From positions 114,763 to 178,762 of the forward strand of contig NZ_HG326655.1 in the NCBI RefSeq assembly GCF_000308295.2: 64,000 nucleotides of DNA, given 5' to 3'. Shown one piece after another: positions 1-64,000 of the stretch. The notes under the pieces are model-generated. The model searched no databases and was not told where the DNA came from. It saw only the letters and a list, made by a program, of their open reading frames with translations. The stretch's first letter is position 1, and each line of letters starts with the position of its first letter. This DNA is from Afipia birgiae 34632. GTDB taxonomy: Bacteria > Pseudomonadota > Alphaproteobacteria > Rhizobiales > Xanthobacteraceae. The translations under genes were made by a program, and so were the position numbers.

Positions 1-360
1 AGGTTCTGGTTGTCTCACATTTATGACTGGCCTGGTCCGCGTTCGCTCGCCACTACTAGCGGAGTCTCGGTTGATGTCCTTTCCTCCGGGTACTTAGATG
101 TTTCAGTTCCCCGGGTTCGCTTAAAACCTCCTATGTATTCAGAGATTTCATACCTTCACTTGATAACCGAAAATCCAAACCCACGGTGACTTGCGTCATC
201 GTGCGCTTAGAGTTTCGGCTATCGAAGGTGGGTTTCCCCATTCGGAAATCTGTGGATCAAAGCTCCTTCGCAGCTCCCCACAGCTTATCGCAGCGTAGCA
301 CGTCCTTCATCGCCTCTCATCGCCAAGGCATCCACCGAACACCCTTAAGGCACTTGATTG
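1..360 (-). rRNA. rrl: 23S ribosomal RNA, 5' part (partial)
   Basis: Read on the minus strand, this contains the conserved 23S 5' end (AAGTGCCTTAAGGGTGTTCG near 355-336) followed by the helix 2-16 region, including GAACTGAAACATCTAAGTAC near 108-89. The rest of the gene lies off the left edge. The mature 5' end is estimated at about 358-362 by similarity to known 23S starts. It is the third rRNA-cluster product after 16S and two tRNAs. Helix 9 carries an extra stem, listed separately. Confidence 0.97.
153..228 (-). other. 23S helix 9 intervening sequence
   Basis: Between the conserved flanks AAACCCA and GCGAACCCGGGG, the helix 9 region is clearly longer than in E. coli. The extra stretch folds into a long irregular stem pairing CCTTCGATAGCCGAAA with TTTTCGGTTATCAAGTGAAGG. 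Such insertions are known in Bradyrhizobium and Rhodopseudomonas relatives. RNase III removes them, leaving a separate 5.8S-like piece of 23S rRNA. The stem is seen in the sequence; processing is inferred. Confidence 0.65.
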
Positions 361-860
361 CTCTCATTATCAATATCCACACACTCGGCAGAATGTTGAA
401 CTGCACACTTGCTGAAGATCCGGAGATCATCAGCGCGCCCCCTCGATAGAGGCTGCATGCAGCTGGATATGATTAGAAAGACCAGCTTGCTTCGTAAGAT
501 CGAACCGATAGTGAGGCGGTCAAGCTTCACTAACAAAGACGCTGTCACACAAGGTAACAACATCGGCCGTCTTGCGACGCCCGATGCCATCCCGAACCAT
601 CTTGCGATGCTTCAGAATGAGCGGCCAGGAGATAGTGCAAGAATCCGCAACGCACATCTTGCGATATGCTTCGCGATCCAAGCTCGGATCGATCTCCTCT
701 TTACGATGTCAGAAATCCCGCAGGCAGCGTTCTGGTGAGAACATTCTGCATGCGAAGTGATGTATCGCGGACATTGAAACAGGCGCCACCCGTACGGGGC
801 ACACTGTGAACACGCTGCTATCAAGCAGTCGCTATGAACTCGTCGCCCCATCCAGACTTC
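361..860 (-). other. 16S-23S internal spacer, distal part
   Basis: About 500 bases between tRNA-Ala and 23S hold no gene. Short open frames here lack coding character and are not annotated. The segment should carry the 23S 5' processing stem, but I could not delineate it with confidence. Confidence 0.7.
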
Positions 861-936
861 TGGTGGAGGCAGACGGGATCGAACCGACGACCTCATGCTT
901 GCAAAGCACGCGCTCTCCCAGCTGAGCTATGCCCCC
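861..936 (-). tRNA. tRNA-Ala (TGC)
   Basis: The 76-nt cloverleaf reads GGGGGCATAGCTCAGCTGGG at the 5' end, anticodon loop CTTTGCAAG with TGC anticodon, T-arm GGTTCGATCCC and an encoded CCA end. It sits in the rRNA spacer downstream of tRNA-Ile, the usual alphaproteobacterial arrangement. Confidence 0.98.
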
Positions 937-1033
937 GTTCCAGAAGACGAATGCTCAACGCAAAGACAGCGTTTCTACAAGATGCGATGTCGTGACGTGA
1001 GCGCAGCAACCTCAATGGATAGTCGCGCAAATA

Positions 1034-1110
1034 TGGTGGGCCTGGGAAGACTTGAACTTCCGACCTCACGCTTATCAAGCGCGCGCTCTAACCAACTGAG
1101 CTACAAGCCC
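1034..1110 (-). tRNA. tRNA-Ile (GAT)
   Basis: The 77-nt cloverleaf begins GGGCTTGTAGCTCAGTTGGT, has anticodon loop CTTGATAAG (GAT), T-arm AGTTCAAGTCT and an encoded CCA. It lies between 16S and tRNA-Ala in the rRNA spacer. Confidence 0.98.
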
Positions 1111-1310
1111 CAACGACGAGGAGCTCGGCCGGCGCGACGTCGCATATGCAACGTGCATCGCTGTGGCGCCGCCCCTGGCGCGTGTTCGTCCGCGAAGAAA
1201 GAGAAACGAAGACGGCGGTGTCCCGCCAATGCAGCTCAGCGATTGATCCAATCACTGGCCACTGATGTTTCTAAAACGATCCGATAGTTGCCGAAGCAAG
1301 CTGAAGGACC

Positions 1311-2806
<1,496 letters not shown>

Positions 2807-3427
2807 GGACTTGAACTTTGAACCGGCTGATCACATCGTTTTGACGAGGTCCCACCATTTTTGGTCAACCGAAGCTGACCGCCGTCCGTGATTCACATCA
2901 CTGACAGCGATGGTGTAACCTTATAAAACGTGTACCGCCGAAGTCTTTCGTCCGGTCTCAACCCCTTGAAAGCCGAAGCTTTCTCGCGATCGAGACCCGC
3001 AAGGACTCCGCCGTCCACGTTTCTCTTTCTTCATCTTTACTTGTCAAACAACCCGGTGCCGAAGCATCGCCCTCCCTGTACGGGAGAAAATCTCGTTTCT
3101 GATCTTCCAAAGTGAAGGTCATCAGGCGACATCCCGTAGGATGCCAGCGCCCCGAAGGGAGCGAACCAGTAGACCCTCCCGAAGAAGGAAGCAATCTCTT
3201 TTTTCAGAATTATTCGGCGATTTTCTCTTTCGAAGAAATCAACGAACCTCTCTGAAGAAGAGGATTTGCCAAGCATCTATTCCTAGACACCCGGCAACCT
3301 TACCTCGAAAACAAATCCTCAACCGACATATATCGGCTGATGCTTCACTCTTCAAGGTGAGGAGCTTGTGAGACACAGACAACCGCCCGGGCCGTTGGGC
3401 CCCGGCGCCGCCGCGCTCAGTGGCCGT
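2807..3427 (-). other. rRNA operon leader region
   Basis: About 620 bases separate the strong promoter at 3428-3457 from mature 16S. They hold no convincing gene on either strand; the overlapping short frames have no recognisable product. This is the transcribed leader, expected to contain the 16S processing stem and antitermination signals, which I could not pin down. Confidence 0.6.
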
Positions 3428-3457
3428 CTTATAGGGCAGGCCTTCGAACCTTGTCAA
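3428..3457 (-). promoter_or_regulatory. rRNA operon promoter
   Basis: On the minus strand there is a consensus TTGACA (-35, 3457-3452) and TATAAG (-10, 3433-3428) separated by 18 bases, pointing at 16S. A second TTGACA lies 12 bases further upstream (3469-3464). It is the best sigma-70 match near the operon and typical of alphaproteobacterial rrn promoters. No gene is seen from 3458 to 3885, the divergent intergenic space before the M23 peptidase gene. Confidence 0.8.
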
Positions 3458-3885
3458 CGCCCTTGTCAAAAATCCGTCGCACTGCACCGAAGATATTTTG
3501 CAACGCAAAGAAGTCCCCGGTTTATTGGGCTTTTGCGCCGTACTAGAGCCACATTCCTGCGACGTTCTGCACAGGAAACATGCCTTGGCCGGGCGAATAG
3601 AAGTATAGTTTCGGCCGGCCGGTTCGAAGATTCGGCGGTGATGCGGGATCGTCGTCTGACTTGGGATCGAAAAACATCCTTGGGGTCAAAAAGAATCGAC
3701 GAGTTGACGTTCGGCGATCTCGCCAACACTTTGGCGCACGGCGAATAAACGACGGCGGGATAACCAGGCGCTTGTGGCTCGTAATTGCCCCACCCGGGGC
3801 AATGAGCCGGACGAAAGGCAAACTGGCAGTTCGTTGCGTACTGAGTATTTTGTAGACCAAGACGAAGACTTTGGGGGACGGCAGT

Positions 3886-5916
3886 TTGAACCACGGGACG
3901 TCACGCGGGGGACACTATGGGCGTGCCGGGATCATTGATCTCGGTCATGAGCCCCCGCTATCCGTCGACGGGTCGGAAGCCGCGGTGATCGACCGCCGCC
4001 GTGTCTCCGTGCAGTGGTTCAGCGGAACGATTCTCACTGGTCTGTGCGGCGCGGCTCTGATCGGCGGCGCCGTTTTCGCGTCACTCGATGGCGAAATGAC
4101 CTTTGCCAAGGTGCCGGAACGCGTCGAAGGCGCGCTGCGCGGCGCGTTTGGCGCCAATGACAAGGGGGCTGTCGCGCGCAAGAGCGACCGTCTTCCGCCG
4201 CCGAGCGAATCGGCGGCGGCGCGTCAGGTGATCCGCGTCTCCACTGCAGTGCGCGCCGGCGGCCGCGACGTGATGCGGGTGCGCCCGTTCGTCCGAATTG
4301 CCGGCAACCTGTCGCTGACGACCAGCGATCTCTCCGCGAAAGTCCCCGCCTTCAATGCCCAGCGCATGCTGACCGATGTCGGCACCGCGGCACCCGCGGA
4401 CGGCGACGATTCGCAGAATCCGAACGCCGCCGAGCCGGATGCCGAAGTTTCATTTGTGACGCGCGACCTCGCCTCGGTGCTGCCCCGCGCCAAGATCGCA
4501 GCCAATGTCGCCATTGATGAGGTGCTGCTTCGGGTTCGGGATGCATCGAGCTGGCGAGGTAACAGCGCCGTCAAATATGCGTCCAGCAACCCGGCCGATC
4601 TCAAGATGGCCTATGCGGCGGAAGGCACGCCCGATCCCTATGCCGGGTTCGAGGCCCGCGTGGTGCCGGAAAACGTCACCCTGCTGCCGAAGACCAAGGA
4701 ACAGATCACCGGCGGCAACCCTTCGAGCGAGCGAATCCATATCGTCAAGAAGGGCGACACCGTCCAAACCATCCTGCGCGACATGGGCGCGAGCCCCGGC
4801 GAAGCGCTGGCGATCGCCAACAATCTTGGCGCGCGCGGCCGCGACGCCGGACTGAAGGAAGGCCAGAAGCTGCGCATCATGATGGCCGGCACCGGTCCGG
4901 GACTTCAGCGCCAGCAGCCGGTCCGCGTCATCGTCGCCAACGAAACTACTATTGAAGCGGTGGCAGCGCTTTCGGATCTCGGTAAATACGTCGCCGTCGA
5001 CGTCCAGAGCTTCAACAGCGTGGCGGAAACCGCCAATGCCAGCGACGACGATGACGAAGATGACGGCACCGGCGTGCGGCTCTATCAGAGCATCTACGAG
5101 ACCGCGATGCGCAACAAGGTTCCGGCCGCCGTCATCGAGGACATGATTCGCATCTACTCCTACGACGTCGACTTCCAGCGCAAGGTGCAGGCCGGCGACT
5201 CGTTCGAGGTGTTCTTCGCCGGTGAAGACGAAACACCGGTCAACAACGAAAAGACCGAAGTGCTGTACGCCGCCCTCACCGTCGGCGGTGAAACCAAGAA
5301 ATACTATCGCTTCCAGGCCCCCGACGATTCCATCGTCGATTACTATGACGAGACCGGTAAGAGCGCGAAGAAATTCCTGGTCCGCAAACCCGTCAACAAC
5401 GCGATCATGCGCTCCGGCTTCGGCGGCCGCCGTCACCCGATCCTCGGCTATACCAAGATGCACACCGGCGTGGACTGGGCCGCCCCTTACGGCACGCCGA
5501 TCTTCGCATCCGGCAACGGCACCGTCGAGAAAGCCGGCTGGGAAGGCGGCTACGGCAAATATATCCGCGTCAAGCATCCCAACGGATATGAAACCGCCTA
5601 TGGCCATATGACCGCTTTCGCCAAGGGCATGGAGCCCGGCAAGCGCGTGCGGCAGGGCCAGGTGATCGGCTTCGTCGGATCGACCGGCCTCTCCACCGGA
5701 GCGCATCTCCACTACGAAATTCTGGTCAACGGCCGCTTCGTCGATCCGATGCGTATCAAGCTGCCGCGCGGACGGTCGCTCGATGGTCCGATGCTGGCGA
5801 ACTTCGAAACCGAACGCGACCGGCTCGACGGCATGATCAACACCCGGCCCGGCGGCAACCGTCCGCAGCCGCAGGCCGCCAAAGGCCAGAAGACGGCGCA
5901 GGCCAGCGACCGCTAG
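3886..5916 (+). CDS. M23 family metallopeptidase with LysM-like domain
   Basis: Cell-wall DD-endopeptidase of the LytM/M23 class, acting on peptidoglycan crosslinks in the periplasm. A short cytoplasmic N-terminus is followed by one membrane segment (about residues 44-66), a long acidic linker, a LysM/OapA-like segment near 283-335 (IHIVKKGDTV) and the C-terminal M23 fold. Zinc ligands are visible in HTGVD (about 526) and HLHYE (about 607). The start is TTG at 3886, chosen because GGGGGA lies 8 bases upstream; an in-frame TTG at 3871 overlaps that ribosome-binding site. It is a single gene, divergent from the rRNA operon. Confidence 0.88.
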   Translation: MNHGTSRGGHYGRAGIIDLGHEPPLSVDGSEAAVIDRRRVSVQWFSGTILTGLCGAALIGGAVFASLDGEMTFAKVPERVEGALRGAFGANDKGAVARKSDRLPPPSESAAARQVIRVSTAVRAGGRDVMRVRPFVRIAGNLSLTTSDLSAKVPAFNAQRMLTDVGTAAPADGDDSQNPNAAEPDAEVSFVTRDLASVLPRAKIAANVAIDEVLLRVRDASSWRGNSAVKYASSNPADLKMAYAAEGTPDPYAGFEARVVPENVTLLPKTKEQITGGNPSSERIHIVKKGDTVQTILRDMGASPGEALAIANNLGARGRDAGLKEGQKLRIMMAGTGPGLQRQQPVRVIVANETTIEAVAALSDLGKYVAVDVQSFNSVAETANASDDDDEDDGTGVRLYQSIYETAMRNKVPAAVIEDMIRIYSYDVDFQRKVQAGDSFEVFFAGEDETPVNNEKTEVLYAALTVGGETKKYYRFQAPDDSIVDYYDETGKSAKKFLVRKPVNNAIMRSGFGGRRHPILGYTKMHTGVDWAAPYGTPIFASGNGTVEKAGWEGGYGKYIRVKHPNGYETAYGHMTAFAKGMEPGKRVRQGQVIGFVGSTGLSTGAHLHYEILVNGRFVDPMRIKLPRGRSLDGPMLANFETERDRLDGMINTRPGGNRPQPQAAKGQKTAQASDR

Positions 5917-5997
5917 GCTCTACACGCTGAAGAAGAAATAAATTCGAAAGCCCTGCTGCGGTTCGCCCTTCGCGGACAGGAAAAGAAACGAACCATC

Positions 5998-6121
5998 CTG
6001 TCATGGCCGGGCATAGCTGTTCATAGAACGGCGTCGCTTCCGCTCGCCTTGTCCCGGCCATTCCGACAAACAGAACACATGTCCGACTCATCAGGATCAC
6101 CGGGACAAGCCCGGTGATGAC
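5998..6121. repeat. Intergenic palindromic repeat, CCGGGCATAGC type
   Basis: Between the convergent M23 and clpB genes lies a GC-rich inverted repeat (GTCATGGCCGGGCATAGC with TTGTCCCGGCCAT) followed by a tight hairpin, ATCACCGGG-acaag-CCCGGTGAT, at 6096-6118. The same layout recurs at 28645-28745. Such elements are scattered in Rhizobiales genomes. Here it may also serve as the bidirectional terminator of both genes. Confidence 0.7.
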
Positions 6122-6136
6122 AAGATGTGTGTGAGT

Positions 6137-8770
<2,634 letters not shown>

Positions 8771-8953
8771 TCGGGTTTTCCCTCAGCCTGCCATCTCCGC
8801 CCCGAAGGCACGGATATTAGCATCTTCAATGGGTTTCCGCCGACGGCATTGACGTTCCTCAACCCGGGGCGGCGACCGGCATTGCACCGGCCTGGCGTTC
8901 ATGTGGGAACTCCGGTCCGCCTGTGAAAGAGGCAGGGGCAAAATTTGACCGAG

Positions 8954-9775
8954 ATGGAACGGAACGGAGAATCCGCCTACGAATACGGAATGAAGCAGCA
9001 AAACTCCGCCACCGTTGCCGGTATCTATCGCTACCCGGTCAAAGGCCTTTCACCGGAAGCGCTCGACAATGTCACCCTGCAGGAGGGCCAGACGCTGCCG
9101 GCGGACCGGCGCTATGCCATCGAGAACGGGCCTTCCGGGTTCGATCAGGCCGATCCGAAGTATTTTCCGAAGAATCGGTTTTTGATGCTGATGCGCAACG
9201 AGCGCCTCGCGGCGCTTCAGAGCCGGTATAACGACGGCAGCAACGTCCTGACCATCGGTTACAACAACGCAGAGGTGCGCGGTGATCTGGAAACGCCTGA
9301 CGGACGCGCCGCGATCGAGACCTTTTTCACCGAGAATTTTTCGCCCGAATTGAAAGGCCCGCCCAAAATCCTGTCGGCTCAAGGCCACAGCTTCTCCGAC
9401 GTCGCCGCCAAGGTCGTGTCCATTATCAATCTGGCCAGCGTAGCCGCCATTGAGACCATTGTCGGGCAGCCGGTTCACCCGCTACGCTTTCGCGGCAATC
9501 TCTATGTCAGCGGCTGGGCTGCCTGGCAGGAATTCGATCTGCTCGGGAAAGTACTGACGATCGGCAGCGTACGGCTGAAAGTGGTCAAGCGGATCGTGCG
9601 CTGTGCCGCTGTCAATATCGATCCGGTCACCGCCGAACGCGGCATGAACATCCCGCATGCATTGATGCAAATGTTCGATCACGCCGATTGCGGCGTCTAT
9701 GCCGAGGTGATCACCGGAGGCGATATCAAGGCCGATGATTCAATCACCGTACTTGAAGAACAGCGATTGCTCTGA
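8954..9775 (+). CDS. MOSC domain-containing protein
   Basis: An N-terminal beta-barrel segment (about 1-100, with the GIYRYPVKGLSPE signature) is followed by a MOSC domain containing the conserved cysteine in KRIVRCAAVNIDP. MOSC proteins are relatives of the molybdenum cofactor sulfurase C-terminus and carry sulfur or bind molybdopterin in reductases such as YcbX. The substrate here is unknown. Starts are possible at TTG 8945, ATG 8954 or ATG 8990. Homology begins just after the last, so the first residues are uncertain. Confidence 0.85.
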   Translation: MERNGESAYEYGMKQQNSATVAGIYRYPVKGLSPEALDNVTLQEGQTLPADRRYAIENGPSGFDQADPKYFPKNRFLMLMRNERLAALQSRYNDGSNVLTIGYNNAEVRGDLETPDGRAAIETFFTENFSPELKGPPKILSAQGHSFSDVAAKVVSIINLASVAAIETIVGQPVHPLRFRGNLYVSGWAAWQEFDLLGKVLTIGSVRLKVVKRIVRCAAVNIDPVTAERGMNIPHALMQMFDHADCGVYAEVITGGDIKADDSITVLEEQRLL

Positions 9776-9782
9776 GCAGAGG

Positions 9783-9886
9783 TGCCGTCACCCTGCGGAG
9801 CGCGCTGTTGCGCGCCTCGAAGGGCGACGGCATTGGTTCGTCATCCTTCGAGGCGCGCCGAAGATGGCTTGCACCTCAGGATGACG
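9783..9886. repeat. Intergenic repeat, CGTCATCCTTCGAGGCGCGCC type
   Basis: Two imperfect hairpins lie back to back between convergent genes: one pairs GCCGTCACCCT with AGGGCGACGGC and the other pairs CGTCATCCT with AGGATGACG. The core CTTCGAGGCGCGCC is a widely dispersed Rhizobiales intergenic repeat. It probably terminates both flanking transcripts. Confidence 0.6.
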
Positions 9887-9898
9887 TTGCCGCGCAAA

Positions 9899-10513
9899 TC
9901 AGCTTGACGGCATGACGTAGGCGTGGATGCGTCCGCGCGAAAAGCTCGCCTCGGCGACACGGCGGCCGTAGTTGCCCGAGATCACGATCGGATTGCCCTT
10001 GGCGTCGATGCCGCTGACGACCCCGACATGACCGCCGCGGCGTCCGCGTGACATCACCGCGATGGCGCCGACCTGCGGGCCGGAGATGCGCTGGCCGTAG
10101 CTCGCGAACGAACGCGCCATATCCGAACCGGTGCCTTTGTGTCCGGATTTTTCGAGAACCATGTTCATGAAGCGCGCGCACCACAGACTGGCCCGGCTCG
10201 TGGGATTCCCGCTGCCGATATAGCGCCGCGCTTCGGCGACAATGTTCGATCCGCCGAAACCACCGAAACCCTGCGAGGTTGACGTTTCCACAGAGGCCGC
10301 AGCAGCAGCGGAACGGCCGCGCCGCGCATGATGACGAGTGCGGTGGCCATAATACTTTTTAGCGTGATGCTTGGATTGGTGAGCGTGATAGTGCCGGCTT
10401 GCGCCGTGGTGTGGCCTCGCCGAAGCCGGTGTCGCCAATGCGACGATTGCCACCGAACACAGCGCCAGCGCGGCGCTCCGAAGCGGCAGACGAAATTTAC
10501 GCGATGCAGTCAT
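9899..10513 (-). CDS. TIGR02594 family secreted cysteine hydrolase
   Basis: A 204-residue exported protein of the TIGR02594 group, related to NlpC/P60 and CHAP peptidoglycan hydrolases. A signal peptide (basic start, hydrophobic 13-28, ASA cut near 32) is followed by a His/Lys-rich stretch and the catalytic domain. The probable nucleophile is Cys in LWCARFMNMV and the partner His is in GGHVGVVSG. The family motif GTGSDMARSFASYG lies between. A near-perfect palindrome, CGTTCGCACGCGAACG, sits at 10546-10561 in the promoter region. Expected role: cell-wall turnover. Confidence 0.82.
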   Translation of the reverse strand: MTASRKFRLPLRSAALALCSVAIVALATPASARPHHGASRHYHAHQSKHHAKKYYGHRTRHHARRGRSAAAAASVETSTSQGFGGFGGSNIVAEARRYIGSGNPTSRASLWCARFMNMVLEKSGHKGTGSDMARSFASYGQRISGPQVGAIAVMSRGRRGGHVGVVSGIDAKGNPIVISGNYGRRVAEASFSRGRIHAYVMPSS

Positions 10514-10700
10514 TCAACAGTCCTTCGTGACACCCTGATGCCCATCGTTCGCACGCGAACGACATGCCGCAGCGCACAAAACGGGTGGGTGTGACGAGAG
10601 CAAGACGCGGTAAGGCGCTCGCCGAGTCATTTCGCGGCGATAGCGGGATCATTTGATGGCGAGAATGCGAACATACACGGCCACATTAGAGCCGTGAATG

Positions 10701-11360
10701 TTAATCGCGGCGCGTGAGCAGGAAGACGCCCTGTTCGCCGAACATATTCCAGAACCACCACGGCGCGTTGAGCCGCAGCGGCCGGCCATAGAGATCGAGC
10801 GCGACGGCGCGCTCCATGTTGACGTTGATCTCGTTACAAAGCTGCACGAAATCCTTGATGGTGCAGAAATGGATGTTCGGCGTGTCGTACCACGTCGCCG
10901 GCAGGTTGTCGGTGCGCGGCATCTGGCCCTTCACGAGCAACTGGAGGCGCATTTTCCAGTGGCCGAAATTCGGGAACGACACGATGGCGCGGTGACCGAT
11001 GCGCAGCAGGTTTTCAAGCACCACGCGCGGCTGGCGCGTCGCCTGCAGGGTCTGCGACAGGATCACGTAGTCGAACGCATCGTCGGGATAATTGATCAGA
11101 TCGGTGTCGGCGTCGCCCTGCACCACCGCAAGCCCCTTGGCGACGCAGCGGTTGACGCCCTCGCGGGACAGTTCGATGCCGCGCCCGTCGACGCCGCGTG
11201 TTTCCAGAAGCCGCAGCAGATCGCCTTCACCGCAGCCGACGTCGAGCACCCTTGAGCCGGGCTCGACCATCTGCGCGACCAGCAGATGGTCTGCGCGATA
11301 ACCGTTCTCGGTGACGGGAAGAACCGCGGTCTGACGAAACGCCTGATCCTGGATCGTCAT
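10701..11360 (-). CDS. metW: Methionine biosynthesis protein MetW
   Basis: A 219-residue class I methyltransferase-fold protein with the SAM-binding motif VLDVGCGEGDLL followed by the acidic strand end GIELS. MetW accompanies MetX in many proteobacteria and is needed for full homoserine acyltransferase function. No independent methyl acceptor is established. It starts one base after the metX stop codon, so the two are surely co-transcribed and share the SAM-II riboswitch. Confidence 0.95.
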   Translation of the reverse strand: MTIQDQAFRQTAVLPVTENGYRADHLLVAQMVEPGSRVLDVGCGEGDLLRLLETRGVDGRGIELSREGVNRCVAKGLAVVQGDADTDLINYPDDAFDYVILSQTLQATRQPRVVLENLLRIGHRAIVSFPNFGHWKMRLQLLVKGQMPRTDNLPATWYDTPNIHFCTIKDFVQLCNEINVNMERAVALDLYGRPLRLNAPWWFWNMFGEQGVFLLTRRD

Positions 11361-11361
11361 G

Positions 11362-12561
11362 TTATCGGCTCGCCGAGGTCAGGCCGTGCGCCGACGCAGC
11401 CGATTCAAGAAATGCGCGGGAGATTTCGATGAACTCGGGCACGTCGAGCAGAAACGCATCGTGTCCCCTGTCGGTCTCGATTTCCGCAAACGACACCCGC
11501 GCGCTGCCGGCGTTGAGCGCATGCACGACCGCGCGCGCCTCCGACGTCGGAAACAGCCAGTCGCTGGTAAACGACACCACGCAGAAACGCGTGCGCGTGC
11601 CGCGCCAGGCTTCCGCCAGCACGCCGTCGTGATCGGCGGCGATGTCGAAATAGTCCATCGCACGGGTCAGGTAGAGATAGCTGTTAGCGTCAAAGCGCTC
11701 GACAAAGGACGAGCCCTGATGACGCAGATAGCTTTCCACTTCGAAGTCCGCATCGAAGGAGAATGTCGGAACATCACGATCCTGCAGGCGGCGGCCGAAC
11801 TTGCGATGCAGTGCCGCGTCGGACAGATACGTGATGTGCGCGGCCATGCGCGCGACGCCGAGCCCGCGGTGCGGATGGGTGCCGTCCTCAAAATAGCGTC
11901 CGGCGCGCCAGTCCGGATCGGCCATCACCGCCTGACGGCCCAATTCATGGAATGCGATGTTCTGCGCCGAATGGCGCGTGCTGCACGCAACCGCCAACGC
12001 GGAGAACACGCGCTCCGGATACGCTGTAGTCCATTGCAGCACCTGCATGCCGCCCATCGATCCGCCGACGACAGCGAACAGCTTCTCGATGCCGAGATGA
12101 TCGAGCAGCATCGCCTGTGCCCGCACCATGTCGGGGATGGTGATGACGGGAAAATCGAGTCCCCACAATTTGCCGGTCGCGGGATTTGTCGATGACGGAC
12201 CCGTCGAGCCCATGCATCCGCCAACCACATTGGCGCATACGACGTAGTAGCGATCCGTGTCGATCGGTTTGCCGGAGCCAACCAGCGTCTGCCACCAGCC
12301 GGGCTTGCCCGTGACTGGATGCACATTCGCGACATGCTGATCCCCGGTCAGCGCATGGCAGATCAGAATGGCGTTGGAGCGATCCCCATTGAGCTGGCCA
12401 TAGGCCTGATAGGCGATCTGGAACGGCGCGAGATCGATGCCGCAGTCCAGCCGCAGCGGCTTGTCCACACCGAACAGCGCGACCAGCGACGACGGATGAT
12501 CCGCCTCGTGTGCGCGCTCAGTGGACACCGTGTCGCTTTTCAAGGGTTTAACATTAACCAT
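11362..12561 (-). CDS. metX: Homoserine O-acyltransferase MetX
   Basis: The first committed step of methionine synthesis: acylation of homoserine in the cytoplasm. The 399-residue alpha/beta hydrolase shows the nucleophile elbow GGSMGGMQ, the catalytic region after TSDWLFP and the terminal histidine in DRGHDAF. Many proteobacterial MetX enzymes use succinyl-CoA rather than acetyl-CoA; the sequence alone does not settle this here. ATG at 12561 was chosen because GAGGAGG lies just upstream. An in-frame ATG at 12654 would place the N-terminus across the riboswitch terminator and is rejected. Confidence 0.95.
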
Positions 12562-12616
12562 CTTGTTACTGGCCTCCTCAGCAGGTCTTTCAGACCAACA
12601 TCGGAAATCAGGCCAC

Positions 12617-12649
12617 AAAAAACCCGGCCTGAAACGAGGTTCGGCCGGG
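12617..12649 (-). terminator. Attenuator terminator of metXW
   Basis: On the minus strand CCCGGCC (12649-12643) and GGCCGGG (12629-12623) form a stem followed by six U residues, directly before metX. The upstream arm can alternatively pair with GGCCGGG at 12668-12662 as an antiterminator. That same upstream strand is captured by the SAM-II aptamer when ligand is bound. Confidence 0.85.
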
Positions 12650-12659
12650 ATCACTTATG

Positions 12660-12722
12660 TCCCCGGCCTGTTTAGCGAGTTGTTTAACGTGGCTGCAAGC
12701 CGGCCGGCTCAAATGACCACGG
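12660..12722 (-). promoter_or_regulatory. SAM-II riboswitch
   Basis: The minus-strand RNA contains the SAM-II consensus: P1 CGUGG/CCACG (12721-12717 with 12692-12688), loop start UCAUUUG, loop GCCGGCCGGC, GCUUGCAG after it, then the A-rich GUUAAACAA and GCUAAA, and the 3' pseudoknot strand GGCCGGG that pairs back into the loop. SAM-II sits on methionine genes in Alphaproteobacteria and turns them off at high S-adenosylmethionine. Here it controls metX-metW. Confidence 0.95.
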
Positions 12723-12866
12723 AATAGCTAAGTTACTAGTCACGAACGGCCTTTTCGTCAAGCTGCACCGCGGAATCACAGGCCGCCCCTGCACTGGCCT
12801 GAGGCCGGAATTGCCAATGTTTTCTTTGCTTTCAGGCGATCTCCTGCCTATCAATGCGCCCGTCAC

Positions 12867-13030
12867 CTGGTGCCCTGAATCCGAAGTTCGCCCGATTTTG
12901 CAGCACGCTCCCGGCGAACTTCGGATTCAAAAGGGCACTAGAGAACTAAAATTCTAACGTGGTTTTGGTTCGCAAGTCCGCAAATGGACGTGCTGAGAAA
13001 ATGTTACGGACTTGCGAGCCACCACACTAG
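12867..13030 (+). repeat. Double-hairpin intergenic element, copy 1
   Basis: Hairpin 1 pairs TGCCCTGAATCCGAAGTTCGC with GCGAACTTCGGATTC-aaaa-GGGCACTAG. A linker, agaactaaaatt, follows. Hairpin 2 pairs GTGG-tttt-GGTTCGCAAGTCCG with CGGACTTGCGAGCCACCAC and ends in CTAG. It lies between the metX riboswitch and the aromatic amino acid operon, which are divergent. Compared with copy 3, the stem pair GTGTCC/GGACAC is here GTGCCC/GGGCAC, a compensated change. Confidence 0.9.
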
Positions 13031-13093
13031 CCATTTTCGATCAATTCCAGACGGCCTTGCGCCGCAAGCCGCGTTCGGACCCAAGTTGAACCA

Positions 13094-13933
13094 ATGACCA
13101 AACAACCGCCATCACTTCAGGACCTGCGCCGCGAAATCGATTCCATCGATGAGCAGGTGCATGGTCTGTTGATACAGCGCGGCGACATCATCGACCGTCT
13201 CATTTCGGTGAAGAAGACGCAGGAAGTCGGCTCGGCGTTCCGGCCCGCGCGAGAGGCCGATATGATGCGCCGGCTTGCGCAACGTCACCGCGGCATCCTG
13301 CCGCTCGACACCATTGAGAGCATCTGGCGCGTCATCATCTCGACGTTCACCTACGTCCAGTCGCCGTTCTCGGTACACGCCGATTTATCCGTCGGCGAAT
13401 CGGCGATGCGGGATTCGGCGCGATTTCATTTCGGCTTCACCGTTCCGTTTCTTGCGCACTTCAACGCCGAGGCCGCGGTCGAGGCGGTGGCCAAATCAAA
13501 GGGTGATCTCGCGCTGATTTCAGCTGTGAGCAGCCGCTCGCCGTGGTGGAGCGCGCTGGAGCCCGCAGCCGCCCCGAAGATCATTGCGCGATTGCCGTTC
13601 GTCGAGCGCGCCGATCATCCGGCTGCACTGCCGGTGTTCGTGGTCTCGCGCGTCGCGGCGGACGCAATGGTCACCGAAGTCGAGATGTGGAGCGTTCGCG
13701 TATCCGGCTGGAGCGCGGATGTGGCGCGCGCGCTGTCGCCGTTCTCGGAAATCATTGCCGTTCCCGACACAGCATCCGACGGCGCTGCCCTCTTGATCTC
13801 AGTTCCGGGCACAGACGGGCTGGCAAAAATCACCGCCGCGCTGGTCGCTGCGGGGGCGTCCGTGCGCTCATCAGCCCTCGTCGGAAGCCATGCAACGCGC
13901 TATACGGTGCCGCCGACCACTGCGTCCAAATAG
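13094..13933 (+). CDS. Chorismate mutase with C-terminal extension
   Basis: Residues 1-95 are an AroQ-type helical chorismate mutase (LRREIDSIDEQVHGLLIQRG, with the conserved Arg/Lys and the E-x-I-W-R helix IESIWRVI), converting chorismate to prephenate. About 180 more residues follow with no motif I recognise except a Val/Ala-rich, ACT-like stretch near the end. It is not a canonical PheA: the prephenate dehydratase signature is not seen. It opens an operon with an aminotransferase (22-base gap) and a prephenate dehydrogenase, so tyrosine/phenylalanine synthesis is the likely setting. Confidence 0.85.
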   Translation: MTKQPPSLQDLRREIDSIDEQVHGLLIQRGDIIDRLISVKKTQEVGSAFRPAREADMMRRLAQRHRGILPLDTIESIWRVIISTFTYVQSPFSVHADLSVGESAMRDSARFHFGFTVPFLAHFNAEAAVEAVAKSKGDLALISAVSSRSPWWSALEPAAAPKIIARLPFVERADHPAALPVFVVSRVAADAMVTEVEMWSVRVSGWSADVARALSPFSEIIAVPDTASDGAALLISVPGTDGLAKITAALVAAGASVRSSALVGSHATRYTVPPTTASK

Positions 13934-13957
13934 TCTTTTCTTTCGGAGTTCAAGTTG

Positions 13958-15052
13958 ATGTCACGTCCTGTGCCGAAGCCGGGCATTCTCGATATTGCAC
14001 CCTACACGCCGGGCAAAAGCGGCGCGGGGCTGACCGGCCGCGTCTTCAAGCTGTCCGCGAACGAGACCCCGCTCGGGCCGTCGCCGAAAGCCATCGCAGC
14101 TTACAAGGCTGCGGCCGATCATCTGGAAGATTACCCGGAAGGCACCTCGCGCGCGTTGCGCGAAACCATCGGACGGACTTACGGACTCGATCCCAACCGC
14201 ATCATCTGCGGCGCGGGCTCGGACGAACTTCTCAATTATCTTGCCAACACCTATCTCGGTCCCGGCGACGAAGCGATCCACACCACCCACGGCTTCCTCG
14301 TCTATCCGATCGCCACCATGGCGAACGGCGCCATCAATGTGATCGCGCCCGAGAAGAACTACACCGCCGACGTCGATGCGATCCTCGGGGCCGTGACGCC
14401 GCGCACCAAGATGGTGTGGCTTGCCAACCCGAACAATCCGACCGGCACCTATGTGCCGTTCGACGAGGTCAAGCGCCTGCGCGCAGGATTGCCGCCGCAT
14501 GTCCTGCTGGTGATCGACGCGGCGTATTCCGAATACGTCTCGAAGAATGACTACGAAGCCGGCATCGAAATGGTCGCCACCACCGACAACACGGTGATGA
14601 CGCGCACCTTCTCGAAGATTCATGGCCTCGCGTCGCTGCGCGTCGGCTGGATGTACGGCCCGGCGAACATCATCGACGCGGTGAATCGCATTCGCGGCCC
14701 GTTCAACGTCTCGACATCTGCGTCGGATGCAGCCATCGCATCGCTGGAAGACGCCGAGCACCAGAACAAGTCCCGCGTGCACAACGAAACGTGGCGCACA
14801 TGGCTCACCGACGAAGTCGGCAAGCTGGGACTTGAGGTGACGCCGAGCGTTGCGAACTTCATTCTGATCCACTTCCCGCAGGAGAAGGGCAAGACTGCAG
14901 AGGACGCCGACGCATTCCTCACCAAGCGCGGCCTGATTCTGCGCGCGCTGAAGAACTACAAGCTGCCGCATGCGCTGCGCATGACCGTCGGCACCGAGGA
15001 AGCCAACCGCCTCGTGGTCGCGGCGCTTGCCGAATTCATGGGGCAGAAGTGA
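13958..15052 (+). CDS. hisC: HisC-like aminotransferase (histidinol-phosphate or aromatic)
   Basis: A PLP-dependent fold type I transaminase of 364 residues with the family run [15 protein letters not shown], the substrate region [11 protein letters not shown] and the PLP lysine in [15 protein letters not shown]. HisC makes histidinol phosphate, but paralogues also transaminate prephenate or aromatic keto acids. Placement between chorismate mutase and prephenate dehydrogenase argues for the aromatic role; this is inference. ATG at 13958 follows CGGAG by 9 bases, and the TTG just before it is less likely. It overlaps the next gene by 4 bases. Confidence 0.9.
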
Positions 15053-15996
15053 GCGCCGGGCCATTATTCGGGCGAATCGCGCTGATCGGCTTCGGCCTGA
15101 TCGGCGGCTCGATTGCGCGTGCGGCGCGCGCCCAGGGGCTTGCGGGAGAGATCGTGGCCACCGCGCGCTCGCCGGCAACCCGCGCGCGCGTGCAGGAACT
15201 CGGTATCGTCGATCGCGTGGTGGATACAAACGCGGAAGCAGTGAAGGACGCTGACCTAGTCATATTGTCCATCCCGGTCGGCGCCTGCGGGCCGGTCGCG
15301 GAGGAAATTGCGCCGCATCTCAAACCGGGCGCGATTGTTTCCGATGTCGGCTCCGTCAAGGGCATGGTGCTGCGGGACATGGCCGCGCATCTGCCGAAGA
15401 CCGTCCATTTCATTCCGGCGCACCCGGTGGCGGGCACCGAACATTCCGGTCCCGATTCAGGCTTCGCCGAACTGTTCATCAACCGCTGGTGCATCCTGAC
15501 GCCGCCGCCGGAGGCCGATCCCGCCGCCGTCGAGAAGCTCGCGACATTCTGGCGCGCGCTCGGCGCCAATGTCGAAACCATGGCCGCCGATCACCACGAT
15601 CTGGTGCTTGCCGTGACCAGCCACCTGCCGCATCTGATCGCCTACACCATCGTCGGCACCGCCGACGAACTGGAAGACGTGACGCAGGCGGAAGTGCTGA
15701 AATTCTCCGCCGGCGGTTTCCGCGACTTTACCCGCATCGCGGCATCCGATCCGACCATGTGGCGCGACGTGTTTCTCGCCAACAAGGACGCCGTGCTGGA
15801 AATGCTCGGCGCGTTTCAGGAAGATCTTTCGAAGCTCACCCGTGCGATCCGCCGTGGCGATGGCGAGGCGCTGTTCGATCACTTCACGCGGACCCGTGCG
15901 ATCCGCCGCGGCATCGTCAATCTCGGTCAGGAAACCGCCGATCCGGATTTCGGCCGCAAGCACGCGAACCTGCCGAAGCCGGACGGGAAGTCATAG
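15049..15996 (+). CDS. Prephenate/arogenate dehydrogenase
   Basis: A TyrA-family oxidoreductase of 315 residues with an N-terminal Rossmann motif ([15 protein letters not shown]) and the conserved [19 protein letters not shown] segment that lines the prephenate site. It performs the oxidative decarboxylation leading to tyrosine. There is no ACT or chorismate mutase domain; the mutase is supplied by the first gene of the operon. The GTG start overlaps the stop of the aminotransferase gene (GTGA), indicating translational coupling. Confidence 0.93.
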
Positions 15997-16016
15997 CGGG
16001 CTAGAAAGCTCGGAGT

Positions 16017-16098
16017 GTCATGCGCGGGCTTGACCCGCGCATCCATCTTAAAAATCTTCTTGAGAAGATGGATTGCCGGTCAAGCCCGGCAATGACGA
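16017..16098 (+). repeat. Intergenic palindrome, GTCATGCGCGGGCTTGACC type
   Basis: An 80-base near-palindrome pairs GTCATGCGCGGGCTTGACC...CATCCATCTT with AAGATGGATTGCCGGTCAAGCCCGGCAATGAC. It is a common alphaproteobacterial dispersed repeat. It lies between convergent genes (prephenate dehydrogenase and the DUF2125 gene) and is well placed as a bidirectional terminator. Confidence 0.8.
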
Positions 16099-16120
16099 TC
16101 AAAGCAATCTGGCCCGCTGC

Positions 16121-17299
16121 TCAAAACAGCGGCGCTGTCTGCGCGATCCGCAACGGCCCGATGGAAATCACGCCTTCGGTGAATTTCAGCGGAAATGCCC
16201 GCGCCGGCTTGCCCTCCAGCGTCGAGGCCTGACCGAGCATGTTAATGCCCGCGACCACGCCGGCATTGGCGTTTTTCCGCGCGACGTTGCCCAGTCCCGG
16301 AATCATCCGGTCGAGTGCACCGATCACCTTGTTGACGTCCTGCGCGCTGATGCCGGGGGCGATCCGATCGACGGACGATTGCGGCACGCCGTCCATCAAC
16401 AGCTTGTCGATACCGAGTTGCGATACCACCCGCTCAAGCCCTGCAACCGTCATCGTCAGTTCGCCGTCGAGATAACCGGTCGGCGTGAGGGCGAGCGAAC
16501 CCGCGGCAACCGCGATGGTCTCGCCCTGCTGCACGCGCGACTGGGTGAAGTCGAGGCGGCCACCGGCTGCCTGAATTTCACGAAAACGTTCCGGCCAGGG
16601 TTTCGGCGCAAAGTCCTTCAGTCCGCGCAACAGCGCGCGGATATCCGCATCGAACGGTTCGGCGAGAATGGGATGCAGTCCCTGCAAGCTTCCCGCCGTC
16701 ACCTGAAACGCGGTTTCCACCACCGGATAGTTGGACAGCGAGCCTTCCAGCAGACGCGTGTGCAGTTCGAGATGCTTTGCACGCAACAGTGGCGTCTGGG
16801 CTGAGCCGTTCATACGATCGAGCGCCGGATCGTCGAACACCAGCGACACACGCTGCGGCGTGGGCAGACCGGAAGCGCTTGCGCGGCCCGTGGTCCAGCC
16901 GGCGACGAAGGACGGCGCCTCCCCTCGGCCGCTGACGGTGGCAGGTCCGGTGAATTCGGCGATGATTTTGGTCGGATCGTAGACCTGCGCGACGACCAGA
17001 ATATCCTTCAGCCGCGCGGTGAGCTGGCTCTGGTCGGCAGTTTGCGACGTCAGCGTCACCACCGGGCTTTCGCAGCGGACCTCCATGCGGAACGGGAAGC
17101 CCGCGACAGAGCGGCTGGCACATTCATAGGCGCGGCCGGATTTCGCCTCGCGGGTGCGCCATTCCTCGAATTTCTCGTCAACATGGGACGCCGCATAGAA
17201 CCAGAATCCGCTCCACGCCGCTGCTGCGGTGAGGACCAGAACCGGCATTACAAAAACGGGCCAGAGACGGCGGCGAGGTGCGATAGGAGATGTCGGCAT
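16121..17299 (-). CDS. DUF2125 domain-containing envelope protein
   Basis: A 392-residue protein with a basic start, one membrane segment (about 14-35) and a large periplasmic part matching DUF2125 (conserved CASRSVAGFPFRMEVRC near the start of the domain). The two cysteines around that motif may form a disulfide. The family is restricted to Alphaproteobacteria and has no assigned function; its overall shape recalls AsmA-like envelope proteins. ATG at 17299 was chosen because the membrane segment follows directly; an in-frame start at 17422 would add an unconserved 41 residues. Confidence 0.82.
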   Translation of the reverse strand: MPTSPIAPRRRLWPVFVMPVLVLTAAAAWSGFWFYAASHVDEKFEEWRTREAKSGRAYECASRSVAGFPFRMEVRCESPVVTLTSQTADQSQLTARLKDILVVAQVYDPTKIIAEFTGPATVSGRGEAPSFVAGWTTGRASASGLPTPQRVSLVFDDPALDRMNGSAQTPLLRAKHLELHTRLLEGSLSNYPVVETAFQVTAGSLQGLHPILAEPFDADIRALLRGLKDFAPKPWPERFREIQAAGGRLDFTQSRVQQGETIAVAAGSLALTPTGYLDGELTMTVAGLERVVSQLGIDKLLMDGVPQSSVDRIAPGISAQDVNKVIGALDRMIPGLGNVARKNANAGVVAGINMLGQASTLEGKPARAFPLKFTEGVISIGPLRIAQTAPLF

Positions 17300-17440
17300 G
17301 GCAGGAGCTAGATCACCTGAATCGGGCAATTGAAAGATGCACTGTTCGCGTAAATCCCCTTGAAGTCCAGAAGGTTGGACGTCCTTCGGTTGCACGTACG
17401 GAAGCAGACTGGTAGGCGTCATCTATCAGGTAACGCAATC

Positions 17441-18025
17441 ATGGCCGCAAAAATCCTTTCAGAACCGGAGTTTCCCGAGGGGGACCTGTGGGTGTTCGGC
17501 TACGGATCGCTGATCTGGAAGCCGGGCTTCGCGTTTCTCGAACAGAAGCCAGCGCGGCTGATCGGCGAACATCGCTCGCTCTGCATCTATTCGATGGTCC
17601 ATCGCGGCACGCCGGAGAAACCCGGACTGGTTCTGGGGCTCGATCGCGGCGGAGCCTGTCAGGGCGTCGCGTTCCGGGTAGCGGCCACCGAACGAAAAAC
17701 AACAGTCGCCTATCTGCGCGAGCGCGAGCAGGTGACGGGCGTCTATCGCGAGGTGATGCGTTCGGTCTGGCTTCAGGGCGACGCCCGCCAGCGCGTCAGC
17801 GCGCTTGCCTATGTCGCCGACCGCAGCCACGATCAATATGCGGGCCGGCTGACGATGGACGAACAGTTACGACTGGTGCGCCAGGGTCACGGCGCTTACG
17901 GGCCGAACGACGAGTACGTCATCGCGACGGTGACCGCGCTCGAGGCGCAGGGTGTGCGCGACGCGCCGCTGCATCGTCTCGCAGCACTGCTGCATGGCGA
18001 AGCCGCACTGCACCGCCACACCTGA
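17441..18025 (+). CDS. ChaC-type gamma-glutamylcyclotransferase
   Basis: A 194-residue GGCT-fold protein with the substrate loop LWVFGYGSLIWKPGF, the glycine-rich strand and the catalytic glutamate in AYLREREQ. ChaC enzymes degrade glutathione to 5-oxoproline and Cys-Gly in the cytoplasm. The start is set at ATG 17441, where homology begins. It is divergent from the DUF2125 gene and convergent with plsC, hence monocistronic. Confidence 0.9.
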   Translation: MAAKILSEPEFPEGDLWVFGYGSLIWKPGFAFLEQKPARLIGEHRSLCIYSMVHRGTPEKPGLVLGLDRGGACQGVAFRVAATERKTTVAYLREREQVTGVYREVMRSVWLQGDARQRVSALAYVADRSHDQYAGRLTMDEQLRLVRQGHGAYGPNDEYVIATVTALEAQGVRDAPLHRLAALLHGEAALHRHT

Positions 18026-18035
18026 TCGCTTGCGC

Positions 18036-18812
18036 TCAGGACCTGATGGACGTAGCGACCGGCGCGGAGAAGCCGATCAATCTCACCTGCTCCTCGCGTC
18101 CCGCCTTTACCAGCCGGTCGGTCGCCTCTTCGATGACGGCCTGCATGCGCGCGGTGAACTCCTGACGCTTGAGGCCCGGCGGGATCGGATCCAGAAATTC
18201 GATGACGAGAGTTCCGGGGTAACGCATGAAGGTCCGGCGCGGCCAGAACAATCCGGAATTCAGCGCCACCGGAATGCACGGCACGCCGGCCTCGCCATAG
18301 ATCAGGCTGACGCCGCTCTTGTAGTCGGGCGGGGCATCGACAGCGCGGCGCGTCCCCTCGGGAAAAATCAGGAGCTGACGGCCGCGCTGGATTTCGCGGG
18401 CCGCGCGCTTGGTGATGTCGATCAATGTGCGTCCGCCGGCTTTGCGATTGACGCCGATCATGCCGGCCTTGCTGAGATACCAGCCGAACAACGGAAGCCA
18501 GAGCAACTCGCGCTTCAGGATGTAAAGCGGCTCGTCGAAAAATTGCAGCAGCGCGAAGGTTTCCCAGGTCGACTGATGTTTCGCGGCGGCAATCAGCGGA
18601 CCTTTCGGAATTTTTTCGAGCCCGCGATATTCGACCTTGGTGTTGCAGATGATCCGCATCCACCAGATGCTCGTCTTCCCCCAGTTGGTCGCAATCCAGA
18701 CGATGCCCCAGCGCGGCATCGCATAGGTCGGGAGTCCGAGCAGCACCCAGAACGCCAGGTTCAGATAGAAAACAATATTGTAGAGCAGCGAACGCAGAAA
18801 TACCGAAACCAT
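18036..18812 (-). CDS. plsC: 1-acyl-sn-glycerol-3-phosphate acyltransferase
   Basis: Membrane acyltransferase that adds the second acyl chain in phospholipid synthesis. There is an N-terminal membrane segment (about 5-30), then acyltransferase motifs: I as KHQSTWETF (H-x4-E in place of the usual H-x4-D), II around GMIGVNRKAG, III LLIFPEGTRR and IV VPCIPVALNSG. The Glu in motif I is recalled from this alphaproteobacterial subgroup. A double-hairpin repeat begins 12 bases upstream of the ATG, leaving no room for a separate native promoter. Confidence 0.88.
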   Translation of the reverse strand: MVSVFLRSLLYNIVFYLNLAFWVLLGLPTYAMPRWGIVWIATNWGKTSIWWMRIICNTKVEYRGLEKIPKGPLIAAAKHQSTWETFALLQFFDEPLYILKRELLWLPLFGWYLSKAGMIGVNRKAGGRTLIDITKRAAREIQRGRQLLIFPEGTRRAVDAPPDYKSGVSLIYGEAGVPCIPVALNSGLFWPRRTFMRYPGTLVIEFLDPIPPGLKRQEFTARMQAVIEEATDRLVKAGREEQVRLIGFSAPVATSIRS

Positions 18813-18824
18813 CGATGAACTCGC

Positions 18825-18987
18825 CTAGTGTCCCGAATCCGACGTTCGCCTCATTTTGCAGCCCCTCCAAAGCGAACGTCGGATTCGAAAGGACACTAGA
18901 AAATTATAATTGCTGGTCGTCCTTTGGTTCTGACATTCGCAAGAGTGCCGCTGAGGTGGGATGCGAATGTCAGAACCGGACCACTAG
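18825..18987 (+). repeat. Double-hairpin intergenic element, copy 2
   Basis: It starts and ends with CTAG. Hairpin 1 pairs GTGTCCCGAATCCGACGTTCGC with GCGAACGTCGGATTCGaaaGGACAC. The linker is aaaattataattg. Hairpin 2 pairs TGGTCgTCC-ttt-GGTTCTGACATTCGCA with TGCGAATGTCAGAACC-GGACCA. Against copies 1 and 3, hairpin 1 has A-to-C balanced by T-to-G, and hairpin 2 has an entirely different but still complementary stem tip. Confidence 0.9.
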
Positions 18988-18990
18988 TTA

Positions 18991-19713
18991 CTAATTGGCG
19001 GACACGGTGGCTGGTTTTGAGGGCGATGGGGCCTGTGTGCCGATTTCCGGCATACCGCCCTGCCCTACGCCGCCAAAGGCGACCCGCGTCTGCGCAAAAA
19101 GATATTTGGCGTACTCCGATAGCAGGAGCCGCAATGCTGCGCCACTTGTCCACCACGGTTCTTCGCGCCACTTTTCGCCGACCACAGCGAACGGAACAAG
19201 CTCGATATCGGGCATGGAGTGCGACAGTTCAACGATCGCGCGCGGCATATGATAGTTCGATGTCACCACGATCAGGGAATGGAAGCCGCGCTCCATCGCC
19301 CAGCGCCGCGTCTCCGTCGCATTGCTTCGGGTGTTGACGGCGGAGCGGTCCAGATCGACGCAGCAGGCCAGGAGGCGCTGGCTGTCGGGCAGCGAGCGCT
19401 GAATGTCGCTGTAACCGTTGGTCGGATGTACGCCGGAAATCAGGAGCCGGCGTCCATATCCCATCGACAGCAATTCGAGCGCATCCGAAACACGCGACGA
19501 TCCGCCGGTGAGGACCACGATGCCGTCGGCATTGCGCGACGGCTTTTCCTCGGACGGAGGCACCCGCGACAGGAAATCCACAAAGCCCAACCCGACAAAC
19601 AGAAGGATGCCGGCGGCCGTCAGCATCGCCACACGATGGCGCAAGCGCCCGTGCGTCGGCGTGACATCGTGGCGGTGTGTGGTCTCGGACAATCTCAACT
19701 CGCTCGGGCGCAT
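18991..19713 (-). CDS. YdcF family protein (DUF218)
   Basis: A 240-residue protein with an N-terminal membrane anchor (about 25-48) and a DUF218/YdcF Rossmann-like domain: ADGIVVLTGGSSRVSDALEL, LLISGVHPTN, then SNATETRRWAMERGF and VTSNYHMPRA. Family members (ElyC, SanA, YdcF) affect envelope integrity, and some bind SAM; the reaction is not established. It lies upstream of ftsEX on the chromosome but downstream in transcription, 127 bases past the ftsX stop side, with its own start. Confidence 0.85.
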   Translation of the reverse strand: MRPSELRLSETTHRHDVTPTHGRLRHRVAMLTAAGILLFVGLGFVDFLSRVPPSEEKPSRNADGIVVLTGGSSRVSDALELLSMGYGRRLLISGVHPTNGYSDIQRSLPDSQRLLACCVDLDRSAVNTRSNATETRRWAMERGFHSLIVVTSNYHMPRAIVELSHSMPDIELVPFAVVGEKWREEPWWTSGAALRLLLSEYAKYLFAQTRVAFGGVGQGGMPEIGTQAPSPSKPATVSAN

Positions 19714-19840
19714 CGATGTGATATCGCGCGTTCCTGTATCACCTTATCGCAAAATCCGGCACGGCTGTGGCCTGAAACGTCACCAACACCATGTTTTGAC
19801 GCGTCGTTTTCACTCTAGCCGATGCTTCCCCGCCGAAATC

Positions 19841-20803
19841 TCAATCGATTTCTTCGAGAGTTGCAAAAAGCGTCCGCCGCGACGCCCACGCGGTCACAGC
19901 GGCAATCATGAAGGTCTGGGCGGCGAGCACGAGATAGCCCGACGCCGGCAGTGCGAACGTGCCGAGCAGCGCGGCGAACTGGTCGCCAACGGGCGTGCCG
20001 GAGAACCAGCTTGCGACCGATTCCGAGAAACCAAAGGTCAGCATCGCGGCCAGCCCGCCGATCAGACCGCCCTCCAGACCAAGCCGCAGAAAGTGGCGTA
20101 GAAAGCGGTTGGCGATGTAGCGGTCCTGCGCGCCGACGAAGTGCAACACCTCGACGATCGGCCGGTTGGCCGCCATCGCGCCGCGTGTGGCAAATGACAC
20201 CGAAATCACGGTCGCCACGATCACCAGAATGAGAATGCCGGTGCCCGCCAGAACAATCGCGCCGGTCATTGAGCGCATGCGCTCGATCCAGGCGCGATGA
20301 TCGTCGATGGTCGCGGACGGCGCCGCCTGGGCGACGCTCCGGCGCAGCGCCGCCAGATCCGGAGCCGATCCGGGCGCGATGCGCACCACGATGACGCGCG
20401 GAACGGGCAGATCGTTCAGTGACAATCCGGTGCCCAGCCACGGCTCGAGCAACCTGGCCGATTCATCCTTGGTGAAGGGCCGCACTTCCAGAATACCGGG
20501 TTGTGCTCGCGCCGCCTCGGTAACACTGCGAACGTCACGCTCGATGTCGCGTCCCGGTGAGGGCCGCAGCTGGATCGTCAACTCGCTGGCCACGTCGGAT
20601 TGCCATTGGGCCGCCGACGACCGCACCAGCAGCACCGCGCCGGTCGTCATCGATGCGAGATACGTCATGATGGCCACGACCGCGATCAGCGCGCGCCCGG
20701 CAATCGATCCGCGCGGAACGATCGGCGACAGATTTCGCGCATTCGCCGCGACTTGCGACGTGTTGTCGCCCAGATCCATCATGATTTTTCGGTCATCAAT
20801 CAT
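19841..20803 (-). CDS. ftsX: Cell division protein FtsX
   Basis: The permease-like half of FtsEX, which couples cytoplasmic ATP hydrolysis to periplasmic peptidoglycan hydrolase activation at the septum. The 320-residue product has a cytoplasmic N-terminus, a first membrane segment (about 35-55), a periplasmic loop and three C-terminal membrane segments, typical of FtsX. ATG at 20803 overlaps the ftsE stop by 8 bases; the longer in-frame start at 20824 would overlap more. Confidence 0.92.
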   Translation of the reverse strand: MIDDRKIMMDLGDNTSQVAANARNLSPIVPRGSIAGRALIAVVAIMTYLASMTTGAVLLVRSSAAQWQSDVASELTIQLRPSPGRDIERDVRSVTEAARAQPGILEVRPFTKDESARLLEPWLGTGLSLNDLPVPRVIVVRIAPGSAPDLAALRRSVAQAAPSATIDDHRAWIERMRSMTGAIVLAGTGILILVIVATVISVSFATRGAMAANRPIVEVLHFVGAQDRYIANRFLRHFLRLGLEGGLIGGLAAMLTFGFSESVASWFSGTPVGDQFAALLGTFALPASGYLVLAAQTFMIAAVTAWASRRTLFATLEEID

Positions 20804-21455
20804 AGATGTGCAGCCGCGATTCATGGAGCACCATGCGCCGCGCCTCGTATTGATCCATCAGCGCGATGTCGTGGGTCGCGATGATGACGGCGGTGCCGGA
20901 TTTGTTCAATTGAATGAAAAGGCTGAGCAGCCGCCGCGCCAGCGACGGATCGACGTTGCCGGTCGGCTCGTCGGCCAGCAGCAGTTGCGGGCGGGCGATC
21001 ACCGCACGCGCAATCGCGGCGCGCTGCTTCTCACCGCCCGACAGGATCGGCGGCAGCGCGTCCATCCGCTTGCCAAGCCCGACCCAGTTGAGAAGGTCGA
21101 TGACCTCCTTGCGATAGCTGGATTCGCTGCGCCCCATCACGCGGAAAGGCAGCGCGACGTTTTCATAGGTTGTCATGTGGTCGAGCAGCCGGAAGTCCTG
21201 CAGCACGATCCCGATGCGCGAACGCAACTCGGCACGCGCGTCCTTGTCGAGCAGCGACACATCCTTGCCGAACAGATTGACCAGACCTCGCGTCGGCCGC
21301 AGCGACAGGAACAGCATGCGCAGCAGCGAAGTCTTGCCCGCGCCGGAAGGCCCGGTGAGAAACTGGAACGAGCGGGCGGGAATCTGGAAAGTCAGGTCGC
21401 GCAGGACCTCCGGGCCGAGCCCGTAACGCAAACCGACATTTTCGAACCGGACCAA
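20796..21455 (-). CDS. ftsE: Cell division ATP-binding protein FtsE
   Basis: ABC ATPase of 219 residues with Walker A GPSGAGKTS, Q-loop, signature LSGGEKQRAAIARA and Walker B LLLADEPTG, pairing with FtsX. The TTG start at 21455 is favoured: GGAG lies 6 bases upstream and the protein then begins at the conserved (M)VRFENVGLRYG. The in-frame ATG at 21650 would add 65 unconserved residues and run through the repeat fossil at 21600. Confidence 0.93.
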   Translation of the reverse strand: MVRFENVGLRYGLGPEVLRDLTFQIPARSFQFLTGPSGAGKTSLLRMLFLSLRPTRGLVNLFGKDVSLLDKDARAELRSRIGIVLQDFRLLDHMTTYENVALPFRVMGRSESSYRKEVIDLLNWVGLGKRMDALPPILSGGEKQRAAIARAVIARPQLLLADEPTGNVDPSLARRLLSLFIQLNKSGTAVIIATHDIALMDQYEARRMVLHESRLHIYD

Positions 21456-21599
21456 TCTCAGCTCCGTTCGACATGACCGATGGAGACGCTGTTCGGGGTG
21501 TCCCCGGACACCCCCATAGCCGGCAACCGCCGGGGCGGACGCCATAAACGCTTTTGCGGCCGTTATGGTTTCCGATTCGTTAACGGACGCCGGATAGCA

Positions 21600-21626
21600 T
21601 CTAGTGGTCCGATTCAGGCATTCGCA
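21600..21626 (-). repeat. Half-copy fossil of the double-hairpin element
   Basis: CTAGTGGTCCGATTCAGGCATTCGC is the inverted counterpart of the right arm of hairpin 2 in copy 2 (CTAGTGGTCCGGTTCTGACATTCGC) with a few changes. The partner arm and hairpin 1 are missing. It lies between the ftsE and zinc-ribbon gene starts. Confidence 0.6.
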
Positions 21627-21648
21627 TTCCCTCTCTGGCGATTCGTCC

Positions 21649-22530
21649 ATGCATATCGTTTGTCCCCACTGTACGACATCCTACGCGGTCGATCCGGCCA
21701 ATTTCAGCGAAGCCGGACGCCGGGTCCGGTGCGTCCGGTGTCAGGAAGTCTGGCTGGCGGTGCCGCAGGAACTGGCATCCACCACAGCCATGTCCCGGAA
21801 CGACATGGAAGACTCCGGGCCACAAGACGATTTTGGACCGCGAGACGACGCCGCAGGCGATTGGCGCGAGGACAATGCGCCGCACGTCGACAGCCCGTCG
21901 ATTTCCGCCGGATGGCCCGAGCCGGAAGCCGCTCAACCAGCCGCCGAAGCCGACGGGAACTGGACCGCCCTTGCCCGGCAAGAGGCGATGACCGAAGCCG
22001 CTCCGGTCAAATCGTCCCGGTTCAAGAAACTTGGCGCCTCTGTCGCGCCGTTCCTGAAATCGGCGAACTGGGCCAAGGCGCTGCCTAGCGTTTTGACGCT
22101 GCCGACCGTCTGCGTGGCGCTCGGCGCGATGGCGTTCAGCCTGATCGTTTGGCGCGCCGACGTGGTTCGGGCGATGCCGCAGACCGCAGCGTTCTTCAGG
22201 ATGACCGGCATGGGCGTAAACCTGCGCGGCCTCGCCTTTGAGGATCTCAAGATCAGCACCGAGACGGTCAACAACAAGCCGGTGCTCCTGATTGAAGGCG
22301 CGATCGTCGATGTCACGCGCAAGACTGTCGAAATTCCCCGGCTACGGTTCATCGTGCGGGACGCCAAGGGTGCGGACATCTACGCCTGGAATGCCGTGCT
22401 GGAGCAGCCGGCGCTCAACCCCGGCGAGAAAGCCTGGTTCAAGACGCGGCTGGCCTCACCGCCGGCGGAAGGCCGCGAAATTGCCGTGAGGTTCTTCCAC
22501 AAGCTGGACATTGCGTCCGGAGGAACCTGA
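21649..22530 (+). CDS. MJ0042-type zinc-ribbon and DUF3426 protein
   Basis: A 293-residue protein opening with a zinc ribbon (HIVCPHCTTSYAV...VRCVRCQEVW, four Cys), a long acidic Pro/Ala-rich linker, one membrane segment (about 151-172) and a C-terminal DUF3426 domain resembling an extracytoplasmic FxLYD-like beta fold. Function is unknown. The gene is recurrently found beside cpdR and ftsE in Rhizobiales. The cpdR ATG follows the stop codon directly, so the two are one operon. Confidence 0.85.
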   Translation: MHIVCPHCTTSYAVDPANFSEAGRRVRCVRCQEVWLAVPQELASTTAMSRNDMEDSGPQDDFGPRDDAAGDWREDNAPHVDSPSISAGWPEPEAAQPAAEADGNWTALARQEAMTEAAPVKSSRFKKLGASVAPFLKSANWAKALPSVLTLPTVCVALGAMAFSLIVWRADVVRAMPQTAAFFRMTGMGVNLRGLAFEDLKISTETVNNKPVLLIEGAIVDVTRKTVEIPRLRFIVRDAKGADIYAWNAVLEQPALNPGEKAWFKTRLASPPAEGREIAVRFFHKLDIASGGT

Positions 22531-22908
22531 ATGTCGCGCGTCCTGATCGCCGATGACGAAGAGTCGATGCGCCTGCTCGTCGCACGGGCGATCGCCATGG
22601 ATGGCCATGAGATCGTGACCGCGGAAGACGGCGCCGAGGCGCTGGAGATTCTGAACCGCGACAACGGTGCATTCGATCTTCTGCTCACCGACATCAAGAT
22701 GCCGGTGATGGACGGCATCGCGCTGGCGCTCGCCGTCGCGCGCGACTTCCCGCGGCTGACGGTCCTCATGATGACCGGCTTCGCCGATCAGCGCGAACGC
22801 GCGTCCGGACTGGAAGCAATCGTGCACGACGTCATCACCAAGCCCTTCGCGGTGGCGGACATCCGTACCGCGGTCGCAGATGCTCTGGCGTCGCGCGACC
22901 CGGACTAG
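22531..22908 (+). CDS. cpdR: Single-domain response regulator CpdR
   Basis: A 125-residue stand-alone receiver domain with acidic pocket D8/D9, phosphorylation site D54 in LLLTDIKMPVMDG, T82 and K104. The near-invariant run MMTGFADQRERASGL identifies CpdR, the end point of the CckA-ChpT phosphorelay that, when unphosphorylated, primes ClpXP for cell-cycle proteolysis and controls CtrA stability. The C-terminus reads SRDPD, not the Ala-Ala I recall from Caulobacter. Co-transcribed with the zinc-ribbon gene. Confidence 0.9.
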   Translation: MSRVLIADDEESMRLLVARAIAMDGHEIVTAEDGAEALEILNRDNGAFDLLLTDIKMPVMDGIALALAVARDFPRLTVLMMTGFADQRERASGLEAIVHDVITKPFAVADIRTAVADALASRDPD

Positions 22909-22909
22909 A

Positions 22910-24127
22910 TCATTCCGCAAGTTGTGGCACGGCCTTTCCGGATCGCAACGTCAGCCGCGTCAGGATGAACGCCGCAACCGCGCAGACCGCGATGGTAGCG
23001 ACCATCGGCAGCGCCGTACCATCGAAGAAAGCACTGGCGACGACGATCATCACGGCGCCTGTGATCATCTGCAGCGTTCCGCCAAGTGCCGACGCCATAC
23101 CCGCAATCGGCCCATGATCTTCCAGCGAAAGTACCATGGTTGAGGGAATCACAAGTCCCAACCATGCGTTGGCGATGAACAGCATCACAACCAGCACTGC
23201 GAGGCTGTCAACACCGGCTGCGGTCACCGCAAGCAAGGCGAGTGCCGCCGCCGTGAAGCAGCTCACCGCCACCGAAACCACGCGCGCGATCCCGAACCGC
23301 CCGGCAAGATAGCCGCTGAACTGCGAAGCGCCGATGAAGCCGATGGCGTTCACCGAGAACGTCAGCCCATACTGCGTCGGTGTCAGACCGAAGTGTCCCA
23401 TATAGATGAAGGATGAACTCGCGAGGAAGGCAAAGAAGCTCGCCATGCCGAAGCCGCCGATGAACGTCAGTCCAAGGAAGCGCCAGTCGCGGAACAACTC
23501 GCCGAAGCCGTCAAGCACGCTGCGGACGCTGACCTCCACGCGTTCTTCGGGCGGCCGCGTTTCGGGCAGCACGAATGCGACCAGCAGGAACGAGAGGATT
23601 GAAGCAGCGGTGACCGCGGCAAACACCGAGCGCCAGCCGAATGGCACGATCAGGCCGCTGCCGACCAGCGGCGCCAGAATCGGCGAGACACTGAAGACCA
23701 GCATGACCAGCGACATCAGCCGCGTCGCATCGACGCCGGTATGAAGATCGCGGATCACCGCACGCGGAATCACCATCACGGCGGCCGCGCCGAGGCCCTG
23801 CACGAAGCGGAAGAAGATCAGCCACGCAATGGACGGCGCCAGACCGCAGCCGATGCTGCCGAGCGCGAAGATCACGATGCCGAAATAGAGCGGCGGCTTG
23901 CGGCCCACCATGTCCGAAACCGGGCCGTAAACAATCTGGCACACACCGAACGCCATGAAAAACGCCATCAGCGTCATTTGCGTGGCCGCGGTGGATGCCT
24001 GCAGGTCCGCCGCGATCGCCGGCAGCGCGGGCAAATACATATCAATGGCGAACGGCCCGATCGCGGACAAAAGACCAAGCACAATCGCGTTTTTGGCAAA
24101 GCTTGATGACGTAGAGCTGGAAGACAT
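22910..24127 (-). CDS. Bcr/CflA family multidrug efflux MFS transporter
   Basis: Twelve hydrophobic segments over 405 residues, with the Drug:H+ antiporter hallmarks: IDMYLPALPAIAADL in TM1, the loop motif YGPVSDMVGRKPPLYFG and the RFVQGLGAAAVMVIPRAVIRD segment after TM4. Bcr/CflA members export drugs and sometimes sulfur compounds from the inner membrane. The substrate cannot be read from the sequence. ATG at 24127 has AAGGA 11 bases ahead; TTG at 24157 is an alternative. It is divergent from an SDR gene. Confidence 0.9.
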   Translation of the reverse strand: MSSSSTSSSFAKNAIVLGLLSAIGPFAIDMYLPALPAIAADLQASTAATQMTLMAFFMAFGVCQIVYGPVSDMVGRKPPLYFGIVIFALGSIGCGLAPSIAWLIFFRFVQGLGAAAVMVIPRAVIRDLHTGVDATRLMSLVMLVFSVSPILAPLVGSGLIVPFGWRSVFAAVTAASILSFLLVAFVLPETRPPEERVEVSVRSVLDGFGELFRDWRFLGLTFIGGFGMASFFAFLASSSFIYMGHFGLTPTQYGLTFSVNAIGFIGASQFSGYLAGRFGIARVVSVAVSCFTAAALALLAVTAAGVDSLAVLVVMLFIANAWLGLVIPSTMVLSLEDHGPIAGMASALGGTLQMITGAVMIVVASAFFDGTALPMVATIAVCAVAAFILTRLTLRSGKAVPQLAE

Positions 24128-24279
24128 AGCGTGACGTATCCTTGAGATTCCTGGCAATTGTGTGAGTGGTTAGGCGGTCAATTCGCGCGACCGGCGCGGG
24201 CGGCTGTTGTGACGAGCCGCGAAAAATGGTCAATGCCATGAGGAGTGCTGACGGCATCGAACAAAAAACGGGACGGGAC

Positions 24280-25068
24280 ATGGCCAAGGGACAGAAGAAG
24301 GTCGCGCTGGTGACAGGCGCGGCGCGGGGCATCGGACTGGCCGCGGCAAAGCGGTTCCTGGCCGACGGCTGGCGTGTCGTGCTGCTCGACATCGAGAAGG
24401 ACTTGCTCGCGCAGACCTTCGAGACACTCGCCGCACCTGACGCGACCCTGGCGGTCCATTGCGACGTCTCGGACGCTGACGCGGTCGGCGCCGCCTTCAG
24501 GCAGGCGGTTCAGCACTTCGGGCGACTCGACGCGCTGGTCAACAATGCCGGTATCGCGATCTTTAAGCCGCTGCTCGAAACAACGCAAGCCGACTGGGAT
24601 CGTGTGCTGGCGGTCAACCTGACCGGTCCGTTTCTCTGCACCCAGGCGGCAGCCCCGCTGATGCGCGAGAACGGCGGCGGCGCGATCGTGAACATCACCT
24701 CGATCTCGGCGCTTCGCGCCTCGACGCTGCGCACCGCTTATGGCACGAGCAAGGCTGGCCTCGCCCATCTGACCAAACAGTTTGCCGTCGAACTCGCGAC
24801 GCTCGGCATCCGCGTCAACGCTGTCGCGCCGGGCCCGGTCGATACCGCGATGGCCAAGGCGGTTCATACGCACGCGATCCGCGCCGATTATCACGACACC
24901 ATTCCGCTCAACCGCTATGGCCTCGAGGAAGAACTCGCCGAAGCGATCTTCTTCCTGTGCAGCGACCGCGCCAGCTACATCACCGGCCAGATGCTCTCCG
25001 TCGACGGTGGATTTGAAGCCACCGGTATCGGCCTGCCGACGCTGCGCGGCGAAGGCCGCAACGGCTAA
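24280..25068 (+). CDS. SDR family oxidoreductase
   Basis: A classical short-chain dehydrogenase of 262 residues: cofactor motif TGAARGIG (11-18), CDVSD, LVNNAGI, catalytic Ser in NITSISALRAS and Tyr-x3-Lys in AYGTSKAG. The end SVDGGFEATGIG is typical. The acidic residue after beta-2 (LLDIEK) suggests NAD preference. The substrate is unknown. ATG at 24280 follows GGGACGGGAC and starts right before the Rossmann strand. It is divergent from the MFS exporter with a 150-base gap. Confidence 0.88.
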   Translation: MAKGQKKVALVTGAARGIGLAAAKRFLADGWRVVLLDIEKDLLAQTFETLAAPDATLAVHCDVSDADAVGAAFRQAVQHFGRLDALVNNAGIAIFKPLLETTQADWDRVLAVNLTGPFLCTQAAAPLMRENGGGAIVNITSISALRASTLRTAYGTSKAGLAHLTKQFAVELATLGIRVNAVAPGPVDTAMAKAVHTHAIRADYHDTIPLNRYGLEEELAEAIFFLCSDRASYITGQMLSVDGGFEATGIGLPTLRGEGRNG

Positions 25069-25105
25069 GAACAAGTCATCTCGACTGCTTCCGACGACAA
25101 GACGC

Positions 25106-25495
25106 TTATGCGGCCGCATCTCCCATGTGCATCGATCTCCGGCTGTCTGTTCGCTGCGGGCGGCCGGCCTCGATCCGGGACTGTCCCATGCCGTCGGTAA
25201 TATCCACGATCTGCCTCTGATATTCGGCAAACATCGCGGTCGAGATCCAGTCTTCGTAGTGGTCTTCGGTTTCAAACACGCTGATGAGCAGAGCCGAATT
25301 TCCATCGACGTCGCGATAGACCCGGCCGCCGTGGAAACCGGGAACCCGGTCCGCGAAACGATCGCGCCCCGCTTCCAGCAGGCTCGCGAGTTCGTCGATT
25401 TTTCCCGGCTTGGGCGTGAAACTGTTGATGAGCACGAACGGCCGCGGCGGGCTGTCCTGTGATTGAACCCGGTCCTGATACTTCGCTGCTGGCAT
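25106..25495 (-). CDS. Antibiotic biosynthesis monooxygenase-like (ABM) protein
   Basis: A 129-residue protein with a dimeric alpha/beta barrel ABM fold: FVLINSFTPKPGKIDELASLL, then VPGFHGGRVYRDVDG and VFETEDHYEDWISTAMF. ABM proteins oxygenate quinol or aromatic substrates without cofactors, or degrade haem; the substrate here is unknown. Its promoter carries the SoxR operator at 25578-25595 with a 19-base spacer, so it is the probable SoxR-activated gene, induced by redox-cycling compounds. Confidence 0.8.
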   Translation of the reverse strand: MPAAKYQDRVQSQDSPPRPFVLINSFTPKPGKIDELASLLEAGRDRFADRVPGFHGGRVYRDVDGNSALLISVFETEDHYEDWISTAMFAEYQRQIVDITDGMGQSRIEAGRPQRTDSRRSMHMGDAAA

Positions 25496-25568
25496 GATTT
25501 CATCTCTGATTGGCGGTCAGTCACACGCATGAACATCGCAATGCGATGCTTGCTGAGACGATGAGGGC

Positions 25569-25599
25569 AGCCTAAAACCTCAACCATAGTTGAGGTCAA
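25569..25599 (-). promoter_or_regulatory. SoxR-regulated promoter with SoxR box
   Basis: On the minus strand -35 TTGACC (25599-25594) and -10 TAGGCT (25574-25569) are separated by 19 bases, the overlong spacer that MerR-family activators untwist. The spacer contains the 18-base palindrome CCTCAACCATAGTTGAGG (25578-25595), matching the canonical SoxR box CCTCAA-N6-TTGAGG. It points at the ABM gene, and soxR starts 8 to 11 bases beyond on the other strand. Confidence 0.92.
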
Positions 25600-25602
25600 G
25601 CG

Positions 25603-26064
25603 ATGATGAAGCAAAACAAACCTGCCGGAATTGCACGGGATTTGAGCGTCGGCGAAGTATCCGAGCGCTGCGGGGTTCCGGTCTCCACTCTTCACTTCTA
25701 CGAATCGAAGGGATTGATTTCGAGTTCGCGCAATCGCGGCAACCAGCGCCGCTATCCGCGAGCGGTGTTGCGCCGTGTCGCCGTCATCAAGGTGGCGCAG
25801 AGTACCGGATTGCCGCTGGCGACAATCCGCAATGCGCTGGCGTCGCTGCCCGACGGGCGCGTCCCGACAGTCAAGGACTGGGCCAGACTGTCGGCGGCGT
25901 GGCGCGCCGACCTCGAGGGTCGGATCGCCACGCTGACCCGCCTGCGCGATCAGTTGAGCGGTTGCATCGGATGCGGATGCCTGTCGCTCAAGACCTGCCC
26001 GCTTCGCAATCCGCAGGACAAGGCGCGAGAGCGGGGTCCGGGCGCAAGGTTGTTTGATCGATAG
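25603..26064 (+). CDS. soxR: Redox-sensitive transcriptional activator SoxR
   Basis: A MerR-family regulator of 153 residues: winged HTH ([23 protein letters not shown]), coupling helix, then a [2Fe-2S] cluster site [12 protein letters not shown] with four cysteines in the C-x2-C-x-C-x5-C pattern that defines SoxR. Oxidation of the cluster by redox-active drugs activates target promoters. Starts at ATG 25603 or 25606. It is divergent from the ABM gene and sits next to its own binding site; there is no SoxS gene in the window. Confidence 0.95.
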
Positions 26065-26085
26065 CGTGGACACCGCATCGCTCCG

Positions 26086-26619
26086 TCACTTCTCCGCGAC
26101 GGCCTTCATGCTGGTCAGGCCCTGCTGAAACTGGCCGCCGACCATGCGATCCATCTTGAAGACCATGTGCATGATCTTCGCCATGTAGGGCGCCGGACCA
26201 TGCATGGCCCAAGTGACAGTCGTCGTGCTGCCCAGCGGCCGCATGGTGAACTCGGCGATGTTGTGGGCCTCGAACGGGCTGAAGAAATCCAGCTTGATGA
26301 CGATCTTAGACGACGGCGTCGCATCGAGGATCTCCATGCGGCCGTGGCCGATATTCTTGTTGCCGCTCCACTCGTACACCGAACCCTTGCCGCTCGGCGC
26401 GCCGCTGAAGGTCCGCTGCATGGCGGGATCGACATGCTCGTAGGGCGACCACGATCCCCAATTCTTGTAATCGTTGATCAGCGGGAAGATCTTGTCCGCG
26501 GGCGCATTGATATCGATCGAACGCTCGATGCGGAAAGTGTTCGGCCGTAGCGCGGCGAGGATCAGAACGATCGCGATCACAGCCGCGAGGATGATGGCAA
26601 TATACATCAGGGTGGTCAT
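26086..26619 (-). CDS. SRPBCC family protein (polyketide cyclase-like)
   Basis: A 177-residue protein with an N-terminal membrane anchor (about 4-24) and a START-like SRPBCC lipid/ligand-binding domain (IERSIDINAPADKIFPLINDYKNW...SWSPY). It is the last gene of a five-gene minus-strand operon (arsR, VOC, AHSA1, DoxX-like, this). The ligand is unknown. Confidence 0.82.
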   Translation of the reverse strand: MTTLMYIAIILAAVIAIVLILAALRPNTFRIERSIDINAPADKIFPLINDYKNWGSWSPYEHVDPAMQRTFSGAPSGKGSVYEWSGNKNIGHGRMEILDATPSSKIVIKLDFFSPFEAHNIAEFTMRPLGSTTTVTWAMHGPAPYMAKIMHMVFKMDRMVGGQFQQGLTSMKAVAEK

Positions 26620-26652
26620 GTTACTCTCCGTCTCAGATGTTGAGTTCAGGCG

Positions 26653-27051
26653 TCAGCGACGCCAGGGGAAAATCAAACGCAGCCGCTCGTCGCGCAGATA
26701 AAGCCCGCCCCAGAGCAGGATGCCCAGATAGACGCCGAACAGCGTGTGGCTGAACAGCGGGCTGCCCGCGCGGACGTGCACGTAGATCGCGCCGCCGAGG
26801 TAACCCGTCAGCAGGATCGCGCCGAGCACCGAGGTCCGCGGATACGCATAGAGCAGCGTGCCGACAAGCGTCAGCACGCCAAGGGTAACCGCGAGATTCG
26901 TCGGAATTCCGAGCTGACGCGACGTCTCGATGACGATATCGAGCGGGATCAGCTTGATGGCGCCGTCGAACAGCAGGAACAGGATAACCAGACCGCTGAG
27001 GATGCGTCCGGTCCACAGCGCGGTCGTCGAAATCGGAACAAGTTCGTTCAT
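26653..27051 (-). CDS. DoxX-like family membrane protein
   Basis: A 132-residue protein with four predicted membrane helices and the DoxX-like run ILSGLVILFLLFDGAIKLI. ATG at 27051 was chosen as the start of the conserved region; upstream in-frame sequence overlaps the preceding AHSA1 gene. DoxX-like proteins often accompany AHSA1/VOC genes under ArsR control, as here. The biochemical role is unknown. Confidence 0.82.
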   Translation of the reverse strand: MNELVPISTTALWTGRILSGLVILFLLFDGAIKLIPLDIVIETSRQLGIPTNLAVTLGVLTLVGTLLYAYPRTSVLGAILLTGYLGGAIYVHVRAGSPLFSHTLFGVYLGILLWGGLYLRDERLRLIFPWRR

Positions 27052-27068
27052 GATGCTTGCTCCAGATG

Positions 27069-27599
27069 TCAGGCCTGCAGTGTCGCGAGATACGCGGCGA
27101 GCTGATCCCATGTTCCGCCGTAGCCCTGCGTCATGCTGGCGAAGCCGCCTTCGAACGTCGTGCGCTCTTCGTTCGACGCGTTGAGCGCGACCACGCGATT
27201 GACCAGCAGCGTCTTGCCGCCCTGATCGATGAAGGTCGCGGTGCCCAGCATTTCGATCGGCCATGTCGGCGCCATGGGATGACGGGTCAGGTCGCCGTCC
27301 TTGTCAGAAAACGAGCTGACAAAGACCAGCCGCTCGGGCTTCACAATCTCGCGGAACATCCACTTGCCCCACATCTCGCTGCCGTCCGGCGCCTGCATAC
27401 CGTAGTGGAATGTGCCGCCGGGCTTGAGGTCAAGATTGCCGGCGATCATCTTGAACCCCTTCGGGCCCCACCATTTCATCAGATGGTCTCTCCGGGTAAA
27501 GACCTCCCAGACCAGATCGCGCGGAGCATCGAACACACGCTCGATGACGAATTCCTTGCTGAAAGTTTCTGCCACCGCGGCAGATTGAGTCGAGGCCAT
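27069..27599 (-). CDS. AHSA1/SRPBCC domain protein
   Basis: A 176-residue SRPBCC protein of the activator-of-Hsp90-homologue-1-like group: FVIERVFDAPRDLVWEVFT, WWGPKGF, then LKPGGTFHYGMQ. In bacteria these are ligand-binding helix-grip proteins, not proven Hsp90 partners. Third gene of the ArsR-controlled operon, 17 bases ahead of the DoxX-like gene. Confidence 0.86.
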   Translation of the reverse strand: MASTQSAAVAETFSKEFVIERVFDAPRDLVWEVFTRRDHLMKWWGPKGFKMIAGNLDLKPGGTFHYGMQAPDGSEMWGKWMFREIVKPERLVFVSSFSDKDGDLTRHPMAPTWPIEMLGTATFIDQGGKTLLVNRVVALNASNEERTTFEGGFASMTQGYGGTWDQLAAYLATLQA

Positions 27600-27641
27600 C
27601 TCTTTACTCCGAAAGATGTTTGCTTTTGATGTGTGCTGCGA

Positions 27642-28079
27642 TCAGGCTGCCGGTGCCGGCTGCGGATGCGCGAGACTCCAGCCATGACCGAACGGATCGC
27701 GCACCTGCGCGTAACGCGCGCCCCAGAATGCATCCCAAGGCTCGAGAATCGATGTTGCGCCGGCGGCGATCGCGCGCTTGTAGGCCTCGTCGCAGTTCGG
27801 CACTTCGAGATGGATGAGGAACGTCGAGCCGCCGAGCTTGCCGGGAGATTCCGTCTTGCCGTCGCCGTGGTGGCAGTACTCGGGGAAGTAGTCCATCAAA
27901 TACACCGCCGCGCCATTCACGATCATCTGCGCATGCATCAAACGCTTGCCGTCTTCCGCCGGCATCCGCATGGTTTCGGTCGCGCCGAATGCCTTGCTAT
28001 AGAATGTCAACGCATCAACGGCGCCATCGACCACGAGATGCGGAACGAGCGGCGGAATCTGAACTGGTTGGTCGGCCAT
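27642..28079 (-). CDS. VOC family protein (glyoxalase/PhnB-like)
   Basis: A 145-residue vicinal-oxygen-chelate protein with paired beta-alpha-beta modules (VPHLVVDGAVDALTFYSKAFG; later STFLIHLEVPNCDEAYKRAI and RYAQVRDPFGHGWSLA). Metal-dependent isomerase, dioxygenase or drug-binding roles occur in the family; none can be assigned. Second gene of the ArsR-led operon. Confidence 0.85.
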   Translation of the reverse strand: MADQPVQIPPLVPHLVVDGAVDALTFYSKAFGATETMRMPAEDGKRLMHAQMIVNGAAVYLMDYFPEYCHHGDGKTESPGKLGGSTFLIHLEVPNCDEAYKRAIAAGATSILEPWDAFWGARYAQVRDPFGHGWSLAHPQPAPAA

Positions 28080-28140
28080 GGATAAACTCCTTACTTCGGT
28101 TGGTGCTGATGTGTCCGAACGTCGCCGGGAAGCGGTCCCT

Positions 28141-28536
28141 CTATTTCTTTAGCGGCGCTCGCTGCGGCGATTTCCGCTTTGCCGTCTTGCGGCGCTTTGA
28201 AGAGGCTTCCAGTTTCTCTTTCGCCTGCAACTCGCCGAGATACGCCTCAAGGCGATCCAGTCCCGCCTCCCAGAAGCGGCGATAATTCTCGAGCCAGTCG
28301 TCAACTTCCTTGAGCGCCGCCGGCTCAATCCTGCACGGACGCCACTGCGCCGCGCGACCGCGCGTCACCAGACCGGCATGCTCCAGCACTTTCAGATGCT
28401 TCGACACCGCGGGCATGCTCATGGCGAACGGCTCCGCCAGTTCCGTCACCGACGTCTCGCCGAGCACCAGCCGCGCCAGGATGGCGCGGCGGGTGGGATC
28501 GGCAAGCGCGGCAAATTTGATGCTGAGCGGGTCCAT
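28141..28536 (-). CDS. ArsR family repressor, module A
   Basis: A 131-residue winged-helix regulator (FAALADPTRRAILARLV; recognition helix MSMPAVSKHLKVLEHAGLV) with a Lys/Arg-rich tail. There is no metal-binding Cys pair of the classical ArsR type; it belongs to the subgroup linked to AHSA1 genes. First gene of the minus operon. Two TAACC-N4-GGTTA boxes overlap its promoter, so autoregulation is likely. ATG at 28536 follows GGAG by 7 bases. Confidence 0.9.
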   Translation of the reverse strand: MDPLSIKFAALADPTRRAILARLVLGETSVTELAEPFAMSMPAVSKHLKVLEHAGLVTRGRAAQWRPCRIEPAALKEVDDWLENYRRFWEAGLDRLEAYLGELQAKEKLEASSKRRKTAKRKSPQRAPLKK

Positions 28537-28549
28537 CGAAGCTCCAAGA

Positions 28550-28606
28550 TAACCATTCGGTTAAATAACCTTTTGGTTAAATACTAGCGCCGGGCAAAGC
28601 TGTCAA
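28550..28606 (-). promoter_or_regulatory. Promoter and double ArsR operator, module A
   Basis: On the minus strand TTGACA (28606-28601), a 17-base spacer and TATTTA (28583-28578) form a near-consensus promoter. Two palindromes, TAACC-aaaa-GGTTA (28579-28566) and TAACC-gaat-GGTTA (28563-28550), cover the -10 end and the start of transcription, spaced 16 bases centre to centre. The same palindrome occurs once at the promoter of the second ArsR module (36464-36479). Confidence 0.85.
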
Positions 28607-28644
28607 GCGCGGTATCGGAAAATTCGGAACAGGACCGGGAACAG

Positions 28645-28745
28645 TTCAGATGTCATCACCGGGCATAGCCGCCTGAAGGACGGCGGCGCTTGCTCGCCTA
28701 TGTCCCGGTGATCTCGGGATGCCCGGGACAAGCCCGGGCAGACGG
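28645..28745. repeat. Intergenic palindromic repeat, CCGGGCATAGC type
   Basis: ATCACCGGGCATAG pairs with CTATGTCCCGGTGAT about 30 bases on, followed by the compact hairpin TGCCCGGG-acaag-CCCGGGCA. The layout and the internal GACGGCGGCGCTTGCTCGCC match the repeat at 5998-6121. It lies upstream of the ArsR operon promoter and after the stop of the TIGR02302 gene. Confidence 0.7.
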
Positions 28746-28768
28746 TGGAACAGCAGGAAGCCTAAAAC

Positions 28769-31360
28769 TCAATAATCCTTGAGCAAACGCTCGATGTAAT
28801 CGAGTTCGATCTGCGGCCGCTGCGGGTCGGCGAGACGGCGGCGCAATTCTTCCAGAATTCGGCGCACGCGCTGCACGTCAATCTCGCCGGGAATCTTCAC
28901 GGTGAGATCGTCGCTCCATTCGCGGCCGTTGAGCGGCCGCCCGAGCGGATCGGTGGTGTTGCCGCTGTTCTGCTGACGGCCCATCCGATTACCCGGTCCG
29001 GTGTCCTGCCCTTCGCCCGGCTGCATCGATTGCGCCAGATTCTGCGCGCCCTTGCGCAAGGCTTCGAGTGCGCGGCCCTGCGAATCCACCGCGCCGTCGG
29101 CATTGCCCTGCCCAAGCTGGCTGCCGGCATCGCCCATCGCGGAGTCGGCATCGCCAAGCGAGTCGCCGCCGTCCTGGCCATCCTGTCCCTGACCTTGTTG
29201 GCCCTGCTGACCTTGACCCGGCTGACCCTTTTCGCCGCGCCGGCCCGGCATCATGCCGTTCTTCTTCATGTCGTCGAGCAATTTGCTGAGCCGGTCACGC
29301 AGCGCCTGCTGGTCCTGGCGTAGCCCGTCCATCTGACTCTGATCGCCCTGCTCGCCGCGGCTGCGATCGCGCCGGGATTCCTGCCCCTGCTTGAACGTCT
29401 TGTCGCGCAGTTGCTGCTGCTTGCGGATCATGTCGCCGAGTTCGTTCAGCGCCTGCTCCATGTCGCCGTCGCCCTGCCCGGGCTGCGCCATCTGCAGGTT
29501 TTCCAGCATCTGCTGCATCTGATCGAGCAGCGCCCGCGCGGCATCCTTGTCGCCGGAGCGCGACAACCGCTCCATACGATCGATCATGTTCTTGAGGTCC
29601 TGCTGGCGCATCACCTTGGTATTGGGATCGAGCGGCCGGGCCAGTTGCTGCGGATTGTTACGCAACTGCTCGGCCAACTGGCGCATAAAATTGTCCAGTG
29701 CCGCGCGCAGATTGTCGGTCAGCTTCTTGATCTCTTCGTCGCTGGCGCCGCGCTCCAGCGCCTCCTTGAGCGCATCCTGCGCAGCACGCAACGCCTTCTC
29801 GACATCGGTGATGTTGCCGTCCTCGATCGCAATTGCGAGCGCCCACAGGCTGTCCACGGTCGCCCGCATCGCATCGCGCGTATTGGCTCGGCCGAGCTGG
29901 CTCGCGACGATACGCAGCCCGAGATAATGTCCAAGCTCGGGCGTGAACGCCTCGGGCGCAATCATCAGCGCTTCCAGCGCAATCAGTACCAGCGGCTTCT
30001 GATTGGCGTCGAGTGCGAGGTTGCGGCGCTGCTCGATCAGCGCGCGCGCCAGCGGCTTCACAAACAGGCGTTCCGGCAGCCGCATGTCGAACGGCTCGCT
30101 GCGTCCTTCGTTGCCGGCTTCGTCTTTCGCAGTCAGCGTCAGCGTGACATCTGCGCCGGCGTAAGGATTTTCGCTCAGATCCTTCACCGTCTGGCCGACG
30201 CCGTTGCGCGTGCGCACATTCGGCAATCCGAGCGTGATCGACGGCGGATCGAACAGCGGCTGCGCCTTGGCGCTATCGTCCCCGGCGCCTCCCTCTTTCG
30301 CGGCGCGAGGTGCGAACTGCGCTTGCGCTTCGGTCACGCCGTAATCGTCTTCGAGCTTGTAGGACAACAGCAGCGCCCCCTTGGCCTGCCGCTCGGGATC
30401 CTTGGCGAGTGAGATATTGGGCGCACGATCAGGCACCGCATGGAACGTCCATTGCGGCTGCCCCGAAGGCGAACGGACATGCGCGGTGCCATCACCCGTG
30501 ATGGTGAAATGCCGCTCGTTGGTCCCCTGTGGCGCGTTTCCGGCGACAGGCACTTCTGTTACGCCGCCGCCTGCAGCAACATCGAGCCTGCCGCCGCTGG
30601 ACCGGACAATCAGTGTGCTCGCCGCTGGGACCGAGACAGGCCCCGTCTCCGACTGATGCGCATCCTTGTTCAAGGAGTTGGACAGGATGATCGGCGGACG
30701 GCTGGTGTAGGGCGGCGGCGTCACCCATGCATCGACGCGAACGTTCGCTGCGGAAAACGTGCCGTCCCAGTCGAACGCCGCAACAACCCGCGCGAAACGA
30801 TCGCTGCCGGCGGCGACATAGGTCGCAACCAGCAGCACGACGACCAGCGCACGCAGCGCCCAGGGATCGTGCAGTGCGAGGCGCGGCGACGGCAGACCGG
30901 CGCGGATGCGCTTGATTGACGCCAACGTGCGCGCACGCTGCTCCTGCCACAGCGCCTGCGTAATCGGGTCCTGCGACTTCAGCGTATCGGTCAGCGCCGT
31001 GGCCGGGCGATGGCGAATGCCGGTTCCACGATCGAGCCGCCGCAGCGCGTCCTCGCGTGTTGGCCAGCGAAACCGGACCGCCGGAACCAGCGCCCCGACA
31101 GCCAGCAGCACAAAGACGGCAGAGGCAATGATGCGCGCAACAAGCGGAAGAGCGATCCAGAGACCGGCCCAGGATGCGGCCAGAAAAAGTCCCGCAACCG
31201 TCAGCAGCCGAGCGAGATGCGGCCAGCCGCGTTCCCACGCGACCGCAAGCCGCGCCCGCTGCAAGGCCTGCGCAAGCTGAAGCTGCCGCGCCGATTCAGG
31301 ATCGCGCGGGCGCTCTGATGGGTCTGGTGTCAGTCCGCTCAACCGCTTCTCCAGATTCAC
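28769..31360 (-). CDS. TIGR02302 family protein (DUF4175)
   Basis: An 863-residue alphaproteobacterial protein with two or three membrane segments in the first 200 residues, a large extracytoplasmic middle domain, a helical region (about 490-640) and a striking Gln/Gly/Asp-rich low-complexity region (about 640-830), then a conserved tail (IPGEIDVQRVRRILEELRRR). The family TIGR02302 has no established function. It usually sits near lysA; here a methyltransferase gene and gene debris intervene. Confidence 0.88.
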   Translation of the reverse strand: MNLEKRLSGLTPDPSERPRDPESARQLQLAQALQRARLAVAWERGWPHLARLLTVAGLFLAASWAGLWIALPLVARIIASAVFVLLAVGALVPAVRFRWPTREDALRRLDRGTGIRHRPATALTDTLKSQDPITQALWQEQRARTLASIKRIRAGLPSPRLALHDPWALRALVVVLLVATYVAAGSDRFARVVAAFDWDGTFSAANVRVDAWVTPPPYTSRPPIILSNSLNKDAHQSETGPVSVPAASTLIVRSSGGRLDVAAGGGVTEVPVAGNAPQGTNERHFTITGDGTAHVRSPSGQPQWTFHAVPDRAPNISLAKDPERQAKGALLLSYKLEDDYGVTEAQAQFAPRAAKEGGAGDDSAKAQPLFDPPSITLGLPNVRTRNGVGQTVKDLSENPYAGADVTLTLTAKDEAGNEGRSEPFDMRLPERLFVKPLARALIEQRRNLALDANQKPLVLIALEALMIAPEAFTPELGHYLGLRIVASQLGRANTRDAMRATVDSLWALAIAIEDGNITDVEKALRAAQDALKEALERGASDEEIKKLTDNLRAALDNFMRQLAEQLRNNPQQLARPLDPNTKVMRQQDLKNMIDRMERLSRSGDKDAARALLDQMQQMLENLQMAQPGQGDGDMEQALNELGDMIRKQQQLRDKTFKQGQESRRDRSRGEQGDQSQMDGLRQDQQALRDRLSKLLDDMKKNGMMPGRRGEKGQPGQGQQGQQGQGQDGQDGGDSLGDADSAMGDAGSQLGQGNADGAVDSQGRALEALRKGAQNLAQSMQPGEGQDTGPGNRMGRQQNSGNTTDPLGRPLNGREWSDDLTVKIPGEIDVQRVRRILEELRRRLADPQRPQIELDYIERLLKDY

Positions 31361-31543
31361 TTGAAGTGCAGCCTAGCACGGCGGCGGCAATGAGGCATGG
31401 CCTCAGCCACATACCCACATGCAAGGGGCCTGCCGCAGCCAGATTGCCGCTTTTCACGAAAGCGTGACGCCGCAAGGCTGCGGCCCGATATCGACCTTGT
31501 TCCGGAATGGGCTACGTCACGCGCGCACGACTGTGGAGGCGCT

Positions 31544-32221
31544 ATGACCACCAACGCCAGAAAAGCACTCGCCGGGCTGCTTCGATCGCTTCTGGTCGTC
31601 GCAGCGATATTTTTCATACCGGCCTGGTCGCTCCGCTTCTGGGAAGGCTGGGTCTACATCGCGATCATGGGCGCCGCCTCGGCCGCCATCATTCTGTATC
31701 TCGCGCGGCACGATGACGCGCTGATCGGGCGGCGGCTCAAGGCTGGTCCCGTTGCCGAAAAGGAAAAGAGCCAAAAGATCATTCAAACACTGACAGCGGC
31801 AGCCGGCGTCATTCTGTTTCTGGTTCCCGGCTTCGATTTTCGCTGGCAGTGGTCGGATGTTCCTATGGCCCTGATCGTTCTTGGCGATATCGGCGTCATG
31901 GCGGGATATGTCATCATTTTTCTGGTGTTTCGCGAGAACACCTACGCATCGAGCATCGTCGAAGTCGCCGAGAGCCAGAAGGTTGTCTCGACCGGCCCAT
32001 ATGCTGTTGTCCGGCACCCGATGTATGTCGGAGCAATCGTGCTGTTTCTTGCGACACCGCTAGCGCTCGATTCCTGGTGGGCATTCATACCCGCGATCGT
32101 CCTGAGCGCGATGATCGCCGTACGCCTGATTGATGAAGAGAGATTTCTGGTCACCCATCTGCCCGGCTATGACGACTACCGGCGGAAAGTGCGTGACCGG
32201 CTGATTCCAGGATTGTGGTAG
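31544..32221 (+). CDS. Isoprenylcysteine/phospholipid methyltransferase-like protein
   Basis: A 225-residue integral membrane protein with about five hydrophobic helices and the ICMT/PEMT signature STGPYAVVRHPMYVGA, ending with EERFLVTHLPGYDDYRRKV. These enzymes methylate small lipids or carboxylates using SAM; bacterial substrates are largely unknown. ATG at 31544 follows GGAGG. It is a single gene on the opposite strand to its neighbours, between TIGR02302 and lysA, suggesting later insertion. Confidence 0.82.
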   Translation: MTTNARKALAGLLRSLLVVAAIFFIPAWSLRFWEGWVYIAIMGAASAAIILYLARHDDALIGRRLKAGPVAEKEKSQKIIQTLTAAAGVILFLVPGFDFRWQWSDVPMALIVLGDIGVMAGYVIIFLVFRENTYASSIVEVAESQKVVSTGPYAVVRHPMYVGAIVLFLATPLALDSWWAFIPAIVLSAMIAVRLIDEERFLVTHLPGYDDYRRKVRDRLIPGLW

Positions 32222-32300
32222 ATCGCAACCAAGCGGCAGCGACCAAGCCACGGCCTTGCAGTCCATCGCGCAGACGGTGAATCGCTGTCTGCTCTGCTCA

Positions 32301-32409
32301 TCAATTGAGCTTCGCTCCTGCGGCGTCTACGACCCTGCCCCACCGCTCGTAATCGGTGCGGATCGTCTGTGTGAAGGCGTCAGGTGTCGAGGTCGTGACA
32401 GCAAGACCA
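32301..32409 (-). pseudogene. Bug/TctC family solute-binding protein, C-terminal remnant
   Basis: The minus strand encodes TSTPDAFTQTIRTDYERWGR followed by VVDAAGAKLN and a stop, the standard C-terminus of Bug (tripartite tricarboxylate transporter receptor) proteins. Nothing upstream in this orientation continues the gene. The adjoining plus-strand fragment appears to come from the same family. The remaining sequence from 32222 to 32594 holds no intact gene. Confidence 0.65.
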
Positions 32410-32471
32410 TGCGTAATATTGTCCAGCGTCTGAATGCAGAGATCATCCGCATCGGACCAGAGCAGCAATGA
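32408..32471 (+). pseudogene. Bug/TctC family fragment, opposite orientation
   Basis: The plus strand reads NIVQRLNAEIIRIGPEQQ and a stop. The first part matches the Bug-family motif (xxVxRLNxEIxRIL) that normally precedes the C-terminus. It abuts the minus-strand C-terminal remnant head to head, suggesting an inversion inside a decayed gene. The fragment is short, so the family call is tentative. Confidence 0.4.
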
Positions 32472-32594
32472 GAAGATAATTTTTATTCCGATCCGGACTG
32501 AAAAAGCACCGCCCAGCGCGGCATTTCCGGCGCTCGTGGCCTGTCAGCACTCGCGGCCGGACAGGCGAGCGTTACACCGCAATGCTGACTGCAG

Positions 32595-33854
32595 CTACAA
32601 CCACGGCGCCGTGCGGTCCATCGCGATCAGCGCCTCGGCGTCGATGCGCGGCCGCACCACGGCATACTCGCCATCCTTGACCAGCACCTCGGGCACCAGC
32701 GCGCGCGTGTTGTAGCTGCCGGACTGCACTGCGCCGTAAGCACCGGCTGTCATGATCGCCACAAGATCGCCCGGCTTCGGCTCAGCCATCTTGCGGTCGA
32801 GCGCCAGATAGTCGCCGGTTTCACAGACCGGCCCGACCACATCCGCGGTGAAGTCGCGGGCGTCGTTCTCGCGCACCGGCACAATATCGTGATGCGCCTC
32901 GTACAGCGTCGGGCGAATGAGGTCGTTCATGGCCGCGTCGATGATGACGAAATTCTTCGCATCACCATGCTTCACATAGATCACGCGACTGACAAGAATC
33001 CCGGCGTTGCCGACGATCATGCGCCCGGGCTCGAACATCAATGTCGCATCGATCCCCTTCGTAACGCGCTTGACCATCGCCGCGTATGCAACCGGATCAG
33101 GCGGATTGGGCAAATCGTGCTCATAGGGAATGCCAAGGCCGCCGCCGAAATCGACATGCGAAATGGTGTGACTATCCGCACGTAGCGTACCGACGAATTC
33201 CACCATCAGCTTGAAGGCATCCTCCAGCGGTCCGAGATCAGTGATCTGGCTGCCGATATGCATATCGACGCCGGTGACCTTGATGCCGGGCAGCTTCGCG
33301 GCGCGGGCGTAAACCTCGCGCGCACGGCTCAGCGGAATGCCGAACTTGTTTTCGGACTTGCCGGTGGAGATCTTCGCATGCGTCTTGGCGTCGACATCCG
33401 GATTGATGCGCACCGAAATACGCGCGGTGCGGCCCGTCTCGCTCGCAAGCTTCGACAGCAGTTCGAGTTCAGGCTCGGACTCGACGTTGATGCAGAGAAT
33501 ATCTTCGGCAAGCGCCTGCCGCAGTTCGGCTTCGGTTTTGCCGATCCCGGAGAACAGGATCTTCTGCGGCGGAATGCCCGCAGCGCGGGCGCGCTTCAGT
33601 TCGCCGCCTGATACCACATCGGCGCCCGCGCCGAGCTTGGCGAGCGTGCGAAGCACCGACTGATTGGAATTTGCCTTCATCGCATAGCACACCAGCGTCG
33701 GCACGCCGGCAAAGGCCTCGGCGAAGACGCGGTAGTGACGCTCAAGTGTCGCGGTCGAGTAGCAATAGAACGGCGTCCCCACCTCATCGGCAAGACGGGT
33801 CAAGCTCACGTCTTCGGCGTGCAGCACGCCGTTGCGATACTGGAAATGATTCAT
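32595..33854 (-). CDS. lysA: Diaminopimelate decarboxylase
   Basis: The last step of lysine synthesis: PLP-dependent decarboxylation of meso-diaminopimelate. The 419-residue fold type III enzyme has the PLP lysine in VCYAMKANSN, the HIGSQI segment, the glycine loop FGGGLGIPYE, EPGRMIVGNAG and the C-terminal CETGDYLALDR region with the active-site cysteine. Last gene of an argH-lptM-lysA run on the minus strand; lptM ends 7 bases before its start. Confidence 0.97.
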   Translation of the reverse strand: MNHFQYRNGVLHAEDVSLTRLADEVGTPFYCYSTATLERHYRVFAEAFAGVPTLVCYAMKANSNQSVLRTLAKLGAGADVVSGGELKRARAAGIPPQKILFSGIGKTEAELRQALAEDILCINVESEPELELLSKLASETGRTARISVRINPDVDAKTHAKISTGKSENKFGIPLSRAREVYARAAKLPGIKVTGVDMHIGSQITDLGPLEDAFKLMVEFVGTLRADSHTISHVDFGGGLGIPYEHDLPNPPDPVAYAAMVKRVTKGIDATLMFEPGRMIVGNAGILVSRVIYVKHGDAKNFVIIDAAMNDLIRPTLYEAHHDIVPVRENDARDFTADVVGPVCETGDYLALDRKMAEPKPGDLVAIMTAGAYGAVQSGSYNTRALVPEVLVKDGEYAVVRPRIDAEALIAMDRTAPWL

Positions 33855-33861
33855 GGCAGGA

Positions 33862-34137
33862 TCAATCCAGGATCGCGTCGAGCGGGATCCGCTTTTTTTC
33901 GCCGCGCGGCGCGACCGCGATGCTGCTTGAGCCCGGCGGACGATAAACCTGGCTCTCCAGGTTGGCTACGGAGTTCGGGTCACCCATAACCGCCGTGCCA
34001 CCGTTCTGCCGCTGTTCGGCAACTGCACCGGGCGGAAGGTCGAGGCCCGCCTTGCGACCGCAACCGGCAAGCACGGATGACAATGCGATCAGCCCGATGG
34101 CCGTCAGCTTCGAGAAGGAGTGCGAGCGAGGAGTCAC
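33862..34137 (-). CDS. lptM: LptM-like small outer-membrane lipoprotein
   Basis: A 91-residue lipoprotein: signal peptide with lipobox LAGCGRKAGLDLPP (Cys about 26). The motif CGRKGxLxLP is the LptM (YifL) hallmark. LptM assists maturation of the LPS transporter LptD in enterobacteria; the same role here is inferred. A GTG start at 34137. Located between argH and lysA, as in many proteobacteria. Confidence 0.85.
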   Translation of the reverse strand: MTPRSHSFSKLTAIGLIALSSVLAGCGRKAGLDLPPGAVAEQRQNGGTAVMGDPNSVANLESQVYRPPGSSSIAVAPRGEKKRIPLDAILD

Positions 34138-34219
34138 GTGTCAGTCCTTGAAATTGCGCGCCACCATACAAAGAAGGGGCCGTTCTGGCGAGGCCCGGAT
34201 CAAATGAAATTATCAGGGA

Positions 34220-35617
34220 TCAGCCCGAATTTTGCTCTTTTTCCAGCCGCTTGAGCCATTCCTTGGCCTGTGCGCGGACATTGGCCGGGGCGGTGCCGCC
34301 ATAGCTCGTGCGGCTTTCCACCGAGGCCTGTACGGACAACACGTCCATCACCGAGGCGGTGATTTTCGGCTCAACCGCCTGCATCTCGCTCAGTGGCACC
34401 TTGTGCAGGGCGAGGCCCTGCTCCGCGGCTTTCCCGACGATTCGTCCGGTGACGTGATGCGCGTCGCGGAACGGCATCTTGAGCGTGCGCACCAGCCAGT
34501 CGGCGAGGTCGGTCGCGGTGGCGTAGCCCTCACCGGCCGCCACCTTCATGCGCGCTTCCTCTGGCACCAGATCAAGCGTCATGCCGGTCATGGCGCGGAT
34601 CGCAAGCGAAAGCGCGGCGAATGCTTCCATCGCGCCTTCCTTGTCTTCCTGCATGTCCTTCTGGTAGGCGAGCGGAAGCCCCTTCATCACGATCAGCAAT
34701 GCCGTCAGCGACCCGATAACGCGGCCGGTCTTGGCGCGCACCAGTTCGGCGGCGTCCGGGTTTCTCTTCTGCGGCATAATCGACGAGCCGGTCGTGAACT
34801 TGTCGGACAGGCGCACCAGCCCCACAAGAGGCGACGTCCAGATCACGATCTCCTCGGCGAAGCGCGACAGATGCACCGCTGCAATCGCAGACGCCGACAG
34901 TGTTTCAAGCACGAAGTCGCGATCCGACACCGCGTCCAGGGAATTGGCCATCGGCCGGTCGAACCCGAGCGCGCTCGCGGTGGCGTGACGATCGATCGGA
35001 AATGACGTGCCGGCCAGCGCCGCAGCACCCAGCGGACTTTCGTTCAGCCGCTTGCGGGCGTCCGCGAACCGGCCGCGGTCACGCGAGGCCATTTCCGTGT
35101 AGGCCAGCAGATGGTGACCGAATGTCACAGGCTGCGCGGTCTGCAGATGCGTGAAGCCCGGCATCACTGTGTCGGCGTGCTCGATCGCGCGATCGACCAG
35201 CGCGCGCTGGAACGCGGCCAGCGCCCGGTCGATATCGTCGATGACATCACGCACGTACAACCGGAAGTCGGTCGCAACCTGGTCGTTGCGCGAACGCGCA
35301 GTGTGCAAACGGCCTGCGGCCGGCCCGATCAATTCACCGAGGCGGCTCTCCACATTCATGTGAATGTCTTCGAGCGCGCGCTTGAACGAGAACGAACCCT
35401 TGCCGATTTCTGACAAAATCGTGTCTAGACCGCCCGTGATGTTTTTTGCATCGTTGGCCGTGATAATGCCCTGAGCCGCAAGCATCGCAGCGTGAGCCTT
35501 AGACGCAGCGATATCTTGGGCGTAAAGGTGCTGATCGACGTCGATCGAGACGTTGATTTCCTCCATGATCGCGTCGGGACTTTCACCGAAGCGGCCGCCC
35601 CACATCTTGTTGCTCAT
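34220..35617 (-). CDS. argH: Argininosuccinate lyase
   Basis: The final step of arginine synthesis, splitting argininosuccinate to arginine and fumarate. The 465-residue helical tetramer-type lyase begins MWGGRF and contains [34 protein letters not shown] and the fumarase/aspartase signature [18 protein letters not shown]. Full family length. Its start is 89 bases from the divergent tlpA upstream region. Confidence 0.97.
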
Positions 35618-35733
35618 ATCCTGGTACTCACGCGTTTCTGCTCAGATCCAACCGCCAACCGACACTTTTCCGTCAAACCGTCCGTTTCCTGTACCGCGAC
35701 GGCAACATGACGATTCCAACCGAGACGAGGCCT

Positions 35734-36408
35734 ATGACCAACATCAATCCATCGACGCCCGGTTTGCCCCGCAAGAATGCTTCTCGCATTCGAGTAACCA
35801 TCGTTTCCGCCATTATAACGGCTGCGGCAGGACTGGGTGGGATATACGGGATCGGCGGGTTCATGCGCAATGCGCACGCGCAGGCCCAATGTGCGCCGGC
35901 GGTCGATCTGGCCAAAAAGATCGCCCCTTTGGCGAAAGGCGAGGTCGCCGCATTAACCATGGCCACTGCTCCGCTTCAACTGCCCGATCTCGCGTTCGAG
36001 GATTCCGAGGGCAAGACCAGAAAGCTGTCGGAATGGAAGGGACGCACCGTCCTCGTCAATCTGTGGGCGACCTGGTGCGTGCCATGCCGCACGGAGATGC
36101 CAGCCCTCGACAAGCTGCAGGAAACCCTTGGCGGCGCGGACTTTGAAGTGGTCGCGATCAATATCGACACCCGCGATGCCGAAAAGCCGAAAAAATTTCT
36201 CAAAGAGGCCGCGCTGACCAAGCTCGCCTATTTCCATGACCGGAAGGCGAAGGTGTTTCAGGATCTGAAGAGCGCCGGGCGCGCGCTGGGCATGCCGACC
36301 TCCGTACTGGTCGATGGCGCAGGATGCGAGATCGCGACCCTCGCAGGCCCCGCCGAATGGGCCAGCGATGACGCTTTGAACCTGATCAAGGCCGCCACCG
36401 CGAAATAA
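35734..36408 (+). CDS. tlpA: Thiol:disulfide interchange protein TlpA
   Basis: A membrane-anchored periplasmic thioredoxin of 224 residues: one N-terminal membrane segment, an alphaproteobacterial insert with CAPAVDLAKKIAPLAKGEVAAL, active site WATWCVPCR, cis-Pro MPTSVLV and a second Cys pair partner in GAGCEIATLAG. In Bradyrhizobium TlpA reduces ScoI and the CuA site of cytochrome aa3 oxidase during its assembly. ATG at 35734 follows GAGG; ATG at 35707 is an in-frame alternative. Divergent from argH. Confidence 0.92.
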   Translation: MTNINPSTPGLPRKNASRIRVTIVSAIITAAAGLGGIYGIGGFMRNAHAQAQCAPAVDLAKKIAPLAKGEVAALTMATAPLQLPDLAFEDSEGKTRKLSEWKGRTVLVNLWATWCVPCRTEMPALDKLQETLGGADFEVVAINIDTRDAEKPKKFLKEAALTKLAYFHDRKAKVFQDLKSAGRALGMPTSVLVDGAGCEIATLAGPAEWASDDALNLIKAATAK

Positions 36409-36436
36409 AGCCGCAGGTCCATTTGACGTCGCCCCC

Positions 36437-36479
36437 TTGACGTCGCTTCGCTCGCCTCTATACTTAACCACATGGTTTA
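36437..36479 (+). promoter_or_regulatory. Promoter and ArsR operator, module B
   Basis: TTGACG (36437-36442), a 16-base spacer and TATACT (36459-36464) form a strong promoter whose predicted start falls at about 36471-36472, on or next to the arsR ATG at 36472. The palindrome TTAACC-acat-GGTTTA (36464-36479) covers both the start point and the start codon. No Shine-Dalgarno sequence precedes the ATG, so the mRNA is probably leaderless. Confidence 0.78.
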
Positions 36480-36921
36480 CTATTCTACCGACCGCCTGAA
36501 CCGCGTGTTTGCCGCCGTCGCCGATCCGACGCGGCGCGCATTGCTGGCCGAACTTGAAGGGCGCGACAGCGTCACCATCAGCGAACTGGCGAAACCGTTC
36601 GCGATGTCCCTGCCCGCCGTCATGAAGCACCTCGATGTGCTCTCGGACGCCGGACTGATCACCAGGAGCAAGACAGGCCGCACAGTCACGTGCCGCCTGA
36701 CAGCGGCCCCGATGGAGCAGGCAATGGAATGGCTCAGCCGCTACCAGCGATTCTGGACCGCACAACTCGATCGTCTCGCCGCTTTTGTGGAGAAGGATTT
36801 ATGCTCACCCAGCCAAGCCTCACCCTCGCCCGACGACTCAAAGCCCCAGCCTCCAAAGTCTTCGAAGCGTGGACGGACCCCGCCAAAATCGTCCAGTGGT
36901 TCGGACCCGGACACACCATAG
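36472..36921 (+). CDS. ArsR family repressor, module B
   Basis: A winged-helix regulator like that of module A (VFAAVADPTRRALLAELEG; recognition helix MSLPAVMKHLDVLSDAGLI), with no metal-site cysteines. Conserved sequence ends near residue 110 (FVEKDL); the last 40 or so residues are a Pro/Ser/Lys-rich tail that overlaps the next gene for 121 bases in another frame. Either the tail is real or a stop was lost. It leads an operon of AHSA1, DUF1428 and VOC genes. Confidence 0.88.
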   Translation: MVYYSTDRLNRVFAAVADPTRRALLAELEGRDSVTISELAKPFAMSLPAVMKHLDVLSDAGLITRSKTGRTVTCRLTAAPMEQAMEWLSRYQRFWTAQLDRLAAFVEKDLCSPSQASPSPDDSKPQPPKSSKRGRTPPKSSSGSDPDTP

Positions 36922-37235
36922 GCGACAGCGTAAAGGCCGACATGGATGTGCGCGTCGGCGGGCACTTCCGAATCAACTTCAGCACCGACGACGGCGAATC
37001 GCATCAAGTCGGCGGCAAGTATCTGGAAGTGACGCCCTACCAGCGCCTGGTTTTTAGCTGGGCGTGGCATTCGACGCCGGAGCGGGTCTCGCAGGTAACC
37101 GTGGTGCTGCGCGAGGAAAGCGACGTCACGCTGCTCACGCTGACCCACGACAAGTTCTTCGATGAAGCGGCCCGCGACGGCCATAAGCGCGGCTGGACCG
37201 GAACACTCGACAAGCTCGAGCAATTCTTCGCCTGA
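36801..37235 (+). CDS. AHSA1/SRPBCC domain protein, module B
   Basis: A 144-residue helix-grip protein (LTLARRLKAPASKVFEAWTD, WFGPGHT, VGGHFRINF, LTLTHDKF). ATG at 36801 follows GGAGAAGGA; the longer in-frame start at 36690 lies well within arsR and adds unconserved residues. Translation is probably coupled to arsR through the long overlap. Same family as the AHSA1 gene of module A. Confidence 0.87.
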   Translation: MLTQPSLTLARRLKAPASKVFEAWTDPAKIVQWFGPGHTIGDSVKADMDVRVGGHFRINFSTDDGESHQVGGKYLEVTPYQRLVFSWAWHSTPERVSQVTVVLREESDVTLLTLTHDKFFDEAARDGHKRGWTGTLDKLEQFFA

Positions 37236-37332
37236 CTTCGCGTCAGAGCGCGAGACCTGAGCGGCCCTTTAACACTCACCACCGCCGGATCGTTCGCCGG
37301 CACAAACCTGGAAACCACCAAAGGAGTCTGAA

Positions 37333-37695
37333 ATGCAGTATGTCGATGGATTTGTTCTGCCGGTCCCGAAGAAGAACATGAAAGCCTACACGGCCATGGC
37401 CAAGTTGGCCTGCAAGGTCTGGATCGATCACGGCGCTCTCGATTATCGCGAATGCGTTGCCGAAGACGTCAAGCCCGGCAAGGTCACTTCGTTTCCGCAG
37501 AGCGTGAAGCTGAAGGCCGGTGAGACCGTGGTCTTCTCCTGGATCACCTACAAGTCGCGCAAGCATCGCGACAGCGTGATGAAAAAGGTGATGGCGGATC
37601 CGCGCCTCGCAAAAATGATGAATGATCCGAAAAATATGCCCTTCGATGGCAAGCGCATGTTCTGGGGCGGCTTCGACACCTTCGTTACGGCGTGA
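37333..37695 (+). CDS. DUF1428 family protein
   Basis: A 120-residue protein beginning MQYVDGFVLPVPKKNMKAY, with FPQSVKLKAGETVVFSWI and MPFDGKRMFWGGFDTF, the DUF1428 (YbaA-like) signature; a dimeric alpha/beta barrel fold is expected. Function unknown. AAAGGAG lies 6 bases before the ATG. It belongs to the ArsR module B operon. Confidence 0.88.
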   Translation: MQYVDGFVLPVPKKNMKAYTAMAKLACKVWIDHGALDYRECVAEDVKPGKVTSFPQSVKLKAGETVVFSWITYKSRKHRDSVMKKVMADPRLAKMMNDPKNMPFDGKRMFWGGFDTFVTA

Positions 37696-37739
37696 TCTGC
37701 GCCACCCGCTCATTGCTTTGACACACAAGGAGTCACGCC

Positions 37740-38216
37740 ATGCAAAAGATCGTGCCCTGCCTGTTCTTCGACGGCAAAGCCGAAGACGCCGTCAACTTCT
37801 ACAAGTCCGTCTTCAAGTCCGCCAAGATCGGACACATCGCCCGCTACGGCGACAACATGCCGATGCCCAAGGGCTCGGTCATGACGGCAGAACTTGAGAT
37901 CGAGGGACAGAAGTTCTTGGCGCTGAACGGACCTCCGATGTTCTCCTTCTCACCAGCCATCTCGTTCATGGTGAACTGCGAAACCCAGCAGGACATCGAC
38001 CACTATTGGGAGAAGCTCTCCGAAGGCGGCGAGACGCAGCAGTGCGGCTGGCTCAAGGACAAGTTCGGCGTGTCGTGGCAGGTCATTCCGAACGAGATGC
38101 CCCATCTGATGGGGGGCGCGTCGCCCGCGCAGTCGCAGAAGGTGATGGAGGCGGTCATGAAGATGACCAAGCTCGACATCAAAGCATTGAAACAGGCCTA
38201 TGAGCAGGCAGCCTAG
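37740..38216 (+). CDS. PhnB-like VOC family protein
   Basis: A 158-residue protein of the PhnB/3-dmu-9 VOC group: [20 protein letters not shown], then [19 protein letters not shown] and [16 protein letters not shown]. Family members are often labelled ubiquinone methyltransferase by old transitive annotation; no methyltransferase motif is present. Preceded by AAGGAG. Fourth gene of ArsR module B. Confidence 0.88.
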
Positions 38217-38241
38217 CGCGACGCACCGCTACGAGTTCCCT

Positions 38242-38271
38242 GACCGGAATGACGTCAATGTCATTCCGGTC
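38242..38271 (+). repeat. Perfect 12-base inverted repeat
   Basis: GACCGGAATGAC-gtcaat-GTCATTCCGGTC forms a perfect 12-bp stem with a 6-base loop between two VOC genes. There is no T-tract, so it is more likely an mRNA processing or stability hairpin, or a dispersed repeat, than an intrinsic terminator. Confidence 0.8.
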
Positions 38272-38358
38272 CCCGGGGGCGCAACCAATCTCTACACCCG
38301 CGCGTTTCATGCCGCGTGGGCGCAAGCCGAAACCATCGTGATGCAAAGGAGTGCAGCC

Positions 38359-38748
38359 ATGTTGAAAACAAGCCATGCATTCAGCGGCTTCTCGACCAAT
38401 GACATCGGCAAAGCGAAGGAATTTTACGGCCGCACGCTGGGACTTGAAGTGTCCGAAGAGCACGGAATCCTGAACCTGCATCTCGGCGGCGGCGCCGATG
38501 TGCTGATCTATCCAAAAGCCAACCATGCGCCGGCGACATTCACCGTGCTCAATTTTCCCGTCGACGACGTCGACAAGGCAGTCGACGAGCTTGTTAAACG
38601 CGGCGTCCATTTCGAGATTTACAACGATCCCGGCATCAAGACCGACGACAAGGGCATCTCCCGCGGTAACGGCGGCCCCACCATCGCCTGGTTCAAGGAT
38701 CCCGCAGGCAATATCCTGTCCGTGCTTGATATCAGCGGCACAATGTAG
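38359..38748 (+). CDS. VOC family protein
   Basis: A 129-residue glyoxalase-fold protein ([52 protein letters not shown]). ATG at 38359 follows AAAGGAG by 7 bases. Separated from the previous gene by 142 bases that contain the inverted repeat at 38242-38271. Likely part of, or appended to, ArsR module B. Confidence 0.86.
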
Positions 38749-38777
38749 CGCCCAGACGACCGATGAGGGAGACCGCC

Positions 38778-39155
38778 ATGACGTCGCACGGCCATTTTCA
38801 CTGGAACGAACTCGTCACGCCCGACGCCAAACGCGCCATGCAGTTCTATCAGACGACCATCGGCTGGACGTTCGAGCCGATGCCGATGGAGGACGGCGCC
38901 ACCTACTGGGTCGCCTATGCCGGCGGCGAAATGGCCGCGGGAATTTTCCCGACCGATCGCCCGGCGTTTGAGGGCGTTCCGGAAGGCTGGATGTCATATC
39001 TGGCGGTGGACGATGTGGATGCGCGCGTGAAGACCGCTGTCGCGGCAGGCGCGCAACTGATGCGGCCGATTTTCGATGTGCCGCATGTCGGCCGCATCGC
39101 GATCCTGACCGAACCCGGCGGTGCCGGAATCGGGTGGATCACGCCGGTCTCCTGA
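38778..39155 (+). CDS. VOC family protein
   Basis: A 125-residue glyoxalase/bleomycin-resistance type protein (FHWNELVTPDAKRAMQFYQ, SYLAVDDVDARVKTAVAAG, AILTEPGGAGIGWITP). ATG at 38778 follows GAGGGAG; an in-frame ATG at 38763 is less well placed. The third VOC gene in a row here, and the last gene of the run before a convergent small gene. Confidence 0.86.
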   Translation: MTSHGHFHWNELVTPDAKRAMQFYQTTIGWTFEPMPMEDGATYWVAYAGGEMAAGIFPTDRPAFEGVPEGWMSYLAVDDVDARVKTAVAAGAQLMRPIFDVPHVGRIAILTEPGGAGIGWITPVS

Positions 39156-39161
39156 CCGGGT

Positions 39162-39341
39162 TCAGGCCGAAATATCGAGATTGCCGCCGACGCCCGGCGG
39201 ATTGTTCGCGGCTGGCTGGAGCAATTGCAGCACCGATCTTTCCGAATCGATATTCTGCTTCATGACGCTGGTTGCGATCTGCTGCTGGGTGCTGGCAGCC
39301 TGCATGGCCATCATGCTGCTAACGATGCTCATTACGTCCAT
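39162..39341 (-). CDS. Small YjfB-like putative motility protein
   Basis: A 59-residue protein: MDVMSIVSSMMAMQAASTQQ, then QIATSVMKQNIDSERSVLQL and a Pro/Asn-rich end. This pattern fits the YjfB (putative motility protein) family, known only by association with flagellated bacteria. GGAGAG lies 7 bases before ATG 39341. No flagellar genes are in the window. Confidence 0.7.
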   Translation of the reverse strand: MDVMSIVSSMMAMQAASTQQQIATSVMKQNIDSERSVLQLLQPAANNPPGVGGNLDISA

Positions 39342-39431
39342 GGAAACGCACTCTCCGCGACTCAAGTTGAGTGAACCTAGCGGGAGGCGGTTAACAAACT
39401 TTAGCTGGAGGGTTCTGCCACGCGCGGCGAA

Positions 39432-40310
39432 TTAGCGCGTCGGGACCGGCTTGTCGCCACGATAGTCATAGAAACCGCGCTGCGACTTACGGCCGAGCCA
39501 ACCGGCTTCGACATACTTCACCAGCAGCGGGCACGGGCGATACTTCGAATCGGCCAGTCCCTCGTGAAGCACCTGCATGATCGACAGACAGGTATCGAGT
39601 CCGATGAAATCGGCAAGCTCGAGCGGCCCCATCGGATGGTGCGCGCCGAGCTTCATGGCGGCATCGATCGCTTCGACGTTCCCGACGCCCTCATAGAGGG
39701 TGTAGATCGCCTCATTGATCATCGGCAGCAGGATGCGGTTGACGATGAAGGCCGGGAAATCCTCCGAAACGGCAATCTGCTTGCCCATCGCGGTGACGAA
39801 CTCGCGGGCAGCGTCGAACGTCGCGTCGTCGGTGGCGATGCCGCGAATCAGTTCGGCCAGCTCCATCAGCGGAACCGGGTTCATGAAATGGATGCCGATG
39901 AATTTCTCGGGCCGGTCGGTCGAGGCCGCCAGCCGGGTGATCGAAATCGATGACGTGTTCGACGCTATAATCGCTTCGGGCTTCAGCACCGCGCAAAGAT
40001 CGTGGAAAATCTTGCGCTTGATCTCTTCCTTCTCGACCGCGGTCTCGATCACGAGGTCGCAGGCCGCGAGCCCGTCGAGACTCTCGGCCGAGACGATTCT
40101 GGCGAGAGCCTTCTTATGCGCGTCTTCGGTAATGGTCTTCTTGGTGACCTGACGCGTCAGGTTGCCATTGATGGTAGCCATCGCGGACTTCAGGCGATCG
40201 GCGGACACGTCGTAGAGCACGACATTGAAGCCGGCGAGCGCGGCAACGTGTGCGATGCCGTTGCCCATCTGCCCTGCCCCAATCACGCCAACCGTCTTGA
40301 TCGCTGCCAT
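39432..40310 (-). CDS. 3-hydroxybutyryl-CoA dehydrogenase
   Basis: A 292-residue NAD-dependent 3-hydroxyacyl-CoA dehydrogenase: Rossmann motif VGVIGAGQMGNGIAHV, ASNTSSISIT, catalytic His in GIHFMNPVPLMELAEL, and a C-terminal helical domain with HPMGPLELADFIGLD. It oxidises or reduces 3-hydroxybutyryl-CoA in butyrate/PHB or beta-oxidation metabolism. ATG at 40310 was chosen because homology begins there. It follows etfBA in the same orientation. Confidence 0.94.
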   Translation of the reverse strand: MAAIKTVGVIGAGQMGNGIAHVAALAGFNVVLYDVSADRLKSAMATINGNLTRQVTKKTITEDAHKKALARIVSAESLDGLAACDLVIETAVEKEEIKRKIFHDLCAVLKPEAIIASNTSSISITRLAASTDRPEKFIGIHFMNPVPLMELAELIRGIATDDATFDAAREFVTAMGKQIAVSEDFPAFIVNRILLPMINEAIYTLYEGVGNVEAIDAAMKLGAHHPMGPLELADFIGLDTCLSIMQVLHEGLADSKYRPCPLLVKYVEAGWLGRKSQRGFYDYRGDKPVPTR

Positions 40311-40469
40311 TCGCTTCCGGTCTCTGTGGTTCTCGGTCTCAGGATACGGCAATCACCTTGCCGTCTCCTCTTTAACATTACGTCAAACACCGGCCCGGGT
40401 TTCGGAATTCCCGCCGGCCGGTGCCTAACATAACATGTTCCGGGCGCGTCGTGCGCCCGGATGTCGGTC

Positions 40470-41405
40470 TTATAGTGCAGCGGTCAGTTCAGGCACGACC
40501 TGGTAGAGATCCGCGACCAGGCCGTAGTCCGCGACCTGGAAGATCGGCGCGTCTTCGTCCTTGTTGATCGCAACGATCACCTTGGAGTCCTTCATGCCGG
40601 CCAGATGCTGGATCGCGCCGGAAATACCGATGGCGATGTACAGCTCAGGCGCGACCACCTTGCCGGTCTGGCCGACCTGCCAGTCGTTTGGCGCATAGCC
40701 AGCGTCCACTGCAGCGCGCGAGGCACCGACGCCGGCGCCCAGCTTGTCCGCCAGCGGCTCGATGTACTTGGTGAAGTTCTCACGGCTCTGCATGGCGCGG
40801 CCGCCGGAGACGATGATCTTCGCCGAGGTCAGTTCGGGACGATCGCTCTTGGCGACTTCCTCGCCGATGAAGCTCGACAGCGCCGGATCGGCCGCAGCCG
40901 CGGCGTTCTCGACCGATGCGCTGCCGCCGTCGCCGGCAGCGGCGAACGTCGACGTGCGCACGGTGATGACCTTCTTGGCGTCCTTCGACTTCACGGTCTG
41001 GATGGCGTTGCCGGCATAGATCGGCCGCTCGAACGTGTCGGGCGAAACCACCTTGATGATTTCGGAAATCTGCATCACGTCGAGCAAGGCAGCGACGCGC
41101 GGCATCACGTTCTTGAAACGCGAGGTCGCAGGCGCGACGAATGCATCATACGATCCGCCCAGCGAGACAATCAGTGCGGCCAGCGGCTCGGCCAAATCGT
41201 GCTCAAGGCTCGCGTTTTCGGCGAGCAGGACCTTGGTGACGCCCTTGAGCTTCGAAGCCGCTTCAGCGGCAGCCTTGGTGCCCTCGCCGCCGCCGGCCAC
41301 GAGAACGTGAACCTCGGCGCCAAGCGCAGCCGCAGCCGTGAGCGCCTTGTTGGTGGAATCCTTCAGGGTGGCGTGGTCGTGTTCGGCAATCAGCAGTGTG
41401 GTCAT
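40470..41405 (-). CDS. etfA: Electron transfer flavoprotein subunit alpha
   Basis: A 311-residue subunit holding FAD: N-terminal ETF domain, and a C-terminal FAD domain with [34 protein letters not shown] and [18 protein letters not shown]. With EtfB it passes electrons from acyl-CoA dehydrogenases to ETF-ubiquinone oxidoreductase. Its ATG overlaps the etfB stop by one base (TGATG). Confidence 0.97.
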
Positions 41406-42151
41406 CAGAGCGCCCCCGCTTCCTTGAGTTTCGACACCAGTTCAGCGACGTCCTTGACCTTGACGCCAGCCTTGCGGCCCGGGGGCTCGGTTGTCTTGAG
41501 GACCTCGAGGCGCGGCGAAAGGTCAACGCCGAAGCTGTCGGCAGCCTTCTCGTCGATCGGCTTCTTCTTCGCCTTCATGATGTTGGGAAGGCTCGCATAG
41601 CGCGGCTCGTTGAGACGCAGGTCGGTGGTGACGATTGCCGGTCCCTTGACCTTCACCGTCTGCAGACCGCCGTCGACCTCGCGCGTGACCTTGAAGTCCG
41701 ATCCGTCAACTTCGAGTTTGGATGCGAACGTCGCCTGCGCCCAGCCGAGCAGCGCAGCCAGCATCTGGCCGGTCTGGTTGCTGTCGTCATCGATCGCCTG
41801 CTTGCCGAGAATGACGAGGCCCGGCTTTTCCTCTTCCACGACAGCCTTCAGAATCTTGGCGACGCCAAGCGGCTCGACGTTGCTGTCGGTCTTCACGAGA
41901 ATGCCGCGGTCGGCGCCCATGGCGAGGCCGGTGCGGATCGTCTCCGACGCCTGCGCCGGTCCGATCGACACCACCACAACCTCGGTCACCTTGCCGGCCT
42001 CTTTCAGGCGCAGGGCTTCCTCGACAGCGATTTCGTCGAAGGGATTCATCGACATCTTGACGTTGGCGAGCTCGACGCCCGTTCCGTCGCTCTTGACGCG
42101 AATTTTGACGTTGTAGTCAACGACGCGCTTAACCGGCACCAGAACCTTCAT
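41405..42151 (-). CDS. etfB: Electron transfer flavoprotein subunit beta
   Basis: A 248-residue AMP-binding subunit: [35 protein letters not shown], and the recognition loop region [15 protein letters not shown]. First gene of the etfB-etfA pair, followed by the hydroxybutyryl-CoA dehydrogenase gene. ETFDH is not in the window. Confidence 0.97.
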
Positions 42152-42284
42152 CGGTTCCCCTTCGTCCTGAAATGGTTGATCACATCCACTTTAAAGCGGT
42201 TGGCGGCGGAACCTAATGGTCCCGCCAATCCGGGTCAACGCGCGAAAAACTAGAAATACAGGAAGGTATACCTAATACGCGCGA

Positions 42285-42857
42285 TCACCGGTTTTGTCCC
42301 GGTACCCAAAGCACATCGCGGGCACCGTTGTCATTGACCGAGCGGCCGGCCACGAACAGAAAATCCGACAACCGGTTCAGATACTGCACGGCTGCATCGC
42401 TCACCGGCTCGTTCGGCTGGGATGCCAGTTCCACCACCATCCGCTCCGCCCGGCGGCAGACGGTTCTCGCCAGATGCAGGTGGGCCGCAGCCGGTGTTCC
42501 GCCAGGCAAAATGAACGAGTTCAGCGGCGCCAGATCGGCATTCAGCACGTCAATGTCCTGCTCGAGACGCTCGACCTGCGTGGCCAGCACGCGCAGCCGT
42601 TCGGCTTTGCCCTCTCGCTGCGGCACCGCGAGATCGGCGCCGAGATCGAACAGGTCGTTCTGCACCCGGCCAAGCATCGCATCGATAGCCGGGGCCTGCA
42701 CCAGATGAAGGCGGGCCACGCCGATCACGGCGTTGGTTTCATCGACGGTTCCATAGGCGCTGACACGGAGATCGTACTTCGCACGGCGCTCGCCGCTGCC
42801 GAGCGCCGTGGTGCCGTCATCGCCGGTGCGTGTGTAAATCCGGTTGAGAATGACCAT
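42285..42857 (-). CDS. PduO-type cob(I)yrinic acid a,c-diamide adenosyltransferase
   Basis: A 190-residue ATP:corrinoid adenosyltransferase of the PduO/MMAB fold: ATP loop IYTRTGDDGTTALG, the helix SAYGTVDETNAVIGVARL, and the C-terminal CRRAERMVVEL...LNRLSDFLFVAGR. It forms adenosylcobalamin for mutases such as methylmalonyl-CoA mutase. Genes for etfBA and hbd follow downstream in the same orientation after a 133-base gap. Confidence 0.94.
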   Translation of the reverse strand: MVILNRIYTRTGDDGTTALGSGERRAKYDLRVSAYGTVDETNAVIGVARLHLVQAPAIDAMLGRVQNDLFDLGADLAVPQREGKAERLRVLATQVERLEQDIDVLNADLAPLNSFILPGGTPAAAHLHLARTVCRRAERMVVELASQPNEPVSDAAVQYLNRLSDFLFVAGRSVNDNGARDVLWVPGQNR

Positions 42858-42903
42858 CGCGTTGATCCGTTGTCGCGGTTGAAGTCCCGTCCGCCCCCGT
42901 CAA

Positions 42904-43101
42904 TCAGCTCCTGCCGAGCGCCCAGACGGCAAGCATGGCGATGACGATGGCGATAAACTGAAACAGCACGCGCAGCCGCATCAACCGTTGCGAGGTGTTG
43001 GGCGAGCCGCCGCGCATCATGTTGAACAGGCCGAGCAGCAGCACGATCGTGACCGCTGCCAATGCGATGGGGAGAGCTATGCTTGAGAGGAACGATGTCA
43101 T
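42904..43101 (-). CDS. HIG1-like twin transmembrane protein
   Basis: A 65-residue protein with two hydrophobic helices (about 7-27 and 44-61) joined by a basic loop with NTSQRLMRLRVLFQF. This matches the bacterial twin-TM/HIG1 hypoxia-induced group, associated in some bacteria with respiratory oxidases. ATG at 43101 follows a GAGAGGAACG region. It lies 46 bases ahead of the adenosyltransferase gene and probably heads that operon. Confidence 0.8.
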   Translation of the reverse strand: MTSFLSSIALPIALAAVTIVLLLGLFNMMRGGSPNTSQRLMRLRVLFQFIAIVIAMLAVWALGRS

Positions 43102-43171
43102 GAGGGGTACATAACACCGGCAATGGCCTTGCGCCATCGCCTGGCCGAAAATGCCGGAGAGCACCTTTTCG

Positions 43172-43327
43172 CTGGTGTGGCGGTCCGCAAGCCCGCACGG
43201 CGATTGCGTTTGCGGGCTTGCAGACCGAAACCACACCAGCATTATATTTTGCCAGCGTCCTCCCGAATCCGAAGTTCGCTACCGGGGTTGTTTGAAATAC
43301 GCTGAACTCCGGATTCGGGACATTGGC
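43172..43327 (-). repeat. Double-hairpin intergenic element, inverted copy 4
   Basis: The two hairpins occur in reverse order and orientation. TGGTGTGG-c-GGTCCGCAAGCCCGCA pairs with TGCGGGCTTGCAGACCGaaaCCACACCA; the linker is gcattatattttg; then CCAGCGTCCTCCCGAATCCG pairs imperfectly with CTCCGGATTCGGGACATTGG. The stem tip differs from other copies but stays complementary; the second hairpin is degraded at its tip. It sits between the divergent twin-TM and BrkB genes. Confidence 0.85.
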
Positions 43328-43387
43328 CGTACATGACTTTGGGTGTCCGGCGCGGTAAATCATGGATGTGATGAATCAGGGTGAAAC

Positions 43388-44272
43388 GTGAGGCTGCTCC
43401 GAGACGCCTTCAATATCGCACTCGATGCGTTCTACACGTTCCTGGCCGATGACGGCTGGGCGATCGCCAGTCATATCGCGCTGTCGGCACTGATGGCGCT
43501 GTTTCCCTTCCTGATCGTCATTACCTCCCTTGCCGGCGTATTCGGATCCAAGGACCTTGCCGACCGGGCTGCTGAGATGATGCTGGAGACCTGGCCCTCG
43601 CAGGTCGCCGATGCCCTGTCCGGTGAAATCCACAATGTGCTGACCCAGTCGCATAGCGGGACGCTGACCGTCGGCCTCGTGCTCGCGATCTACTTTGCCT
43701 CGAACGGCGTCGAGAGCCTGCGCGTCGGCCTCAATCGCGCCTATAGCGTGGTCGAACAGCGCAGCTGGTACTGGCTGCGCCTTGAATCGATCGGCTACAC
43801 CATGGTCGCCGCGGTCATGTCGCTGGCAATGGCTTTTCTGATCGTGCTTGGACCGCTTTTGCTCGCCGCCGCGCGGCGTCACATTCCGCTTCGGATCGAG
43901 CCGAACGAGGATCTGCTGACGATCCTGCGCTACGGCTTCACCATCGTCGCGCTGATCGTCGCGCTGGTGATCCTGCACAAATGGCTGCCGGCCGGGACGC
44001 GCCGCATGCGCGATATCCTGCCAGGCATCGTGGTCACGATGATTGGTTCGCTGGCGGCCGGCATCGTGTTTGGAAAATATCTTGAGCGCTTCGCCAGCAA
44101 TTACGTCACGACCTATGCCGGCCTTGCATCGGTGATGATCGCGCTGGTGTTTCTATATTTCATCGCGGCGATTTTCGTCTATGGCGGCGAACTCAACGCG
44201 TCGATCGTCAAGTGGCAGAACTCTAACGCCGCGTTGCGTGAAGAAGCGCCGTCGCCAGCGCGCGCGGGCTGA
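43388..44272 (+). CDS. YihY/BrkB family membrane protein
   Basis: A 294-residue inner-membrane protein with six predicted helices and the YihY signature regions GWAIASHIALSALMALFPFL and YFASNGVESLRVGLNRAY. The family was once mislabelled ribonuclease BN; the actual role is unknown, though transport has been proposed. A GTG start at 43388 with GGTGAAAC upstream. Its 3' end overlaps the convergent kinase gene by 50 bases. Confidence 0.87.
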   Translation: MRLLRDAFNIALDAFYTFLADDGWAIASHIALSALMALFPFLIVITSLAGVFGSKDLADRAAEMMLETWPSQVADALSGEIHNVLTQSHSGTLTVGLVLAIYFASNGVESLRVGLNRAYSVVEQRSWYWLRLESIGYTMVAAVMSLAMAFLIVLGPLLLAAARRHIPLRIEPNEDLLTILRYGFTIVALIVALVILHKWLPAGTRRMRDILPGIVVTMIGSLAAGIVFGKYLERFASNYVTTYAGLASVMIALVFLYFIAAIFVYGGELNASIVKWQNSNAALREEAPSPARAG

Positions 44273-45536
44273 CCGGCTTGGTCAGGAACGCGTCGGCGCC
44301 TGCCGCGCGCGAGGCCTCTTCATCCTCCGCACGGCCTGACACGCCGATGATGGCGATGCGCCCACGCGCCCCTTCGAGCCCGCGGACACGCCTGATCGCC
44401 TCAACGCCGTCGATGCCCGGAAGCACCATGTCCATCAGCACCGCATCGAAATCGCCTTGCGCGATCCGCTCAGGCGCCGCTTCGCCGCGCCCGATGAATT
44501 CTGCCCGATGGCCGAGTTCGGTCAGAATGGCGTTGAGCACAACGCGGCCGAACGGATTGTCCTCGATGCTCAGAATGCGGAGGCCTTGCGACGGACGCGG
44601 CGGCATCTCCGATCCCGACGCAGATTGCAGTCCCTTGGCCCGCTTCACCGCAACGGTCAGCACAAACGTCATCCCTCCGCCGCTGCGCTGGGTCGCTGTG
44701 ATGTCGCCCCCCATCGCACGGGCCAATTGCTTGACCGACGACAATCCAAGGCCCGCACCACCGAAGCGGGAGGCGATGCTGACGTTGGCCTGCGAGAATG
44801 GCTTGAACAGCCGCCTGATCTCCGCGAGCGAAAGGCCGATGCCGCTGTCGGATACCTCGAAGGCAATGCCGAGCTTGTCCCCCGAGCCGCCGTTCGCCGA
44901 GACCTTGAGAGCCACCGTGCCCTGCTGGGTGAACTTGACCGCATTGTCGACCAGGTTTTCCAGCGCTGCCCGCAACCGCACCGGGTCGCCGATCACGAAA
45001 ACCGGCAGTTTCGCAGCGATTTCGACCTGCGATCGCAGCCCCTTCGCGGCGGCGCGGCCGGCCAGCGAATCTCCGATTGCCCGTGACAGCGCCTGAAGGT
45101 CGAAGAAATCCTGACGCACCGCGAGCCCGGCGCTGTCGTGGCGCGCGGCGTCGACGAACAGTGTTGCCAGCGCGGCCAGATGTTCCGCGCCGACCTTGAT
45201 CGTTTCGACCCAGCGCCGCTCGCGTTCATCAAGTTCGGACGTCGCCAGCAGCGAACTGATCGCCAGAATACCGGTCAGCGGCGTGCGGACCTCGTGGGCA
45301 AAAGCAGCCAGCGCGGCCTCGACGATGCGCGATTCCGGCTCCGGCCGTTTGACGCGTGGCCTTACCGGGGGCTTGGCGGCAGCCCTTTTCAGAGGAGCCT
45401 TGTTCAGAGGAGCCTTGTTCAAAGCGGCCTTTTTTGGAGCCGCCGACTTCGCCGTGCGCGCCGTCCGCGCAGGCGTTTTCGCGCCACGCTTGACGCGCGT
45501 CTTCAGGCTACGCTTGACGCGCGATTTCGCCGCCAT
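44223..45536 (-). CDS. Soluble hybrid histidine kinase/response regulator with H1-like tail
   Basis: A 437-residue protein without membrane or PAS segments. Residues 1-70 are a histone-H1-like Lys/Ala/Pro/Arg tail (about 24 basic residues). Then come a HisKA domain with the phospho-His in AFAHEVRTPLTG, an HATPase domain (VDNAVKFTQQGT, DSGIGLSLAEI, FGGAGLGLSSVKQL) and a C-terminal receiver (SIEDNPFGRVVL, phospho-Asp in VLMDMVLPGIDG, Lys in LTKPVS). Signal and partner are unknown. ATG at 45536 is preferred over the one at 45569. The tail contains a 15-base tandem repeat. Confidence 0.9.
   Translation of the reverse strand: MAAKSRVKRSLKTRVKRGAKTPARTARTAKSAAPKKAALNKAPLNKAPLKRAAAKPPVRPRVKRPEPESRIVEAALAAFAHEVRTPLTGILAISSLLATSELDERERRWVETIKVGAEHLAALATLFVDAARHDSAGLAVRQDFFDLQALSRAIGDSLAGRAAAKGLRSQVEIAAKLPVFVIGDPVRLRAALENLVDNAVKFTQQGTVALKVSANGGSGDKLGIAFEVSDSGIGLSLAEIRRLFKPFSQANVSIASRFGGAGLGLSSVKQLARAMGGDITATQRSGGGMTFVLTVAVKRAKGLQSASGSEMPPRPSQGLRILSIEDNPFGRVVLNAILTELGHRAEFIGRGEAAPERIAQGDFDAVLMDMVLPGIDGVEAIRRVRGLEGARGRIAIIGVSGRAEDEEASRAAGADAFLTKPVSPRALATALLHATRR
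45388..45432. repeat. 15-bp tandem repeat within kinase tail
   Basis: Two perfect units of TTCAGAGGAGCCTTG and a third degenerate one (TTCAAAGCGGCCTTT) encode NKAPLNKAPL-like steps in the basic tail of the hybrid kinase. In-frame unit length means copy-number change would lengthen or shorten the tail without a frameshift. Confidence 0.85.
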
Positions 45537-45601
45537 GATTCCCCACCCATCCGGCACCCAACATGACATGCCGGAGGCTGTCGAGTCACGCTACGGCGGG
45601 T

Positions 45602-46480
45602 TTAAGACGGGTTAATACCAACAAGACGCCGCACCTCGGCCGGCGTCGCCCCGCTGGCCCGCAAATCCCGGAGCGCCGTGGACCGTGTCGATTTCGACAG
45701 CTTCTGCCCGGCATCGTCCAGCACGAGGGCATGATGGCGGTAAACCGGCTGCGGCAACCCGAGCAATTCCTGCAGCAGGCGGTGCACGCCCGTCGCCCAG
45801 AAGAGGTCCTGGCCCCGCACGACGTGGGTGACGCCCTGCAAAGCGTCATCAATCGCCACCGCCAGATGATAGCTCGTGGGCGTATCCTTGCGGGCCAGGA
45901 TAACATCGCCCCATTGTTCGGGCCGCGCCAGCACGTCGCCGGTTTCGCCGTCAGGGCCTGCCCCCTGCTCGGTCCATGTCAGGGTTCTGGCGCGCGCCGC
46001 CGCAGCAGCCATATCCAGCCGCAGGGCATAGGGCGCTCCTGCGCGGAGTCTTTGCGCGCGCTCCACCTCCGCCAAATGCCTGCCGATGCCGGGATAGAAC
46101 GGAGCACCATCGGGATCGCGCGGCCACGCTCCCGAACGCTCCTTTTCCTCGACCATGCGGGCAATCTCCGTACGGCTTTCGAACGCCGGATAAAGCAGGC
46201 CGTCACGCGAAAGCCGCTCGACCGCCTCACGATAAAGCGCGAGGTGTTCCGACTGCCGCCGCACCGGTTCTTCCCACGAGATCCCGAGCCACGCGAGATC
46301 CTCGTAAATCGCCTGCTCGTATTCCGGCCGACAGCGCATCGCGTCGATGTCCTCGACCCGCAGCAGCATCCGCCCGCCGCTTTGCCGCGCCAGATCGAAA
46401 TTCAGCAACGCCGAGCGCGCGTGGCCGAGATGGAGAAATCCATTCGGACTTGGCGCGAAACGGAAAACGGGTGGCGGCAT
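45602..46480 (-). CDS. gluQ: Glutamyl-Q tRNA(Asp) synthetase
   Basis: A 292-residue class I synthetase core lacking the anticodon-binding domain: FRFAPSPNGFLHLGHARSAL (HIGH-type HLGH) and KLSKS near the end. GluQRS attaches glutamate to queuosine in tRNA(Asp). ATG at 46480 gives the conserved N-terminus; the in-frame ATG at 46546 lies inside the adjacent repeat element. The intact length and both ATP motifs indicate an active enzyme. Confidence 0.93.
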   Translation of the reverse strand: MPPPVFRFAPSPNGFLHLGHARSALLNFDLARQSGGRMLLRVEDIDAMRCRPEYEQAIYEDLAWLGISWEEPVRRQSEHLALYREAVERLSRDGLLYPAFESRTEIARMVEEKERSGAWPRDPDGAPFYPGIGRHLAEVERAQRLRAGAPYALRLDMAAAAARARTLTWTEQGAGPDGETGDVLARPEQWGDVILARKDTPTSYHLAVAIDDALQGVTHVVRGQDLFWATGVHRLLQELLGLPQPVYRHHALVLDDAGQKLSKSTRSTALRDLRASGATPAEVRRLVGINPS

Positions 46481-46506
46481 GGTTCGATCCTGTTCGACGC
46501 ATGCTG

Positions 46507-46668
46507 CTAGTGTCCTGAATCCGAAGTTCGCTTCATTTTGCAGCACCTTCCGTAGCGAACTTCGGATTCAAAAGGACACTAGAAACTATAATTCTAGTGT
46601 GGCTTTGGTTCGCAAGTCCGCAAAAGAACGCGATGTAGAATGATGCAGACTTGCGAACCGCCACACTA
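46507..46668 (+). repeat. Double-hairpin intergenic element, copy 3
   Basis: The best-preserved copy. Hairpin 1 pairs CTAGTGTCC-TGAATCCGAAG...CGCT with AGCGAACTTCGGATTCA-aa-aGGACACTAG. The linker is aaactataatt. Hairpin 2 pairs CTAGTGTGGC-ttt-GGTTCGCAAGTC with GACTTGCGAACC-GCCACACTA. It fills most of the space between the divergent gluQ and alkA-like genes, within 31 and 46 bases of their starts, so promoters must lie in or be formed by it. Confidence 0.92.
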
Positions 46669-46713
46669 CAACAATTGCACTCGCGTCCGATTCCCTTCAT
46701 GCTCACAAATTCA

Positions 46714-47538
46714 ATGACAGTCCATCTCAACACGCAAGCGGACCTCGACGACGCCGTTCACGCGCTGGTCCGTATTGACCCGCGGCTCGGCTCCGTCGTT
46801 GACGTCGCCGGGATGCCGTCCCTGCGGCGGCGCGAACCCGGCTTCGCGGGTCTCGCAGCCATCGTCTGCGGGCAGCAGTTGTCGACCAAGGCCGCCGCGG
46901 CGATCTGGGGCCGCGTCAGCACTACATTTGATCCGTTTCATCACGACGCGCTGAAAAATGCGCGCGCAGACCGGCTCGGGCGTCTGGGTTTGTCGGCGGC
47001 GAAGATCAAGTCGCTCAAATTCATCGCGCGCGAGTTGAGCGCGGAACGGCTGAACCTTGAGGTACTCGCCGAAGAGGACGCCGACGCCGCCCACGCCACG
47101 CTGACCAAGCTGCACGGCATTGGCCCCTGGACCGCCGATATCTACCTGCTGTTTTGCCTTGGTCACGGCGATGCGTGGCCCGCCGGCGATCTCGCGATCC
47201 AGGAAGCGATGCGGATCGGACTCGGACTGAAATCGCGTCCCACCGTCAAAGAGATGCAGCCGCTGGCGGAGCCATGGCGGCCGTTGCGTGGCGCGGCGGC
47301 GCATCTGTGGTGGTCGTATTATCACGCGATCAAGAAACGCGAAGGCGTCATCGCAGGAACTGCAACAACGCCGAAGCCGCAGGCGAAGAAAATGCCGCCA
47401 AAAGCCAAATCTGTTTCAAACACCAAACCCGTTTTAAACAAATCCCGCGTCGTAAAGACGTCAACGAAGACGATGAAGAATGCGTTACCGAAGAAAGCTG
47501 CAAAGAGAGCAGCGATGAAAACGGGAGTGCGGAAATGA
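46714..47538 (+). CDS. DNA-3-methyladenine glycosylase II with Lys-rich tail
   Basis: Base-excision enzyme of the AlkA/HhH-GPD superfamily removing alkylated purines. The core (about 1-205) shows the hairpin LHGIGPWTADIYLLF and catalytic Asp in AGDLAIQEAM. The last 55 or so residues are a Lys/Ala/Pro tail (KPQAKKMPPKAK...PKKAAKRAAMK) resembling histone H1, probably boosting DNA binding. Starts are possible at 46714 or 46699; neither has a strong ribosome-binding site. It overlaps the next gene by 4 bases (ATGA). Confidence 0.9.
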   Translation: MTVHLNTQADLDDAVHALVRIDPRLGSVVDVAGMPSLRRREPGFAGLAAIVCGQQLSTKAAAAIWGRVSTTFDPFHHDALKNARADRLGRLGLSAAKIKSLKFIARELSAERLNLEVLAEEDADAAHATLTKLHGIGPWTADIYLLFCLGHGDAWPAGDLAIQEAMRIGLGLKSRPTVKEMQPLAEPWRPLRGAAAHLWWSYYHAIKKREGVIAGTATTPKPQAKKMPPKAKSVSNTKPVLNKSRVVKTSTKTMKNALPKKAAKRAAMKTGVRK

Positions 47539-48626
47539 CATCGGCCACTCAATTCGTCGTGGGGTGCAATGATCTGACGAAGTGCAGACTGGTCGAAGTG
47601 CCGTTGCCGAGCGTGGCCCAACTGCCCGAGGGCGGGCTGCTGGTGAAGGTCGAACGTTTCGCATTCACCGCGAACAACATCACCTATGCGATGCTGGGCG
47701 ACCAGTTGAAGTACTGGCATCTGTTTCCTGCGCCGGAAGGATTCGGCAACATTCCGGTGTGGGGATTTGGACGGGTTATCGAATCGCGCCATCCCGACAT
47801 TGCTGTGGGCGAAGTGCTGTTCGGCTATCTGCCAATGGCGACGCATCTCGTGATCGAAGCGGCCGACGTGAAGAAGACCGGCTTCCGCGACGCGTCCGCG
47901 CACCGGCAGAGCGTTTCGCCAGTCTACAATGCTTATTCCCGCGTGACCGGCGATCCGGCCTTCGAGGGCCGCAATGGCGACTATCAGGCATTGCTGCGGC
48001 CGCTTTTCATGCTGTCGTTTCTGGTGGATGACTTCCTCGCCGACAGAGATTTCTTCGGCGCGGAAAGCGTGATCCTCTCCAGTGCATCGAGCAAGACGGC
48101 GTTTGGATTGGCGTGGCTGCTGCATACCCACCGCAAGCCCGTGCGCGTGATCGGCCTCACCTCCGCGGGCAACGTGGATTTCGTGACATCGCTCGGCTGC
48201 TACGACGAGGTTGTGACCTACGACAAGATCGAATCGATGCCGGATCAGCCGGTCGCTTTCGTCGATATGGCGGGCAATCCCGATCTGCGCACCCGGCTGC
48301 ACAAGCATTTCGGCGACCGGATGGCTTACAGCGGACGGGTTGGCCTCACCCATCAGGCCGCCGCACCAGACGACGACTCACTCCCCGGCGCCAAGCCGAC
48401 ATGGTTCTTCGCGCCGGACCAGATTCGAAGGCGCGCCAAGGAATGGGGGCCCGGCGGCATCGATCAGCGATTCGGCGCGGTGTGGTCGGGTTTCACCGCG
48501 GCGATGGGACCGAAGCTCGATGTGGTGGAAAGCCGGGGTTCCGATGCGGTCCAGCGGATCTATCTGGACACGCTGAAAGGCCGCGTAAAACCGGCACAAG
48601 CGCACATGCTGTCGATGGCCGATTAA
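47535..48626 (+). CDS. DUF2855 family protein
   Basis: A 363-residue protein related to zinc-free medium-chain dehydrogenase/reductases (GroES-like start with VERFAFTANNITYAMLG, later VILSSASSKTAFGLAWLL and VRVIGLTSAGNVDFVTSLG resembling an NADP-binding Rossmann region), assigned to DUF2855. Function unknown; the MDR resemblance is by eye. ATG at 47535 overlaps the stop of the alkA-like gene, implying coupled translation. Confidence 0.85.
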   Translation: MTSATQFVVGCNDLTKCRLVEVPLPSVAQLPEGGLLVKVERFAFTANNITYAMLGDQLKYWHLFPAPEGFGNIPVWGFGRVIESRHPDIAVGEVLFGYLPMATHLVIEAADVKKTGFRDASAHRQSVSPVYNAYSRVTGDPAFEGRNGDYQALLRPLFMLSFLVDDFLADRDFFGAESVILSSASSKTAFGLAWLLHTHRKPVRVIGLTSAGNVDFVTSLGCYDEVVTYDKIESMPDQPVAFVDMAGNPDLRTRLHKHFGDRMAYSGRVGLTHQAAAPDDDSLPGAKPTWFFAPDQIRRRAKEWGPGGIDQRFGAVWSGFTAAMGPKLDVVESRGSDAVQRIYLDTLKGRVKPAQAHMLSMAD

Positions 48627-48744
48627 GGCGCAAGGGTGACCGGCAGGTGAGCGGAAACGCTCTTCACAATCCCGTCACGCTCCCTGTAGTATGTCGAGAC
48701 AAGCTGCTTCGCAGCCAATAGGGTTTTGGGGCCAGGAGCGTTAC

Positions 48745-49302
48745 TTGAACGCACATGTCTCGCAAGGCGGTTGGCCGGTGCTCGTGCTGAATGCGGACTT
48801 CCGGCCGCTGAGCTATTATCCGCTGTCGCTCTGGTCCTGGCAGGATGCTGTCAAGGCCGTGTTCCTCGACCGCGTCAATATCGTTGCGAACTACGATCAC
48901 GCGGTTCACAGCCCCACCTTCGAGATGCAGTTGCCGAGCGTGGTCTCGCTCAAGTCGTTCGTAAAGCCGACAACGCATCCGGCCTTCACGCGGTTCAACG
49001 TTTTTCTGCGTGACCGCTTCTCCTGCCAATACTGCACCTCGCAGGACGATTTGACCTTCGATCACATCATCCCGCGCTCGCGGGGCGGCCAGACCACTTG
49101 GGAAAACGTCGTCGCCGCCTGTTCTCCGTGCAACCTGCGCAAGGGCAACATGACGATGGCGCAGGCACGGATGCATCCGCGCCAGATGCCGTTCGCCCCG
49201 ACGGTTCACCAACTCCACCGCAACGGCCGGCTGTTCCCGCCGAACTACCTGCACGAAAGCTGGCTCGACTATCTCTACTGGGACACCGAACTCGATCCGT
49301 AA
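48745..49302 (+). CDS. HNH endonuclease
   Basis: A 185-residue HNH protein: conserved N-terminal WPVLVLNADFRPLSYYPLSL, then a Cys4/HNH module with FSCQYCTSQDDLTFDHIIPR, SRGGQTTWENVVAACSPCN and CNLRKGN. The pattern is a widespread, vertically inherited single-copy nuclease in Proteobacteria, role unknown, not tied to any mobile element here. TTG at 48745 is favoured because CAGGAG lies 6 bases upstream and homologues start at this residue; ATG at 48691 is an alternative. Confidence 0.88.
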   Translation: MNAHVSQGGWPVLVLNADFRPLSYYPLSLWSWQDAVKAVFLDRVNIVANYDHAVHSPTFEMQLPSVVSLKSFVKPTTHPAFTRFNVFLRDRFSCQYCTSQDDLTFDHIIPRSRGGQTTWENVVAACSPCNLRKGNMTMAQARMHPRQMPFAPTVHQLHRNGRLFPPNYLHESWLDYLYWDTELDP

Positions 49303-49312
49303 GCGTTCGCGC

Positions 49313-49546
<234 letters not shown>

Positions 49547-49591
49547 TCAACGGACAAATAGTTGACCCCTCGCCCATCGGCGAGGGCTTTC

Positions 49592-50314
49592 TCACCGCAG
49601 CAACAGCGTCGCTGCAACCGGCACCAGCAACGATGTGACCAATGCGTTGAGTCCCATCGCGATACCTGCGAACACGCCCGCGACTTCATCGACCTGAAAC
49701 GCCCGCGCCGTGCCGATGCCGTGCGAGGCAAGCCCCGCCGCGAAACCGCGCGCGCGAAAGTCAGTGATGCCCAGCCGGTTCATTGTCGGGGTAACCACGA
49801 TCGCACCCATGATGCCGGTGAGAACCGTTGCAACCGCCGTGATGGCGGGATTTGCGCCCAGCGTTTCGCTGATGCCCATGGCGACGCCGGCGGTGACCGA
49901 CTTTGGCGCCAGCGACAACACGATTTCGCGCGGCAGGCCGGCGGCCTCCGCGAACAGCACCACGGAGACGATGGCTGTAATGCAGCCTACCACCAGCGCC
50001 ATCAGCATCGGCACAATCGCCGACATTACGGTCTTGCGATTTTCGTAAAGCGGGACTGCGAGCGCGACGGTCGCAGGGCCAAGCAGGAAGTGCACGAACT
50101 GCGCACCGCCGAAGTAGGTCGTGTAGCTGGTTCCGGTCATGTGAAGAAACACGCCGATGATCCAGATCGAGTGCAGTACGGGATTCATCAGCGGGTGGCG
50201 GTGCGTCGCGAGCGACGCCGCGTCGGCTATCGCGTAGACCACGAGCGTGACCGTCAGCCACAGCAGCGGCGTTTGCGACAGATAGACCCAAAGCGAGAAC
50301 GGATTGTCGCTCAT
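49592..50314 (-). CDS. lrgB: LrgB/CidB family protein
   Basis: A 240-residue inner-membrane protein with about seven helices and family motifs SLAPKSVTAGVAMGISETLG and SHGIGTARAFQVDEVAG. LrgB/CidB partners with LrgA/CidA in holin-like control of murein hydrolase activity; homologues act in pyruvate or glycolate export. Start overlaps the lrgA stop by 4 bases (ATGA). Confidence 0.93.
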   Translation of the reverse strand: MSDNPFSLWVYLSQTPLLWLTVTLVVYAIADAASLATHRHPLMNPVLHSIWIIGVFLHMTGTSYTTYFGGAQFVHFLLGPATVALAVPLYENRKTVMSAIVPMLMALVVGCITAIVSVVLFAEAAGLPREIVLSLAPKSVTAGVAMGISETLGANPAITAVATVLTGIMGAIVVTPTMNRLGITDFRARGFAAGLASHGIGTARAFQVDEVAGVFAGIAMGLNALVTSLLVPVAATLLLR

Positions 50315-50697
50315 GACGCTTTGCGTCCGCTGCGCATCAGCCGGCTGGTGATCAGAAACGTTCCGGCGGTGACCAGCAATGTCACCAGCACCGAGGCAGC
50401 GAGGATCACGAAAATTGCAAGACCCCGCGTCGCGAGCAGATCGAGTTGCTGCACCACGCCGACACCCGCCGGTACAAACAGCAGCGACAGATGCGCCAGC
50501 ATCCCCTTTGCCGTCCCCTCCACGGCGTTTTCGCGCAATGGCCCTCGCGCCAGAACCGTAAAATGATCGCGCATGATGAGAATGACAAACAGAAGCGCCA
50601 GCCCCACCACCGGCCCCGGCACGGGCACCCGCAAGGCGCGAACCGCCGCCTCGCCGATCAGCTGACAGATCAGGATAACACTCAGGCTGGCGATCAT
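50311..50697 (-). CDS. lrgA: CidA/LrgA holin-like protein
   Basis: A 128-residue protein with four membrane helices and the LrgA motif VPGPVVGLALLFVIL plus LSLLFVPAGVGVV. ATG at 50697 places the first helix at the N-terminus; an in-frame ATG at 50727 is less likely. Forms an operon with lrgB. Confidence 0.9.
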   Translation of the reverse strand: MIASLSVILICQLIGEAAVRALRVPVPGPVVGLALLFVILIMRDHFTVLARGPLRENAVEGTAKGMLAHLSLLFVPAGVGVVQQLDLLATRGLAIFVILAASVLVTLLVTAGTFLITSRLMRSGRKAS

Positions 50698-50780
50698 GGA
50701 CGACTCCGAAGCAAATTCACGCCGCATATCACGCGAGGCGACGCTCCGTTGTCAATCGCAGCACGCAGATGGCCGCAGTA

Positions 50781-51575
50781 TCACTGCTGCGATCGCCGAT
50801 AAAGCTCGGCGATGTTCTTCCAGATCGTATCCTTGAGTTCGTTCACGGCCGGCCCTGCAAGAATGATCGGCGGCCGGTGACGCCTGATGCAGCCTTCCAC
50901 CAGCCGCAAAACCCATACTTCGCCATCCGTATAGTAAAGGTCGCCCTCGCCGTTGCGTCCGCGGAGCGTGGGGCCAACACCGGCCACGGTGTAGCGAGCC
51001 TCGATCATCCCGGCGGCCTGCAGATCGGTTTCGATCAACTGCCGCTCGGCATCGACATCCGGCGCAATGTGATGCGTAACCGCTCCGGTATAATGGCTGA
51101 AGCCCACGCCGCGATCAAATGTCACCGCGCCAAGCCAGACCGGCCGCTTCTCTTCTCCATCCTTCAGAACCATCCACAACCGAATGTGGTGCCGCTGATC
51201 GGCGCTCTTGCCGACCGGCTTCTCGAAGGCGAAGTCCTCGCGGCGACCGTCGTAAAACAGCGGACTGACCGGCGCGCTTGGATAGGGCCGGTCCAGCAGC
51301 ACACTGTCCGATATTTCCAGAGACGAACGCAAAGTAATCGGATCGGCGGGCACCCATCCTGCCTCGCGCATCGCGCAAAGAATGTCGTTCCGCGATCCAA
51401 CCAGCCCGACATTGACCGGATCGGCGGGGATGCCTTGCGCGGTGACGGTCACCATCGGCAGGCCATCGAGTTTTTTCTGGTGCTCATAGTGCCGCCAGAG
51501 CGACGGCAGCAGCAGATAGGCGATCGCGCCATAGACGGCGAGAATGACGACGAGTGCCGCGAGCGCACGCTTCAT
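50781..51575 (-). CDS. LssY C-terminal domain protein
   Basis: A 264-residue protein with one N-terminal membrane anchor (about 4-26) and a region matching the LssY C-terminal domain: NVGLVGSRNDILCAMREAGW, RPYPSAPVSPLFYDGR and RHHIRLW. The domain occurs at the end of LssY/DedA-PAP2 proteins near type I secretion genes in Legionella and also alone, as here. Function unknown. Confidence 0.78.
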   Translation of the reverse strand: MKRALAALVVILAVYGAIAYLLLPSLWRHYEHQKKLDGLPMVTVTAQGIPADPVNVGLVGSRNDILCAMREAGWVPADPITLRSSLEISDSVLLDRPYPSAPVSPLFYDGRREDFAFEKPVGKSADQRHHIRLWMVLKDGEEKRPVWLGAVTFDRGVGFSHYTGAVTHHIAPDVDAERQLIETDLQAAGMIEARYTVAGVGPTLRGRNGEGDLYYTDGEVWVLRLVEGCIRRHRPPIILAGPAVNELKDTIWKNIAELYRRSQQ

Positions 51576-51651
51576 GGCGTGCGATGACGGCCGTCGCGCC
51601 GAACCAGCCGGGCTTCATGCGCCCGGCTGCTCCGCTGGCGATCTGCCAATG

Positions 51652-52152
51652 TCAGCCTTTCAGCCGTTTGGTGCATTCGCTGTAATAGCCGCCGCCCTTT
51701 TGAATCCACTTCAGGCCGCCATTGGCGTTGGTGGCCTTGTTGGCGTTGTACTGATCGACGCAGGTGTGCATGCGCGCCTTGCCTGCCGTCTCGCTGGAAT
51801 ATTTCGGAGCAACGGCGGTCGGGAACACAGCAGCGCCTGCCGCGGCTGGAGCAGCAGCGGGCTTCGGCGCTTCAGCAGCCTTAGGAGCCTCCTTGGGTGT
51901 AGCGGCTGCTTTCGGTGCAGCCTTCGGGGCTTCCTTCGGAGCAGCCGTTGTCGCGGCGGCCGGCGCCGCGTCGGTGCCGCACTGCGCCTTGCGGAAGTCA
52001 TTCCACTTCTGGTCGCCCAGCGTACCTGCTGCCTTCGCGGCCTTATACTTGGCGCTGCATTCCTGGGCGGTCAGGGCCTGCGCCGGCATAGCAATGAAAC
52101 TCGCCGCGCCGGCCAGCAGCGCCGCGCAAAACAGATTGGCTCGGATTGTCAT
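51652..52152 (-). CDS. Exported Ala/Pro/Lys-repeat protein of unknown function
   Basis: A 166-residue protein with a signal peptide (cut near AQA, residue 26). Two small Cys-containing modules (LTAQECSAKYKAAKAAGTLG...FRKAQC and MHTCVDQYNANKA...YYSECTKRLK) flank a low-complexity middle with repeated APKEAPKAAP units. The first module resembles the Bradyrhizobiaceae YECSxKYxAAKxAGTL motif. The protein is probably periplasmic; no function can be given. ATG at 52152 follows AGGAG. Confidence 0.75.
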   Translation of the reverse strand: MTIRANLFCAALLAGAASFIAMPAQALTAQECSAKYKAAKAAGTLGDQKWNDFRKAQCGTDAAPAAATTAAPKEAPKAAPKAAATPKEAPKAAEAPKPAAAPAAAGAAVFPTAVAPKYSSETAGKARMHTCVDQYNANKATNANGGLKWIQKGGGYYSECTKRLKG

Positions 52153-52340
52153 CGAACTCTCCTGAAAAGGGATCTCGAAAGCAGCACATCCTAGCTTACG
52201 CGGATTTGCATTCAACGCGCCGTCGCCCTTATCGATCAAAAAATAATGAAGGACCGGCTCTCTTTCCGCACTGCGGCGTTCACCGGCGGTTCATGCGCGC
52301 GGGCCAACGCTTGCGCTATCTGCAACGCGAGATTTCACCC

Positions 52341-52610
52341 ATGATCAGTCTCTCTTCACGCATCATTGCCATCACCGTCGCCTCACTGATAGTTGGCGGT
52401 TCTGCCTTCGCTCAGACGGCAGCCCCTGCCACGCCCGCGACGCCCAGCGCCAAAACCGCCCCCGCCAAGGCGGCTGCTCCCAAGGAGAAACCCGAACGTA
52501 CGGCAGCCTCGCTCGAATGTTCGAAGCAGGCCGACGCCAAGGGATTGCACGGAAACGAGCGCAGGAAATTCCGCTCCGAGTGCAAGAAGAGCGCCGGCAA
52601 GGCCAACTAG
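52341..52610 (+). CDS. PsiF repeat family protein
   Basis: An 89-residue exported protein: signal peptide ending in AFA near 24, an Ala/Pro/Lys linker and one PsiF repeat (LECSKQADAKGLHGNERRKF followed by RSECKK). PsiF was found as a phosphate-starvation-inducible protein in E. coli; function unknown. It is divergent from the Ala/Pro/Lys repeat gene, which carries related small Cys modules. Confidence 0.85.
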   Translation: MISLSSRIIAITVASLIVGGSAFAQTAAPATPATPSAKTAPAKAAAPKEKPERTAASLECSKQADAKGLHGNERRKFRSECKKSAGKAN

Positions 52611-52718
52611 CCCATAGATCGGAAAGTGAGCCGGCCGTCGCAACCGGTTCGTCTTCGATCGTCATCGCGCCACGCATGAAAAATGCGTGGCCCGCAGGTC
52701 GACGCCGACAATTAGCCG

Positions 52719-53258
52719 TCAGGCTGACTTCATCGATTTGCCGATACCCCACAACGCAAGGGCGGCCAGGGCGAGCGAGATCAAAGCGTTGTAGCCCGCC
52801 AGCGACAAGCCGAGAAAGCGCCACTGCACTTCGTCGCAGCGGATCACTTTCACCTTGTTGAGGCCGTCCAGCAGATTGCCGCCGCCAAGATCGGTAATCG
52901 GCCCGCTGCAATCGGTCGGGCCCTGCCAAAAGCCCCATTCAACGCCGGCATGGTAGGCGCCGAGGCCGGCATTGGCGAGCCACATGACGGCCAAGGCTCC
53001 GAGGCCCGCAATCAGAAGCGGCCGCGAGACATTCCGGGCGGCTCCGAGCGCGATCAGGGCCGCAAGCGGGATCGCCAGATAATAGGCATAGCGCTGCTCG
53101 AGGCACAGCGGACAGGGCCGGATATCAAGCACCAATTGAAAGAACCATGCGCCCACAAGGGCGTCGGTCGCTATGAAAGCGATGGCCGCTCCAGCAACAA
53201 AAACCGGATCCCTCGGGCGCCCCATGTATCCCGGCTTGAAGGTCGCATCGCTCGCCAC
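52719..53258 (-). CDS. dsbB: Disulfide bond formation protein DsbB
   Basis: A four-helix inner-membrane quinone reductase of 179 residues that reoxidises DsbA. The first redox pair is in IRPCPLCLEQRYAYY, and the second periplasmic loop carries Cys in PTDCSGPI and VIRCDEVQW. Matches the alphaproteobacterial DsbB group in length. It stands alone, convergent with the PsiF gene. Confidence 0.93.
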   Translation of the reverse strand: MASDATFKPGYMGRPRDPVFVAGAAIAFIATDALVGAWFFQLVLDIRPCPLCLEQRYAYYLAIPLAALIALGAARNVSRPLLIAGLGALAVMWLANAGLGAYHAGVEWGFWQGPTDCSGPITDLGGGNLLDGLNKVKVIRCDEVQWRFLGLSLAGYNALISLALAALALWGIGKSMKSA

Positions 53259-53400
53259 GTGGAATCTCCTGTTCGGAGCGTCCTAACTCGCCCACCGGCC
53301 GCTGTCGACGCTCATTCCATCACAGGCGGTTGACCACAACCGCGCGCGAGCTATATTCCGCCCGCTTCACGACCCCTGCCCTCGAGCACCGGTCCTGTTG

Positions 53401-53485
53401 GCCCCTGTGGCGGAATTGGTAGACGCGCTCGACTCAAAATCGAGTTCCGCAAGGAGTGCTGGTTCGATTCCGGCCAGGGGCACCA
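53401..53485 (+). tRNA. tRNA-Leu (CAA)
   Basis: The 85-nt class II tRNA begins GCCCCTGTGGCGGAATTGGT; its anticodon stem CTCGA/TCGAG encloses CTCAAAA (CAA anticodon). It has a long variable arm, T-arm GGTTCGATTCC and an encoded CCA. It reads UUG. No duplicated 3' end was found in the window, so there is no evidence of an integrated element. Confidence 0.97.
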
Positions 53486-53629
53486 AGACTTTTACTAAAG
53501 TCCGCCCCATCGGCGAGTTTATCTCCGGTGATGAGATGCTTCTATTGACTGCGCGAACGCGAATAACCGTCGATATCAAAGACGTCACGCCTGAAGGCAA
53601 CTTCAGCGTCAATACTGGAATGACAGCGC

Positions 53630-54022
53630 ATGCGACACCAAGCTCACTCGCCGCCGGCAGCAACCCCAGACACGCCTCTCGCGCCTGAAACTGCATTGCT
53701 CCAGGGTTTGTACAAGGTCGAGTTTGAAACCCCGCGGGGCAAGGCCTTAGGGGTCATCAACGCGGAAAACGGAAAGCTCCGGGGCGGGAGTTCTGCGTTC
53801 GCGTATATCGGAACCTACACCCAGAACGGCCAATCGTTTACCGGGAGCGTTTCCAGCCTTCGGCATACGCCTGATTCCCATTATCCGTCAGTGTTCGGAT
53901 TCGACGAGGTCATGATCAATTTCAACGGAACCGTCAAAGGCGGCTTCGCGATCTGCGAAGGCACCGCAAGGGAATTTCCAAGCCTCGCATTCAAGGCCGT
54001 TCTGACCCGGGTTGCCGATTAA
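53630..54022 (+). CDS. GrlR-like regulatory protein, putative
   Basis: A protein of 130 residues from ATG, or 108 from TTG at 53696, where homology seems to start (LLQGLYKVEFETPRGKALGV). The repeated pattern GLYxVxF...G...NGKLRGGSSAFAYIGTY recalls the GrlR fold, a lipocalin-like negative regulator of type III secretion in attaching/effacing E. coli. Bacterial homologues outside pathogens have unknown roles. It lies 144 bases after tRNA-Leu. The fold call is by eye and moderate. Confidence 0.65.
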   Translation: MRHQAHSPPAATPDTPLAPETALLQGLYKVEFETPRGKALGVINAENGKLRGGSSAFAYIGTYTQNGQSFTGSVSSLRHTPDSHYPSVFGFDEVMINFNGTVKGGFAICEGTAREFPSLAFKAVLTRVAD

Positions 54023-54065
54023 CAAGGGGCAGCCTGAAACGAACCGGGCGAGGAAAAGAGGCGGT

Positions 54066-54503
54066 TCAGCCGCATTTCATCTTGCCCTTGAATAGCTCTT
54101 CGCCGCCTGACTGATAGACCGACAGAACATATCGCCCGGCATAGGTATCGTCGTCGGCCTTGTATGTTCCGATCAAGATGAGGCTGGCGAGATTGTCGCC
54201 CTTGTCACCCGGAATTCCCAGCCGGATGCGAAGCTCGTTGCCGTAGATCCATTGCTGCTCGACATTCTTGAGCTCGATCACGCGCTTCGACCGGAGAAAC
54301 TTGTCGTCGCCAACCTTGATTTCGACCGAAGCCTGATTGATCTGGACGATGCCGCCCACCCCGCCCGTGAACGCGAAAAATTCAAGATTCAATTGCTTGT
54401 CATCGATCGAGCAGTCGAGATTGCCGGTCGCGTACACGCTTTGCGCGGCAAGCGGCAGGCACACCAGAGCTATCTTCAAGCCTGAAACGATGCGCGATCC
54501 CAT
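54066..54503 (-). CDS. Exported hypothetical protein
   Basis: A 145-residue protein with a signal peptide (hydrophobic 8-22, cut near VYA). The mature part has one N-terminal and one C-terminal cysteine (LDCSIDD; KMKCG) and a beta-rich pattern. I do not recognise a family. ATG at 54503 was chosen for the signal peptide; an in-frame start at 54554 overlaps the neighbouring thioesterase gene. Confidence 0.7.
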   Translation of the reverse strand: MGSRIVSGLKIALVCLPLAAQSVYATGNLDCSIDDKQLNLEFFAFTGGVGGIVQINQASVEIKVGDDKFLRSKRVIELKNVEQQWIYGNELRIRLGIPGDKGDNLASLILIGTYKADDDTYAGRYVLSVYQSGGEELFKGKMKCG

Positions 54504-54529
54504 CCGTCGCCCCTCCGTTCGCGCTCGGC

Positions 54530-55300
54530 TCAGCGCGGCTCGACCACGAGACACTGAATGGCCCGACCGAAATATCCCTGAGCATCGCCAAGGCGCGAGA
54601 CGGCAAGGCCGGCGCCGTCAGCGCCCAGCGTCATTTCGGAATTCAACAGGATCCAGTCGCCCACCGGCTGCCGCGCAAACGTCACCGTGAGGTCGGCGTT
54701 GATGAAACTCCAGCGACTGAAATCCAGCACTGCCGAAACGCCGTTGGAGCAATCTGCTGCAAGCGCAGTCCTCATCGCCTGCGAGATCGCCGCTCCCTCG
54801 ACAATCGGACGCTCGGGCCGAAACCAGATGGCGGCGGACCCCAGCTTCAGAAACCCGCCTTTGACGGCGCGGAGCGTTACCCCGCCAAGGAAGCTGCTGG
54901 ACGTTTGCGGCTCTTCGCGGCCGGCCTCCGGACCCGGAACGTCAATCGGCATCTCCGGCACAACATCGCCGGGCAGCGTCACCGCCTGCGTCCTGATCTT
55001 GAGAACGGTGGCGCGGACCACTTCAACGCCGTTCGCCGAAAGACGAACCGCGCAGAGCTGGATCTTGCGGCCCTCGCGCACCACCTCGGCCTCGATTGTA
55101 AGCGGAGCAACCGGCACCGGGCGCATCAGGTCGACGGTCAGCCGCGCGACATGCATTGGCTGAGGCGTTGGAATGCGCTCGGCGGCCCATACGATCAGGG
55201 ATGACGGCGCACCGCCATGCTGCATGCCGGGATCCCATGGGCCCGCAGCATGTTCACTCGTGATGACGCGATTGCCTTCGACGCGAAAGACGGCATCCAT
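54530..55300 (-). CDS. Thioesterase family protein (TesB-like double hotdog)
   Basis: A 256-residue acyl-CoA thioesterase-like protein: the N-terminal hotdog has GPWDPGMQHGGAPSSLIVWA and LTVDLMRPVPVAPL, the C-terminal hotdog has NGVSAVLDFSRWSFINADLT and GAGLAVSRLGDAQGYFGRA. It likely hydrolyses acyl-CoA of unknown chain type. It follows the nitronate monooxygenase-like gene by 18 bases and is probably co-transcribed. Confidence 0.85.
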   Translation of the reverse strand: MDAVFRVEGNRVITSEHAAGPWDPGMQHGGAPSSLIVWAAERIPTPQPMHVARLTVDLMRPVPVAPLTIEAEVVREGRKIQLCAVRLSANGVEVVRATVLKIRTQAVTLPGDVVPEMPIDVPGPEAGREEPQTSSSFLGGVTLRAVKGGFLKLGSAAIWFRPERPIVEGAAISQAMRTALAADCSNGVSAVLDFSRWSFINADLTVTFARQPVGDWILLNSEMTLGADGAGLAVSRLGDAQGYFGRAIQCLVVEPR

Positions 55301-55318
55301 GATGTGTTTCGTCTGGCT

Positions 55319-56287
55319 CTAGAGCGGCGCGTCGGCTGCGGCCTCGTATTCCCTCTTGAAGCGCGCCACCAGTTCTGCGACCGGCACCACCTTGTCGACG
55401 CTTCCGATGCCCTGTCCGCTGCCCCAGATTTCCTTCCAGGCCTTCGGCTTGTTGCGTTCGCCGCTGGCGTCGGTGCCGAAATTCATCTTCGACGGATCGG
55501 ACACCGGCAGATTATCCGGGTCCATGCCAGCCGCCACAATCGACGGCTTGAGATAGTTGCCGTGCACGCCGGTGAACAGGTTTGAATAGACGATGTCGTC
55601 GGCCGAAGACGCAGCGATCATGCTCTTGTAGTTATCAGGCGCGTTGGCTTCCTGAGTGGCGATGAACGCCGAACCGATATAGGCAAAGTCGGCGCCGAGC
55701 ACGCGCGCTGCACGAATGGCGCGGCCATGCCCGATTGCACCGGACAATGCGATGGGGCCGTCGAACCATTGCCGGGTCTCGGCCACGAAGGCGAACGGCG
55801 AGATCGCGCCGGCATGCCCGCCCGCGCCGGCAGCCACCAGCACCAGGCCGTCCGCGCCCTTCTCGACAGCCTTGTGCGCGAACTTTTGATTGATGACGTC
55901 GTGAAACGTGATGCCACCCCACGCATGCACGGCCTGGTTCAACTCCTCGCGCGCGCCGAGCGAGGTGATCACCATCGGCACCTTGTGCTTCTCGCAGACC
56001 GCGAGATCCTGATCGAGACGGTTGTTGGATTTATGCACGATCTGGTTGACCGCGAACGGCGCCGAGAGGCGATCGGGATGCGCCTTGTCGTGCGCGGCGA
56101 GTTCTTCCTTGATCCGGTGCAGCCATTCATCCAGCAGCGCGGCCGGGCGCGCGTTCAATGCCGGGAACGAGCCGACGATTCCCGCCTTGCATTGAGCGAT
56201 GACGAGATCAGGGCCCGACACGATGAACAATGGTGACCCGATCGCCGGAATCGAAAGGCGACCTTTGAACAAGGCAGGCATCGACAT
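55319..56287 (-). CDS. Nitronate monooxygenase family protein
   Basis: A 322-residue FMN-dependent TIM barrel of the NPD/nitronate monooxygenase group (IPAIGSPLFIVSGPDLVIAQ, ADGLVLVAAGAGGHAGAISP with the probable catalytic His, FAYIGSAFIATQEANAPDNYK). Members oxidise alkyl nitronates such as propionate-3-nitronate, but some act on other acyl substrates. Located upstream of the thioesterase gene in one operon, which hints at acyl-CoA metabolism. Confidence 0.87.
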   Translation of the reverse strand: MSMPALFKGRLSIPAIGSPLFIVSGPDLVIAQCKAGIVGSFPALNARPAALLDEWLHRIKEELAAHDKAHPDRLSAPFAVNQIVHKSNNRLDQDLAVCEKHKVPMVITSLGAREELNQAVHAWGGITFHDVINQKFAHKAVEKGADGLVLVAAGAGGHAGAISPFAFVAETRQWFDGPIALSGAIGHGRAIRAARVLGADFAYIGSAFIATQEANAPDNYKSMIAASSADDIVYSNLFTGVHGNYLKPSIVAAGMDPDNLPVSDPSKMNFGTDASGERNKPKAWKEIWGSGQGIGSVDKVVPVAELVARFKREYEAAADAPL

Positions 56288-56406
56288 CAGAAAATCCTCT
56301 CCGCCAAAACTGAACCATCAACTGAAACCGTCAGGCGCGCGTCCGCGCTGCGGCAAATGTGCCACGGTCTTAGGGGTTACAGCCATTTCTTGAAAGGGGC
56401 TTGCGT

Positions 56407-56955
56407 CTACTGGCAGACCGCCTTGGTGACGAAATTTTCTGTCCGGCACGCGCCCTGGCCCGAAAAATACGACTTTGCGGAGCATTTCTGAGTGGATTCG
56501 ATGTCCACGCTTTTGCCCTCGGCGTAGCCCTTTTCCTTGCAGAGCTGGTCTGCCGCGGGTTTGCAGTCGGGGGCACCATTGGCAGCCGCCGGACAAAGCG
56601 TGCGACCGCTGGCCATCGTCTGGCCGGACAACGGCGCGATCCGCTTCAAGCTGTCGGTCGCATTCCGGGCGCTGGAGTTCAGCCCGTCGAGCGCCTTCCC
56701 TGGGCTGGGAAAGCTCAAACCCGAAGCGGAGTCCTTCAATAGCTTGCCGATTTCCTCGACCAGTCCCGGATTGCCGGCCGAAGGTGGAGGCTGAGGCGTC
56801 GGCGGGGCGGGTTGTTGAGAAGGCGCGACCTGAAGCTGCGGCTGAGCTTGCTGCGACCAAGCCGCCGCCGTCCCCCACACGAGCGCGAGACCGGCCACCA
56901 TCAGGACCATGCGTCCTCGCACGTTCACGAACAGATCGCTGGTGTGATTGGACAT
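56407..56955 (-). CDS. Exported Pro/Gln-rich hypothetical protein
   Basis: A 182-residue protein with a signal peptide (hydrophobic 17-30, cut near AAAWS), a Pro/Gln linker (35-60), a helical segment and a C-terminal Cys-rich region (LCPAAANGAPDCKPAADQLC, GYAEGKSVDIESTQKCS, GACRTENFVTKAVC; seven Cys). I recognise it as a conserved rhizobial hypothetical protein; no function is known. Confidence 0.78.
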   Translation of the reverse strand: MSNHTSDLFVNVRGRMVLMVAGLALVWGTAAAWSQQAQPQLQVAPSQQPAPPTPQPPPSAGNPGLVEEIGKLLKDSASGLSFPSPGKALDGLNSSARNATDSLKRIAPLSGQTMASGRTLCPAAANGAPDCKPAADQLCKEKGYAEGKSVDIESTQKCSAKSYFSGQGACRTENFVTKAVCQ

Positions 56956-57026
56956 GACTCGAGAGTATCCTGCCGCTTCCCTCTGGAAAAGGCTTTATGT
57001 CTGGCGCGATTTTCGCTGAACGCCGC

Positions 57027-57608
57027 CTAGAACAGCCTAAAGGCAATGATGAAGCCAAGTACCAGCGTGGCGGTGGCAACGATCACCCACAAGCCGAGAC
57101 GTTTCTCGATGGCTTCGCGAATCCACGTGCCGTAGCGATTGAGCAGAATCGCGACGATAAAAAACCGTCCGCCACGCGCGATGACCGAAAAGATCACGAA
57201 CAGCAGCAGATTGTAGTTGGCGAAACCGGACGTGATCGTCACGAGCTTGTAAGGAATCGGCGTGAGTCCCTTCAGCAGAATGATCCACGCGCCGTATTCT
57301 GCGTAAGAAGCACGGAACGCCTCGACCTTGTCGCCGTAGCCGTAGAGATTGATCAGCCACTGCCCGACGCTGTCATAGAGCAGCGCGCCGATGGCGTAAC
57401 CGACAACACCGCCCGCAACCGATGTTACGGTACAGACCAGCGCGTAGAGCCACGCTTTCTGTGGCCGCGCCAGCGACATCGGAATCAGCATGACATCCGG
57501 CGGAATCGGAAAGAACGAGCTTTCAGCGAACGACACGGCTCCCATCAGCCAGAGGGCATAGGGCTTGTCGGCGGCGGCGATGCACCAGTCATACATTCGT
57601 CTCAGCAT
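57027..57608 (-). CDS. YqaA/DedA-like VTT-domain membrane protein
   Basis: A 193-residue inner-membrane protein with about five helices and the VTT-domain traits ESSFFPIPPDVMLIPMSLA and LKGLTPIPYKLVTITSG. DedA/VTT proteins act in lipid-carrier or phospholipid translocation; the specific substrate is unknown here. Start at 57608; 57623 is also in frame. Confidence 0.86.
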   Translation of the reverse strand: MLRRMYDWCIAAADKPYALWLMGAVSFAESSFFPIPPDVMLIPMSLARPQKAWLYALVCTVTSVAGGVVGYAIGALLYDSVGQWLINLYGYGDKVEAFRASYAEYGAWIILLKGLTPIPYKLVTITSGFANYNLLLFVIFSVIARGGRFFIVAILLNRYGTWIREAIEKRLGLWVIVATATLVLGFIIAFRLF

Positions 57609-57671
57609 GGCGCGATGAACCACCGTCCGGGCAATTTGTCCATGTGTGGAAATGTGTAATTTAGCCGCTAA

Positions 57672-58139
57672 TCAGCGGCGTTTCTTCAACCGGCCACTCT
57701 GGAGCGCGACAATTGGTCGCCGCGCTACGCTTTCGGTGGTCTGTGGTGGCGCAATCTTGGCAGCGGCCTTTGCGGTGGCACCGGATTTCCCTGGAACCAC
57801 CGTGGTGGTGTGCGGCTTGCCCGCGGACGCTTTCGGCAGTTTTTCGGCGATGCCCTGAGCCCGTTCGCGACGATCCATTTCGGCCCACACGTCTTCCGGG
57901 CGAACACCGGCGGCCACCCAAAGGACCGACAGGTTGTAGAGCAGATCAGCGCTTTCCCGGATCACGGCTTCGGAGTCGCCGTTGACCGCGTCGATGACGA
58001 CTTCGATAGCTTCTTCGGCAAGTTTCTTGGCCATTTTCGCTGGGCCGCGCTGAAACAGCCGCGCCGTTCGCGACGTCGCCGGATCGAGATCCTTGGCCGC
58101 AATAACCGCGTGATAAAGCCGTTCTAGCGAATCACTCAT
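57672..58139 (-). CDS. hisE: Phosphoribosyl-ATP diphosphatase-like, with basic tail
   Basis: Residues 1-107 form a MazG-fold PRA-PH domain (LAEEAIEVVIDAVNGDSEAV with acidic metal ligands and ESADLLYNLSVLW), hydrolysing phosphoribosyl-ATP in histidine synthesis. About 48 extra residues (Ala/Thr/Lys-rich, ending GRLKKRR) exceed the usual HisE. No other his genes are near, so this could be a stand-alone second copy; the symbol is provisional. Confidence 0.82.
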   Translation of the reverse strand: MSDSLERLYHAVIAAKDLDPATSRTARLFQRGPAKMAKKLAEEAIEVVIDAVNGDSEAVIRESADLLYNLSVLWVAAGVRPEDVWAEMDRRERAQGIAEKLPKASAGKPHTTTVVPGKSGATAKAAAKIAPPQTTESVARRPIVALQSGRLKKRR

Positions 58140-58256
58140 CTGTTGAACCTAGATCAAATCTCTCGCCAGCGTGTTAACGGCCACCCCAAATGACTGAAAA
58201 TGCTCCAAAAAAGCAAGCCGCCGGGATTGCTCCCGGCGACATGATTGCCTAGTCGA

Positions 58257-58682
58257 TCAGTAGGTCGGAATGCGGTAGTAGCCGCCGCCCTGATACGGAT
58301 AGCCGCCGTAGTAGGCCGGGCCGCCGTAGTAATGGCGTCCGTAATACGGACCACCGCCGTAATAATAGTTGTCGCGATAGTAGTCGCGGCGGCGCTGCTC
58401 GGCGACGATGGCACCCACTGTCCCCAGCGCCATGCCCATGAAGGCGAGGCCAGCAGCATTGTTATTATAGCCGCGGCGCACCACACGGCGGCGGGCACGA
58501 GAGCTGAAATCAGTGGCCTCACTGGCATTCGCTGGCTCAGCGGAAGTTGTTTTGGCAGCCGGTGCGGCGAGCGGATGTGCCTGTGCGGCCGGCGGTGGAA
58601 CAACCACGGTCAAGACCAGCGCAGCAGCCGTCGCCAGAACCACAGCCCAGGTGAATGGCGAAGGCAAAGTCTTACGAATGAG
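58257..58682 (-). CDS. Gly/Tyr-rich membrane or exported protein
   Basis: A 141-residue protein: basic start and a hydrophobic segment (about 12-30) ending in AQA, a Pro/Ala linker, the conserved run RRGYNNNAAGLAFMGMALGT and a Tyr/Gly-rich tail (DNYYYGGGPYYGRHYYGGPA). The pattern is common in Bradyrhizobiaceae; function unknown. ATG at 58682 is preceded by GAGGA. Confidence 0.78.
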   Translation of the reverse strand, partial: LIRKTLPSPFTWAVVLATAAALVLTVVVPPPAAQAHPLAAPAAKTTSAEPANASEATDFSSRARRRVVRRGYNNNAAGLAFMGMALGTVGAIVAEQRRRDYYRDNYYYGGGPYYGRHYYGGPAYYGGYPYQGGGYYRIPTY

Positions 58683-58917
58683 CATTTCAACGTCCTCACA
58701 GGTCATCCCTGGCCAGACCGGCTAGTTGGAGGATAATCCTAGTCTTTACACTAGGTTCCTCAACCCCAACGCAAGCTGAACGACAAATGGCGAAACTGCG
58801 GCAAACTGGCGCGGAAAGGGCCAAAGGGTGACGGACAGGCGCTTGTGTGCTTGTCATCATGCCAACACAGCCGATGCTCAAAAGTAGCCTCACGTCTCCC
58901 AAGTCCAAGTGCCGCGC

Positions 58918-59949
58918 ATGTCCAGACGCCGTCTCCGCAAAACCCTGTTGCCGCTGATCGCCCTCCTGTGGGCATACGGTCCGGGCACGACGCCGGGAAC
59001 CGCCGCGTCGGCGCTGCACTTCTCATATGACCGGCCGATCGACGGCGCTGCGGCGCCGTTCGTGCTGGCATCCGCCAGGGGTTTATTTCGCACCGAAGGT
59101 CTCACCGTCACGACCGGCCAAGCGGCCGATTCGGTCGACGCCATCGCGCGCGTCGCATCCGGAAGCAGCGACATCGCGCTCGCAGACATCAACGCGCTCA
59201 TTCGCTACCGCGACAAGGAAGGGGCGGCGCCGGTCAAGGCGGTGTTCGTACTCTACAACAAGGCGCCCTACGCGATCATCGCGCGCAGGAGCCGCGGCAT
59301 CGCGACCATGCCGGACATCGAAGGCAAGACCATCGGCGTCGTCGATGGCGATCTCGCCGCGCGGCTGTGGCCGGCGATCGCGCGCAAAAACAACATCAAG
59401 CTCGACAAGATCAGGATGGAGAAAATCAGCGCTGCGGTGCGCGAGCCGATGCTCTCGGCGGGCCAACTCGATGCCGTCACCGGCTTTTCGTTTCTGTCCG
59501 CAATCAACCTGCGCGACCGCGGCGTCCCGGCAAACGATCTCGCGGTGCTTCGCTTCTCCGATTTCGGCAGCGAAGTCTACGGCCACGCGCTGATCGTCAA
59601 TCCGAAATTCGCAGCCGCCAATCCTGACGCCGTGAAAGCTTTCGTGCGCGCGACGATCGCGGGCGTTCGCCTGAGCCTCAAGGATCCGGCGCGCGCGATT
59701 GACGAGGTCCTCCTGCAGATGAGCGGCGGCTCGCGTGACGTTGAACTGGAGCGGTTGCGCGCCGTGCTGGGCGACAACATCGCCACCGACGAGGTCAAGA
59801 AGAGCGGTCTCGGCGGCATCGACAGCAGCCGTTTCGACGCGGGCATCAGCCAGATCGCGGACGATTACGAATTCCGCAAGCGGCCCTCCACAACCGACAT
59901 TTTCGACGACACGTTCCTGCCGCCCGTGAGCGCGCGCACGATCAATTGA
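58918..59949 (+). CDS. NMT1/THI5-like ABC transporter substrate-binding protein
   Basis: A periplasmic solute-binding protein of 343 residues: signal peptide (cut near AASA, about 29), then the SsuA/THI5 fold with FVLASARGLFRTEGLTVTT, ASGSSDIALADINALIRYRD and IARRSRGIATMPDIEGKTIG. Ligands of this class include sulfonates, nitrate and thiamine precursors; the substrate cannot be read here. No permease or ATPase gene adjoins it, so it is an orphan. An in-frame GTG at 58909 is an alternative start. Confidence 0.85.
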   Translation: MSRRRLRKTLLPLIALLWAYGPGTTPGTAASALHFSYDRPIDGAAAPFVLASARGLFRTEGLTVTTGQAADSVDAIARVASGSSDIALADINALIRYRDKEGAAPVKAVFVLYNKAPYAIIARRSRGIATMPDIEGKTIGVVDGDLAARLWPAIARKNNIKLDKIRMEKISAAVREPMLSAGQLDAVTGFSFLSAINLRDRGVPANDLAVLRFSDFGSEVYGHALIVNPKFAAANPDAVKAFVRATIAGVRLSLKDPARAIDEVLLQMSGGSRDVELERLRAVLGDNIATDEVKKSGLGGIDSSRFDAGISQIADDYEFRKRPSTTDIFDDTFLPPVSARTIN

Positions 59950-60056
59950 AACCGCGCAACTTCGGATTAAAATTTAACGGCAGCGGCAAAGTCCGCGATC
60001 CGCCAATAGCGAACGCGGATCTACATTTTACGAGCCTGATATCGGAGCCAAGCCAC

Positions 60057-61217
60057 TCAACTCGCTTTCAGCTTTGAGACGGTTGCAGTTCTCGGGCGCT
60101 TCGCGGGGCGTGAGTAGTCGCGTGCGGCCACGCGCTTCACCTTCTTCACGTCGGCCTTTTTCACGTCCGGTCTCGCCTGCTTTGAGCCGCGGTTATGCGC
60201 CGCATATTCCCGGCCGTCGAGCGGTGCGACATGCGGCGGGTCCCTGCCGAGATATGGGCGTCCGATTCCGAACTCCTTCCCATGCGCATCAACCCACTTC
60301 CAGAGCTTATCGGAGGAAGCCCATCGCTGGTTGCGAGTTCCGCCCTGGACGCTCACGATATCGGCCGCAAGCCCATGCCCATAGCCACCGCGGGAGCTCC
60401 CGCCATGAAACGACTTGTTGCTCGCCGCCTTCAGGCCGCTTGCGATTGACTGGCGGTAGTCATCACGGAATGCGCTGGTGATGCCGGGCGAAAGGCCCGC
60501 CGCCTCCGCCGCGTGAAGCATATGAAACAGTTTTAGCTTGAAGCTCCGATCCATGCCTCCGATCACGTAGTCCATCATCGACATGCGGACTCGCTCCGCC
60601 GCCTTCGGATCCTTCCACCCAAAATCCTGATCAACAAGCTTGGTGAAGGTTCTGGAGACAGTCACCATCTTGCCCTTCCGCTTGACGGTGACCTTCCTCC
60701 GCTCAGGCACCTTGATGGTGTCCTCCTTGGGCGTCCGTTGATAGAGCGCCCACAGATATCGATCGACACAGATGTCCACGATCAGGCACTCGTCGATAAT
60801 TTCGATGGAGCTCACGGCCCTGTTTGCATCGCCAATTTGGATATCCGACGGATCCACGCTTGCGAGTTGCATATGCGCTGGCTCGGTTGGCGGCACATCC
60901 GGCGAATTGGTCGAGGCCGTTTCGATGACCAGCTCCGGTTTGTTCAAGGCGATCAATGCGTCGGCGACTGCTCTCGATAGTTCGGCCATCGCACCATCGG
61001 TTTGACCGGGATTGTCATTGAGCATTGGCTGCGGTGCGTCGGCCAACTGCTGTCTGGCGGAGTGCGAGAGCGCGCTGATGTCGTTGCCTGGCGCCGCGCC
61101 GCTGTTCTGGATTCCTCCTGGCCCGGAGGTAGCGAGCAAGCCGACAACCCCGGTCGCGAGAACGACTGATCGCAACAATGGCGACGGCTCTGTTGAAAGT
61201 CGCTGCAGGTTCATCAT
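60057..61217 (-). CDS. Exported M15-like peptidase
   Basis: A 386-residue protein with an N-terminal hydrophobic signal/anchor (about 16-33), a long unstructured region and a C-terminal domain resembling VanY/M15 D,D-carboxypeptidases: TSAFRDDYRQSIASGLKA, GGYGHGLAADIVSV (His and Asp zinc ligands) and RDPPHVAPLDG (third ligand). It ends in a Lys/Arg-rich tail. Probable target: peptidoglycan stem peptides. ATG at 61217 follows GAGG by 8 bases; an in-frame ATG at 61409 is rejected. Confidence 0.8.
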   Translation of the reverse strand: MMNLQRLSTEPSPLLRSVVLATGVVGLLATSGPGGIQNSGAAPGNDISALSHSARQQLADAPQPMLNDNPGQTDGAMAELSRAVADALIALNKPELVIETASTNSPDVPPTEPAHMQLASVDPSDIQIGDANRAVSSIEIIDECLIVDICVDRYLWALYQRTPKEDTIKVPERRKVTVKRKGKMVTVSRTFTKLVDQDFGWKDPKAAERVRMSMMDYVIGGMDRSFKLKLFHMLHAAEAAGLSPGITSAFRDDYRQSIASGLKAASNKSFHGGSSRGGYGHGLAADIVSVQGGTRNQRWASSDKLWKWVDAHGKEFGIGRPYLGRDPPHVAPLDGREYAAHNRGSKQARPDVKKADVKKVKRVAARDYSRPAKRPRTATVSKLKAS

Positions 61218-61479
61218 TCCAGCCTCATCGGAACCGGATTGCACAAGCATGCGGACGCCGCTGATTGTTCGGACAAGGCAGCGCCCGCGCAATGGCGCAA
61301 ACGGACAGGCCGTGCGCTTTTCCCGAAAGTGTTGCCTGTGTGCAACGGCAGGCCGCAGGCCCGCTGTAATGCTCGCTGTCCGTTTTGTGCCAATTTCAGC
61401 TGCGAGCATGCTTGTTCCTCACGAGTCGGATATGTGAGGTTGGTCACGGCATCGGACACGTGCTGCAACGGGGAATGGA

Positions 61480-63038
61480 ATGGTGAATCGATTGACGCCG
61501 ACGCAATCCAACGCGGTGATGCGCCATTGGGGATCTTCGGCCATTGTGATGATCGCGGCGATGGCCGCGCTGATGGCGCCGACCGCCGACGCCGCAGCGA
61601 AACAGGCGCGCCGCACGCAACCCGCCGAGACAACGGCGCCGCGCGAGGCAGGCGAGCCGATCATGGCAATCGTGTCGATCAAGAGCCAGCAGGTCACACT
61701 CTATGACGCCGAGGGCTGGATTCTGCGCGCGCCGGTGTCGACCGGCGTCAAGGAGCGCGAGACGCCCGCCGGCGTCTTCGCCATCGTCCAGAAGAACAAA
61801 GAACACCGCTCGAACATGTATGACGATGCCTGGATGCCGAACATGCAGCGCATCACCTGGAACGGCCTCGCGTTGCATGGCGGGCCGTTGCCCGGTTATG
61901 CGGCCTCACACGGCTGCGTGCGAATGCCTTACGGCTTTGCGGAGAAGCTGTTCGACAAGACGCGGATCGGGATGCGCGTGATCATCTCGCCGGACGACGC
62001 GGCCCCGGTCGACTTTTCTCACCCGGCGCTATCGCTCTTCGTGCCGAACACCGAGGTCATCGCAGCTGCTCCGGCAAGGGCCGAGATACTCTCACGCGAG
62101 GCCGCGAACGCTATCACGACAGCCGACGAGGCCAGGAAGACTGCTGCGACAGCGGCCCGCGAGTCGGCACCGCTCGCAGCGTCTCTGCGCAAGCTGGAGC
62201 GGCTCAAGGCCCGGGCCGACGCCGAGCTCGTATCCGCAGACAAGGCGGTGGCCGCCGCCAAGACCGACCAAGCCAGGGCGAAAGCCGAGGACCGTAAGCA
62301 AAAGGCCGCTGCCATGGCAGCGGAGCTGAAGACTCGATACGACGCCGCCAAGGCGGACGCGTCATCAAAGCTCGACGCAGCCAGCGCCGCAAAGGAAGCG
62401 GCCAAGACGGCTCAGCAAAAAAGGCCGACACCGCCAAGGCGGCACTCGACGCGAAGCTCGCGCTCGAGCCGGTCTCGATCTACATCAGCCGCGCGACGCG
62501 GACGCTTTACGTCCGGCGCAACACGCGTAAGCCGGCGCCGGACGGCGGCGGCGAGGTGTTCGATGCGACCATCGAGGTCCCGGTCGCGATTCGCGATCCC
62601 GGCAAACCACTCGGCACGCACGTGTTCACCGCAGTGGCACGCACCGCCACGGGCCTGCGCTGGACCGCCGTCACGATCGAAAATGGGAATGACGCCAAAA
62701 ACGCGCTCGACCGCATCACCATCCCGAAGGAAGTCCTTGATCGCATCGCGCCGACCGCATCGCCGCGATCCTCGATCATCGTCTCAGACGAGCCCCTGAG
62801 CGAGGAGACCAACTATCGCACCGAGTTTGTTGCGGTGCTGAGCGACCAGCCCCAGGGCGGCTTCATCACGCGCAAGCCGAGCGAGGTTCTCATGGCGGAC
62901 GACGACAGCTGGGGCAACGGCAACCGACAGAGCGACGACGGCTTCGGCTTCCTTTTCCAGCGCAATCCGAATCCCCAACCGAGCAATATGCGCCGGGGCG
63001 GCGGTCAGTTCTTTCCTCCGGTGCAACGAGGGTGGTGA
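61480..63038 (+). pseudogene. L,D-transpeptidase (YkuD) interrupted by a -1 frame break
   Basis: Residues 1-310 carry a signal peptide, a YkuD domain with HGGPLPGYAASHGCVRMP (catalytic Cys) and a long Ala/Lys coiled coil. At the A6 run 62417-62422 the reading frame breaks: frame 0 continues as nonsense to 62799, while the frame one base back continues KADTAKAALDAKLALEPVSI through a second beta-rich domain to 63038. One extra A would restore a 519-residue protein. The catalytic domain lies before the break, so some function could remain. Lost base, sequencing error or programmed slippage cannot be told apart here. Confidence 0.85.
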
Positions 63039-63263
63039 TACGATGCAGCACGCCGCGCGTTGCCCTGCATGTCTGCTTCGGGTCATTGGCGGACCTTCGA
63101 TCGCGGCACCTCGACAATACGCTCCTGCCGCCGCTTGGCGCGCGCAAGATCCATTGAGTTGCGTAACGTGAAGGTAGCGGACGGACGCCGCCCCCATACT
63201 CTCAAAGATGCTTGCCGGAAGCCAAGCGTCGCAGCAGTCCCATTATCGTGCGTTGCGCGTCGG
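63039..63263. other. Intergenic stretch
   Basis: It contains TGTCTGCTTCGGGTCATTGGCGGAC-like sequence near 63068-63092, which I recall as a dispersed rhizobial intergenic motif. Short frames crossing it are not convincing genes. Nothing else is recognised. Confidence 0.4.
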
Positions 63264-64000
63264 TTACAAACTGCGCGTCGGCCAGTGCCGCTCGTGGAAC
63301 CAGGTGCGATACTCCGACGACATCTTGGCGCGCTGTGCCTGCGGCGCATGCCGCTTGCACGTCGCGACCTCATCGGTATTTTCCCGCGCCGCCCAACGTA
63401 ATTCGGCGCAGTCGTTCGGGTTGTAGGCCATCTCGAAATCCGACATCCGATCAATCACGTCCTTCAGCGACAGCGTCCACTGCGAACCATCGCTTCGGGT
63501 ATAGGATATTTTGCGCGAGGCAAGTTCGGAGGCGAGCACGCCCTGCAATTCGCTTTTCACTGCTTCAACGCTCTTGCCGGTCGGCACCGCGTAGCGCGCT
63601 GCCCGTCGTACGAAGCGATCCGGAAATCCCCGCACGACATCGATCGCAATCAGCAGACGGAAATCGCGCGCCGGCGTGGAGTAATCCTCCCAGGCTCCTG
63701 TCGTCTGGAAGATCGCAGGGCCGTTCGGCATCGCAATCTCGCCGGGCTTTTTCTCCTGATATTTTCGCCCGTTTTCCACCGAGGTGACGCGCGTCTTCAC
63801 CTGCTCGTGGAGACTCGCGATGGCGTCCGCCATCGCTTTCACCGGATCGAGCGGATCGGGCGACATCACGTCATCCATGCGATCGTAAAAATCTTCGACA
63901 CTCATCTGCGACTGGTCCAGCGAAAAATCTCCGTAACTTGGATTCTTGGCAATCTCGGCATTGGCCAGCCGCCGCAGTGCGCCGCTTCTGTCCCGCACGA
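63264..64000 (-). CDS. Hypothetical protein, 5' end beyond the window
   Basis: At least 244 residues are visible with no stop up to the right edge; a GTG at 63998 is in frame, but the true start may lie outside. Visible features: MSVEDFYDRMDDVMSPDPLD, a helical KAMADAIASLHEQVKTRV and a C-terminal NPNDCAELRWAARENTDEVA with two Cys. No family is recognised. The polar, regular composition suggests a globular, possibly exported, conserved hypothetical protein. Confidence 0.7.
   Translation of the reverse strand, partial: VRDRSGALRRLANAEIAKNPSYGDFSLDQSQMSVEDFYDRMDDVMSPDPLDPVKAMADAIASLHEQVKTRVTSVENGRKYQEKKPGEIAMPNGPAIFQTTGAWEDYSTPARDFRLLIAIDVVRGFPDRFVRRAARYAVPTGKSVEAVKSELQGVLASELASRKISYTRSDGSQWTLSLKDVIDRMSDFEMAYNPNDCAELRWAARENTDEVATCKRHAPQAQRAKMSSEYRTWFHERHWPTRSL

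Follow-up and report, generated by a model that had tools for sequence, protein, structure and literature searches.

Two ArsR modules of Afipia birgiae with a common operator, one of them with the arsR start codon inside the operator and a long arsR/AHSA1 overlap

The window analysed here, 64,000 nt of contig NZ_HG326655.1 of Afipia birgiae 34632 whose positions serve as coordinates throughout, carries two modules headed by related ArsR-type repressor genes with a common, conserved operator, and in one of them (module B) this element contains the arsR start codon and arsR overlaps the following AHSA1 gene out of frame by 121 nt. Both of these B features go beyond the initial annotation of this DNA. 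We consider it reasonably probable that the two modules are local operons of small-molecule-binding proteins, repressed by their own ArsR and released by a ligand, a reading that sets a putative repression beside an operator, an overlap and a conservation that were directly observed. The gene families and coordinates proposed earlier for both modules were borne out by family matches. Module A is a run of five genes in the window with the order arsR-VOC-AHSA1, so that arsR and AHSA1 are not direct neighbours.

28601..28606, minus strand: predicted -35 box TTGACA (A promoter consensus)
28578-28583, minus strand: predicted -10 box TATTTA, spacer of 17 after TTGACA
28565..28580, minus strand: operator A1, TTAACCAAAAGGTTAT, overlapping the predicted -10 box and transcription start
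28549..28564, minus strand: operator A2, TTAACCGAATGGTTAT, tandem copy 16 bp downstream of A1
28141..28536, minus strand: arsR, 131 aa, HTH_20 winged-helix repressor with a Lys/Arg-rich tail
27642..28079, minus strand: VOC protein, among solved structures closest in sequence to the mitomycin-binding protein
27069..27599, minus strand: AHSA1/SRPBCC protein (family match)
26653..27051, minus strand: DoxX-like protein (DoxX_2, family match), inferred start
26086..26619, minus strand: Polyketide_cyc2 SRPBCC protein with a hydrophobic segment at the N-terminus

Module B is a run of six genes in the window.

36437..36442, plus strand: predicted -35 box TTGACG
36459-36464, plus strand: predicted -10 box TATACT, spacer of 16 after TTGACG
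36460..36483, plus strand: operator B, ATACTTAACC-ACAT-GGTTTACTAT, 16-bp core at 36464-36479; the first four arsR codons, beginning with the start codon, lie in this element
36472..36921, plus strand: arsR, 149 aa; mRNA predicted leaderless, disorder predicted for residues 114-149
36789..36796, plus strand: Shine-Dalgarno-like GGAGAAGG for AHSA1, within arsR codons
36801..36921, plus strand: out-of-frame arsR/AHSA1 overlap, 121 nt
36801..37235, plus strand: AHSA1/SRPBCC protein, 144 aa when counted from here, with CalU16 among its solved relatives
37333..37695, plus strand: DUF1428 protein (family match)
37740..38216, plus strand: PhnB-type VOC protein (PF06983)
about 38359..38748, plus strand: VOC protein, inferred start
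38763..39155, plus strand: VOC protein, close to Rv0577 (3oxh, 150 bits)

The palindrome TTAACC-N4-GGTTAA, which had been placed at both promoters, is found there with one mismatch, at three sites in the window (two in tandem at A, one at B), but no exact copy of it occurs in the whole genome. According to the promoter predictions the operator would lie over the transcription start in both modules. Allowing up to two mismatches, the window contains 4 matches against 0.30 in shuffled sequences, the fourth, at 12554, being unrelated. Genome-wide, the same tolerance retrieved 40 places versus 73 for a reversed-pattern control; loose matching is therefore noise, and the evidence for the operator is its evolutionary conservation. 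The wide regulon that a genome motif scan had been expected to define was not seen in scans of the own genome and of 148 family genomes. Two inspected two-mismatch places were no arsR promoters; of the others, those preceding any of 20 ArsR-like hits were viewed individually. Beyond the three at A and B there is a single one-mismatch place (C3:76092); one ORF ends 16 nt ahead of it, and about 300 nt separate it from the next ORF, which we take to be NAD-kinase-like.

Within two mismatches, the operator is present at all 30 B orthologues and at 27 of the 30 for A, against a background of one match in the 185,205 other positions of these loci, which upholds the proposal of one operator common to two ArsR proteins with small-molecule-binding cargo. 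Scans for the exact patterns, the own genome being counted in each, returned 39 rows in 38 genomes for B and 14 rows in 14 genomes for A among 148 family genomes, and 6 rows in 5 genomes for B among 289 genomes of the class; with the pattern reversed as a control, neither family scan had a match and the class scan had 1 (G238). The rows yielded 49 loci, that is 48 distinct places, and a script found an A/B-type ArsR start at the site in 48/49, the last one (L265, cut at a contig end) being assigned by coordinates, as were the 9 family rows without loci. The exact-pattern operator was thus found only at A/B-type arsR starts in the 148 family genomes scanned, and this exact form, confined to these promoters in the scans made, provides ready reporters for an inducer search.

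The operator of module B shares bases with the predicted -10 box, includes the start codon and encodes arsR residues 2-4, the N-terminus derived from it being usually MVYY or MVKY. The promoter consensus over the orthologues reads Ttgacg...TATACTtAACcatATGGTTaAgTAT, with TTGAC located 34-37 nt before the ATG in 117 of 119 orthologous promoters and the predicted -10 box ending 7 nt before the ATG. Three of 124 loci (L141, L142, L152) have their start codon downstream and still retain the operator, which indicates that the constraint acts on the DNA. As judged from the predicted promoter, the B arsR mRNA is probably leaderless; it would begin at or adjoining the AUG, and the operator would double as the source of the start codon.

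Same-strand overlaps between bacterial genes usually span a few bases. The set assembled for the B overlap comprised 131 loci, 124 after dropping 7 with identical 220-nt cores; AHSA1 was not detected in one of the 124, and 122 of the remaining 123 B loci have an out-of-frame overlap of 91-151 nt. At the column of the arsR stop, Ile of AHSA1 is encoded by ATA in 35 of 57 cases compared with about 2% of 372 at the other positions of these genes, and Leu by CTA in 33 of 45 compared with about 1% of 1063, in a test that additionally left out L139 and treats related loci as independent. Among 52 non-overlapped AHSA1 genes taken as control there were 4 CTA codons among 37 Leu and no Ile. These rare codons of AHSA1 preserve the arsR stop, so that selection apparently acts on both frames; the overlap is a long conserved dual-coding stretch with its own codon signature. 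How the overlap is defined accounts in part for the lack of arsR-frame stops within it (0 versus 160 expected; 68 versus 66 in the next 35 codons) and for the missing CTG ahead of A-starting codons, a circularity that does not affect the codon-column test; stops are also depleted in the unused third frame (14 versus 53 expected). A Shine-Dalgarno-like 4-mer for AHSA1 occurs in 121 of 122 orthologues, and a ribosome-binding site within arsR together with the 121-nt overlap would couple binder output to repressor translation. A long overlap is not a general trait of ArsR-AHSA1 pairs, since the 11 other pairs seen at 10 loci have gaps or overlaps no longer than 17 nt, versus overlaps of 106-124 nt for 3 B pairs. 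A programmed -1 frameshift producing an ArsR-AHSA1 fusion (AHSA1 lies in the -1 frame) was also rejected, in-phase canonical slippery heptamers being found in just 6 of 122 loci. It is tempting to speculate, if with some doubt, that B arsR-AHSA1 is a compact locked unit of Alphaproteobacteria and some Burkholderiales, in which a single 24-bp element would combine the roles of operator, core-promoter segment, translation start and first repressor codons, and translation of the repressor across the conserved 91-151 nt overlap would pass over the start site of the binder, repression and binder synthesis thus being coupled in transcription as well as in translation.

The two repressors share 54% identity over 101 aa. 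They have the winged-helix ArsR fold in common with the metal sensors CadC and SmtB, but lack the CxC-type cysteines of those proteins, as had been noticed before; the best match of the B protein, by sequence and by fold, is the Rhodococcus RHA1 protein RHA00566 (PDB 3f6o), an ArsR that is uncharacterised. A and B match NCBIfam NF033788 ('metalloregulator ArsR/SmtB') with 85.3 and 64.6 bits (cut-off 55), and the model of the SdpR autorepressor, NF033789, scores 60.5 and 59.9 bits, below its cut-off of 100. Ordinary metal-sensing ArsR/SmtB operons, to which the former match would point, are nonetheless highly improbable, given a single Cys per core domain and no family of metal transport or reduction in either module. 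This Cys occupies a common column after the wing (C68 in A, within WRPC; C74 in B, which has an additional Cys in its tail), and its reaction with an electrophile or oxidant could free the repressor. Such a thiol switch would fit with its presence in 30/30 A and 24/30 B orthologues, its invariance in 21 aligned B proteins and a cargo that in relatives includes GST and the CxxC-bearing DUF899; however, six B orthologues of one genus have Val instead and retain the operator, so the Cys is not a universal sensor and we regard the switch as unlikely. Selection for a basic ArsR tail was discarded, the net charge of 7.0 being lower than the 10.8 expected from synonymous resampling, and no tail function was supported.

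Specificity for one operator implies that each repressor could bind both promoters, and cross-regulation between A and B is plausible. That it is likely, as the initial annotation had it, does not follow: the mean best mismatch of the A operator is 1.4 in 10 A-only loci and 1.5 in 20 loci with both modules, so that A-only genomes keep the site equally well and a common ancestral operator explains the sharing. The modules could have retained this ancestral core as two insulated autorepressors, kept from mutual regulation in the cell by different flanks, tandem versus single sites and local synthesis, a reading to which we give serious weight, if short of an even chance. The two ArsR form separate clades, two other paralogues in the genome being nearer to A than B is; and of the 149 family genomes, 72 of which have an A- or B-type arsR, 31 contain B alone and 16 A alone. 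Insulation is less easily reconciled with identical half-sites and similar putative recognition helices (SMPAVSKHL and SLPAVMKHL), with the different operators of A-clade paralogues in the same genome (of CAACC type at C4:58 kb, unlike at C1:1509 kb), or with the co-occurrence of A and B in 25 genomes versus 15.4 expected (p 0.0003, relatedness ignored), in 8 of which they lie at most 10 kb apart, a neighbour layout seen in genomes of three genera.

To call the system undescribed was too strong, as ArsR proteins without metal motifs paired with COG3832 (AHSA1) were published by Makarova et al. 2009 (PMC2701414). As far as the accessible part of that paper goes, these pairs resemble ours in the metal-motif-free ArsR beside AHSA1, in their several copies per genome and in a suspected role in stress or antibiotic resistance, and differ in being a stable two-gene unit, compared with five- and six-gene runs here; the operator, the start codon within it and the long dual-coding overlap are features reported here. 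The same source lists the pair, with its lineage-specific expansions, as a candidate toxin-antitoxin system. AHSA1 as toxin and ArsR as antitoxin is nevertheless a very improbable explanation, in view of its authors' own preference for antibiotic resistance, of a Stenotrophomonas COG3832 protein described, in the portion of the report available, as non-toxic in E. coli and its own host (PMC7650669), and of the 5-6 genes rather than two in our modules. Rv2034 of M. tuberculosis, according to the sections of PMC3338718 at hand, is an autorepressor that acts on its promoter through a palindrome with an N4 spacer, and in Rv2034-Rv2035-Rv2036 an SRPBCC (polyketide_cyc2) gene comes next and coding sequences overlap; its half-sites differ (CCGTAAGT/ACTTACGG), and dosR and phoP are reported as further targets. 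Titles and abstract beginnings of the literature searched, a search outside which supplements and most subscription journals fell, contained no description of an operator or overlap of this kind, nor did the sources consulted, as far as accessible, name a ligand for such modules. ArsR-AHSA1 pairing and autorepression are therefore known in outline, the B start codon within the operator and the arsR/AHSA1 overlap being additions of the present analysis.

In the self-repressed operons that we favour, an ArsR dimer would block RNA polymerase at its own operon by binding an AACC-N4-GGTT-type palindrome across the -10 box and transcription start, until an organic compound, probably hydrophobic or electrophilic and not a metal, releases it. 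The AHSA1/SRPBCC, VOC and DoxX-like binders, with GST and DUF899 in relatives, would then be expressed and would sequester the compound or detoxify it through thiols, the regulon being local, that is the own operon and perhaps the neighbour one. Repression, leaderless transcription, ligand class and translational coupling are the steps that we infer here. Both modules probably handle some toxic compound. The mitomycin-binding protein (2a4w) is the best solved relative of the A VOC protein at 40.9 bits and CalU16 (4fpw) a relative of the B AHSA1 protein at 35.2 bits, below its top match, both being too distant to imply the same ligand. The generic nature of the cargo families counts against our preferred explanation. 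Of 117 B loci that extend 3 kb downstream, 116 have AHSA1 beside arsR, and DUF1428 (73), DUF899 (65), VOC (41) and GST (32) also occur near arsR in this set, DUF899 and GST not being among the A and B module genes of the window itself.

The window is carried by contig C4 of the 5.33-Mb source genome, and the gene families initially assigned to its two ArsR-led modules were borne out by Pfam:

28536 to 26086, minus strand: module A, encoding ArsR, VOC, AHSA1, DoxX_2 and Polyketide_cyc2 proteins
36472 to 39155, plus strand: module B, encoding ArsR, AHSA1, DUF1428, a PhnB-type VOC and two more VOC proteins

The lead repressors, ArsR-A and ArsR-B, share 54% identity over 101 residues and the AHSA1 proteins 26% over 80, values too low for either module to be a recent copy of the other. 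A midpoint-rooted tree of 40 ArsR proteins placed ArsR-B proteins in a single clade (support 91/88) and ArsR-A in a separate one (88/94), together with two more paralogues from the source genome, where HTH_20 has 17 matches over the Pfam cut-off and 20 at E up to 0.001. The ArsR-B counterparts in Afipia massiliensis and in an Afipia MAG match it fully (100% over 110 aa), which puts the source genome in Afipia or very near it.

The initial annotation had placed TTAACC-N4-GGTTAA palindromes at both arsR promoters; the exact form is absent from the whole source genome, but one-mismatch versions do occur there, at four places:

a tandem pair ahead of arsR-A
a single copy ahead of arsR-B
one on contig C3, between other ORFs

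Allowing two mismatches yielded 40 places genome-wide versus 73 for the reversed pattern, fewer than the control, so that loose matching by itself carries no meaning and conservation decides. Within two mismatches, the operator lies at the start of arsR or immediately upstream of it in 27 of 30 A loci and 30/30 B loci, and the remaining 185,205 positions of these same loci hold one match. In its A form the operator is paired in tandem with a 16-bp period, TATTTAACC-N4-GGTTATTTAAC-N4-GGTT (25/30 loci within 5 summed mismatches), and in its B form it is a longer, single palindrome, ATACTTAACC-N4-GGTTAAGTAT. Gene-blind scans with the exact patterns, own genome included, matched the B form in 5 of 289 class and 38 of 148 family genomes and the A form in 14 of the 148; the reversed control matched nowhere in either family scan and once in the class scan. 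Among 49 loci (48 places) built from these matches, a script found an A/B-type arsR starting at the site in 48, the 49th, at a contig end, matched arsR by coordinates, and nine family matches without loci coincide with arsR-B coordinates. All exact matches found in these genomes therefore fall at A/B-type arsR promoters. The operator is real, sharply defined and common to two ArsR clades, and local autorepression is the likely mechanism. Rv2034 represses its own gene via CCGTAAGT-N4-ACTTACGG (PMC3338718).

Cross-regulation of the two modules is favoured by half-sites that are identical, by putative recognition helices that resemble each other and by the diverged operators of A-clade paralogues in the source genome (TTCAACC...GGTTG at C4:58 kb; unlike at C1:1509 kb). 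However, the operator is kept equally well in A-only genomes, so common ancestry suffices to explain its sharing. The A and B repressors would probably cross-bind in vitro, and regulatory cross-talk may occur in the cell. The further ArsR-AHSA1 unit at C4:58168-58494 bears a tandem CAACC-type variant, TTCAACCAAAAGGTTGTTAACTGATAGGTTGAA. A more distant paralogue at C1:485715 has GCAACC-N4-GGTTGC directly upstream, which suggests that AACC-N4-GGTT is the core of a wider family.

Module B has two features that the initial annotation does not mention: an operator that holds a conserved start codon, and an overlap that codes in two frames. The arsR-B ATG lies mid-palindrome, the right arm coding residues 2-4 (usually MVYY or MVKY), in 120 of 123 loci after correction; the script counted 121/124 distinct loci, one of which, at 10 mismatches, has no operator that can be recognised (probably L158, where the contig starts with the gene). 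The predicted -10 box ends 7 nt upstream of the ATG and reads TATACT in 72 of 119 promoters, and TTGAC stands 34-37 nt upstream in 117/119; the arsR-B mRNA is predicted to be leaderless. In the related Bradyrhizobium japonicum, 192 mapped transcription starts coincide exactly with a start codon (PMC4842269). Three loci (L141, L142, L152) retain the palindrome despite a start codon shifted downstream, hence the constraint acts on the DNA element. Six B loci of one genus (L082, L084, L086, L087, L088, L090) have a relocated start codon with the operator upstream of it, and Val in place of a conserved Cys.

In the window, arsR-B enters AHSA1-B out of frame for 121 nt. The overlap measures 91-151 nt in 122 of 123 B loci, a set covering records titled Bradyrhizobium, Inquilinus, Reyranella, Paraburkholderia and Caballeronia. 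In 11 other ArsR-AHSA1 pairs the overlap does not exceed 17 nt, which suggests that a long overlap is characteristic of the B clade. Mechanical ORF calling (36690-37235) starts AHSA1-B at a GTG at 36690; conservation and a Shine-Dalgarno-like site put the start at 36801. An SD-like 4-mer precedes AHSA1 within arsR in 121/122 loci, and we infer that AHSA1 translation is coupled to arsR. The sole locus without a long overlap, L139 (genome G016, 1 nt), and its same-genus counterpart L140 (G059, 139 nt) offer a natural contrast for such coupling.

Both overlap frames appear, from codon usage, to be under selection. The arsR stop usually falls at one particular AHSA1 codon. Ile at this codon is encoded by ATA in 35/57 cases, compared with about 2% of the other Ile residues of these genes, and Leu by CTA in 33/45, compared with about 1%. 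With ATC or CTC in this column, arsR extends by one codon in 11 loci and by 10 codons in 14 (Afipia and its relatives), ending again via ATA in 11 of the latter (manual count). Leu ahead of an A-starting codon is CTG in 0/261 cases within the overlap versus 128/254 downstream. Synonymous resampling predicted 160 arsR-frame stops in the overlap where none is observed, which is partly true by definition, with a mean chance of an open frame of 0.20 per locus; the unused third frame is also short of stops (14 versus 53 expected), and over the next 35 codons past the overlap observation and expectation agree (68 and 66). The overlap-encoded ArsR tail (residues 114-149) is predicted to be disordered (pLDDT under 50) and is less basic than expected from resampled AHSA1 codons.

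ArsR-COG3832, which has no metal motifs, is one of the toxin-antitoxin-like pairs in the list of Makarova et al. 2009, who judged a role in antibiotic resistance to be more probable (PMC2701414); a Stenotrophomonas version is reported as not toxic (PMC7650669), and Rv2035-Rv2034 is among listed mycobacterial candidates (PMC3968373). Bacterial AHSA1 proteins have the fold of Bet v 1, and proteins of this fold bind large hydrophobic compounds (PMC2577659). The solved structure nearest to the module A VOC is mitomycin-binding protein and CalU16 is among weaker relatives of AHSA1-B, family-level hints of organic ligands; an organic compound is the putative module ligand. Cargo of the 117 B loci whose sequence extends 3 kb downstream comprised AHSA1 (116), DUF1428 (73), DUF899 (65), VOC_B6-type (41), PhnB (38) and GST (32); DUF899 contains CxxC and weakly resembles AhpC/TSA, below the Pfam cut-off.

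Across 149 genomes, A occurs in 41, B in 56 and both in 25, versus 15.4 expected (Fisher p 0.0003, relatedness ignored); the two lie within 10 kb of each other in 8 of the 25. By our reading of translations, three genomes from two other genera (G143; G075, G045) show the order argH-TlpA-[B]-[A]-fadB-etfA, and in Afipia lysA-argH separates the modules, with A on the other side. Two loci adjoin or lie near module A:

25106-26064: plus-strand soxR (TIGR01950, 215.7 bits, cut-off 116.9) beside a divergent ABM monooxygenase gene
24300-25068: SDR gene

Between soxR and the monooxygenase gene lies CCTCAACCATAGTTGAGG, which we take to resemble a SoxR box; the pair also adjoins module A in G065 (L097). 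SDR genes likewise flank modules in G025, G065, G087, G123, G143, G075 and G038.
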